DNA of 64,000 nt, from contig JAKSZU010000032.1 in the NCBI GenBank assembly GCA_026018925.1, positions 682,001-746,000 on the forward strand. Direction: 5' to 3'. A program made the translations under genes and the position numbers. Below are positions 1-64,000 of this stretch, one piece after another. The first letter of the stretch is position 1, and the number at the start of each line of letters is the position of its first letter. The notes under the pieces were generated by a model that did no database searches, was not told where the DNA came from, and saw nothing but the letters and a program-made list of their open reading frames with translations. Origin of the DNA: Tupaia tana. Its lineage: Eukaryota; Chordata; Mammalia; Scandentia; Tupaiidae.

Positions 1-186
1 GACCCTGACGCTAACTCCAACCATAATACTGAAACGAAAACTAACAATAGCCCTAAACTTACTCCCTCAAACTAAGTTCACACCTAACCTAACCTGAAGC
101 CTATATCAAACCATACTCCTAACCCTAACCCTAGGCGGACACCTTAACTTCAACCACAAACCTAACCTGACCCTGACGCTTACTCC

Positions 187-199
187 AACTGTAACAGTT
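187..199. repeat. Short dyad AACTGT-A-ACAGTT in one monomer class
   Basis: In monomers with the CCAACTGTAACAGTTAACC variant the bases AACTGT and ACAGTT form a perfect 6-bp inverted repeat around one A. Other examples are near 1026, 2874, 8919 and 31272. In the commoner CCAACCGTAACAGTTAACC class one arm is altered. A related class has GTAAC-A-GTTAC. The dyad is probably accidental; it could form only a very small hairpin. Confidence 0.45.
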
Positions 200-532
200 A
201 ACCGAAAACTAACAGTAGCCCTAAACTTACTCCCTCAAACTAAGTTCACACCTAACCTAACCTGAAGCCTATATCAAACCATACACCTAAACCTAACCCT
301 AGGCGGACACCTTAACTTCAACCCCAACCCTAACCTGGCCGTGACGCTAACTCCAACCGTAACAGTTACCCGAAAACTAACAGTAGCCCTAAACTTACTC
401 CCTCAAACTAAGTTCAAACCTAACCTAACCTGAAGCCAAATCAAACCATACACCTAACCCTAACCCTAGGTGGACACCAGAAGCTCAAACCCAACCCTAA
501 CCTGACCCTCACGCTAACTCCAACCGTAACAC

Positions 533-538
533 GGATCC
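533..538. repeat. GGATCC variant monomers restricted to Y
   Basis: GGATCC, inside ACACGGATCCTAAAATT, was found at 533, 7429, 8425, 15980 and 16819 and nowhere after 17 kb. A related monomer with TGATCC instead lies near 2390 and 10275. It is a clean marker of the early part of the Y unit, and its absence from X shows that X was not copied from that part of Y. Confidence 0.75.
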
Positions 539-1513
539 TAAAATTAACAGTAGCCCAAAACTTACTCCCTAAAACTAAGTTAAAACCTAACCTAACCTGA
601 AGCCTATCTCAAACCATAGACCTAACCCTAACCCTAGGCGGACACCTGAAGCTCAACCCTAACCCTAACCTGACCCTGACGCTATCTCCAACCGTAACAC
701 TGAACCGAAAACTAACAGTAGCCCTAAACTTACTCCCTCAAACTAAGTTCAAACCTAACCTAACCTGAAGCCTAACTCAAACCACAGACCTAAACCTAAC
801 CCTAGGCGGACACCTTAAGCTCAACCCCAACCCTAACCGGACCCTCATGCTAACTCCAATCGTAACACTGAACCGAAAACTAACAGTAGCCCTAAACTTA
901 CTCCCTCAAACTAAGTTCAATCCTAACCTAACCTGAAGCCGAAATGAAACCATAGACCTAACGCTAACCCTAGGCGGACAACTTATGCTTAACCCCCACC
1001 CTAACCTGACCCTGACGCTTACTCCAACTGTAACAGTTAACCGAAAACTAACAGTAGCCCTAAACTTACTCCCTTAAAGTAACTTCAAACCTAACCTAAC
1101 CTGAAGCCTAAATCAAACCAAACACCTACCCCTAACCCTAAGCGGACACCTTAAGCTCAACCCCAATCCTTACCTGACCCTGACGCTAACTCCAACCGTA
1201 ACAGTTACCCGAAAATTAACAGTAGCCGTAAACTTACTCCCTCAAACTAAGTTCAAACCTAACCTAACCCGAAGCCAAAATCAAACCATACACCTAACCC
1301 TAACCCTAGGCGGACACCTTAAGCTCAACCCCAACCCTAACCTGACCCTCACGCTAACTCCAACCGTAACACTGAACTGAAAACTAACAGTAGCCCTAAA
1401 CTTACTCCCTCAAACTAAGTTCAAACCTAACCTAACCTGAAGCCTAAATCAAACCATAGACCTAACCCTAACCCTAGGCGGACACCTGAGGCTCAACCCC
1501 AACCCTAACCTGA

Positions 1514-1521
1514 CCTCCAGG
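1514..1521. repeat. CCTCCAGG variant monomers (15 in window)
   Basis: A monomer class reading CTGACCTCCAGGCTA with ACCATATCACTG downstream and usually AAACTAAGAGTAG. Copies are at 1514, 3866, 9406, 11758, 18808, 22689, 25880, 34783, 36126, 41510, 43024, 50757, 52098, 57464 and 58975. The three variant sites travel together, so the copies descend from one founder monomer. Spacing between copies fixes the Y and X alignments used here. Confidence 0.8.
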
Positions 1522-4500
1522 CTAACTCCAACCATATCACTGAACCGAAAACTAAGAGTAGTCCTAAACTTACTCCCTCAAACTAAGTTCAATCCTAACC
1601 TAACCTGAAGCCTAAATGAAACCATAGACCTAACCCTAACCCTAGGCGGACACCTTATGGTAAAACCCCACCATAACCTGACCCTGACTCTTACTCCAAC
1701 CGTAACAGTTAAACGAAAATTAACAGTAGCCCTAAACTTACTCCCTCAAACTAAGTTCAAACCTAACCTAACCTGAAGCCTAAATCAAACCATACACCTA
1801 ACCCTAACCCTAGGCGGACACCTTAAGCTCAACCCCAACCCTAACCTGGCCCTGACGCTAACTCCAACAGTAACAGTTACCCGAAAACTAACAGTAGCCC
1901 TAAACTTACTCCCTCAAACTAACTTCAAACCTAACCTAACATGAAGCCTAACTCAAACAATAGACCTAACCCTAACCCTAGGCGGACACCTGAAACTCAA
2001 CCACAACCCTAACCAGACCCTGACGCTATCTCCAACCGTAACACTGAACCGAAAACTAACAGTAGCCCTAAACTTACTCCCTCAAACTAAATTCAAACCT
2101 AACCTAACCTGAAGCCTAAATGAAACCATAGAGCTAACCCTAACCCTAGGCGAACACCTTATGGTTAACCCCCACCATAACCTGACCCTGACGCTTACTC
2201 CAACCGTAACAGTTAAACGAAAACTAACAGTAGCCCTAAACTTACTCCTTCAAACTAAGTTCAAACCTAACCTAACCTGAAGCCTAACTCAAACCATACA
2301 CCTAACCCTAACCCTAGGTGGACACCTGAAGCTCAAACCCAACCCTAACCTGACCCTCACGCTAACTCCAACCGTAACACTGATCCTAAAATTAACAGTA
2401 GCCCTAAACTTACTCCCTAAAACTAAGTTAAAACCTAACCTAACCTGAAGCCTATCTCAAACCATAGACCTAACCCTAACCCTAGGTGGACACCTGAAGC
2501 TCAACCCCAACCCTAACCTGACCCTGACGCTATCTCCAACCATAACACTGAACCGAAAACTAACAGTAGCCCTAAACTTACTCCCTCAAACTAATTTCAA
2601 ACCTAACCTAACCTGAAGCCTAACTCAAACCACAGACCTAACCCTAACCCTAGGCGGACACCTTAAGCTCAACCCCAACCCTAACCGGACCCTCATGCTA
2701 ACTCCAAACGTAACACTGAACCGAAAACTAACAGTAGCCCTAAACTTACTCCCTCAAACTAAGTTCAATCCTAACCTAACCTGAAGCCTAAATGAAACCA
2801 TAGACCTAACGCTAACCCTAGGCGGACAACTTATGCTTAACCCCCACCCTAACCTGACCCTGACGCTTACTCCAACTGTATCAGTTAACCGAAAACTAAC
2901 AGTAGCCCTAAACTTACTCCCTCAAACTAACTTCAAACCTAAACTAACCTGAAGCCTAAATCAAACCATACACCTAACCCTAACCCTAAGCGGACACCTT
3001 AAGCTCAACCCCAAACCTAACCTGACCCTGACGCTTACTCCAACCGTAACAGTTAACCGAAAACTAACAGTAGCCCTAAACTGACTCCCTCAAACTAAGT
3101 TCAAACCTAACCTAACATGAAGACTAAATCAAATCATAGACCTAACCCTAACCCTAGGCGGACAACTTATGCATAACCCCCAACCTAACCTGACCCTGAC
3201 AATATCTCCAACCGTAACACTGAACCGAAAACTACCAGTAGCCCTAAACTAACTCCCTCAAACTAAGTTCAAACCTAACCTAACCTGAACTCTAACTCAA
3301 ATCACAGACCTAAACCTAACCCTAGGCGGACACCTTAAGCTCAACCCCAACCCTAACCTGGCCCTGACGCTGACTCCAACCGTAACAGTTACCCGAAAAC
3401 TAACCGTAGCCCTAAACTTACTGCCTCAAACTAAGTTCCAACCTAACCTAACCTGAAGCCTAAATCTAACCATACACCTAACCCTAACCCTAGGCGGACA
3501 CCTGAAGTTAAAACCCAACCCTATCCTGACCCTCACCCTAACTCCAACCGTAACACTGAACCGAAAATTAACAGTAGCCCTAAACTTAATCCCTCAAACT
3601 AAGTTCAAACCTAACCTAACCTGAAGCCTAACTCAAACCACAGACCTAACCCTAACCCTAGGAGGACACCTTAAGCTCAACCCCAACCCTAACCTGACCC
3701 TCACGCTAACTCCAACAGTAACAGTTACCCGAAAACTAACAGTAGCCCTAAACTGACTCCCTCAAACTAAGTTCAAACCTAACCTAACCTGAAGCCTAAA
3801 TCAAATCATAGACCTAACCCTAACCCTAGGCGGACACCTTAAGCTCAACCCCAACCCTAACCTGACCTCCAGGCTAACTCCAACCATATCACTGAACCGA
3901 AAACTAAGAGTAGCCCTAAACTTACTCCCTCAAACTAAGTTCAATCCTAACCTAACCTGAAGCCAAAAAGAAAACATAGAGCTAACCCTAACCCTAGGCG
4001 GACACCTTATGGTTAACCCCCACCATAACCTGACCCTGACGCTATCTCCAACCGTAACACTGAACCGAAAACTAACAGTAGCCCTAAACTTACTCCCTCA
4101 AACTAAGTTCAAACCTAACCTAACCTGAAGCCTAACTCAAACCATAGACCTAACCCTAACCCTAGGCGGACACCGGAAGCTCAACCCCAACCCTAACCTG
4201 ACCCTGACGCTATCTCCCACCGTAACACTGAACCGAAAAATAACAGTAGCCCTAAACTTACTCCCTCAAACTCAGTTCAAACTTAACCTAACCTGAAGCC
4301 TAACTCAAACCACAGACCTAACCCTAACCCTAGGCGGACACCTTAAGCTCAACCCCAACCCTAACCTGGCCCTGACGCTAACTCCAACCGTAACAGTTAC
4401 CCGAAAACTAACAGTAGCCCTAAACTTACTGCCTCAAACTAAGTTCCAACCTAACCTAACCTGAAGCCTAAATCAAACCATACAACTAACCCTAACCCTA

Positions 4501-5910
4501 AGCGGACACCTTAAGCTCAACCCCAACCCTAACCTGGCCCTGACGCTAACTCCAGCAGTAACAGTTACCCGAAAACTAACAGTAGCCCTAAACTTACTCC
4601 CTCAAACTAAGTTCAAACCTAACCTAACCTGAAGCCTAACTCAAACCACAGACCTAACCCTAACCCTAGGAGGACACCTTAAGCTCAACCCCAACCCTAA
4701 CCTGACCCTCACGCTAACTCCAACCGTAACACTGAACCGAAAACTAACAGTAGCCCTAAACTTACTCCCTCAAACTAAGTTCAAACCTAACCTAACCTGA
4801 AGACTAACTCAAACAATAGACCTAACCCTAACCCTAGGCGGACACCTTAAGCTTGACCCCAACCCTAACCTGACCCTGACGCTATCTCCAACCGTAACAA
4901 TTAACCGAAAACTAACAGTAGCCCTAAACTTACTCCCTCAAACTAAGTTAAAACCTAACCTAACCTGAAGCCTAAATCAAACCATACACCTAACCGTAAC
5001 ACTTGGCGGACACCTTAAGCTCAACCCCAAACCTAACCTGACCCTGACGCTTACTCCAACCATAACAGTTAACCGAAAACTAACAGTAGCCCGAAACTGA
5101 CTACCTCAAACTAAGTTCAAACCTAACCTAACCTGAAGCCTAAATCAAATCATAGACCTAACCCTAACCCTAGGCGTACACCTTATGCTTAACCCCCACC
5201 CTAACCTGACCCTGACGCTTACTCCAACTGTAACAGTTAAACGAAAACTAACAATAGCCCTAAACTTACTCCCTCAAACTAACTTCAAACCTAACCTAAC
5301 CTGAAGCCTAAATCAAACCATACACCTAACCCTAACCCTAGGCGGACACCTTAAGCTCAACCCCAGCCCTAACCTATCCCTGACGCTAACACCAACAGTA
5401 ACAGTTACCCGAAAACTAACAGTAGCCCTAAACTTACTCCCTCAAACTAACTTCAAACCTAACCTAACTTGAAGCCTAACTCAAACCATAGACCTAACCC
5501 TAACCCTAGGCGGACACCTGAAACTCAACCACAACCCTAACCAGACCCTGACGCTATCTCCAACCGTAACACTGACCCGAAAACTAACAGTAGCCCTAAA
5601 CTTACTCCCTCAATCTAAGTTCAAACCTAACCTAACCTGAAGCCTAACTCAAACCACAGACCTAACCCTAACCCTAGGAGGACACCTTAAGCTCAACCCC
5701 AACCATAACCTGACCCTCACGCTAACTCCAACCATAACACTGAAACGAAAACTAACAGTAGCCCTAAACTTACTCTCTCAAACTAAGTTCAAACCTAACC
5801 TAACCTGAAGCCTAACTCAAACAATAGACCTAACCCTAACCCTAGGCTGACACCTTAAGCTTGACCCCAACCCTTTACTGACCCTGAGGCTAAATTCAAC
5901 CGTAACACTG

Positions 5911-5929
5911 AACCAAAAAATACAATAGG
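5911..5929. repeat. TACAATAGG variant monomers with A-run (ten in window)
   Basis: In this class the usual CCGAAAACTAACAGTAGCC is replaced by CCAAAAAATACAATAGGCC, one base shorter, giving 167-bp monomers. TACAATAGG starts at 5921, 13813, 14986, 19855, 20358, 25248, 33143, 42390, 49119 and 58343. It is usually preceded by AGGCTAAATTCAACC. Variation in the A-run (5 to 6 A's) and a G at 20357 show mild later drift. Confidence 0.8.
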
Positions 5930-5976
5930 CCTAAACTTACTCCCTCAAACTAAGTTCAAACCTAACCTAACCTGAA

Positions 5977-6312
5977 GCCTAACTCAAACCATAGACCTAA
6001 CCCTAACCCTAGGCGAACACCTGAAGCTCAACCACAACCCTAACCTGACCCTGACGCTATCTCCAACCGTAACACTGAACCGAAAACTAACAGTATCCCT
6101 AAACTTACTCCCACAAACTAAGTTCAAACCTAAACTAACCTGATGCCTAACTCATACCACAGACCTAACCCTAACCCTAGGAGGACACCTTAAGCTCAAC
6201 CCCAACCCTAACCGGACCCTCACGCTAACGCCAAACGTAACACTGAACCAAAAACTAACAGTAGCCCTAAACTTACTCCCTCAAACTAAGTTCAAACCTA
6301 ACCTAACCTGAA
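5977..6312 (+). repeat. Two-monomer segment present in Y1, absent from Y2
   Basis: The offset to Y2 changes from 7892 to 7556 across this interval, exactly 336 bp. Y2 joins the TACAATAGG monomer (13813) directly to the AATAGACC/GGCAGACACC monomer (13903) that in Y1 lies at 6347. Edges are approximate within a monomer because the flanks are near-identical. Confidence 0.75.
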
Positions 6313-7164
6313 GCCTAACTCAAACAATAGACCTAACCCTAACCCTAGGCAGACACCTTAATCTTAACCCCAACCCTAACCTGACCCTGAGGCTAAATCC
6401 AACCGTAACACTGAACTGAAAACTAACAGTAGCCCTAAACTCACTCCCTCAAACTAAGTTCAAACCTAACCTAACCTGAAGCCTAAATCAAATCATAGAC
6501 CTAAGCCTAACCCTAGGCGGACACCTTATGCTTAAACCCCACCCTACCCTGACCCTGACGATTACTCCAACTGTAACAGTTAACCGAAAACTAACAGTAG
6601 TCCTAAACTTACTCCCTCAAACTAAGTTCAAACATAACCTAACCTGGAGCCTAAATCAAACCATACACCTAACCCTAACCCTAGGCAGACACCTTAATCT
6701 TAACCCCAACCCTAACCTGACCCTGAGGCTAAATCCAACCGTAACACTGAACCGAAAACTAACAGTAGCCCTAAACTTACTGCCTCAAACTAAGTTCAAA
6801 CCTAACCTAACCTGAAGCCTAAATCAAACCATACACCTAACCCTAACCCTAGGCGGACACCTGAAGTTCAAACCCAACCCTAACCTGACCCTAACAGTAA
6901 CTCCAACCGTAACACTGAACCGAAAACTAACAGTAGCCCTAAACTTACTCACTCAAACTAAGTTCAAACATAACCTAACCTGAAGCCTAAATCAAACCAC
7001 AGACCTAACCCTCACCCTAAACGGACACCTTAAGCTCAACTCCAACCCTAACCTGACCCTGACGCTATCTCCAACCGGAACACTGAACCGAAAACTAACA
7101 GTAGCCCTAAACTTACTCACTCAAACTAAGTTCAAATGTAACCTAACCTGGAGGCTAAATCAAA

Positions 7165-7170
7165 CCATGG
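7165..7170. repeat. CCATGG marker monomers at unit ends (six in window)
   Basis: CCATGG was found only at 7165, 7836, 15390, 16397, 33547 and 49522. Each is followed by CCTAACCCTAACCCTA, GCAGACACCTCAAGCTAAC and then a TCCAACC monomer. After four of the six the sequence restarts with the rare CCATAATACTGAA variant; the 7165 copy is followed by a CGTAACAGTTACCC variant instead. The monomer marks the end of Y units and one place inside each X unit, so it ties the two higher-order repeats together. Confidence 0.75.
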
Positions 7171-7892
7171 ACCTAACCCTAACCCTAGGCAGACACCTCA
7201 AGCTAACAACAACCCTAACCTGACCCTGACGCTAACTCCAACCGTAACAGTTACCCGAAAACTAACAGTAGCCCTAAACTTACTCCCTCAAACTAAGTTC
7301 AAACCTAACCTAACCTGAAGCCTAAATCAAACCATACACCTAACCCTAACCCTAGGCGGACACCAGAAGCTCAAACCCAACCCTAACCTGACCCTCACGC
7401 TAACTCCAACCGTAACACGGATCCTAAAATTAACAGTAGCCCTAAACTTACTCCCTAAAACTAAGTTAAAACCTAACCTAACCTGAAGCCTATCTCAAAC
7501 CATAGACCTAACCCTAAACCTAGGCGGACACCTGAAGCTCAACCCTAACCCTAACCTGACCCTGACGCTATCTCCAACCGTAACACTGAACCGAAAACTA
7601 ACAGTAGCCCTAAACTTACTCCCTCAAACTAAGTTCAAACCTAACCTAACCTGAAGCCTAACTCAAACCACAGACCTAACCCTAACCCTAGGCGGACACC
7701 TTAAGCTCAACCCCAACCCTAACCGGACCCTCATGCTAACTCCAAACGTAACACTGAACCGAAAACTAACAGTAGCCCTAAACTTACTCACTCAAACTAA
7801 GTTCAAATGTAAGCTAACCTGGAGCCTAAATCAAACCATGGACCTAACCCTAACCCTAGGCAGACACCTCAAGCTAACAACAACCCTAACCT

Positions 7893-10800
7893 GACCCTGA
7901 CGCTAACTCCAACCATAATACTGAAACGAAAACTAACAATAGCCCTAAACTTACTCCCTCAAACTAAGTTCACACCTAACCTAACCTGAAGCCTATATCA
8001 AACCATACTCCTAACCCTAACCCTAGGCGGACACCTTAACTTCAACCACAAACCTAACCTGACCCTGACGCTTACTCCAACTGTAACAGTTAACCGAAAA
8101 CTAACAGTAGCCCTAAACTTACTCCCTCAAACTAAGTTCACACCTAACCTAACCTGAAGCCTATATCAAACCATACACCTAAACCTAACCCTAGGCGGAC
8201 ACCTTAACTTCAACCCCAACCCTAACCTGGCCGTGACGCTAACTCCAACCGTAACAGTTACCCGAAAACTAACAGTAGCCCTAAACTTACTCCCTCAAAC
8301 TAAGTTCAAACCTAACCTAACCTGAAGCCAAATCAAACCATACACCTAACCCTAACCCTAGGTGGACACCAGAAGCTCAAACCCAACCCTAACCTGACCC
8401 TCACGCTAACTCCAACCGTAACACGGATCCTAAAATTAACAGTAGCCCAAAACTTACTCCCTAAAACTAAGTTAAAACCTAACCTAACCTGAAGCCTATC
8501 TCAAACCATAGACCTAACCCTAACCCTAGGCGGACACCTGAAGCTCAACCCTAACCCTAACCTGACCCTGACGCTATCTCCAACCGTAACACTGAACCGA
8601 AAACTAACAGTAGCCCTAAACTTACTCCCTCAAACTAAGTTCAAACCTAACCTAACCTGAAGCCTAACTCAAACCACAGACCTATACCTAACCCTAGGCG
8701 GACACCTTAAGCTCAACCCCAACCCTAACCGGACCCTCATGCTAACTCCAATCGTAACACTGAACCGAAAACTAACAGTAGCCCTAAACTTACTCCCTCA
8801 AACTAAGTTCAATCCTAACCTAACCTGAAGCCGAAATGAAACCATAGACCTAACGCTAACCCTAGGCGGACAACTTATGCTTAACCCCCACCCTAACCTG
8901 ACCCTGACGCTTACTCCAACTGTAACAGTTAACCGAAAACTAACAGTAGCCCTAAACTTACTCCCTCAAAGTAACTTCAAACCTAACCTAACCTGAAGCC
9001 TAAATCAAACCAAACACCTACCCCTAACCCTAAGCGGACACCTTAAGCTCAACCCCAATCCTTACCTGACCCTGACGCTAACTCCAACCGTAACAGTTAC
9101 CCGAAAATTAACAGTAGCCGTAAACTTACTCCCTCAAACTAAGTTCAAACCTAACCTAACCCGAAGCCAAAATCAAACCATACACCTAACCCTAACCCTA
9201 GGCGGACACCTTAAGCTCAACCCCAACCCTAACCTGACCCTCACGCTAACTCCAACCGTAACACTGAACTGAAAACTAACAGTAGCCCTAAACTTACTCC
9301 CTCAAACTAAGTTCAAACCTAACCTAACCTGAAGCCTAAATCAAACCATACACCTAACCCTAACCCTAGGCGGACACCTGAGGCTCAACCCCAACCCTAA
9401 CCTGACCTCCAGGCTAACTCCAACCATATCACTGAACCGAAAACTAAGAGTAGTCCTAAACTTACTCCCTCAAACTAAGTTCAATCCTAACCTAACCTGA
9501 AGCCTAAATGAAACCATAGACCTAACCCTAACCCTAGGCGGACACCTTATGGTAAAACCCCACCATAACCTGACCCTGACGCTTACTCCAACCGTAACAG
9601 TTAAACGAAAATTAACAGTAGCCCTAAACTTACTCCCTCAAACTAAGTTCAAACCTAACCTAACCTGAAGCCTAAATCAAACCATACACCTAACCCTAAC
9701 CCTAGGCGGACACCTTAAGCTCAACCCCAACCCTAACCTGGCCCTGACGCTAACTCCAACAGTAACAGTTACCCGAAAACTAACAGTAGCCCTAAACTTA
9801 CTCCCTCAAACTAACTTCAAACCTAACCTAACATGAAGCCTAACTCAAACAATAGACCTAACCCTAACCCTAGGCGGACACCTGAAACTCAACCACAACC
9901 CTAACCAGACCCTGACGCTATCTCCAACCGTAACACTGAACCGAAAACTAACAGTAGCCCTAAACTTACTCCCTCAAACTAAATTCAAACCTAACCTAAC
10001 CTGAAGCCTAAATGAAACCATAGAGCTAACCCTAACCCTAGGCGAACACCTTATGGTTAACCCCCACCATAACCTGACCCTGACGCTTACTCCAACCGTA
10101 ACAGTTAAACGAAAACTAACAGTAGCCCTAAACTTACTCCTTCAAACTAAGTTCAAACCTAACCTAACCTGAAGCCTAACTCAAACCATACACCTAACCC
10201 TAACCCTAGGTGGACACCTGAAGCTCAAACCCAACCCTAACCTGACCCTCACGCTAACTCCAACCGTAACACTGATCCTAAAATTAACAGTAGCCCTAAA
10301 CTTACTCCCTAAAACTAAGTTAAAACCTAACCTAACCTGAAGCCTATCTCAAACCATAGACCTAACCCTAACCCTAGGTGGACACCTGAAGCTCAACCCC
10401 AACCCTAACCTGACCCTGACGCTATCTCCAACCATAACACTGAACCGAAAACTAACAGTAGCCCTAAACTTACTCCCTCAAACTAATTTCAAACCTAACC
10501 TAACCTGAAGCCTAACTCAAACCACAGACCTAACCCTAACCCTAGGCGGACACCTTAAGCTCAACCCCAACCCTAACCGGACCCTCATGCTAACTCCAAA
10601 CGTAACACTGAACCGAAAACTAACAGTAGCCCTAAACTTACTCCCTCAAACTAAGTTCAATCCTAACCTAACCTGAAGCCTAAATGAAACCATAGACCTA
10701 ACGCTAACCCTAGGCGGACAACTTATGCTTAACCCCCACCCTAACCTGACCCTGATGCTTACTCCAACTGTATCAGTTAACCGAAAACTAACAGTAGCCC

Positions 10801-13800
10801 TAAACTTACTCCCTCAAACTAACTTCAAACCTAAACTAACCTGAAGCCTAAATCAAACCATACACCTAACCCTAACCCTAAGCGGACACCTTAAGCTCAA
10901 CCCCAAACCTAACCTGACCCTGACGCTTACTCCAACCGTAACAGTTAACCGAAAACTAACAGTAGCCCTAAACTGACTCCCTCAAACTAAGTTCAAACCT
11001 AACCTAACATGAAGACTAAATCAAATCATAGACCTAACCCTAACCCTAGGCGGACAACTTATGCATAACCCCCAACCTAACCTGACCCTGACAATATCTC
11101 CAACCGTAACACTGAACCGAAAACTACCAGTAGCCCTAAACTAACTCCCTCAAACTAAGTTCAAACCTAACCTAACCTGAACTCTAACTCAAATCACAGA
11201 CCTAAACCTAACCCTAGGCGGACACCTTAAGCTCAACCCCAACCCTAACCTGGCCCTGACGCTGACTCCAACCGTAACAGTTACCCGAAAACTAACTGTA
11301 GCCCTAAACTTACTGCCTCAAACTAAGTTCCAACCTAACCTAACCTGAAGCCTAAATCTAACCATACACCTAACCCTAACCCTAGGCGGACACCTGAAGT
11401 TAAAACCCAACCCTATCCTGACCCTCACCCTAACTCCAACCGTAACACTGAACCGAAAATTAACAGTAGCCCTAAACTTAATCCCTCAAACTAAGTTCAA
11501 ACCTAACCTAACCTGAAGCCTAACTCAAACCACAGACCTAACCCTAACCCTAGGAGGACACCTTAAGCTCAACCCCAACCCTAACCTGACCCTCACGCTA
11601 ACTCCAACAGTAACAGTTACCCGAAAACTAACAGTAGCCCTAAACTGACTCCCTCAAACTAAGTTCAAACCTAACCTAACCTGAAGCCTAAATCAAATCA
11701 TAGACCTAACCCTAACCCTAGGCGGACACCTTAAGCTCAACCCCAACCCTAACCTGACCTCCAGGCTAACTCCAACCATATCACTGAACCGAAAACTAAG
11801 AGTAGCCCTAAACTTACTCCCTCAAACTAAGTTCAATCCTAACCTAACCTGAAGCCAAAAAGAAAACATAGAGCTAACCCTAACCCTAGGCGGACACCTT
11901 ATGGTTAACCCCCACCATAACCTGACCCTGACGCTATCTCCAACCGTAACACTGAACCGAAAACTAACAGTAGCCCTAAACTTACTCCCTCAAACTAAGT
12001 TCAAACCTAACCTAACCTGAAGCCTAACTCAAACCATAGACCTAACCCTAACCCTAGGCGGACACCGGAAGCTCAACCCCAACCCTAACCTGACCCTGAC
12101 GCTATCTCCCACCGTAACACTGAACCGAAAAATAACAGTAGCCCTAAACTTACTCCCTCAAACTCAGTTCAAACTTAACCTAACCTGAAGCCTAACTCAA
12201 ACCACAGACCTAACCCTAACCCTAGGCGGACACCTTAAGCTCAACCCCAACCCTAACCTGGCCCTGACGCTAACTCCAACCGTAACAGTTACCCGAAAAC
12301 TAACAGTAGCCCTAAACTTACTGCCTCAAACTAAGTTCCAACCTAACCTAACCTGAAGCCTAAATCAAACCATACACCTAACCCTAACCCTAAGCGGACA
12401 CCTTAAGCTCAACCCCAACCCTAACCTGGCCCTGACGCTAACTCCAGCAGTAACAGTTACCCGAAAACTAACAGTAGCCCTAAACTTACTCCCTCAAACT
12501 AAGTTCAAACCTAACCTAACCTGAAGCCTAACTCAAACCACAGACCTAACCCTAACCCTAGGAGGACACCTTAAGCTCAACCCCAACCCTAACCTGACCC
12601 TCACGCTAACTCCAACCGTAACACTGAACCGAAAACTAACAGTAGCCCTAAACTTACTCCCTCAAACTAAGTTCAAACCTAACCTAACCTGAAGACTAAC
12701 TCAAACAATAGACCTAACCCTAACCCTAGGCGGACACCTTAAGCTTGACCCCAACCCTAACCTGACCCTGACGCTATCTCCAACCGTAACAATTAACCGA
12801 AAACTAACAGTAGCCCTAAACTTACTCCCTCAAACTAAGTTAAAACCTAACCTAACCTGAAGCCTAAATCAAACCATACACCTAACCGTAACACTTGGCG
12901 GACACCTTAAGCTCAACCCCAAACCTAACCTGACCCTGACGCTTACTCCAACCATAACAGTTAACCGAAAACTAACAGTAGCCCGAAACTGACTACCTCA
13001 AACTAAGTTCAAACCTAACCTAACCTGAAGCCTAAATCAAATCATAGACCTAACCCTAACCCTAGGCGTACACCTTATGCTTAACCCCCACCCTAACCTG
13101 ACCCTGACGCTTACTCCAACTGTAACAGTTAAACGAAAACTAACAATAGCCCTAAACTTACTCCCTCAAACTAACTTCAAACCTAACCTAACCTGAAGCC
13201 TAAATCAAACCATACACCTAACCCTAACCCTAGGCGGACACCTTAAGCTCAACCCCAGCCCTAACCTGTCCCTGACGCTAACACCAACAGTAACAGTTAC
13301 CCGAAAACTAACAGTAGCCCTAAACTTACTCCCTCAAACTAACTTCAAACCTAACCTAACTTGAAGCCTAACTCAAACCATAGACCTAACCCTAACCCTA
13401 GGCGGACACCTGAAACTCAACCACAACCCTAACCAGACCCTGACGCTATCTCCAACCGTAACACTGACCCGAAAACTAACAGTAGCCCTAAACTTACTCC
13501 CTCAATCTAAGTTCAAACCTAACCTAACCTGAAGCCTAACTCAAACCACAGACCTAACCCTAACCCTAGGAGGACACCTTAAGCTCAACCCCAACCCTAA
13601 CCTGACCCTCACGCTAACTCCAACCATAACACTGAAACGAAAACTAACAGTAGCCCTAAACTTACTCTCTCAAACTAAGTTCAAACCTAACCTAACCTGA
13701 AGCCTAACTCAAACAATAGACCTAACCCTAACCCTAGGCGGACACCTTAAGCTTGACCCCAACCCTTTACTGACCCTGAGGCTAAATTCAACCGTAACAC

Positions 13801-15446
13801 TGAACCAAAAAATACAATAGGCCTAAACTTACTCCCTCAAACTAAGTTCAAACCTAACCTAACCTGAAGCCTAACTCAAACAATAGACCTAACCCTAACC
13901 CTAGGCAGACACCTTAATCTTAACCCCAACCCTAACCTGACCCTGAGGCTAAATCCAACCGTAACACTGAACCGAAAACTAACAGTAGCCCTAAACTGAC
14001 TCCCTCAAACTAAGTTCAAACCTAACCTAACCTGAAGCCTAAATCAAATCATAGACCTAAGCCTAACCCTAGGCGGACACCTTATGCTTAAACCCCACCC
14101 TAACCTGACCCTGACGATTACTCCAACTGTAACAGTTAACCGAAAACTAACAGTAGTCCTAAACTTACTCCCTAAACTAAGTTCAAACATAACCTAACCT
14201 GGAGCCTAAATCAAACCATACACCTAACCCTAACCCTAGGCAGACACCTTAATCTTAACCCCAACCCTAACCTGACCCTGAGGCTAAATCCAACCGTAAC
14301 ACTGAACCGAAAACTAACAGTAGCCCTAAACTTACTGCCTCAAACTAAGTTCAAACCTACCTAACTTGAAGCCTAAATCAAACCATACACCTAACCCTAA
14401 CCCTAGGCGGACACCTGAAGTTCAAACCCAACCCTAACCTGACCCTCACGCTAACTCCAACCGTAACACTGAACCGAAAACTAACAGTAGCCCTAAACTT
14501 ACTCCCTAAAACTAAGTTCAAACCTAACCTAACCTGAAGCCTAACTGAAACCATAGACCTAACCCTAACTCTAGGAGGACACCTGAAGCTCATCCCCAAC
14601 ACTAACCTGACCCTGATGCTATCTCCAACCGTAACACTGAACCGAAAACTAAGAGTAGCCCTAAACTTACTCCCTAAAACTAAGTTCAAACCTAACCTAA
14701 CCTGAAGCCTAACTCAAACCACAGACCTAACCCTAACCCTAGGAGGACACTTTAAGCTCAACCCCAACCCTAACCTGACCCTCACGCTAACTCCAACCGT
14801 AACACTGAAACGAAAACTAACAGTAGCCCTAAACTTACTCCCTCAAACTAAGTTCAAACCTAACCTAACCTGAAGCCTAACTCAAACAATAAACATAACC
14901 CTAACCCTAGGCGGACACCTTAAGCTTGACTCCAACACTTACCTGACCCTGAGGCTAAATTTAACCGTAACACTGAACCAAAAAATACAATAGGACTAAA
15001 CTTACTCCCTCAAACTAAGTTCAAACCTAACATAACCTGAAGCCTAACTCAAATCATAGACCTAACCCTAACAATTGGCGGACACCTGAAGCTCAACCCC
15101 AACCTTAACCTGACCCTGACGCTATCTCCAACCGTAACACTGAACCGAAAACTAACAGTAGCCCTAAACTTACTCACTCAAACTAAGTTCAAACGTAACC
15201 TAACCTGAAGCCTAAATCAAACCACAGACCTAACCCTCACCCTAAACAGACACCTTAAGCTCAACTCCAACCCTAACCTGACCCTGACGCTATCTCCAGC
15301 CGTAACACTTAACCGAAAACTAACAGTAGCCCTAAACTTACTCACTCAAACTAAGTTCAAATGTAACCTAACCTGGAGGCTAAATCAAACCATGGACCTA
15401 ACCCTAACCCTAGGCAGACACCTCAAGCTAACAACAACCCTAACCT
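7893..15446 (+). repeat. Higher-order repeat unit Y2 (about 45 monomers)
   Basis: Collinear with Y1 at offset 7892 until about 13860. There the offset falls to 7556: two monomers (336 bp) present in Y1 at about 5977-6312 are missing. Between about 14500 and 15170 Y2 carries four monomers (about 671 bp) that Y1 lacks, and the offset becomes 8225 at the CCATGG monomer (15390). All differences in size are whole monomers apart from single-base slips, as expected for unequal exchange in register. Confidence 0.88.
14500..15170 (+). repeat. Four-monomer segment present in Y2, absent from Y1
   Basis: The offset between Y1 and Y2 goes from 7554 at the CTGAAGTTCAAACCC monomer (6851 and 14405) to 8225 at the CCATGG monomer (7164 and 15389), a gain of 671 bp. 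The segment holds a second TACAATAGG monomer (14986). The same order, with this monomer about 405 bp ahead of CCATGG, is seen in X1 (33143 then 33546), so Y1 probably lost the block rather than Y2 gaining it. Confidence 0.7.
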
Positions 15447-16453
15447 GACCCTGACGCTAACTCCAACCATAATACTGAAACGAAAACTAACAATAGCCCT
15501 AAACTTACTCCCTCAAACTAAGTTCACACCTAACCTAACCTGAAGCCTATATCAAACCATACACCTAACCCTAACCCTAGGCGGACACCTTAACTTCAAC
15601 CCCAAACCTAACCTGACCCTGACGCTTACTCCAACTGTAACAGTTAACCGAAAACTAACAGTAGCCCTAAACTTACTCCCTCAAACTAAGTTCACACCTA
15701 ACCTAACCTGAAGCCTATATCAAACCATACACCTAACCCTAACCCTAGGCGGACACCTTCACTTCAACCCCAACCCTAACCTGGCCGTGACGCTAACTCC
15801 AACCGTAACAGTTACCCGAAAACTAACAGTAGCCCTAAACTTACTCCCTCAAACTAAGTTCAAACCTAACCTAACCTGACGCCTCAATCAAACCATACAC
15901 CTAACCCTAACCCTAGGCGGACACCAGAAGCTCAAACCCAACCCTAACATGACCCTCACGCTAACTCCAACCGTAACACGGATCCTAAAATTAACAGTAG
16001 CCCTAAACTTACTCCCTAAAACTAAGTTAAAACCTAACCTAACCTGAAGCCTATCTCAAACCATAGACCTAACCCTAACCCTAGGCGGACACCTGAAGCT
16101 CAACCCTAACCCTAACCTGACCCTGACGCTATCTCCAACCGTAACACTGAACCGAAAACTAACAGTAGCCCTAAACTTACTCCCTCAAACTAAGTTCAAA
16201 CCTAACCTAACCTGAAGCCTAACTCAAACCACAGACCTAACCCTAACCCTAGGCGGACACCTTAAGCTCAACCCCAACCCTAACCGGACCCTCATGCTAA
16301 CTCCAAACGTAACACTGAACCGAAAACTAACAGTAGCCCTAAACTTACTCACTCAAACTAAGTTCAAATGTAACCTAACCTTGAGCCTAAATCAAACCAT
16401 GGACCTAACCCTAACCCTATGCAGACACCTCAAGCTAACAACAACCCTAACCT
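15447..16453 (+). repeat. Six-monomer partial Y unit
   Basis: After the CCATGG monomer at 15390 the sequence restarts as at the beginning of Y1 (TCCAACCATAATACTGAAA), passes the GGATCC monomer (15980), and then reaches a second CCATGG monomer at 16397 and restarts again at 16454. The spacing of the two CCATGG monomers is 1007 bp, or six monomers. The equivalent block in Y1 (7165 to 7836) is four monomers. It is a truncated unit made from the first and last parts of Y. Confidence 0.82.
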
Positions 16454-18970
16454 GACCCTGACGCTAACTCCAACCATAATACTGAACCGAAAACTAACAA
16501 TAGCCCTAAACTTACTCCCTCAAACTAAGTTCACACCTAACCTAACCTGAAGCCTATATCAAACCATACACCTAACCCTAACCCTAGGCGGACACCTTAA
16601 CTTCAACCCCAACAATAACCTGGCCGTGACGCTAACTCCAACCGTAACAGTTACCCGAAAACTAACAGTAGCCCTAAACTTACTCCCTCAAACTAAGTTC
16701 AAACCTAACCTAACCTGAAGCCTAAATCAAACCATACACCTAACCCTAACCCTAGGCCGACACCAGAAGCTCAAACCCAACCCTAACCTGACCCTCACGC
16801 TAACTCCAACCGTAACACGGATCCTAAAATTAACAGTAGCCCTAAACTTACTCCCTAAAACTAAGTTAAAACCTAACCTAACCTGAAGCCTATCTCAAAC
16901 CATAGACCTAACCCTAACCCTAGGCAGACACCTGAAGCTCAACCCTAACCCTAACCTGACCCTGACGCTATCTCCAACCGTAACACTGAACCGAAAACTA
17001 ACAGTAGCCCTAAACTTACTCCCTCAAACTAAGTTCAAACCTAACCGAACCTGAAGCCTAACTCAAACCACAGACCTAACCCTAACCCTAGGCAGACACC
17101 TTAAGCTCAACCCCAACCCTAACCGGACCCTCATGCTAACTCCAAACGTAACACTGAACCGAAAACTAACAGTAGCCCTAAACTTACTCCCTCAAACTAA
17201 GTTCAATCCTAACCTAACCTGAAGCCGAAATGAAACCATAGACCTAACGCTAACCCTAGGCGGACAACTTATGCTTAACCCCCACCCTAACCTGACCCTG
17301 ACGCTTACTCCAACTGTAACAGTTAACCGAAAACTAACAGTAGCCCTAAACTTACTCCCTCAAAGTAACTTCAAACCTAACCTAACCTGAAGCCTAAATC
17401 AAACCAAACACCTACCCCTAACCCTAAGCGGACACCTTAAGCTCAACCCCAACCCTAACCTGGCCCTGACGCTATCTCCAACCATAACACTGAACCGAAA
17501 ACTAACAGTAGCCCTAAACTTACTCCCTCAAACTAAGTTCAAACCTAACCTAACCTGAAGCCTAACTCAAACCACAGACCTAACCCTAACCCTAGGCGGA
17601 CACCTTAAGCTCAACCCCAACCCTAACCGGACCCTCATGCTAACTCCAAACGTAACACTGAACCGAAAAATAACAGTAGCCCTAAACTTACTCCCTCAAA
17701 CTAAGTTCAATCCTAACCTAACCTGAAGCCTAAATGAAACCATAGACCTAACGCTAACCCTAGGCGGACAACTTATGCTTAACCCCCACCCTAACCTGAC
17801 CCTGACGCTTACTACAACTGTATCAGTTAACCGAAAACTAACAGTAGCCCTAAACTTACTCCCTCAAACTAACTTCAAACCTAAACTAACCTGAAGCCTA
17901 AATCAAACCATACACCTAACCCTAACCCTAAGTGGACACCTTAAGCTCAACCCCAAACCTAACCTGACCCTGACGCTTACTCCAACCGTAACAGTTAACC
18001 GAAAACTAACAGTAGCCCTAAACTGACTCCCTCAAACTAAGTTCAAACCTAACCTAACATGAAGACTAAATCAAATCATAGACCTAACCCTAACCCTAGG
18101 CGGACATCTTATGCATAACCCCCAACCTAACCTGACCCTGACAATATCTCCAACCGTAACACTGAACCGAAAACTAACAGTAGCCCTAAACTTACTCCCT
18201 CAAACTAAGTTCAAACCTAACCTAACCTGAACTCTAACTCAAATCACAGACCTAACCCTAACCCTAGGCGGACACCTTAAGCTCAACCCCAACCCTAACC
18301 TGGCCCTGACGCTGACTCCAACCGTAACAGTTACCCGAAAACTAACAGTAGCCCTAAACTTACTGCCTCAAACTAAGTTCCAACCTAACCTAACCTGAAG
18401 CCTAAATCTAACCATACACCTAACCCTAACCCTAGGCGGACACCTGAAGTTCAAACCCAACCCTATCCTGACCCTCACCCTAACTCCAACCGTAACACTG
18501 AACCGAAAACTAACAGTAGCCCTAAACTTAATCCCTCAAACTAAGTTCAAACCTAACCTAACCTGAAGCCTAACTCAAACCACAGACCTAACCCTAACCC
18601 TAGGAGGACACCTTAAGCTCAACCCCAACCCTAACCTGACCCTCACGCTAACTCCAACAGTAACAGTTACCCGAAAACTAACAGTAGCCCTAAACTGACT
18701 CCCTCAAACTAAGTTCAAACCTAACCTAACCTGAAGCCTAAATCAAATCATAGACCTAACCCTAACCCTAGGCGGACACCTTAAGCTCAACCCCAACCCT
18801 AACCTGACCTCCAGGCTAACTCCAACCATATCACTGAACCGAAAACTAAGAGTAGCCCTAAACTTACTCCCTCAAACTAAGTTCAATCCTAACCTAACCT
18901 GAAGCCTAAATGAAAACATAGACCTAACCCTAACCCTAGGCGGACACCTTATGGTTTACCCCCACCATAA
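16454..18970 (+). repeat. Shortened higher-order repeat unit Y3
   Basis: Begins like Y1 but lacks one monomer early: GAAGCCGAAATGAAACC at 17221 matches 935, offset 16286. At about 17440 it jumps eight monomers ahead, so ATGCATAACCCCCAACC at 18111 matches 3169, offset 14942, exactly 1344 bp less. The CCTCCAGG monomer at 18808 matches 3866. Collinearity with Y1 is lost near 18970, where a CTTACTCCAACC-type monomer replaces the CTATCTCCAACC-type found at the Y1 position. Confidence 0.78.
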
Positions 18971-21900
18971 CCTGACCCTGACGCTTACTCCAACCGTAAC
19001 AGTTAAACGAAAACTAACAGTAGCCCTAAACTTACTCCCTCAAACTAAGTTCAAACCTATCCTAACCTGAAGACTAAATCAAACCATACACCTAACCCTA
19101 ACCCTAGGCGGACACCTTAAGCTCAACCTCAACCCGAACCTGGCCATGACGCTAACTCCAACAGTAACAGTTATCCGAAAACTAACAGTAGCCCTAAACT
19201 TACTCCCTCAAACTAACTTCAAAACTAACCTAACTTGAAGCCTAACTCAAACCATAGACCTAACCCTAACCCTAGGTGGACACCTGAAACTCAACCACAA
19301 CCCTAACCAGACCCTGACGCTATCTCCAAACATAACACTGAACCGAAAACAAACAGTAGCCCTAAACTTACTCCCTCAAACTAAGTTCAAACCTAACCTA
19401 ACCTGGACCCTAACTCAAACCATAGACCTAACCCTAACCCTAGGCGGACACCTGAAGCACAAACACAACCCTAACCTGACCCTGTCGCTATCTCCAACCG
19501 TAACACTGAACCGAAAACTAACAGTAGCCCTAAACTTTCTCCCTCAAACTACGTTCAAACCTAACCTAACCTGAAGCCTAACTCAAACCACAGACCTAAC
19601 CCTAACCCTAGGAGGAAACCTTAAGCTCAACCCCAACCCTAACCTGACCCTCACGCTAACTCCAACCGTAACACTGAACCGAAAACTAACAGTAGCCCTA
19701 AACTTACTCCCTCAAACTAAGTTCAAAACTAACCTAACCTGAAGCCTAACTCAAACAATAGACCTAAACCTAACGCTAGGCGGACACCTTAAGCTTGACC
19801 CCAACCCTAACCTGACCCTTAGGCTAAATTCAACCGTAACACTGAACTAAAAAATACAATAGGCCTAAACTTACTCCCTCAAACTAAGTTCAAACCTAAC
19901 CTAACCTGAAGCCTAACTCAAACCATAGACCTAACCCTAACCCTAGGCGGACACCTTAAGCTCAACCCCAACCCTAACCTGGCCCTGACGCTAACTCCAA
20001 CAGTAACAGTTACCCGAAAAATAACAGTAGCCATAAACTTACTCCCTCAAACTAACTTCAAACCTAACCTAACTTGAAGCCTAACTCAAACCATAGACCT
20101 AACCCTAACCCTAGGCGGACACCGGAAACTCAACCACAACCCTAACCAGACCCTGACGCTATCTCCAACCGTAACACTGAACCGAAAACTAACAGTAGCC
20201 CTACACTTACTCCCTCAAACTAAGTTCAAACCTAACCTAACCTGAAGCCTAACTCAAACAATAGACCTAAACCTAACCCTAGGCGGACACCTTAAGCTTG
20301 ACCCCAACCCAAACCTGACCCTGAGGCTAAATTCAACCGTAACACTGAACTAAAAAGTACAATAGGCCTAAACTTACTCCCTCAAACTAAGTTCATACCT
20401 AACCTAACCTGAAGCCTAACTCAAACCATAGACCTAACCCTAACCCTAGGCGGACACCTTAAGCTCAACCCCAACCCTAACCTGGCCCTGACGCTAACTC
20501 AAACAGTAACAGTAACCCGAAAACTAACAGTAGCCCTAAACTTACTCCCTCAAACTAACTTCAAACCTAACCTGACTTGAAGCCTAACTCAAACCATAGA
20601 CCTAACACTAACCCTAGGCAGACACCTGAAGCTCAACCACAACCCTAACCAGACCCTGACGCTATCTCCAACCGTAACACTGAACCGAAAACTAACAGTA
20701 GCCCTAAACTTACTCCCTCAAACTAAGTTCAAACCTAACCTAATCTGAAGCCTAAATGAAACCATAGACCTAACCCTAACCCTAGGCGGACACCTTATGG
20801 TTAACCCCCACCATAACCTGACCGTGACGCTTACTCCAACCGTAACAGTTAAACGAAAACTAATAGTAGCCCTAAACTTACTCCCTCAAACTAAGTTCAA
20901 ACCTAACCTAACCTCAAGCCTAAATCAAACCATACACGTAACCCTAACCCTAGGCGGACACCTTAAGCTCAACCCCAAACCTAACCTGACCCTGACGCTT
21001 ACTCCAACCTTAACAGTTAACCGAAAACTAACAGTAGCCCTAAACTGACTCCCTCAAACTAACTTCAAACCTAACCTAACCTGAAGCCTAAATCAAAACA
21101 TACACCTAACCCTAACCCTAGGCGGACACCTTAAGCTCAACCCCAACCCTAACCTGGCCCTGACGCTAACTCCAACAGTAACAGTTACCCGAAAACTAAC
21201 AGTAGCCCTAAACTGTCTCCCTCAAACTGAGTTCAAACCTAACCTAACCTGAAGCCTAACTCAAACAATAGACTTAACCCTAGCCCTAGGCGGACACCTT
21301 AAGCTTAACTCCAACCCTAACCTGACCCTGAGGCTAAATCCAACCGTAACACTGAACCGAAAACTAACAGTGGCCCTAAACTTACTCCCTCAAACTAAGT
21401 TCAATCCTAACCAAACCTGAAGCCTAAATGAAACCATAGACCTAACCCTAACCCTAGGCGGACACCTTATGGTTAACCCCCACCCTATCCTGACCCTGAC
21501 TCTTACTCCAACCATAACACTGAACCGAAAACTAACAGTAACCCTAAACTTACTCCCTCAAACTAAGTTCAAACCTAACCTAACCTGGAGCCTAACTCAA
21601 ACCACAGACCTAACCCTAACCCTAGGACGACACCTTAAGCTCAACCCCAACCCTAACCTGAACCTCACGCTAACTCCAACAGTAACACTAAACCGAAAAC
21701 TAACAGTAGCCATAAACTTACTCCCTCAAAACTAAGTTCAAACCTAACCTAACCTGAAGCCTAACTCAAACCACAGACCTAAATCAAACCATAAACCTAA
21801 TCCTAACCCTAGGCGGACAACTTAAGCTCCACCCCAACCCTAACCTGGCCCTGACGCTAACTCCAACCATAACAGTTACCCGAAAACTAACAGTAGACCT

Positions 21901-22110
21901 AAACTTAATCCCTCAAGCTAAGTTCAAACCTAACCTAACCTGAAGCGTATCTCAAACCATAGACCTAACCCTAACCCTAGGCGGACACCTTAAGCTCAAC
22001 CCCAAACCTAACCTGACCCTGACGCTAACTCCAACCATAACAGTTACCCGAAAACTAACAGTAGCCCTAAACTTATTCCCTCAAACTAAGTTCAAACCTA
22101 ACCTAACCTG
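18971..22110 (+). repeat. Mosaic block between Y and X repeats
   Basis: About 19 monomers whose order matches neither Y nor X over long stretches. Individual monomers resemble parts of Y1 (for example the CCAACAGTAACAGTTACCC type near 1870) and of X (CCTGGACCCTAACTC near 19400, also at 23285 and 42110). It contains a local three-monomer duplication. At 21760-21790 an ACAGACCTAAATCAAACCA join shows two monomer variants fused in place, lengthening one unit slightly. No non-satellite sequence is present. Confidence 0.72.
19600..20620 (+). repeat. Local three-monomer tandem duplication
   Basis: The rare TACAATAGG monomer appears at 19855 and 20358, 503 bp apart (three monomers minus one base). 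Each is followed by a CTCAACCCCAACCCTAACC/TGGCCCTGACGC monomer and then a CAACCACAACCCTAACCAGA monomer in the same order. Edges are approximate. This is the shortest clear higher-order period I see in the window. Confidence 0.7.
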
Positions 22111-23166
22111 AAGCCTAAAGGAAACCATACACCTAACCCTAACCCAAGGCGGACACCTTATGGTTAACCCCCACCATAACCTGACCCTGACGCTTACTCC
22201 AATCGTAACAGTTAACCGAAAACTAACAGTAGCCCTGAACTTACACCCTCAAACTAACTTCAAACCTAATCTAACCAGAAGCCTATCTCAAACCATAGAC
22301 CTAACCCTAACCCTAGGCGGACACCTTAAGCTCAACACCAACCCTAACCTGACCCTGACGCTATCTCCAACCGTAACACTGAACCGAAAACTAACAGTAG
22401 CCCTAAACTTATTCCCTCAAACTAAGTTCAAACCTAACCTAAACTGAAGCCTAACTCAAACCACAGACCTAACCCTAACCCTAGGCGGACACCTTAAGCT
22501 TATCCCCAACCATAACCTGACCCTCACGCTAACTCCAACCATAACACTGATCCGAAAACTAACAGTAGCCCTAAACTTACTCCCTCAAACTAACTTCAAA
22601 CCTAACCTAACCTGAAGCCTAAATTAAACCATACACCTAACCCTAACCCTAGGCGGACACCTTAAGCTCAACCCGAACCCTAACCTGACCTCCAGGCTAA
22701 TTCCAACCATATCACTGAACCGAAAACTAAGAGTAGTCCTAAACTTACTCCCTCAAACTAAGTTCAATCCTAACCTAACCTGAAGCCTAAATGAAACCAT
22801 AGAACTAACCCTAACCCTATGCGGACACCTTATTGTTAACCCCCACCATAACCTGACCCTGACGCTTACTCAAACCATAACAGTTAAACGAAAACTAACA
22901 GTAGCCCTAAACTTACTCGCGCAAACTAAGTTCAAACCTAACATAACCTGAAGCCTAAATCAAACCATACACCTAACCCTAACCCTAGGCGGACACCTTA
23001 AGCTCAACCCCAACCCGAACCTGGCCTTGACGCTAACTCCAACAGTAACAGTTACCCGAAAACTAACAGTAGCACTAAACTTACTCCCTCAAACTAACTT
23101 CAAACCTAACCTAACTTGAAGCCTAACTCAAACCATAGACCTAACCCTAACCCTAGGCGGACACCT

Positions 23167-24846
23167 GAAACTCAACCACAACCCTAACCAGACCCTGACG
23201 CTATCTCCAACCGTAACACTGAACCGAAAACAAACAGTAGCCCTAAACTTACTCCCTCAAACTAAGTTCAAACCTAACCTAACCTGGACCCTAACTCAAA
23301 CCATAGACCTAACCCTAACCCTAGAAGGACACCTTAAGCTCAACCCCAACCCTAACCTGACCCTCACGCTAACTCCAACCGTAACACTGAACCGAAAACT
23401 AACAGTAGCCCTAAACTTACTCCCTCAAACTAAGTTCAAACCTAACCTAACCTGAAGCCTAACTCAAACAATAGACCTAAACCTAACCCTAGGCGGACAC
23501 CTTAAGCTTGACCCCCACCCTATCCTGACCCTGACGCTTACTCCAACCATAACACTGAACCGAAAACTAACAGTAGCCCTAAACTTACTCCCTCAAACTA
23601 AGTTCAAACCTAACCTAACCTGGAGCCTAACTCAAACCACAGACCTAACCCTAACCCTAGGAGGACACCTTAAGCTCAACCCCAACCCTAACCTGACCCT
23701 CACGCTAACTCCAACCGTAACACTAAACCGAAAACTAACAGTAGCCCTAAACTTACTCCCTCAAACTAAGTTCAAACCTAACCTAACCTGAAGCCTAACT
23801 CAAACCACAGACCTAACCCTAACCCTAGGCGGACACCTTAAGCTCAACCCCAACCCTAACCTGGCACTGACGCTAACTCCAACCGTAACAGTTACCCGAA
23901 AACTAACAGTAGCCCTAAACTTACTCGCTCAAACTAAGTTCCAACCTAACCTAACCTGAAGCCTAAATGAAACCATACACCTAACCCTAACCCTAGGCGG
24001 ACACCTTAAGCTCAACCCCAACCCTAACCTGGCCATGACGCTAACTCCAACAGTAACAGTTACCCGAAAACTAACAGTAGCCCTAAACTTACTCCCTCAA
24101 ACTAAGTTCAAACGTAACCTAACCTGAAGCCTAACTCAAACCACAGACCTAACCCTAACCCTAGGAGGACACCTTAAGCACAACCCCAACCCTAATCTGA
24201 CTCTCAGGCTGACTCCAACCGTAACACTGAACCGAAAACTAACAGTAGCCCTAAACTTACTCCCTCAAACTAAGTTCAAACCTAACCTAACCTGAAGCCT
24301 AACTCAAACCACAGACCTAACCCTAACCCTAGGCGAACACCTTAAGCTCAACCCCAACCCTAACCGGACCCTCACGCTAACTCCAAACGTAACATTGAAC
24401 CGAAAAGTAACAGTAGCCCTAAACTTACTCCCTCAAACTAAGTTCAATCCTAACCTAACCTGAAGCCTAAATGAAACCATAGACCTAACCCTAAACCTAG
24501 GTGGACACCTTATGCTTAACCCCCACCCTAACCTGACCCTGACGCTTACTCCAACCGTAACAGTTAAATGAAAACTAACAGTAGTCCTAAACTGTCTCCC
24601 GCAAACTAAGTTCAAACCTAACCTAACCTGAAGCCTAACTCAAACAATAGACCTAACCCTAACCCTAGGCGGACACCTTAAGCTTAACCCCAAACCTAAC
24701 CTGACCCTGAGGCTAAATCGAACCGTAACACTGAACCGAAAACTAACAGTGGCCCTAAACTTACTCCCTCAAACTAAGTTCAATCCTAACCTAACCTGAA
24801 GCCTAAATGAAACCATAGACCTAACCCTAACCCTAGGCGGACACCT
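23167..24846 (+). repeat. Ten-monomer segment present in X1, absent from X2 and X3
   Basis: The GAAACTCAACCACAACC monomer and its followers occur at 23167 and again at 24847, exactly 1680 bp (10 x 168) apart. X2 has this sequence once, at 41988. X2 upstream of it matches the first X1 copy (TAGCACTAAAC near 23070), while downstream it matches the second (AGGAGGACACC and CGTAAAACTG, near 25005 and 25063). A crossover between the two copies removing ten monomers explains this directly. Confidence 0.75.
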
Positions 24847-26989
24847 GAAACTCAACCACAACCCTAACCAGACCCTGACGCTATCTCCAACCGTAACACT
24901 GAACCGAAAACAAACAGTAGCCCTAAACTTACTCCCTCAAACTAAGTTCAAACCTAACCTAACCTGGACCCTAACTCAAACCATAGACCTAACCCTAACC
25001 CTAGGAGGACACCTTAAGCTCAACCCCAACCCTAACCTGACCCTCACGCTAACTCCAACCGTAAAACTGAACCGAAAACTAACAGTAGCCCTAAACTTAC
25101 TCCCTCAAACTAAGTTCAAACCTAACCTAACCTGAAGCCTAACTCAAACAATAGACCTAAACCTAACCCTAGGCGGACACCTTAAGCTTGACCCCAACCC
25201 TAACCTGACCCTGAGGCTAAATTCAACCGTAACACTGAACCAAAAAATACAATAGGCCTAAACTTACTCCCTCAAACTAAGTTCAAACCTAACCTAACCT
25301 GAAGCCTAACTCAAACCATAGACCTAACCTTAACCCTAGGCGGACACCTTAAGCTCAACCCCAACCCTAACCTGGCCCTGACGCTAACTCCAACAGTAAC
25401 AGTTACCCGAAAACTAACAGTAGCCCTAAACTTACTCCCTCAAACTAAGTTCAAACCTAACCTAACTTGAAGCCTAACTCAAACCATAGACCTAACCCTA
25501 ACACTAGGCAGACACCTGAAACTCAACCCCAACCCTAACCTGACCCTGACGCTATCTCCAACCGTAACACTGAACTGAAAACTAACACTAGCCCTAAACT
25601 TATTCCCTCAAACTAAGTTCAAACCTAACCTAACCTGAAGCCTAACTCAAAACACAGACCTAACCCTAACCCTAGGCCGACACCTTAAGCTTATCCCCAA
25701 CCCTAACCTGACCCTCACGCTAACTCCAACCATAACACTGAACCGAAAACTAACAGTAGCCCTAAACTTACTCCCTCAAACTAACTTCAAACCTAACCTA
25801 ACCTGAAGCCTAAATTAAACCATACACCTAACCCTAACCCTAGGCCGACACCTTAAGCTCAACCCCAACCCTAACCTGACCTCCAGGCTACCTCCTACCA
25901 TATCACTGAACCGAAAACTAAGAGTAATCCTAAACTTACTCCCTCAAACTAAGTTCAATCCTAACCTAACCTGAAGCCTAAATCAAACCATACACCTAAC
26001 CCTAACCCTAGGCGGACACCTTAAGCTCAACCCCAACCCTAACCTGGCCCTTACGCTAACTCCAACAGTAACAGTTACCCGAAAATTAACACTATCCCAA
26101 AAACTAACTCCCTCAAACTAACTTCAAACCTAACCTAACTTGAAGCCTAACTCAAACCATAGACCTAACCCTAACCCTAGGCGGACAACTGAAACTCAAC
26201 CACAACCCTAACCAGACCCTGACGATATCTCCAACCGTAACACTGAACCGAAAACTAACAGTAGCCCTAAACTTACTCCCTCAAACTACGTTCAAACCTA
26301 ACCTAACCTGAAGCCTAAAGGAAACCATACACCTAACCCTAACCCAAGGCGGACACCTTATGGTTAACCCCCACCATAACCTGACCCTGACGCTTATTCC
26401 AACCGTAACAGTTAACCGAAAACTAACAGTAGCCCTGAACTTACACCCTCAAACTAACTTCAAACCTAATCTAACCAGAAGCCTATCTCAAACCATAGAC
26501 CTAACCCTAACCCTAGGCGGACACCTTAAGCTCAACACCAACCCTAACCTGACCCTGACGCTATCTCCAACCGTAACACTGAACCGAAAACTAACAGTAG
26601 CCCTAAACTTACTCCCTCAAACTAAGTTCAAACCTAACCTATCCTGGACCCTAACTCAAACCATAGACCTAACCCTAACCCTAGGCGGACACCTGAAGCT
26701 CAATCACAACCCTAACCTTACCCTGACGCTATCTCCAACCGTAACACTGAACCGAAAACTAACAGTAGTCCTAAACTTACTTCCTCAAACTACGTTCAAA
26801 CCTAACCTAACCTGAAGCCTAACTCAAACCACAGACATAACCCTAACCCTAGGAGGACACCTTAAGCTCAACCCCAACCCTAACCTGACCCTCAAGCTAA
26901 CTCCAACCGTAACACTGAACCAAAAACTAACAGTAGCCCTAAACTTACTCCCTCAAACTAAGTTCAAACCTAACCTAACCTGAAGCCTA

Positions 26990-27830
26990 ACTCAAACAAT
27001 AGACCTAACCCTAACCCTAGGCGGACACCTTAAGCTTGACCCCAACCCTAACCTGACCCTGACGCTATCTCCAACCGTAACACTGAACCGAAAACTAACA
27101 GTGGCCCTAAACTTACTCCCTCAAACTAAGTTCAATCCTAACCTAACCTGAAGCCTAAATGAAACCATAGACCTAACCCTAACCCTAGGCGGACACCTGA
27201 AGCTCAACCCCAACGCTATCCTGACCCTGACGCTATCGCCAACCGTAACACTGAACCGAGAACTAACAGTAGCCCTAAACTTACTCCCTCAAACTAAGTT
27301 CAAACCTAACCTAACCTGAAGCCTATTTCAAACCACAGACCTAACCCTAACCCTAGGCGGACACCTTAAGCTCAACCATAACCCTAACCGGACCCTCCCG
27401 CTAACTCCAAACGTAACATTGAACCGAAAACTAACAGTAGCCCTAAACTTACTCCCTCAAAATAAGTTCAAACCTAACCTATCCTGAAGCCTCACTCAAA
27501 CCACAAACCTAACCCTAACCCTAGGAGGACACCTTAAGCTCAACCCCAACCCTAACCTGACCCTCACGCTAAATCCAACCGTAACACTGTACCGAAAACT
27601 AACAGTAGCCCTAAACTTACTCACTCAAACTAAGTTCAAACCTAACCTAACCTGAAGCCTAACTCAAACAATAGACCTAACCCTAACCCTAGGCGGACAC
27701 CTTAAGCTTGACCCCAAACCTAACCAGACCCTGACGCTTACTCCAACCGTAACAGTTAACCGAAAACTAACAATAGCCCTAAACTTACTCCCTCAAACTA
27801 AGTTCAAACCTAACCTAACCTGAAGCCTAA
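26990..27830 (+). repeat. Five-monomer segment present in X1, absent from X2 and X3
   Basis: The X1-to-X2 offset is 17144 at 26360 and 16305 at 28091, a drop of 839 bp or five monomers. In X2 the CTCAAGCTAACTCC monomer (about 44038) is followed directly by the GGCAGATACC monomer (about 44167); in X1 these lie at about 26892 and 27862, with the extra five monomers between. X3 shows the X2 arrangement. Confidence 0.75.
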
Positions 27831-28499
27831 CTCAAACCACAGACCTAACCCTAACCCTAGGCAGATACCTTAAGCTCAACCCCAACCCTAACCGGACCGT
27901 CACGCTAACTCCAAACGTAACATTGAACCGAAAACTAACAGTAGCCCTAAACTTACTCCCTCAAACTAAGTTCAATGCTAACCTAACCTGAAGCCTAAAT
28001 GAAACCATAGACCTAACCCTAAACCTAGGCGGACACCTTACGCTTAACCCCCACCCTAACCTGACCCTGACGCTTACACCAACCGTAACAATGAACCGAA
28101 AACTAACAGTAGCCCTAAACTTACTCCCTCAAACTAAGTTCAAACCTAACCTAACCTGGAGCCTAACTCAAACCACAGACCTAACCCTAACCCTGGGAGG
28201 ACACCTTAAGCTCAACCCCAACCCTAACCTGACCCTCACGCTAACTCCAACTGTAACACTGAACCGAAAACTAACAGTAGCCCTAAACTTACTCCCTCAA
28301 ACTCAGTTCAAACCTAACTTAACCTGGAGCCTAACTCAAACCATAGACCTAACCCTAACCCTAGGCGGACACCTGAAGCTTAACCCAAACCCGAACCTGA
28401 CCCTGACGCTATCTTCAACCGTAACACTGAACCGAAAACTAACAGTAGCCCTAAACTTACTCCCTCAAACTAAGTTTAAACCTAACCTAACCTGAAGCC

Positions 28500-28836
28500 T
28501 AACTCAAACCACAGACTTAACCCTAACACTAGGCGGACACCTTAAGCTCAACCCCAACCCTAACCTGGCCCTGACGCTAACTCCAACCGTAACACTGAAC
28601 CGAAAACTAAGAGTAGCCCTAAACTTACTGCCTCAAACTAAGTTCCAACCTAACCTAACCTGAAGCCTAAATGAAACCATACACCTAACCCTAACCCTAG
28701 GAGGACACCTTAAGGTCAACCCCAACCCTAACCTGGCCATGACGGTAACTCCAACAGTAACAGTTACCCGAAAACTAACAGTAGCCCTAAACTTACTCCC
28801 TCAAACTAAGTTCAAACCTAACCTAACCTGAAGCCT
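28500..28836 (+). repeat. Two-monomer segment present in X1, absent from X2 and X3
   Basis: After the AAACCCGAACC monomer (about 28386 in X1, 44692 in X2) X1 has two monomers, one with TTAACCCTAACACTAGGCGG, before the CTAACTCTAACCACAG monomer at about 28833. X2 goes straight to that monomer at about 44806. Offsets change from 16305 to 15969, which is 336 bp. Confidence 0.75.
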
Positions 28837-31800
28837 AACTCTAACCACAGACCTAACCCTAAACCTAGGAGGAAACCTTAAGCACAACCCCAACCCTATT
28901 CTGACCCTCAGGCTAACTCCAACCGTAACACTGAATCGAAAACTAACAGTAGCCCTAAACTTACTCTCTCAAACTAAGTTCAAACCTAACCTAACCTGAA
29001 GACTAACTCAAACAATAGGCCTAACCCTAACCCTAGGCGGACACCTTAAGCTTGACCCCAACCCTAACCTGACCCTGACGCTTACTCCAACCGTAACAGT
29101 TAACCGAAAACTAACAGTAGCCATAAACTTACTCCCTCAAACTAAGTTCAAACCTAACCTAACCTGAAGCCTAACTCAAAGCACAGACCTAACCCTAACC
29201 CTAGGCGAACACCTTAAGCTCAACCCCAACCCTAACCGGACCCTCACGCTAACTCCAAACGTAACATTGAACCGAAAACTAACAGTAGCCATAAACTTAC
29301 TCCCTCAAACTAAGTTCAATCCTAACCTAACCTGAAGCCTAAATGAAACCATAGACCTAACCCTAACCCTAGGCGGACACCTTAAGCTCAACCCCAACCC
29401 TAACCTGGCCCTGACGCTAACTCCAGCCGTAACAGTTACCCGAAAACTAACAGTAGCCCTAAACTTACTGCCTCAAACTAATTTCCAACCTAACCTAACC
29501 TGAAGCCTAAATCAAACCATACACCTAACCCTAACCCTAGGCGGACACCTTAAGCCCAACCCCAACCCTAACCTGGCCCTGACGCTAACTCCAACAGTAA
29601 CAGTTACCCGAAAACTAACAGTAGCCCTAAACTTACTCCCTCAAACTAAGTTCAAACCTAACCTAACCTGAAGCCTAACTCAAACAATAGACCTAACCCT
29701 AACCCTATGCGGACACCTTAAGCTTAACCCCAAACCTAACCTGACCCTGAGGCTAAATCGAACCGTAACACTGAACCGAAAACTAACAGTGGCCCTAAAC
29801 TTACTCGCTCAAACTAAGTGCAATGCTAACCTAACCTGAATCCTAAATGAAACCATAGACCTAACCCTAACCCTAGGCGGACACCTGAAGTTCAAACCCA
29901 ACCCTAACCTGACCCTCACGCTAACTCCAACCGTAACACTGAACCGAAAACTAACAGTAGCCCTAAACTTAATCCCTCAAACTAAGTTCAAACCTAACCT
30001 AACCTGAAGCCTAACTCAAACCATAGACCTAACCCTAACCCTAGGCGGACACCTGAAGCTCAACCCCAACCCTAACCTGACCCTGAGGCTAAATCCAACC
30101 GTAACACTGAACCGAAAACTAACAGTAGACGTAAACTGACTCCCTCAAACTAATTTCAAACCTAACCTAACCTGAAGCCTAAATCAAATCATAGACCTAA
30201 CCCTAACCCTAGGCGAACACCTTATGTTTAACCCCACCCTACCCTGACCCTGACGCTTACTCCAACTGTAACAGTTAACCGAAAACTAACAGTAGCCCTA
30301 AACTTACTCCCTCAAACTAACTTCAAACCTGACCTAACCTGAAGCCTAAATCAAACCATACACCTAACCCTAACCCTAGGCGGACACCTTAAGCTCAACC
30401 CCAAACCTAACCTGACCCTGACGCTTACTCCAACCATAACAGTTAACCGAAAACTAACAGCAGCCCTAAACTTACGCCCTCAAACTAAGTTCAAACATAA
30501 CGTAACCTGAAGCCTAAATCAAACCATACACCTAACCGTAACTCTAGGCGGACACCTTAAGCTCAACCCCAAACACAACCTGGCCCTTACGCTAACTCCA
30601 ACCGTAACAGTTACCCCAAAACTAACAGTAGCCCTAAACTTACTCCCTCAATCTAAGTTCAAACCTAACCTAACCTGAAGCCTAAATCAAACCATACACC
30701 TAACCCTAACCCTAGGCGGACACCTTAAGCTCAACCCCAACCCTAACCTGACCCTCACGCTAACTCCAACCGTAACACTGAACCGAAAACTAACAGTAGC
30801 CCTAAACTTACTCCCTCAAACTAAGTTCAAACCTAACCTAAACTGAAGACTAACTCAAACAATAGACCTAACCCTAACCCTAGGTGGACACCTTATGCTT
30901 AACCCCCGCCCTAACCTGACCCTGACGCTTACTCCAACCGTAACAGTTAACCGAAAACTAACAATAGCCCTAAACTTACTCCCTCAAACTAAGTTCAAAC
31001 CTAACCTAACCTGAAGCGTAAATCAAACCATACACCTAACCCTAACCCTAGGCGGACACCTTAAGCTCAACCCCAAACCTAACCTGACCCTGACGCTTAC
31101 TCCAACCGTAACAGTTAACCGAAAACTAACAGTAGCCCTAAACTGACTCCCTCAAACTAAGTTCAAACCTAACCTAACCTGAAGCCTAAATCAAATCATA
31201 GACCTAACCCTAACCCTAGGCGGACACCTTATGCTTAACCCCCACCCTAACCTGACCCTGACGCTTACTCCAACTGTAACAGTTAACCGAAAACTAACAA
31301 TAGCCCTAAACTTACTCCCTCAAACTAACTTCAAACCTAACCTAACCTGAAGCCTAAATCAAACCATACACCTAACACTAACCCTAGGCAGGCACCTTAA
31401 GCTCAACCCCAACCCTAACCTGGCCCTGACGCTAACACCAACAGTAAAAGTTACCCGAAAACTAACAGTAGCCCTAAACTTACTCCCTCAAACTAACTTC
31501 AAACCTAACCTAACCTGAAGCCTAACTCAAACCATAGACCTAACCCTAACCCAAGGTGGACACCTGAATCTCAACCCCACCCCTAACCTGACCCTGACGC
31601 TATCTCTAATCGTAACACTGAACCGAAAACTAACAGTAGCCCTAAACTTACTCCCTCAAACTAAGTTCAAACCTAACCTAGCCTGAAGCCTATCTCAAAC
31701 CACAGACCTAACCCTAACCCTAGGCGGACACCTTAAGCTCAACCCCAACCCTAACCGGACCCTCACGCTAACTCCAAACGTAACACTGAACCAAAAACTA

Positions 31801-34800
31801 ACAGTAGCCCTAAACTTACTCCCTCAAACTAAGTTCAAACCTAACCTAACCTGAAGCCTAACTAAAACAATAGACCTAACCCTAACCCTAGGCGGACACC
31901 TTAAGCTTAACCCCAACCCTAACCTGTCCCTGAGCCTAAATCCAACCGTAACACTGAACCGAAAACTAACAGTAGACCTAAATTGACTCCCTCAAACTAA
32001 GTTCAAACCTAACCTAACCTGAAGCCTAAATCAAATCATAGACCTAACCCTAACCCTAGGCGGACACCTCATGCTTAAACCCCACCCTACCCTGACCCTG
32101 ACGCTTACTCCAACTGTAACAGTTAACCGAAAACTAACAGCAGCCCTAAACTTACTCCCTCAAACTAACTTCAAACCTAACCTAACCTGAAGCCTAAATC
32201 AAACCATACACCTAACCCTAACCCTAGGCGGACACCTTAAGCTCAACCCCAAACCTAACCTGACCCTGACGCTTACTCCAACCATAACAGTTAACCGAAA
32301 ACTAACAGCAGCCCTAAACTTACGCCCTCAAACTAAGTTCAAACATAACCTAACCTGAAGCCTAAATCAAACCATACACCTAACCCTAACCCTAGGCGGA
32401 CACCTTAATCTCAACCCCAAACATAACCTGGCCCTTCCGCTAACTCCAACCGTAACAGTTACCCAAAAACTAACAGTAGCCCCAAACTTACTCCCTCAAT
32501 CTAAGTTCAAACCTAACCTAACCTGAAGCATAAATCAAACCATAAACCTAACCCTAACCCTATGCGGACACCTTAAGCTCAACCTCAACCCTAACCTGGC
32601 CCTGACGCTAACTCCAACTGTAACAGTTACCCGAAAACTAACAGTAGCCCTAAACTTACTGCCTCAAACTAAGTTCAAACCTAACCTAACCTGAAGCCTA
32701 AATCAAACCATACACCTAACCCTAACCCTAGGCGGACACCTGAAGTTCAAACCCAACCCTAACCTGACCCTCACGCTAATTCCAACGGTAACACTGAACC
32801 GAAAACTAACAGTAGCCCTAAACTTACTCCCTAAAACTAAGTTCAAACCTAACCTAACCTGAAGCCTAACTCAAACCATAGACCTAACCCTAACTCTAGG
32901 CGGACACCTGAAGCTCAACCCCAACCCTAACCTGACCCTGACGCTATCTCCAACCGTAACACTGAACCGAAAACTAACAGTAGCCCTAAACTTACTCCCT
33001 CAAACTAAGTTCAAACCTAACCTAACCTGAAGCCTAACTCAAACAATAGACCTAACCCTAACCCTAGGCGGACACCTTAAGCTTGACCCCAACCCTTACC
33101 TGACCCTGAGGCTAAATTCAACCGTAACACTGAACCAAAAAATACAATAGGCCTAAACTTACTCCCTCAAACTAAGTTCAAACCTAACATAACCTGAAGC
33201 CTAACTCAAATCATAGACCTAACCCTAACAATAGGCGGACACCAGAAGCTCAAACCCAACCCTAACCTGACCCTGACGCTATCTCCAACCGTAACACTGA
33301 ACCGAAAACTAACAGTAGCCCTAAAGTTACTCACTCAAACTAAGTTCAAACGTAACCTAACCTGAAGCCTAAATCAAAGCACAGACCTAACCATCACCCT
33401 AAACGGACACCTTAATCTCAACTCCAACCCTAACCTGACCCTGACGCTATCTCCAACCGTAACACTGAACGGGAAACTAACAGTAGCCCTAAACTTACTC
33501 ACTCAAACTAAGTTCAAATATAACCTACCCTGGAGCCTAAATCAAACCATGGACCTAACCCTAACCCTAGGCAGACACCTCAAGCTAACCCCAACCCTAA
33601 CCTGACACTGACGCTAACTCCAACCATAATACTGAACCGAGAACTAACAATAGCCCTAAACTTACTCCCTCAAACTAAGTTCACACCTAACCTAACCTGA
33701 AGCCTAAATCAAACCATACACCTAACCCTAACCCTAGGCGGACACCTTAACTTCAACCCCAAACCTAACCTGACCCTGACGCTTACTCCAACTGTAACAG
33801 TTAACCGAAAACTAACAGTAGCCCTAAACTTACTCCCTCAAACTAAGTTCAAACATAACCTAACCTGAAGCCTAAATCAAACCATACACCTAACCCTAAC
33901 CCTATGCGGACACCTTAAGCTCAACCTCAACCCTAACCTGGCCCTGACGCTAACTCCAACCGTAACAGTTACCCGAAAACTAACAGTAGCCCTAAACTTA
34001 CTGCCTCAAACTAAGTTCAAACCTAACCTAACCTGAAGCCTAAATCAAACCATACACCTAACCCTAACCCTAGGCGGACACCTGAAGTTCAAACCCAAAC
34101 CTAACCTGACCCTCACGCTAACTCCAACCGTAACACTGAACCAAAAAACTAACAGTAGCCCTAAACTTACTCCCTAAAACTAAGTTCAAACCTAACCTAA
34201 CCTGAAGCCTAACTCAAACAATAGACCTAACCCTAACCCTAGGCGGACACCTTAAGCTTGACCCCAACCCTTACCTGACCCTGAGGCTAAATCCAACCGT
34301 AACACGGAACTGAAAACTAACAGTAGCCCTAAACTTACTCCCTCAAACTAAGTTCAAACCTAACCTAACCTGAAGCCTAACTCAAACCACAGACCTAACC
34401 CTAACCCTAGGCGGACACCTTAAGCTCAACCCCAACCCTAACCTGGCCCTGACGCTAACTCCAACAGTAACAGTTACCCGAAAACTAACAGTAGCCCTAA
34501 ACTTATTCCCTCAAACTAAGTTCAAACCTAACCTAACCTGAAGCCTAACTCAAACCACAGACCTAACCCTAACCCTAGGCGGACACCTTAAGCTTATCCC
34601 CAACCCTAACCTGACCCTCACGCTAACTCCAACCATAACACTGAACCGAAAACTAACGGTAGCCCTAAACTTACTCCCTCAAACTAACTTCAAACCTAAC
34701 CTAACCTGAAGCCTAAATGAAACCATAGACCTAACCCTAACCCTAGGCGGACACCTTAAGCTCAACCCCAACTCTAACCTGACCTCCAGGCTAACTCCAA

Positions 34801-37800
34801 CCATATCACTGAACCGAAAACTAAGAATAGTCCTAAACTTACTCCCTCAAACTAAGTTCAATCCTAACCTAACCTGAAGCCTAAATGAAACCATAGACCT
34901 AACCCTAACCCTAAGCGGACACCTTAGGGTTAACCCCCACCATAACCTGACCCTGACGCTTTCTCCAACCGTAACATTTAAACGAAAACTAACAGTAGCC
35001 CTAAACTTACTCCCTCAAACTAAGTTCAAACCTAACCTAACCTGAAGCCTAAATCAAACCATACACCTAACCCTAACCCTAGGCGGACACCTTAAGCTCA
35101 CCCCAAACCTAACCTGACCCTGACGCTTACTCCAACCGTAACAGTTAACCGAAAACTAACAGTAGCCCTAAACTGACTCCCTCAAACTAAGTTCAAACCT
35201 AACCTAACCTGAAGCCTAAATCAAATCATAGACCTAACAGTAACCCTAGGCGGACACCTTATGTTTAACCCCCACCCTAACCTGACCCTGACGCGTACTC
35301 CCAACTGTAACAGTTAACCGAAAACTAACAGTAGCCCTAAACTTACTCCCTCAAACTAACTTCAAACTTAACCTAACCTGAAGCCTAAATCAAACCATAC
35401 ACGAAACCCTAACCCTAGGCGGACACCTTAACCTCAACCCCAACCCTAACCTGGCCCTGACGCTAATCCAACAGTAACAGTTACCCGAAAACTAACAGTA
35501 GCCCTAAACTTACTCCCTCAAACTAACTTCAAACCTAACCTAATTTGAAGCCTAACTCAAACCATAGACCTAACCCTAACCCTAGGCGGACACCTGAAAC
35601 TCAACCACAACCCTAACCAGACCCTGACGCTATCTCCAACCGTAACACTGTACCGAAAACTCACAGTAGGCCTAAACTTACTCCCTCAAACTACGTTCAA
35701 TCCTAACCTAACCTGAAGCCTAAATGAAACCATAGACCTAACCCTAACCCTAGGCGGACACCTTATGCTTAACCCCCACCCTAACCTGACCCTGAAACTT
35801 ACTACAACCGTAACAGTTAAATGAAAATTAACAGTAGCCCTTAACTGTCTCCCTCAAACTAAGTTCAAACCTAACCTAACCTGAAGCCTAACTCAAACAA
35901 TAGACCTAACCCTAACCCTAGGCGGACACCTTAAACTTATCCCCAACCATAACCTGAACCTCACGCTAACTCCAACCATAACACTGAAGCGAAAACTAAC
36001 AGTAGCCCTAAACTTACTCCCTCAAACTAACTTCAAACCTAACCTAACCTGAAGCCTAAATTAAACAATACACCTAACCCTAACCCTAGGCGGACAACTT
36101 AAGCTCAACCCCAACCCTATCCTGACCTCCAGGCTAACTCCAACCATATCACTGATCCGAAAACTAAGAGTAGTCCTAAACTTACTCACTCAAATTAAGT
36201 TCAATCCTAACCTAACCTGAAGCCTAAATAAAACCATAGACCTAACCCTAACCCTAGGCGGACACCTTAAGCTCAACCCCAACCCTAACCTGGCCTTGAC
36301 GCTAACTCCAACCGTAACAGTTACACAAAAACTAACAGTAGCCCTAAACTTACTGCCTCAAACTAAGTTCCAACCTAACCTAACCTGAAGCCTAAATGAA
36401 ACCATACACCTAACCCTAACCGTAGGCGGACACCTTAAGCTCAACCCCAACCCTAACCTGACCCTGATGCTAACTCCAACAGTAACCGTTCCCCGAAAAC
36501 TAACAGTAGCCCTAAACTTACTCCCTCAAACTAAGTTCAAACCTAACCTAACCTGAAGCCTAACTCAAACCACAGACCTAACCCTAAACCTACGAGGACA
36601 CCTTAAGCACAACCCCAACCCTAACCTGACCCTCACGCTAACTCCAACCGTAACACTGAACCGAAAACTAACAGTAGCCCTAAACTTACTCCCTCAAACT
36701 AAGTTCAAACCCTAACCTAACCTGAAGACTAACTCAAACAATAGACCTAACCCTAACCCTAGGCGGACACCTTAAGCTTGACCCCAAACCTAACCTGACC
36801 CTGACGCTTACTCCAACCGTAACAGTTAGCCAAAAACTAACAGTAGCCCTAAACTTACTCCCTCAAACTAAGTTCAAACCTAACCTAACCTGAAGCCTAA
36901 CTCAAACCACAGACCTAACCCTAACCCTAGGCGAACACCTTAAGCTCAACCCCAACGCTAACCGGACCCTCACGCTAACTCCAAACGTAACATTGTACCG
37001 AAAACTAACAGTAGCCCTAAACTTAGTCCCTCAAACTAAGTTCAATCCTAACCTAACCTGAAGCCTAAATGAAACCATAGACCTAACCCTAACCCTAGGC
37101 GGACACCTTATGCTTAACCCCCACCCTAACCTGACCCCTGACGCTTACTCCAACCGTAACAGTTAAATGAAAACTAACAGTAGCCCTAAACTGTCTCCCT
37201 CAAATTAAGTTCAAACATAACCTAACCTGAAGCCTAACTCAAACAATAGACCTAACCCTAACCCTAGGAGGGACACCTTAAGCTTAACCCCAAACCTAAC
37301 CTGACCCTGAGGCTAAATCGAACCGTAACACTGAACCGAAAAACTAACAGTGGCCCTAAACTTACTCCCTCAAACTAAGTTAAATCCTAACCTAACCTGA
37401 AGCCTAAATGAAACCATAGACCTAACCCTAACCCTAGGCGGACACCTTATGATTAACCCCCCACCCTAACCTGACCCTGACGCTTACTCCAACCGTAACC
37501 TTTAAACGAAAACTAACAGTAGCCCTAAACTTACTCCCTCAAACTCAGTACAAACCTAACCTAACCTGAAGCCTAAATCAAACCATACACCTAACCCTAA
37601 CCCTAGGCAGACACCTTAAGCTCAACCCCAAACCTAACCTGACCCTGACGCTTACTCCAACCGTAACAGTTAACCGAAAAACAAACAGTAGCCCTAAACT
37701 CAATCCCTAAAACTAAGTTCAAACCTAACCTAACCTGAAGCCTAAATCAAATCATAGACCTAACCCTTACCCTAGGCGGACACCTTATGCTTAACCCCCA

Positions 37801-40644
37801 CCCTAACCTGACCCCTGACGCTTACTCCAACTGTAACAGTTAACCGAAAACTAACAATAGCCCTAAACTTACTCCCTCAAACTAACTTCAAACCTAACCT
37901 AACTTGAAGCCTAACTCAAACCATAGACCTAACCCTAACCCAGGCGGACACCTGTAACTCAACCACATCCCTAACCAGACTCTGACGCTATGTCCAACCG
38001 TAAGACTGAACCGAAAACTAACAGTAGCCCTAAACTTACTCCCTCAAACTAAGTTCACACCTAAGCTAACCTGAAGCCTAACTCAAACCATAGACCTAAC
38101 CCTAACCCAAGGCGGACAACTGAAGCTCAACCCAAACCCTAACCTGACCCTGACGCTATCTCCAACCGTAACACTGAACCGAAAAACTAACAGTAGCCCT
38201 AAACTTACTCCCTCAAACTAAGTTGAAACCTAACCTAACCTGAAGCCTATCTCAAACCACAGACCTAACCCTAACCCTGGGCGGACACCTTAAGCTCAAC
38301 CCCAACCCTAACCGGACCCTCACGCTAACTCCAAACGTAACACTGAACCAAAAAACTAACAGTAGCCCTAAACTTACTCCCTCAAACTAAGTTCAAACCT
38401 AACCTAACCTGAAGCCTAACTCAAACAATAGACCTAACCCTAACCCTAGGTGGACACCTTAAGCTTAACCCCAACCCTAACCTGACCCTGAGGCTAAATC
38501 CAACCGTAACACTGAACTGAAAACTAACAATAGACCTAAGCTGACTCCCTCAAACTAAGTTCAAACCTAACCTAACCTGAAGCCTAAATCAAATCATAGA
38601 CCTAACCCTAACCCTAGGCGGACACCTCATGCTTAAACCCCACCTTACCCTGGCCTTGAGGCTTACTCCAACTGTAACAGTTAACCGAAAACTAACAGTA
38701 GCCCTAAACTTACTCCCTCAAACTAACTTCAAACCTAACCTAACCTGAAGCCTAAATCAAACCATACACCTAACCGTAACTCTAGGCGGACACCTTAAGC
38801 TCAACCCCAAACATAACCTGGCCCTAACGCTAACTCCAACCGTAACAGTTACCCAAAAACTAACAGTAGCCCTAAACTTACTCCCTCAATCTAAGTTCAA
38901 ACCTAACCTAACCTGAAGCCAAAATCAAACCATAAAACCTAACCCTAACCCTAGGCGGACACCTTAAGCTCAACCAGAACCCTAACCTGACCCTCACACT
39001 AACTCCAACTGTAACACTGAACCGAAAAACTAACAGTAGCCCTAAACTTACTCCCTCAAACTAAGTTCAAACCTAACCTAACCTGAAGCCTAACTCAAAC
39101 CACAGACCTAACCCTAACCCTAGGAGGACACCTTAAGCTCAACCCCAACCCTAACCTGACCCTCACGCTAATTCCAACCATAACACTGAAACAAAAACTA
39201 ACAGTAGCCCTAAACTTACTCCCTCAAACTAAGTTCAAACCTAACCTAACCTGAAGCCTAACTCAAACAATAGACCTAACCCTAACCCTAGGCGGACACC
39301 TTAAGCTTAACCCCAAACCTAACCTGACCCTGAGGCTAAATCGAACCGTAACACTGAACCGAAAACTAACAGTGGCCCTAAACTTACTCCCTCAAACTAA
39401 GTTCAATCCTAACCTAACCTGAAGCCTAAATGAAACCATAGACCTAACCCTAACCCTAGGAGGACACCTTATGCTTAACCCCCACCCTAACCTGACGCTG
39501 ACGCTTACTCCAACCGTAACAGTTAAACGAAAACTAACAGTAGCCCTAAACTTACTCCCTCAAACTAAGTTCAAACCTAACCTAACCTGAAGCCTAAATC
39601 AAACCATACACCTAACCCTAATCCTAGGCGAACACCTTAAGCTCAACCCAACCCTAACCTGGCCCTGACGCTAACTCCAACCGTAACACTGAACCAAAAC
39701 TAAGAGTAGCCCTAAACTTACTCCCTCAAACTAACTTCAAACCTAACCTAACCTGAAGCCTAACTCAAACCATAGACCTAACCCTAACCCAAGGCGGACA
39801 CCTGAAGCTCAACCCCAACCCTAACCTGACCCTGACGCTATCTCCAACCGTAACACTGAACCGAAAACTAACAGTAGCCCTAAACTTACTCCCTCAAACT
39901 AAGTTCAAACCTAACGTAACCTGAACCCTATCTCAAACCACAGACCTAACCTAACCCTAGGTGGACACCTTAAGCTCAACCCCAACCATAACCAAACACT
40001 CACGCTAACTCCAAATGTAACACTGAACCAAAAACTAACAGTAGCCCTAAACTTACTCCCTCAAACTAGTTCAAACCTAACATAACCTGAAGCCTAAATC
40101 AAACCATACACCTAATCCTAACCCTAGGCGGGACACCTTAAGCTCAACCCCCAAACCTAACCTGACCCTGACGCTTACTCCAACCGTAACAGTTAACCGA
40201 AAACTAACAGTAGCCCTAAACTGACTCCCTCAAACTAAGTTCAAACCTAACCTAACCTCAAGCCTAAATCAAACCATACACCTAACCCTAACCCTAGGCG
40301 GACACCTTAAGCTCAACCCCAACCCTAACCTGGTCCTGACGCTAACTCCAACAGTAAGAGTTACCCGAAAACTAACAGTAGCCCTAAACTTACTCCCTCA
40401 AACTAACTTCAAACCTAACCTAATTTCAAGCCTAACTCAAACCATAGACCTAACCCTAACCCTAGACGGACACCTGAAACTCAACCACAACCCTAACCAG
40501 ACCCTGACGCTATCTCCAACCGTAACACTGAACCGAAAATTAACAGTAGCCCTAAACTGACTCCCTCAAACTAAGTTCAAACCTAACCTAACCTGAAGCC
40601 TAAATCAAATAAAAGACCTAACCCTAACCCTAGGCGGACAACTT

Positions 40645-41220
40645 ATGCTTAACCCCCACCCTAACCTGACCCTGACGCTTACTCCAACTGTAACAGTTAA
40701 CCGAAAACTAACAGTAGCCCTGAACTTACACCCTCAAACTAACTTCAAACCTAATCTAACCAGAAGCCTATCTCAAACCATAGACCTAACCCTAACCCTA
40801 GGCGGACACCTTAAGCTCAACACCAACCCTAACCTGACCCTGACGCTATCTCCAACCGTAACACTGAACCGAAAACTAACAGTAGCCCTAAACTTACTCC
40901 CTCAAACTAAGTTCAAACCTAACCTAACCTGAAGCCTAAAGGAAACCATACACCTAACCCTAACCCAAGGCGGACATCTTATGGTTAACCCCCCACCATA
41001 ACCTGACCCTGACGCTTACTCCAACCGTAACAGTTAACCGAAAACTAACAGTAGCCCTGAACTTACACCCTCAAACTAACTTCAAACCTAATCTAACCAG
41101 AAGCCTATCTCAAACCATAGACCTAACCCGAACCCTAGGCGGACACCTTAAGCTCAACACCAACCCTAACCTGACCCTGACGCTATCTCCAACCGTAACA
41201 CTGAACCGAAAACTAACAGT
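40645..41220 (+). repeat. Two-monomer local duplication at the X1/X2 junction
   Basis: The rare CCTGAACTTACACCC monomer and its successor occur at 40719 and again at 41056, two monomers apart. The same pair is at 56674 and 57010 at the X2/X3 junction. At the start of X1 the monomer occurs once (near 22234). The left part of the first copy (ATGCTTAACCCCCACC, then CCAACTGTAACAGTTAACC) is of the type found at the right of X units, so the monomer looks like a hybrid formed by the exchange that made the tandem X array. Confidence 0.6.
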
Positions 41221-44200
41221 ACCCTAAACTTATTCCCTCAAACTAAGTTCAAACCTAACCTAAACTGAAGCCTAACTCAAACCACAGACCTAACCCTAAC
41301 CCTAGGCGGACACATTAAGCTTATCCCCAACCCTAACCTGACCCTCACGCTAACTCCAACCATAACACTGAACCGAAAACTAACAGTAGCCCTAAACTTA
41401 CTCCCTCAAACTAACTTCAAACCTAACCTAACCTGAAGCCTAAATTAAACCATACACCTAACCCTAAACCTAGGCGGACACCTTAAGCTCAACCCGAACC
41501 CTAACCTGACCTCCAGGCTAACTCCAACCATATCACTGAACCGAAAACTAAGAGTAGTCCTAAACTTACTCCCTCAAACTAAGTTCAATCCTAACCTAAC
41601 CTGAAGCCTAAATGAAACCATAGACCTAACCCTAACCCTATGCGGACACCTTATTGTTAACCCCCACCATAACCTGACCCTGACGCTTACTCCAACCATA
41701 ACAGTTAAACGAAAACTAACAGTAGCCCTAAACTTACTCGCGCAAACTAAGTTCAAACCTAACCTAACCTGAATCCTAAATCAAACCATACACCTAACCC
41801 TAACCCTAGGCGGACACCTTAAGCTCAACCCCAACCCGAACCTGGCCTTGACGCTAACTCCAACCGTAACAGTTACCCGAAAACTAACAGTAGCACTAAA
41901 CTTACTCCCTCAAACTAACTTCAAACCTAACCTAACTTGAAGCCTAACTCAAACCATAGACCTAACCCTAACCCTAGGCGGACACCTGAAACTCAACCAC
42001 AACCCTAACCAGACCCTGACGCTATCTCCAATCGTAACACTGAACCGAAAACAAACAGTAGCCCTAAACTTACTCCCTCAAACTAAGTTCAAACCTAACC
42101 TAACCTGGACCCTAACTCAAACCATAGACCTAACCCTAACCCTAGGAGGACACCTTAAGCTCAACCCCAACCCTAACCTGACCCTCACGCTAACTCCAAC
42201 CGTAAAACTGAACCGAAAACTAACAGTAGCCCTAAACTTACTCCCTCAAAACTAAGTTCAAACCTAACCTAACCTGAAGCCTAACTCAAACAATAGACCT
42301 AAACCTAACCCTAGGCGGACACCTTAAGCTTGACCCCAACCCTAACCTGACCCTGAGGCTAAATTCAACCGTAACACTGAACCAAAAAATACAATAGGCC
42401 TAAACTTACTCCCTCAAACTAAGTTCAAACCTAACCTAACCTGAAGCCTAACTCAAACCATAGACCTAACCTTAACCCTAGGCGGACACCTTAAGCTCAA
42501 CCCCAACCCTAACCTGGCCCTGACGCTAACTCCAACAGTAACAGTTACCCCGAAAACTAACAGTAGCCCTAAACTTACTCCCTCAAACTAAGTTCAAACC
42601 TAACCTAACTTGAAGCCTAACTCAAACCATAGACCTAACCCTAACACTAGGCAGACACCTGAAACTCAACCCCAACCCTAACCTGACCCTGACGCTATCT
42701 CCAACCGTAACACTGAACTGAAAACTAACACTAGCCCTAAACTTATTCCCTCAAACTAAGTTCAAACCTAACCTAACCTGAAGCCTAACTCAAAACACAG
42801 ACCTAACCCTAACCCTAGGCCGACACCTTAAGCTTATCCCCAACCCTAACCTGACCCTCACGCTAACTCCAACCATAACACTGAACCGAAAACTAACAGT
42901 AGCCCTAAACTTACTCCCTCAAACTAACTTCAAAACCTAACCTAACCTGAAGCCTAAATTAAACCATACACCTAACCCTAACCCTAGGCCGACACCTTAA
43001 GCTCAACCCCAACCCTAACCTGACCTCCAGGCTACCTCCTACCATATCACTGAACCGAAAACTAAGAGTAATCCTAAACTTACTCCCTCAAACTAAGTTC
43101 AATCCTAACCTAACCTGAAGCCTAAATCAAACCATACACCTAACCCTAACCCTAGGCGGACACCTTAAGCTCAACCCCAACCCTAACCTGGCCCTTACGC
43201 TAACTCCAACAGTAACAGTTACCCGAAAATTAACACTATCCCAAAAACTAACTCCCTCAAACTAACTTCAAACCTAACCTAACTTGAAGCCTAACTCAAA
43301 CCATAGACCTAACCCTAACCCTAGGCGGACAACTGAAACTCAACCACAACCCTAACCAGACCCTGACGCTATCTCCAACCGTAACACTGAACCGAAAACT
43401 AACAGTAGCCCTAAACTTACTCCCTCAAACTACGTTCAAACCTAACCTAACCTGAAGCCTAAAGGAAACCATACACCTAACCCTAACCCAAGGCGGACAC
43501 CTTATGGTTAACCCCCCACCATAACCTGACCCTGACGCTTATTCCAACCGTAACAGTTAACCGAAAACTAACAGTAGCCCTGAACTTACACCCTCAAACT
43601 AACTTCAAACCTAATCTAACCAGAAGCCTATCTCAAACCATAGACCTAACCCTAACCCTAGGCGGACACCTTAAGCTCAACACCAACCCTAACCTGACCC
43701 TGACGCTATCTCCAACCGTAACACTGAACCGAAAACTAACAGTAGCCCTAAACTTACTCCCTCAAACTAAGTTCAAACCTAACCTATCCTGGACCCTAAC
43801 TCAAACCATAGACCTAACCCTAACCCTAGGCGGACACCTGAAGCTCCATCACAACCCTAACCTTACCCTGACGCTATCTCCAACCGTAACACTGAACCGA
43901 AAACTAACAGTAGTCCTAAACTTACTTCCTCAAACTACGTTCAAACCTAACCTAACCTGAAGCCTAACTCAAACCACAGACATAACCCTAACCCTAGGAG
44001 GACACCTTAAGCTCAACCCCAACCCTAACCTGACCCTCAAGCTAACTCCAACCGTAACACTGAACCAAAAACTAACAGTAGCCCTAAACTTACTCCCTCA
44101 AACTAAGTTCAAACCTAACCTAACCTGAAGCCTAACTCAAACCACAGACCTAACCCTAACCCTAGGCAGATACCTTAAGCTCAACCCCAACCCTAACCGG

Positions 44201-47200
44201 ACCGTCACGCTAACTCCAAACGTAACATTGAACCGAAAACTAACAGTAGCCCTAAACTTACTCCCTCAAACTAAGTTCAATGCTAACCTAACCTGAAGCC
44301 TAAATGAAACCATAGACCAAACCCTAAACCTAGGCGGACACCTTATGCTTAACCCCCACCCTAACCTGACCCTGACGCTTACACCAACCGTAACACTGAA
44401 CCGAAAACTAACAGTAGCCCTAAACTTACTCCCTCAAACTAAGTTCAAACCTAACCTAACCTGGAGCCTAACTCAAACCACAGACCTAACCCTAACCCTG
44501 GGAGGACACCTTAAGCTCAACCCCAACCCTAACCTGACCCTCACGCTAACTCCAACTGTAACACTGAACCGAAAACTAACAGTAGCCCTAAACTTACTCC
44601 CTCAAACTCAGTTCAAACCTAACTTAACCTGGAGCCTAACTCAAACCATAGACCTAACCCTAACCCTAGGCGGACACCTGAAGCTTAACCCAAACCCGAA
44701 CCTGACCCTGACGCTATCTTCAACCGTAACACTGAACCGAAAACTAACAGTAGCCCTAAACTTACTCCCTCAAACTAAGTTCAAACCTAACCTAACCTGA
44801 AGCCTAACTCTAACCACAGACCTAACCCTAAACCTAGGAGGACACCTTAAGCACAACCCCAACCCTATTCTGACCCTCAGGCTAACTCCAACCGTAACAC
44901 TGAATCGAAAACTAACAGTAGCCCTAAACTTACTCTCTCAAACTAAGTTCAAACCTAACCTAACCTGAAGACTAACTCAAACAATAGGCCTAACCCTAAC
45001 CCTAGGCGGACACCTTAAGCTTGACCCCAACCCTAACCTGACCCTGACGCTTACTCCAACCGTAACAGTTAACCGAAAACTAACAGTAGCCATAAACTTA
45101 CTCCCTCAAACTAAGTTCAAACCTAACCTAACCTGAAGCCTAACTCAAAGCACAGACCTAACCCTAACCCTAGGCGAACACCTTAAGCTCAACCCCAACC
45201 CTAACCGGACCCTCACACTAACTCCAAACGTAACATTGAACCGAAAACTAACAGTAGCCATAAACTTACTCCCTCAAACTAAGTTCAATCCTAACCTAAC
45301 CTGAAGCCTAAATGAAACCATAGACCTAACCCTAACCCTAGGCGGACACCTTAAGCTCAACCCCAACCCTAACCTGGCCCTGACGCTAACTCCAGCCGTA
45401 ACAGTTACCCGAAAACTAACAGTAGCCCTAAACTTACTGCCTCAAACTAATTTCCAACCTATCCTAACCTGAAGCCTAAATCAAACCATACACCTAACCC
45501 TAACCCTAGGCGGACACCTTAAGCCCAACCCCAACCCTAACCTGGCCCTGACGCTAACTCCAACAGTAACAGTTACCCGAAAACTAACAGTAGCCCTAAA
45601 CTTACTCCCTCAAACTAAGTTCAAACCTAACCTAACCTGAAGCCTAACTCAAACAATAGACCTAACCCTAACCCTATGCGGACACCTTAAGCTTAACCCC
45701 AAACCTAACCTGACCCTGAGGCTAAATCGAACCGTAACACTGAACCGAAAACTAACAGTGGCCCTAAACTTACTCGCTCAAACTAAGTGCAATGCTAACC
45801 TAACCTGAATCCTCAATGAAACCATAGACCTAACCCTAACCCTAGGCGGACACCTGAAGTTCAAACCCAACCCTAACCTGACCCTCACGCTAACTCCAAC
45901 CGTAACACTGAACCGAAAACTAACAGTAGCCCTAAACTTAATCCCTCAAACTAAGTTCAAACCTAACCTAACCTGAAGCCTAACTCAAACCATAGACCTA
46001 ACCCTAACCCTAGGCGGACACCTGAAGCTCAACCCCAACCCTAACCTGACCCTGAGGCTAAATCCAACCGTAACACTGAACCGAAAACTAACAGTAGACG
46101 TAAACTGACTCCCTCAAACTAATTTCAAACCTAACCTAACCTGAAGCCTAAATCAAATCATAGACCTAACCCTAACCCTAGGCGAACACCTTATGTTTAA
46201 CCCCACCCTACCCTGACCCTGACGCTTACTCCAACTGTAACAGTTAACCGAAAACTAACAGTAGCCCTAAACTTACTCCCTCAAACTAACTTCAAACCTG
46301 ACCTAACCTGAAGCCTAAATCAAACCATACACCTAACCCTAACCCTAGGCGGACACCTTAAGCTCAACCCCAAACCTAACCTGACCCTGACGCTTACTCC
46401 AACCATAACAGTTAACCGAAAACTAACAGCAGCCCTAAACTTACGCCCTCAAACTAAGTTCAAACATAACGTAACCTGAAGCCTAAATCAAACCATACAC
46501 CTAACCGTAACTCTAGGCGGACACCTTTAGCTCAACCCCAAACACAACCTGGCCCTTACGCTAACTCCAACCGTAACAGTTACCCCAAAACTAACAGTAG
46601 CCCTAAACTTACTCCCTCAATCTAAGTTCAAACCTAACCTAACCTGAAGCCTAAATCAAACCATACACCTAACCCTAACCCTAGGCGGACACCTTAAGCT
46701 CAACCCCAACCCTAACCTGACCCTCACGCTAACTCCAACCGTAACACTGAACCGAAAACTAACAGTAGCCCTAAACTTACTCCCCTCAAACTAAATTCAA
46801 ACCTAACCTAAACTGAAGACTAACTCAAACAATAGACCTAACCCTAACCCTAGGTGGGACACCTTATGCTTAACCCCCGCCCTAACCTGACCCTGACGCT
46901 TACTCCAACCGTAACAGTTAACCGAAAACTAACAATAGCCCTAAACTTACTCCCTCAAACTAAGTTCAAACCTAACCTAACCTGAAGCGTAAATCAAACC
47001 ATACACCTAACCCTAACCCTAGGCGGACACCTTAAGCTCAACCCCAAACCTAACCTGACCCTGACGCTTACCTCCAAACGTAACAGTTAACCGAAAACTA
47101 ACAGTAGCCCTAAACTGACTCCCTCAAACTAAGTTCAAACCTAACCTAACCTGAAGCCTAAATCAAATCATAGACCTAACCCTAACCCTAGGCGGACACC

Positions 47201-50200
47201 TTATGCTTAACCCCCACCCTAACCTGACCCTGACGCTTACTCCAACTGTAACAGTTAACCGAAAACTAACAATAGCCCTAAACTTACTCCCTCAAACTAA
47301 CTTCAAACCTAACCTAACCTGAAGCCTAAATCAAACCATACACCTAACACTAACCCTAGGCAGGCACCTTAAGCTCAACCCCAACCCTAACCTGGCCCTG
47401 ACGCTAACACCAACAGTAAAAGTTACCCGAAAACTAACAGTAGCCCTAAACTTACTCCCTCAAACTAACTTCAAACCTAACCTAACCTGAAGCCTAACTC
47501 AAACCATAGACCTAACCCTAACCCAAGGTGGACACCTGAATCTCAACCCCACCCCTAACCTGACCCTGACGCTATCTCTAATCCTAACACTGAACCGAAA
47601 ACTAACAGTAGCCCTAAACTTACTCCCTCAAACTAAGTTCAAACCTAACCTAGCCTGAAGCCTATCTCAAACCACAGACCTAACCCTAACCCTAGGCGGA
47701 CACCTTAAGCTCAACCCCAACCCTAACCGGACCCTCACGCTAACTCCAAACGTAACACTGAACCAAAAACTAACAGTAGCCCTAAACTTACTCCCTCAAA
47801 CTAAGTTCACAAACCTAACCTAACCTGAAGCCTAACTAAAACAATAGACCTAACCCTAACCCTAGGCGGACACCTTAAGCTTAACCCCAACCCTAACCTG
47901 TCCCTGAGCCTAAATCCAACCGTAACACTGAACCGAAAACTAACAGTAGACCTAAATTGACTCCCTCAAACTAAGTTCAAACCTAACCTAACCTGAAGCC
48001 TAAATCAAATCATAGACCTAACCCTAACCCTAGGCGGACACCTCATGCTTAAACCCCACCCTACCCTGACCCTGACGCTTACTCCAACTGTAACAGTTAA
48101 CCGAAAACTAACAGCAGCCCTAAACTTACTCCCTCAAACTAACTTCAAACCTAACCTAACCTGAAGCCTAAATCAAACCATACACCTAACCCTAACCCTA
48201 GGCGGACACCTTAAGCTCAACCCCAAACCTAACCTGACCCTGACGCTTACTCCAACCATAACAGTTAACCGAAAACTAACAGCAGCCCTAAACTTACGCC
48301 CTCAAACTAAGTTCAAACATAACCTAACCTGAAGCCTAAATCAAACCATACACCTAACCCTAACCCTAGGCGGACACCTTAATCTCAACCCCAAACATAA
48401 CCTGGCCCTTCCGCTAACTCCAACCGTAACAGTTACCCAAAAACTAACAGTAGCCCCAAACTTACTCCCTCAATCTAAGTTCAAACCTAACCTAACCTGA
48501 AGCATAAATCAAACCATAAACCTAACCCTAACCCTATGCGGACACCTTAAGCTCAACCTCAACCCTAACCTGGCCCTGACGCTAACTCCAACTGTAACAG
48601 TTACCCGAAAACTAACAGTAGCCCTAAACTTACTGCCTCAAACTAAGTTCAAACCTAACCTAACCTGAAGCCTAAATCAAACCATACACCTAACCCTAAC
48701 CCTAGGCGGACACCTGAAGTTCAAACCCAACCCTAACCTGACCCTCACGCTAATTCCAACGGTAACACTGAACCGAAAACTAACAGTAGCCCTAAACTTA
48801 CTCCCTAAAACTAAGTTCAAACCTAACCTAACCTGAAGCCTAACTCAAACCATAGACCTAACCCTAACTCTAGGGCGGACACCTGAAGCTCAACCCCAAC
48901 CCTAACCTGACCCTGACGCTATATCTCCAACCGTAACACTGAACCGAAAACTAACAGTAGCCCTAACTTACTCCCTCAAACTAAGTTCAAACCTAACCTA
49001 ACCTGAAGCCTAACTCAAACAATAGACCTAACCCTAACCCTAGGCGGACACCTTAAGCTTGACCCCAACCCTTACCTGACCCTGAGGCTAAATTCAACCG
49101 TAACACTGAACCAAAAAATACAATAGGCCTAAACTTACTCCCTCAAACTAAGTTCAAACCTAACATAACCTGAAGCCTAACTCAAATCATAGACCTAACC
49201 CTAACAATAGGCGGACACCAGAAGCTCAAACCCAACCCTAACCTGACCCTGACGCTATCTCCAACCGTAACACTGAACCGAAAACTAACAGTAGCCCTAA
49301 AGTTACTCACTCAAACTAAGTTCAACCGTAACCTAACCTGAAGCCTAAATCAAAGCACAGACCTAACCATCACCCTAAACGGACACCTTAATCTCAACTC
49401 CAACCCTAACCTGACCCTGACGCTATCTCCAACCGTAACACTGAACGGAAACTAACAGTAGCCCTAAACTTACTCACTCAAACTAAGTTCAAATATAACC
49501 TACCCTGGAGCCTAAATCAAACCATGGACCTAACCCTAACCCTAGGCAGACACCTCAAGCTAACCCCAACCCTAACCTGACACTGACGCTAACTCCAACC
49601 ATAATACTGAACCGAGAACTAACAATAGCCCTAAACTTACTCCCTCAAACTAAGTTCACACCTAACCTAACCTGAAGCCTAAATCAAACCATACACCTAA
49701 CCCTAACCCTAGGCGGACACCTTAACTTCAACCCCAAACCTAACCTGACCCTGACGCTTACTCCAACTGTAACAGTTAACCGAAAACTAACAGTAGCCCT
49801 AAACTTACTCCCTCAAACTAAGTTCAAACATAACCTAACCTGAAGCCTAAATCAAACCATACACCTAACCCTAACCCTATGCGGACACCTTAAGCTCAAC
49901 CTCAACCCTACCTGGCCCTGACGCTAACTCCAACCGTAACAGTTACCCGAAAACTAACAGTAGCCCTAAACTTACTGCCTCAAACTAAGTTCAAACCTAA
50001 CCTAACCTGAAGCCTAAATCAAACCATACACCTAACCCTAACCCTAGGCGGACACCTGAAGTTCAAACCCAAACCTAACCTGACCCTCACGCTAACTCCA
50101 ACCGTAACACTGAACCAAAAACTAACAGTAGCCCTAAACTTACTCCCTAAAACTAAGTTCAAACCTAACCTAACCTGAAGCCTAACTCAAACAATAGACC

Positions 50201-53200
50201 TAACCCTAACCCTAGGCGGACACCTTAAGCTTGACCCCAACCCTTACCTGACCCTGAGGCTAAATCCAACCGTAACACGGAACTGAAAACTAACAGTAGC
50301 CCTAAACTTACTCCCTGCAAACTAAGTTCAAACCTAACCTAACCTGAAGCCTAACTCAAACCACAGACCTAACCCTAACCCTAGGCGGACACCTTAAGCT
50401 CAACCCCAACCCTAACCTGGCCCTGACGCTAACTCCAACAGTAACAGTTACCCGAAAACTAACAGTAGCCCTAAACTTATTCCCTCAAACTAAGTTCAAA
50501 CCTAACCTAACCTGAAGCCTAACTCAAACCACAGACCTAACCCTAACCCTAGGCGGACACCTTAAGCTTATCCCCAACCCTAACCTGACCCTCACGCTAA
50601 CTCCAACCATAACACTGAACCGAAAACTAACGGTAGCCCTAAACTTACTCCCTCAAACTAACTTCAAACCTAACCTAACCTGAAGCCTAAATGAAACCAT
50701 AGACCTAACCCTAACCCTAGGCGGACACCTTAAGCTCAACCCCAACTCTAACCTGACCTCCAGGCTAACTCCAACCATATCACTGAACCGAAAACTAAGA
50801 ATAGTCCTAAACTTACTCCCTCAAACTAAGTTCAATCCTAACCTAACCTGAAGCCTAAATGAAACCATAGACCTAACCCTAACCCTAAGCGGACACCTTA
50901 GGGTTAACCCCCACCATAACCTGACCCTGACGCTTTCTCCAACCGTAACATTTAAACGAAAACTAACAGTAGCCCTAAACTTACTCCCTCAAACTAAGTT
51001 CAAACCTAACCTAACCTGAAGCCTAAATCAAACCATACACCTAACCCTAACCCTAGGCGGACACCTTAAGCTCACCCCAAACCTAACCTGACCCTGACGC
51101 TTACTCCAACCGTAACAGTTAACCGAAAACTAACAGTAGCCCTAAACTGACTCCCTCAAACTAAGTTCAAACCTAACCTAACCTGAAGCCTAAATCAAAT
51201 CATAGACCTAACAGTAACCCTAGGCGGACACCTTATGTTTAACCCCCACCCTAACCTGACCCTGACGCGTACTCCAACTGTAACAGTTAACCGAAAACTA
51301 ACAGTAGCCCTAAACTTACTCCCTCAAACTAACTTCAAACTTAACCTAACCTGAAGCCTAAATCAAACCATACACGAAACCCTAACCCTAGGCGGACACC
51401 TTAACCTCAACCCCAACCCTAACCTGGCCCTGACGCTAATCCAACAGTAACAGTTACCCGAAAACTAACAGTAGCCCTAAACTTACTCCCTCAAACTAAC
51501 TTCAAACCTAACCTAATTGAAGCCTAACTCAAACCATAGACCTAACCCTAACCCTAGGCGGACACCTGAAACTCAACCACAACCCTAACCAGACCCTGAC
51601 GCTATCTCCAACCGTAACACTGTACCGAAAACTCACAGTAGGCCTAAACTTACTCCCTCAAACTACGTTCAATCCTAACCTAACCTGAAGCCTAAATGAA
51701 ACCATAGACCTAACCCTAACCCTAGGCGGACACCTTATGCTTAACCCCCACCCTAACCTGACCCTGAAACTTACTACAACCGTAACAGTTAAATGAAAAT
51801 TAACAGTAGCCCTTAACTGTCTCCCTCAAACTAAGTTCAAACCTAACCTAACCTGAAGCCTAACTCAAACAATAGACCTAACCCTAACCCTAGGCGGACA
51901 CCTTAACTTATCCCCAACCATAACCTGAACCTCACGCTAACTCCAACCATAACACTGAAGCGAAAACTAACAGTAGCCCTAAAACTTACTCCCTCAAACT
52001 AACTTCAAACCTAACCTAACCTGAAGCCTAAATTAAACAATACACCTAACCCTAACCCTAGGCGGACAACTTAAGCTCAACCCCAACCCTATCCTGACCT
52101 CCAGGCTAACTCCAACCATATCACTGATCGAAAACTAAGAGTAGTCCTAAACTTACTCACTCAAATTAAGTTCAATCCTAACCTAACCTGAAGCCTAAAT
52201 AAAACCATAGACCTAACCCTAACCCTAGGCGGACACCTTAAGCTCAACCCCAACCCTAACCTGGCCTTGACGCTAACTCCAACCGTAACAGTTACACAAA
52301 AACTAACAGTAGCCCTAAACTTACTGCCTCAAACTAAGTTCCAACCTAACCTAACCTGAAGCCTAAATGAAACCATACACCTAACCCTAACCGTAGGCGG
52401 ACACCTTAAGCTCAACCCCAACCCTAACCTGACCCTGATGCTAACTCCAACAGTAACCGTTCCCCGAAAACTAACAGTAGCCCTAAACTTACTCCTCAAA
52501 CTAAGTTCAAACCTAACCTAACCTGAAGCCTAACTCAAACCACAGACCTAACCCTAAACCTACGAGGACACCTTAAGCACAACCCCAACCCTAACCTGAC
52601 CCTCACGCTAACTCCAACCGTAACACTGAACCGAAAACTAACAGTAGCCCTAAACTTACTCCCTCAAACTAAGTTCAAACCTAACCTAACCTGAAGACTA
52701 ACTCAAACAATAGACCTAACCCTAACCCTAGGCGGACACCTTAAGCTTGACCCCAAACCTAACCTGACCCTGACGCTTACTCCAACCGTAACAGTTAGCC
52801 AAAAACTAACAGTAGCCCTAAACTTACTCCCTCAAACTAAGTTCAAACCTAACCTAACCTGAAGCCTAACTCAACCACAGACCTAACCCTAACCCTAGGC
52901 GAACACCTTAAGCTCAACCCCAACGCTAACCGGACCCTCACGCTAACTCCAAACGTAACATTGTACCGAAAACTAACAGTAGCCCTAAACTTAGTCCCTC
53001 AAACTAAGTTCAATCCTAACCTAACCTGAAGCCTAAATGAAACCATAGACCTAACCCTAACCCTAGGCGGACACCTTATGCTTAACCCCCACCCTAACCT
53101 GACCCTGACGCTTACTCCAACCGTAACAGTTAAATGAAAACTAACAGTAGCCCTAAACTGTCTCCTCAAATTAAGTTCAAACATAACCTAACCTGAAGCC

Positions 53201-56200
53201 TAACTCAAACAATAGACCTAACCCTAACCCTAGGAGGACACCTTAAGCTTAACCCCAAACCTAACCTGACCCTGAGGCTAAATCGAACCGTAACACTGAA
53301 CCGAAAACTAACAGTGGCCCTAAACTTACTCCCTCAAACTAAGTTAAATCCTAACCTAACCTGAAGCCTAAATGAAACCATAGACCTAACCCTAACCCTA
53401 GGCGGACACCTTATGATTAACCCCCACCCTAACCTGACCCTGACGCTTACTCCAACCGTAACCTTTAAACGAAAACTAACAGTAGCCCTAAACTTACTCC
53501 TCAAACTCAGTACAAACCTAACCTAACCTGAAGCCTAAATCAAACCATACACCTAACCCTAACCCTAGGCAGACACCTTAAGCTCAACCCCAAACCTAAC
53601 CTGACCCTGACGCTTACTCCAACCGTAACAGTTAACCGAAAACAAACAGTAGCCCTAAACTCAATCCCTAAAAACTAAGTTCAAACCTAACCTAACCTGA
53701 AGCCTAAATCAAATCATAGACCTAACCCTTACCCTAGGCGGACACCTTATGCTTAACCCCCACCCTAACCTGACCCTGACGCTTACTCCAACTGTAACAG
53801 TTAACCGAAAACTAACATAGCCCTAAACTTACTCCCTCAAACTAACTTCAAACCTAACCTAACTTGAAGCCTAACTCAAACCATAGACCTAACCCTAACC
53901 CAGGCGGACACCTGTAACTCAACCACATCCCTAACCAGACTCTGACGCTATGTCCAACCGTAAGACTGAACCGAAAACTAACAGTAGCCCTAAACTTACT
54001 CCCTCAAACTAAGTTCACACCTAAGCTAACCTGAAGCCTAACTCAAACCATAGACCTAACCCTAACCCAAGGCGGACAACTGAAGCTCAACCCAAACCCT
54101 AACCTGACCCTGACGCTATCTCCAACCGTAACACTGAACCGAAAACTAACAGTAGCCCTAAACTTACTCCCTCAAACTAAGTTGAAACCTAACCTAACCT
54201 GAAGCCTATCTCAAACCACAGACCTAACCCTAACCCTGGGCGGACACCTTAAGCTCAACCCCAACCCTAACCGGACCTCACGCTAACTCCAAACGTAACA
54301 CTGAACCAAAAACTAACAGTAGCCCTAAACTTACTCCCTCAAACTAAGTTCAAACCTAACCTAACCTGAAGCCTAACTCAACAATAGACCTAACCCTAAC
54401 CCTAGGTGGACACCTTAAGCTTAACCCCAACCCTAACCTGACCCTGAGGCTAAATCCAACCGTAACACTGAACTGAAAACTAACAATAGACCTAAGCTGA
54501 CTCCCTCAAACTAAGTTCAAACCTAACCTAACCTGAAGCCTAAATCAAATCATAGACCTAACCCTAACCCTAGGCGGACACCTCATGCTTAAACCCCACC
54601 TTACCCTGGCCTTGAGGCTTACTCCAACTGTAACAGTTAACCGAAAACTAACAGTAGCCCTAAACTTACTCCCTCAAACTAACTTCAAACCTAACCTAAC
54701 CTGAAGCCTAAATCAAACCATACACCTAACCGTAACTCTAGGCGGACACCTTAAGCTCAACCCCAAACATAACCTGGCCCTAACGCTAACTCCAACCGTA
54801 ACAGTTACCCAAAAACTAACAGTAGCCCTAAACTTACTCCCTCAATCTAAGTTCAAACCTAACCTAACCTGAAGCCAAAATCAAACCATAAACCTAACCC
54901 TAACCCTAGGCGGACACCTTAAGCTCAACCAGAACCCTAACCTGACCCTCACACTAACTCCAACTGTAACACTGAACCGAAAACTAACAGTAGCCCTAAA
55001 CTTACTCCCTCAAACTAAGTTCAAACCTAACCTAACCTGAAGCCTAACTCAAACCACAGACCTAACCCTAACCCTAGGAGGACACCTTAAGCTCAACCCC
55101 AACCCTAACCTGACCCTCACGCTAATTCCAACCATAACACTGAAACAAAAACTAACAGTAGCCCTAAACTTACTCCCTCAAACTAAGTTCAAACCTAACC
55201 TAACCTGAAGCCTAACTCAAACAATAGACCTAACCCTAACCCTAGGCGGACACCTTAAGCTTAACCCCAAACCTAACCTGACCCTGAGGCTAAATCGAAC
55301 CGTAACACTGAACCGAAAACTAACAGTGGCCCTAAACTTACTCCCTCAAACTAAGTTCAATCCTAACCTAACCTGAAGCCTAAATGAAACCATAGACCTA
55401 ACCCTAACCCTAGGAGGACACCTTATGCTTAACCCCCACCCTAACCTGACGCTGACGCTTACTCCAACCGTAACAGTTAAACGAAAACTAACAGTAGCCC
55501 TAAACTTACTCCCTCAAACTAAGTTCAAACCTAACCTAACCTGAAGCCTAAATCAAACCATACACCTAACCCTAATCCTAGGCGAACACCTTAAGCTCAA
55601 CCCCAACCCTAACCTGGCCCTGACGCTAACTCCAACCGTAACACTGAACCAAAACTAAGAGTAGCCCTAAACTTACTCCCTCAAACTAACTTCAAACCTA
55701 ACCTAACCTGAAGCCTAACTCAAACCATAGACCTAACCCTAACCCAAGGCGGACACCTGAAGCTCAACCCCAACCCTAACCTGACCCTGACGCTATCTCC
55801 AACCGTAACACTGAACCGAAAACTAACAGTAGCCCTAAACTTACTCCCTCAAACTAAGTTCAAACCTAACGTAACCTGAACCCTATCTCAAACCACAGAC
55901 CTAACCCTAACCCTAGGTGGACACCTTAAGCTCAACCCCAACCATAACCAAACACTCACGCTAACTCCAAATGTAACACTGAACCAAAAACTAACAGTAG
56001 CCCTAAACTTACTCCCTCAAACTAAGTTCAAACCTAACATAACCTGAAGCCTAAATCAAACCATACACCTAATCCTAACCCTAGGCGGACACCTTAAGCT
56101 CAACCCCAAACCTAACCTGACCCTGACGCTTACTCCAACCGTAACAGTTAACCGAAAACTAACAGTAGCCCTAAACTGACTCCCTCAAACTAAGTTCAAA

Positions 56201-56886
56201 CCTAACCTAACCTCAAGCCTAAATCAAACCATACACCTAACCCTAACCCTAGGCGGACACCTTAAGCTCAACCCCAACCCTAACCTGGTCCTGACGCTAA
56301 CTCCAACAGTAAGAGTTACCCGAAAACTAACAGTAGCCCTAAACTTACTCCCTCAAACTAACTTCAAACCTAACCTAATTTCAAGCCTAACTCAAACCAT
56401 AGACCTAACCCTAACCCTAGACGGACACCTGAAACTCAACCACAACCCTAACCAGACCCTGACGCTATCTCCAACCGTAACACTGAACCGAAAATTAACA
56501 GTAGCCCTAAACTGACTCCCTCAAACTAAGTTCAAACCTAACCTAACCTGAAGCCTAAATCAAATAAAAGACCTAACCCTAACCCTAGGCGGACAACTTA
56601 TGCTTAACCCCCACCCTAACCTGACCCTGACGCTTACTCCAACTGTAACAGTTAACCGAAAACTAACAGTAGCCCTGAACTTACACCCTCAAACTAACTT
56701 CAAACCTAATCTAACCAGAAGCCTATCTCAAACCATAGACCTAACCCTAACCCTAGGCGGACACCTTAAGCTCAACACCAACCCTAACCTGACCCTGACG
56801 CTATCTCCAACCGTAACACTGAACCGAAAACTAACAGTAGCCCTAAACTTACTCCCTCAAACTAAGTTCAAACCTAACCTAACCTG
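40932..56886 (+). repeat. Higher-order repeat unit X2 (about 95 monomers, 15.95 kb)
   Basis: A complete unit between the GCCTAAAGGAAACC monomers at 40932 and 56887. Its CCTCCAGG monomers at 41510 and 43024 recur in X3 at 57464 and 58975, and TACAATAGG at 42390 recurs at 58343. Offsets to X3 drift only from 15955 to 15945. Substitutions that distinguish X2 from X1 (AAGCTCCATCAC at 43840, CCTTTAGCTC at 46526, ATCCTAACACTG at 47581) are also in X3, so X2 and X3 are each other's closest relatives. I found single-base indels but almost no substitutions between them. Confidence 0.88.
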
Positions 56887-59800
56887 AAGCCTAAAGGAAA
56901 CCATACACCTAACCCTAACCCAAGGCGGACATCTTATGGTTAACCCCCACCATAACCTGACCCTGACGCTTACTCCAACCGTAACAGTTAACCGAAAACT
57001 AACAGTAGCCCTGAACTTACACCCTCAAACTAACTTCAAACCTAATCTAACCAGAAGCCTATCTCAAACCATAGACCTAACCCGAACCCTAGGCGGACAC
57101 CTTAAGCTCAACACCAACCCTAACCTGACCCTGACGCTATCTCCAACCGTAACACTGAACCGAAAACTAACAGTACCCTAAACTTATTCCCTCAAACTAA
57201 GTTCAAACCTAACCTAAACTGAAGCCTAACTCAAACCACAGACCTAACCCTAACCCTAGGCGGACACATTAAGCTTATCCCCAACCCTAACCTGACCCTC
57301 ACGCTAACTCCAACCATAACACTGAACCGAAAACTAACAGTAGCCCTAAACTTACTCCCTCAAACTAACTTCAAACCTAACCTAACCTGAAGCCTAAATT
57401 AAACCATACACCTAACCCTAAACCTAGGCGGACACCTTAAGCTCAACCCGAACCCTAACCTGACCTCCAGGCTAACTCCAACCATATCACTGAACCGAAA
57501 ACTAAGAGTAGTCCTAAACTTACTCCCTCAAACTAAGTTCAATCCTAACCTAACCTGAAGCCTAAATGAAACCATAGACCTAACCCTAACCCTATGCGGA
57601 CACCTTATTGTTAACCCCCACCATAACCTGACCCTGACGCTTACTCCAACCATAACAGTTAAACGAAAACTAACAGTAGCCCTAAACTTACTCGCGCAAA
57701 CTAAGTTCAAACCTAACCTAACCTGAATCCTAAATCAAACCATACACCTAACCCTAACCCTAGGCGGACACCTTAAGCTCAACCCCAACCCGAACCTGGC
57801 CTTGACGCTAACTCCAACCGTAACAGTTACCCGAAAACTAACAGTAGCACTAAACTTACTCCCTCAAACTAACTTCAAACCTAACCTAACTTGAAGCCTA
57901 ACTCAAACCATAGACCTAACCCTAACCCTAGGCGGACACCTGAAACTCAACCACAACCCTAACCAGACCCTGACGCTATCTCCAATCGTAACACTGAACC
58001 GAAAACAAACAGTAGCCCTAAACTTACTCCCTCAAACTAAGTTCAAACCTAACCTAACCTGGACCCTAACTCAAACCATAGACCTAACCCTAACCCTAGG
58101 AGGACACCTTAAGCTCAACCCCAACCCTAACCTGACCCTCACGCTAACTCCAACCGTAAAACTGAACCGAAAACTAACAGTAGCCCTAAACTTACTCCCT
58201 CAAACTAAGTTCAAACCTAACCTAACCTGAAGCCTAACTCAAACAATAGACCTAAACCTAACCCTAGGCGGACACCTTAAGCTTGACCCCAACCCTAACC
58301 TGACCCTGAGGCTAAATTCAACCGTAACACTGAACCAAAAAATACAATAGGCCTAAACTTACTCCCTCAAACTAAGTTCAAACCTAACCTAACCTGAAGC
58401 CTAACTCAAACCATAGACCTAACCTTAACCCTAGGCGGACACCTTAAGCTCAACCCCAACCCTAACCTGGCCCTGACGCTAACTCCAACAGTAACAGTTA
58501 CCCGAAAACTAACAGTAGCCCTAAACTTACTCCCTCAAACTAAGTTCAAACCTAACCTAACTTGAAGCCTAACTCAAACCATAGACCTAACCCTAACACT
58601 AGGCAGACACCTGAAACTCAACCCCAACCCTAACCTGACCCTGACGCTATCTCCAACCGTAACACTGAACTGAAAACTAACACTAGCCCTAAACTTATTC
58701 CCTCAAACTAAGTTCAAACCTAACCTAACCTGAAGCCTAACTCAAAACACAGACCTAACCCTAACCCTAGGCCGACACCTTAAGCTTATCCCCAACCCTA
58801 ACCTGACCCTCACGCTAACTCCAACCATAACACTGAACCGAAAACTAACAGTAGCCCTAAACTTACTCCCTCAAACTAACTTCAAACCTAACCTAACCTG
58901 AAGCCTAAATTAAACCATACACCTAACCCTAACCCTAGGCCGACACCTTAAGCTCAACCCCAACCCTAACCTGACCTCCAGGCTACCTCCTACCATATCA
59001 CTGAACCGAAAACTAAGAGTAATCCTAAACTTACTCCCTCAAACTAAGTTCAATCCTAACCTAACCTGAAGCCTAAATCAAACCATACACCTAACCCTAA
59101 CCCTAGGCGGACACCTTAAGCTCAACCCCAACCCTAACCTGGCCCTTACGCTAACTCCAACAGTAACAGTTACCCGAAAATTAACACTATCCCAAAAACT
59201 AACTCCCTCAAACTAACTTCAAACCTAACCTAACTTGAAGCCTAACTCAAACCATAGACCTAACCCTAACCCTAGGCGGACAACTGAAACTCAACCACAA
59301 CCCTAACCAGACCCTGACGCTATCTCCAACCGTAACACTGAACCGAAAACTAACAGTAGCCCTAAACTTACTCCCTCAAACTACGTTCAAACCTAACCTA
59401 ACCTGAAGCCTAAAGGAAACCATACACCTAACCCTAACCCAAGGCGGACACCTTATGGTTAACCCCCACCATAACCTGACCCTGACGCTTATTCCAACCG
59501 TAACAGTTAACCGAAAACTAACAGTAGCCCTGAACTTACACCCTCAAACTAACTTCAAACCTAATCTAACCAGAAGCCTATCTCAAACCATAGACCTAAC
59601 CCTAACCCTAGGCGGACACCTTAAGCTCAACACCAACCCTAACCTGACCCTGACGCTATCTCCAACCGTAACACTGAACCGAAAACTAACAGTAGCCCTA
59701 AACTTACTCCCTCAAACTAAGTTCAAACCTAACCTATCCTGGACCCTAACTCAAACCATAGACCTAACCCTAACCCTAGGCGGACACCTGAAGCTCCATC

Positions 59801-62617
59801 ACAACCCTAACCTTACCCTGACGCTATCTCCAACCGTAACACTGAACCGAAAACTAACAGTAGTCCTAAACTTACTTCCTCAAACTACGTTCAAACCTAA
59901 CCTAACCTGAAGCCTAACTCAAACCACAGACATAACCCTAACCCTAGGAGGACACCTTAAGCTCAACCCCAACCCTAACCTGACCCTCAAGCTAACTCCA
60001 ACCGTAACACTGAACCAAAAACTAACAGTAGCCCTAAACTTACTCCCTCAAACTAAGTTCAAACCTAACCTAACCTGAAGCCTAACTCAAACCACAGACC
60101 TAACCCTAACCCTAGGCAGATACCTTAAGCTCAACCCCAACCCTAACCGGACCGTCACGCTAACTCCAAACGTAACATTGAACCGAAAACTAACAGTAGC
60201 CCTAAACTTACTCCCTCAAACTAAGTTCAATGCTAACCTAACCTGAAGCCTAAATGAAACCATAGACCAAACCCTAAACCTAGGCGGACACCTTATGCTT
60301 AACCCCCACCCTAACCTGACCCTGACGCTTACACCAACCGTAACACTGAACCGAAAACTAACAGTAGCCCTAAACTTACTCCCTCAAACTAAGTTCAAAC
60401 CTAACCTAACCTGGAGCCTAACTCAAACCACAGACCTAACCCTAACCCTGGGAGGACACCTTAAGCTCAACCCCAACCCTAACCTGACCCTCACGCTAAC
60501 TCCAACTGTAACACTGAACCGAAAACTAACAGTAGCCCTAAACTTACTCCCTCAAACTCAGTTCAAACCTAACTTAACCTGGAGCCTAACTCAAACCATA
60601 GACCTAACCCTAACCCTAGGCGGACACCTGAAGCTTAACCCAAACCCGAACCTGACCCTGACGCTATCTTCAACCGTAACACTGAACCGAAAACTAACAG
60701 TAGCCCTAAACTTACTCCCTCAAACTAAGTTCAAACCTAACCTAACCTGAAGCCTAACTCTAACCACAGACCTAACCCTAAACCTAGGAGGACACCTTAA
60801 GCACAACCCCAACCCTATTCTGACCCTCAGGCTAACTCCAACCGTAACACTGAATCGAAAACTAACAGTAGCCCTAAACTTACTCTCTCAAACTAAGTTC
60901 AAACCTAACCTAACCTGAAGACTAACTCAAACAATAGGCCTAACCCTAACCCTAGGCGGACACCTTAAGCTTGACCCCAACCCTAACCTGACCCTGACGC
61001 TTACTCCAACCGTAACAGTTAACCGAAAACTAACAGTAGCCATAAACTTACTCCCTCAAACTAAGTTCAAACCTAACCTAACCTGAAGCCTAACTCAAAG
61101 CACAGACCTAACCCTAACCCTAGGCGAACACCTTAAGCTCAACCCCAACCCTAACCGGACCCTCACACTAACTCCAAACGTAACATTGAACCGAAAACTA
61201 ACAGTAGCCATAAACTTACTCCCTCAAACTAAGTTCAATCCTAACCTAACCTGAAGCCTAAATGAAACCATAGACCTAACCCTAACCCTAGGCGGACACC
61301 TTAAGCTCAACCCCAACCCTAACCTGGCCCTGACGCTAACTCCAGCCGTAACAGTTACCCGAAAACTAACAGTAGCCCTAAACTTACTGCCTCAAACTAA
61401 TTTCCAACCTATCCTAACCTGAAGCCTAAATCAAACCATACACCTAACCCTAACCCTAGGCGGACACCTTAAGCCCAACCCCAACCCTAACCTGGCCCTG
61501 ACGCTAACTCCAACAGTAACAGTTACCCGAAAACTAACAGTAGCCCTAAACTTACTCCCTCAAACTAAGTTCAAACCTAACCTAACCTGAAGCCTAACTC
61601 AAACAATAGACCTAACCCTAACCCTATGCGGACACCTTAAGCTTAACCCCAAACCTAACCTGACCCTGAGGCTAAATCGAACCGTAACACTGAACCGAAA
61701 ACTAACAGTGGCCCTAAACTTACTCGCTCAAACTAAGTGCAATGCTAACCTAACCTGAATCCTCAATGAAACCATAGACCTAACCCTAACCCTAGGCGGA
61801 CACCTGAAGTTCAAACCCAACCCTAACCTGACCCTCACGCTAACTCCAACCGTAACACTGAACCGAAAACTAACAGTAGCCCTAAACTTAATCCCTCAAA
61901 CTAAGTTCAAACCTAACCTAACCTGAAGCCTAACTCAAACCATAGACCTAACCCTAACCCTAGGCGGACACCTGAAGCTCAACCCCAACCCTAACCTGAC
62001 CCTGAGGCTAAATCCAACCGTAACACTGAACCGAAAACTAACAGTAGACGTAAACTGACTCCCTCAAACTAATTTCAAACCTAACCTAACCTGAAGCCTA
62101 AATCAAATCATAGACCTAACCCTAACCCTAGGCGAACACCTTATGTTTAACCCCACCCTACCCTGACCCTGACGCTTACTCCAACTGTAACAGTTAACCG
62201 AAAACTAACAGTAGCCCTAAACTTACTCCCTCAAACTAACTTCAAACCTGACCTAACCTGAAGCCTAAATCAAACCATACACCTAACCCTAACCCTAGGC
62301 GGACACCTTAAGCTCAACCCCAAACCTAACCTGACCCTGACGCTTACTCCAACCATAACAGTTAACCGAAAACTAACAGCAGCCCTAAACTTACGCCCTC
62401 AAACTAAGTTCAAACATAACGTAACCTGAAGCCTAAATCAAACCATACACCTAACCGTAACTCTAGGCGGACACCTTTAGCTCAACCCCAAACACAACCT
62501 GGCCCTTACGCTAACTCCAACCGTAACAGTTACCCCAAAACTAACAGTAGCCCTAAACTTACTCCCTCAATCTAAGTTCAAACCTAACCTAACCTGAAGC
62601 CTAAATCAAACCATACA

Positions 62618-62635
62618 CCTAACCCTAACCCTAGG
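62618..62635 (-). promoter_or_regulatory. Telomere-type Myb (TRF/telobox-like) sites, example monomer
   Basis: Seen: TAACCCTAA at 62620-62628 and TAACCCTAG at 62626-62634 overlap, and a third match, CAACCCTAA, lies at 62657-62665. All three fit the complement of YTAGGGTTR, the known DNA target of vertebrate TRF1/TRF2 Myb domains. The same three sites, with 6 and 31 bp spacing, recur in most monomers, so the window may hold many hundreds of them. Binding is inference; the sites are short and could simply be relics of telomeric ancestry. Confidence 0.5.
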
Positions 62636-62787
62636 CGGACACCTTAAGCTCAACCCCAACCCTAACCTGACCCTCACGCTAACTCCAACCGTAACACTGA
62701 ACCGAAAACTAACAGTAGCCCTAAACTTACTCCCTCAAACTAAATTCAAACCTAACCTAAACTGAAGACTAACTCAAACAATAGACC
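62620..62787 (+). repeat. Representative near-consensus monomer (28 degenerate hexamers)
   Basis: This 168-bp unit runs from one TAACCCTAACCC block to the next. Hand count: A 64, C 60, T 29, G 15, so G is about 9% on this strand. Cut into 28 hexamers from its first base, 22 of 28 have A at position 3, 19 of 28 have T at position 1 (19 of only 29 T's in the unit), and 20 of 28 have C at position 6. That matches the TAACCC register. Two hexamers are still perfect telomere units and most others differ by one to three bases. The monomer therefore looks like a decayed run of telomere repeat later amplified as a block. Confidence 0.9.
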
Positions 62788-64000
62788 TAACCCTAACCCT
62801 AGGTGGACACCTTATGCTTAACCCCCGCCCTAACCTGACCCTGACGCTTACTCCAACCGTAACAGTTAACCGAAAACTAACAATAGCCCTAAACTTACTC
62901 CCTCAAACTAAGTTCAAACCTAACCTAACCTGAAGCGTAAATCAAACCATACACCTAACCCTAACCCTAGGCGGACACCTTAAGCTCAACCCCAAACCTA
63001 ACCTGACCCTGACGCTTACTCCAAACGTAACAGTTAACCGAAAACTAACAGTAGCCCTAAACTGACTCCCTCAAACTAAGTTCAAACCTAACCTAACCTG
63101 AAGCCTAAATCAAATCATAGACCTAACCCTAACCCTAGGCGGACACCTTATGCTTAACCCCCACCCTAACCTGACCCTGACGCTTACTCCAACTGTAACA
63201 GTTAACCGAAAACTAACAATAGCCCTAAACTTACTCCCTCAAACTAACTTCAAACCTAACCTAACCTGAAGCCTAAATCAAACCATACACCTAACACTAA
63301 CCCTAGGCAGGCACCTTAAGCTCAACCCCAACCCTAACCTGGCCCTGACGCTAACACCAACAGTAAAAGTTACCCGAAAACTAACAGTAGCCCTAAACTT
63401 ACTCCCTCAAACTAACTTCAAACCTAACCTAACCTGAAGCCTAACTCAAACCATAGACCTAACCCTAACCCAAGGTGGACACCTGAATCTCAACCCCACC
63501 CCTAACCTGACCCTGACGCTATCTCTAATCCTAACACTGAACCGAAAACTAACAGTAGCCCTAAACTTACTCCCTCAAACTAAGTTCAAACCTAACCTAG
63601 CCTGAAGCCTATCTCAAACCACAGACCTAACCCTAACCCTAGGCGGACACCTTAAGCTCAACCCCAACCCTAACCGGACCCTCACGCTAACTCCAAACGT
63701 AACACTGAACCAAAAACTAACAGTAGCCCTAAACTTACTCCCTCAAACTAAGTTCAAACCTAACCTAACCTGAAGCCTAACTAAAACAATAGACCTAACC
63801 CTAACCCTAGGCGGACACCTTAAGCTTAACCCCAACCCTAACCTGTCCCTGAGCCTAAATCCAACCGTAACACTGAACCGAAAACTAACAGTAGACCTAA
63901 ATTGACTCCCTCAAACTAAGTTCAAACCTAACCTAACCTGAAGCCTAAATCAAATCATAGACCTAACCCTAACCCTAGGCGGACACCTCATGCTTAAACC

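Follow-up and report, generated by a model that had tools for sequence, protein, structure and literature searches.

The 64-kb window analyzed here (the whole stretch of 64,000 nucleotides, corresponding to C453:682001-746000) is part of a longer array of a 168-bp satellite, which we take, with a probability of roughly 0.9, to descend from a stretch of telomere repeat that decayed before being amplified, probably near chromosome ends. The satellite fills the window head to tail without interruption (1..64000, + strand). TRF reports 380.9 copies with a period of 168 over 1-63988, in agreement with the approximately 381 monomers given in an earlier, sequence-only reading of the same DNA. In the realignment, 380 of 382 monomer rows were kept, with a mean identity to the consensus of 93.9%, and the monomer consensus was built from 380 monomers of the window. 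A coding function was rejected, since there is no ATG-, GTG-, or TTG-started open reading frame longer than 151 residues and about one codon in 10 is a stop in each of the six frames. What the window contains is thus satellite DNA, a long noncoding head-to-tail array of near-identical units in one orientation. It is not a centromeric satellite of the CENP-B-box type, as the window holds no exact match to the CENP-B box. The AT skew, about +0.33, matches that of (TAACCC)n.

The telomeric phase is visible within a single monomer. In the reference monomer (62620..62787, + strand), which has 28 hexamer slots in TAACCC phase, 22 of 28 hexamers carry A at position 3 and 20 of 28 carry C at position 6. 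Our recount reproduces both of these earlier figures as well as the total of 29 T's, but it gives 18 rather than the claimed 19 hexamers with T at position 1. That this phasing goes beyond base composition, as had been proposed, is borne out by the consensus, whose identity at lag 6 is 0.524 versus 0.297 ± 0.036 in dinucleotide shuffles, with none of 1,000 shuffles reaching it. There is no excess at lag 7 (0.321, reached by 290 of 1,000 shuffles), and the unmasked consensus shows mild excesses at lag 5 (0.381, 9 of 1,000 shuffles) and lag 11 (6 of 1,000). Likewise, the Fourier spectrum has a power of 13.35 at period 6, versus 0.79 ± 0.53 in shuffles (0 of 1,000). Power is mildly raised at period 3, a harmonic of period 6 (16 of 1,000), and is not raised at periods 5, 7, and 8 of the consensus when compared to 1,000 shuffles.

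Two exact telomere stretches of at least 8 bp are present in the consensus: the core CCTAACCCTAACCCTA, which is the longest (consensus 167-14; 62618..62633, + strand), and AACCCTAACC (consensus 39-48; 62658..62667, + strand). It is extremely improbable, in our view, that the TAACCCTAACCC core is the only telomeric part, inserted (e.g., through the action of telomerase on a break) within an AC-rich satellite of other descent whose base composition imitates the phase. Such an origin would fit the length of the core and its rank as second in conservation among 168 overlapping 16-bp windows, although other windows are nearly equal, and short telomere insertions in unique DNA do occur elsewhere in the genome. 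However, the periodicity extends well outside the core. With consensus 1-12 masked, a test that had been set beforehand, lag-6 identity is still 0.500 (0 of 1,000 shuffles), and with both exact stretches masked it is 0.469 versus 0.289 ± 0.041 (0 of 1,000), with a period-6 power of 9.30 (0 of 1,000) and TAACCC still the best hexamer. Moreover, register 0 is the commonest in each of the four quarters of the monomer. These findings support the original proposal that the whole monomer, and not the core alone, is telomere-derived.

Without gaps, TAAACC fits the consensus slightly better than TAACCC (109 versus 106 of 168 positions) because of a one-base shift in two segments (near 25-48 and 109-144). 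When indels are allowed, TAACCC comes top among all 4- to 8-mers with a score of 71, which is not reached by any of 300 shuffles with 2-, 3-, or 4-mers preserved, while TAAACC scores 61, the arthropod-type TAACC 49, and the plant-type TAAACCC 44. The plant-type origin, which the sequence-only reading had argued against, is therefore disfavored here as well. With both exact stretches masked, TAACCC still leads TAAACC by 45 to 43. When 5-, 6-, and 7-mers were compared under six gap/mismatch settings, TAACCC was best in five for the whole consensus, and in four, with a tie in another, for the masked consensus; in both cases it failed in the setting where gaps are in effect forbidden. Among 251 distinct monomers, TAACCC is the best hexamer in 249 unmasked and 177 masked, and TAAACC is best in 64 after masking. 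We consider it very unlikely that the monomer arose from TAAACC, TAACC, or TAAACCC: the ungapped lead of TAAACC by three matches and the 64 masked monomers speak for such an origin, but the gapped scores, the prevalence of TAACCC among monomers, and the long (TTAGGG)n found at a contig end in the same genome speak against it.

Of the 170 columns in its alignment to TAACCC, the consensus matches in 123 (∼72%), mismatches in 42, and has gaps in 5. The original description of the monomer as 28 hexamers in register thus needs qualifying: the phase is real, but some five indels make the phasing nearly exact rather than exact. The 48 telomeric 4-mers of the consensus are distributed as 31, 16, and 1 over three adjacent registers. 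Having 47 of 48 within two adjacent registers is a coherence matched by none of 2,000 4-mer-preserving shuffles and by 13 of 2,000 5-mer-preserving shuffles. Together, a hexamer phase running through the entire unit and a best fit to the host's own telomere unit identify a telomere-derived repeat. We also considered a dimeric origin from 78 + 90 bp, hinted at by TRF rows and by lag 78. It is unproven, since the lag-78 maximum is reached in 1,380 of 4,000 simulations of independent decay of 28 hexamers and in 151 of 4,000 hexamer-order shuffles.

Is this likeness to telomeres a relic, or is it maintained? Minor alleles above 3% occur in 22 of the 42 telomere-mismatched columns, and in 8 of these the telomeric base is the most frequent minor allele (null 8.4 ± 1.9). 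Since minor alleles are thus not biased toward TAACCC, we take the telomere likeness for a fossil. Conservation is 0.946 in telomere-matching columns versus 0.921 in mismatched ones, a difference that is not significant (P = 0.27). Neither of these two tests, on minor alleles and on column conservation, gave signs of selection keeping the hexamer phase. We infer that decay is older than amplification, with present variation bearing no trace of it. It is nonetheless conceivable, if unlikely, that the likeness is selected, for instance for binding of telomere proteins, and that the array acts as a telomere-like cap today. The core CCTAACCCTAACCCTA holds two overlapping YAACCCTAR boxes, which are of the TRF1/TRF2 type, and within the window 854 boxes of this kind point one way and 2 the other way. 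This asymmetry, the conservation rank of the core, and the orientation and place of the arrays could all be read as signs of selection; against it stand the two tests above and the real (TTAGGG)n that exists in the genome. In any case, selection of this kind is a matter of present use, and telomeric descent could hold alongside it. Judging from the motif, TRF1 or TRF2 could bind the retained YAACCCTAR boxes, and telomere proteins might more generally bind the TAACCCTA boxes.

Within the array, a 114-monomer block (28854..48018, + strand) has a second copy that starts at 44823, 95 monomers (∼16 kb) downstream, and is 99.8% identical, which is a recent large-block duplication. Similarly, a 35-monomer block (120..5998, + strand) is repeated 47 monomers (∼7.9 kb) downstream, from 8012, also at 99.8%. 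Shorter near-identical runs of 8 to 19 monomers are found at lags of 42, 89, 102, 112, 190, 197, and 207 monomers. Short-period higher-order repeats were rejected, as neighboring monomers are 0.895 alike, no more than distant ones. Three layers can therefore be distinguished: hexamer decay (72% identity), divergence between monomers (∼10%), and recent block duplications of 8 to 16 kb (0.2%).

We then turn to the host genome, which comprises 2.948 Gb in 1,198 contigs. An exact satellite 32-mer occurs 135,218 times. The sampled arrays contain it 254 times in 926 monomers, and at this frequency the count corresponds to ∼493,000 monomers or 83 Mb; at the frequency seen in the window (126 in 380.9 monomers), it corresponds to ∼69 Mb. 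The satellite would thus make up very roughly 2.3 to 2.8% of the assembly. In C453 itself, the satellite lies on the + strand at every sampled point from 1 to 1.703 Mb and on the − strand at every one from 1.80 to 3.0986 Mb, where a stretch of N follows; beyond it there is rDNA and then satellite again in the last 9.6 kb. The start of an 18S rRNA gene near 3.1 Mb (L023 5783-6001) places rDNA inside this satellite contig, and by the rDNA, near 3.3 Mb, there is another tandem repeat with a unit of ∼243 or 490 bp (L024). A further tandem repeat, with a unit of ∼300 bp, is found at the start of C608 (L030). Near 12 kb of C508, each of the three units read of a different, GC-rich tandem repeat contains a pure (TAACCC)n tract whose length varies, and this may be a further telomere-associated satellite that is now forming. 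Seemingly unique DNA also holds short, exact (TAACCC)n insertions (L047, L048, L051, and L052), which are ordinary short interstitial telomeric sequences. Outside the host, short satellite patterns had no exact match in prokaryote and viral contigs, 1,001 satellite bases had no match in phages and plasmids, and in searches of open-licence papers with the satellite's sequence words and with word queries, we recognized no description of this satellite.

The edges of one large array, in C1086, connect the satellite to telomeric sequence. At 96.273 Mb, the satellite directly adjoins a 1,108-bp degenerate telomere tract that is 81% identical to (TAACCC)n with 33 gaps, so that here (degenerate) telomeric sequence and satellite are contiguous in the same orientation. 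At this right edge, the one junction that was read base by base, the two are in register, with no gap needed in the telomere alignment. GTACCC and ATACCC hexamers abound in the tract but are absent from the satellite consensus, so that the tract is a sibling of the satellite and not its direct parent. The flank beyond the tract contains a degenerate tandem repeat of ∼133 bp. Flank and tract are found again, inverted, near the left edge of the array 1.8 Mb off, with 374 of 400 aligned columns identical.

The region C1086:94.46-96.27 Mb thus has inverted flank and tract on both sides of the array and a strand switch inside, which lies between 95.153 and 95.25 Mb. In its orientation, this layout is as predicted for a head-to-head junction of two chromosome ends, be it a true fusion or a scaffolding join. 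A strand switch of the opposite sense, C-rich and then G-rich, is seen between 1.703 and 1.80 Mb of C453, and the switches in both arrays may be assembly joins. On the inward side of the C1086 array, ∼0.45 Mb from its left edge, there is a gene with a match to ATP-dependent DNA helicase Q4.

Genome-wide, a 361-bp flank piece is found in 26 near-full copies (92 to 100% identity), with one further weak match. For each of the 24 copies outside C1086, one 28-base read was taken on the predicted satellite side and called satellite if it agreed with the consensus at 23 of 28 bases, a bar passed by 1 of 2,000 random 28-mers and by 0 of 155 28-mers from the degenerate tract. Satellite was found in the predicted strand at 19 copies and in the opposite strand at none; three reads were N (C1163, C231, and C353), and two were not satellite (C264 and C297). 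In the 19 satellite-bearing copies, the satellite lies ∼2.5 kb beyond the flank, with the G-rich strand always leading away from it. A second probe nearer the flank gave degenerate telomere sequence in C264 and N in C297.

The flank is found on 11 scaffolds longer than 10 Mb. In six of these (C420, C642, C275, C753, C975, and C442, 14 to 199 Mb), the satellite is on the scaffold-end side, the flank being 0.03 to 1.0 Mb from the end and the G-rich strand pointing outward as in a telomere; end position was read from scaffold ends, which are not proven chromosome ends. As for the others, C1086 has one array edge outward and one inward, C353 has an outward flank 48 kb from its start with N at the probe, and the flank points inward in C231 (N at the probe) and C297 (no satellite at the probe). 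In C264, an outward flank with degenerate telomere sequence lies at 4.117 Mb, well inside the scaffold (4.1 Mb from its start), and the probed point is not satellite. Possibly, this is an end that moved inward or was never given the satellite.

True telomere repeats follow the satellite, after a stretch of N, in one contig. In C608 (1.7 Mb), all points sampled between 100 kb and 1.7004 Mb are satellite; positions 1708501-1710000 are N, and pure (TTAGGG)n in the same orientation as the satellite begins at 1710001. The 912 genome-wide matches at six-base steps suggest that this (TTAGGG)n runs nearly to the contig end. The succession of satellite, N, and (TTAGGG)n was seen in C608 only, and the degenerate tract and the true telomere were seen on different arrays, never on one.

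Descent of the satellite from a decayed telomere piece of 28 units, as originally proposed, is supported by the masked lag test, the in-register junction, and the orientation relative to the flank. We envisage that proximal telomere repeats, beyond the reach of telomerase, would have gained substitutions and a few indels. Unequal exchange in register would then have fixed and amplified a unit of ∼28 hexamers, about one nucleosome repeat long, and growth of the arrays would continue via duplication of 8- to 16-kb blocks. The satellite may have spread among chromosome ends through subtelomeric exchange, with which the 92 to 100% identity of the flank copies is consistent. The resulting arrays, presumably heterochromatic, would form caps near chromosome ends, outward of the degenerate tract and, in one contig, inward of true (TTAGGG)n.

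Parts of this picture resemble known systems. In Chironomus, complex repeats have been proposed to be telomere-derived (Nielsen and Edstrom 1993, cited in PMC9498494, PMC7653826, and PMC8233369). According to PMC9498494 and PMC7653826, these are also long complex tandem units at chromosome ends with a proposed descent from simple telomere repeats, but the satellite there forms the telomere itself (PMC9498494), whereas long, true (TTAGGG)n is present here, so that ours is not a terminal complex repeat of the Chironomus type. Heterochromatic interstitial telomeric sequences (het-ITS), e.g., those of the Chinese hamster, are likewise described, in PMC6410037, as large amplified telomere-descended blocks in heterochromatin. 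However, those are blocks of telomeric repeats, whereas we find a fixed 168-bp monomer that is ∼72% telomere-like, and the longest exact telomere-phase run within the window is 17 bp, unlike an array of TTAGGG hexamers. That paper also reports degenerate TTAGGG-like blocks dividing the proximal from the distal subtelomere (PMC6410037); the 1.1-kb tract between flank and satellite resembles them, with the difference that here a 168-bp satellite begins directly from the tract. Finally, the subtelomeric potato satellites CL14 and CL34 form arrays of up to 1 to 3 Mb from 182-bp and 339-bp monomers, joined directly to telomeric repeats at some ends, but the excerpted text of PMC3276127 does not describe them as telomere-derived.

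A bolder reading, which we regard as a long shot, is that the arrays are a second-line telomere, retained at many chromosome ends because about two TRF-type boxes per unit would still hold shelterin and the repeats would offer homology for end recombination once the true telomere is lost. The origin of nucleosome-length satellites is seldom visible. Here, several stages are found in one genome, namely true telomere, the degenerate tract, a 72% telomeric monomer, and arrays of megabase size, and whether such caps still bind telomere proteins becomes testable.
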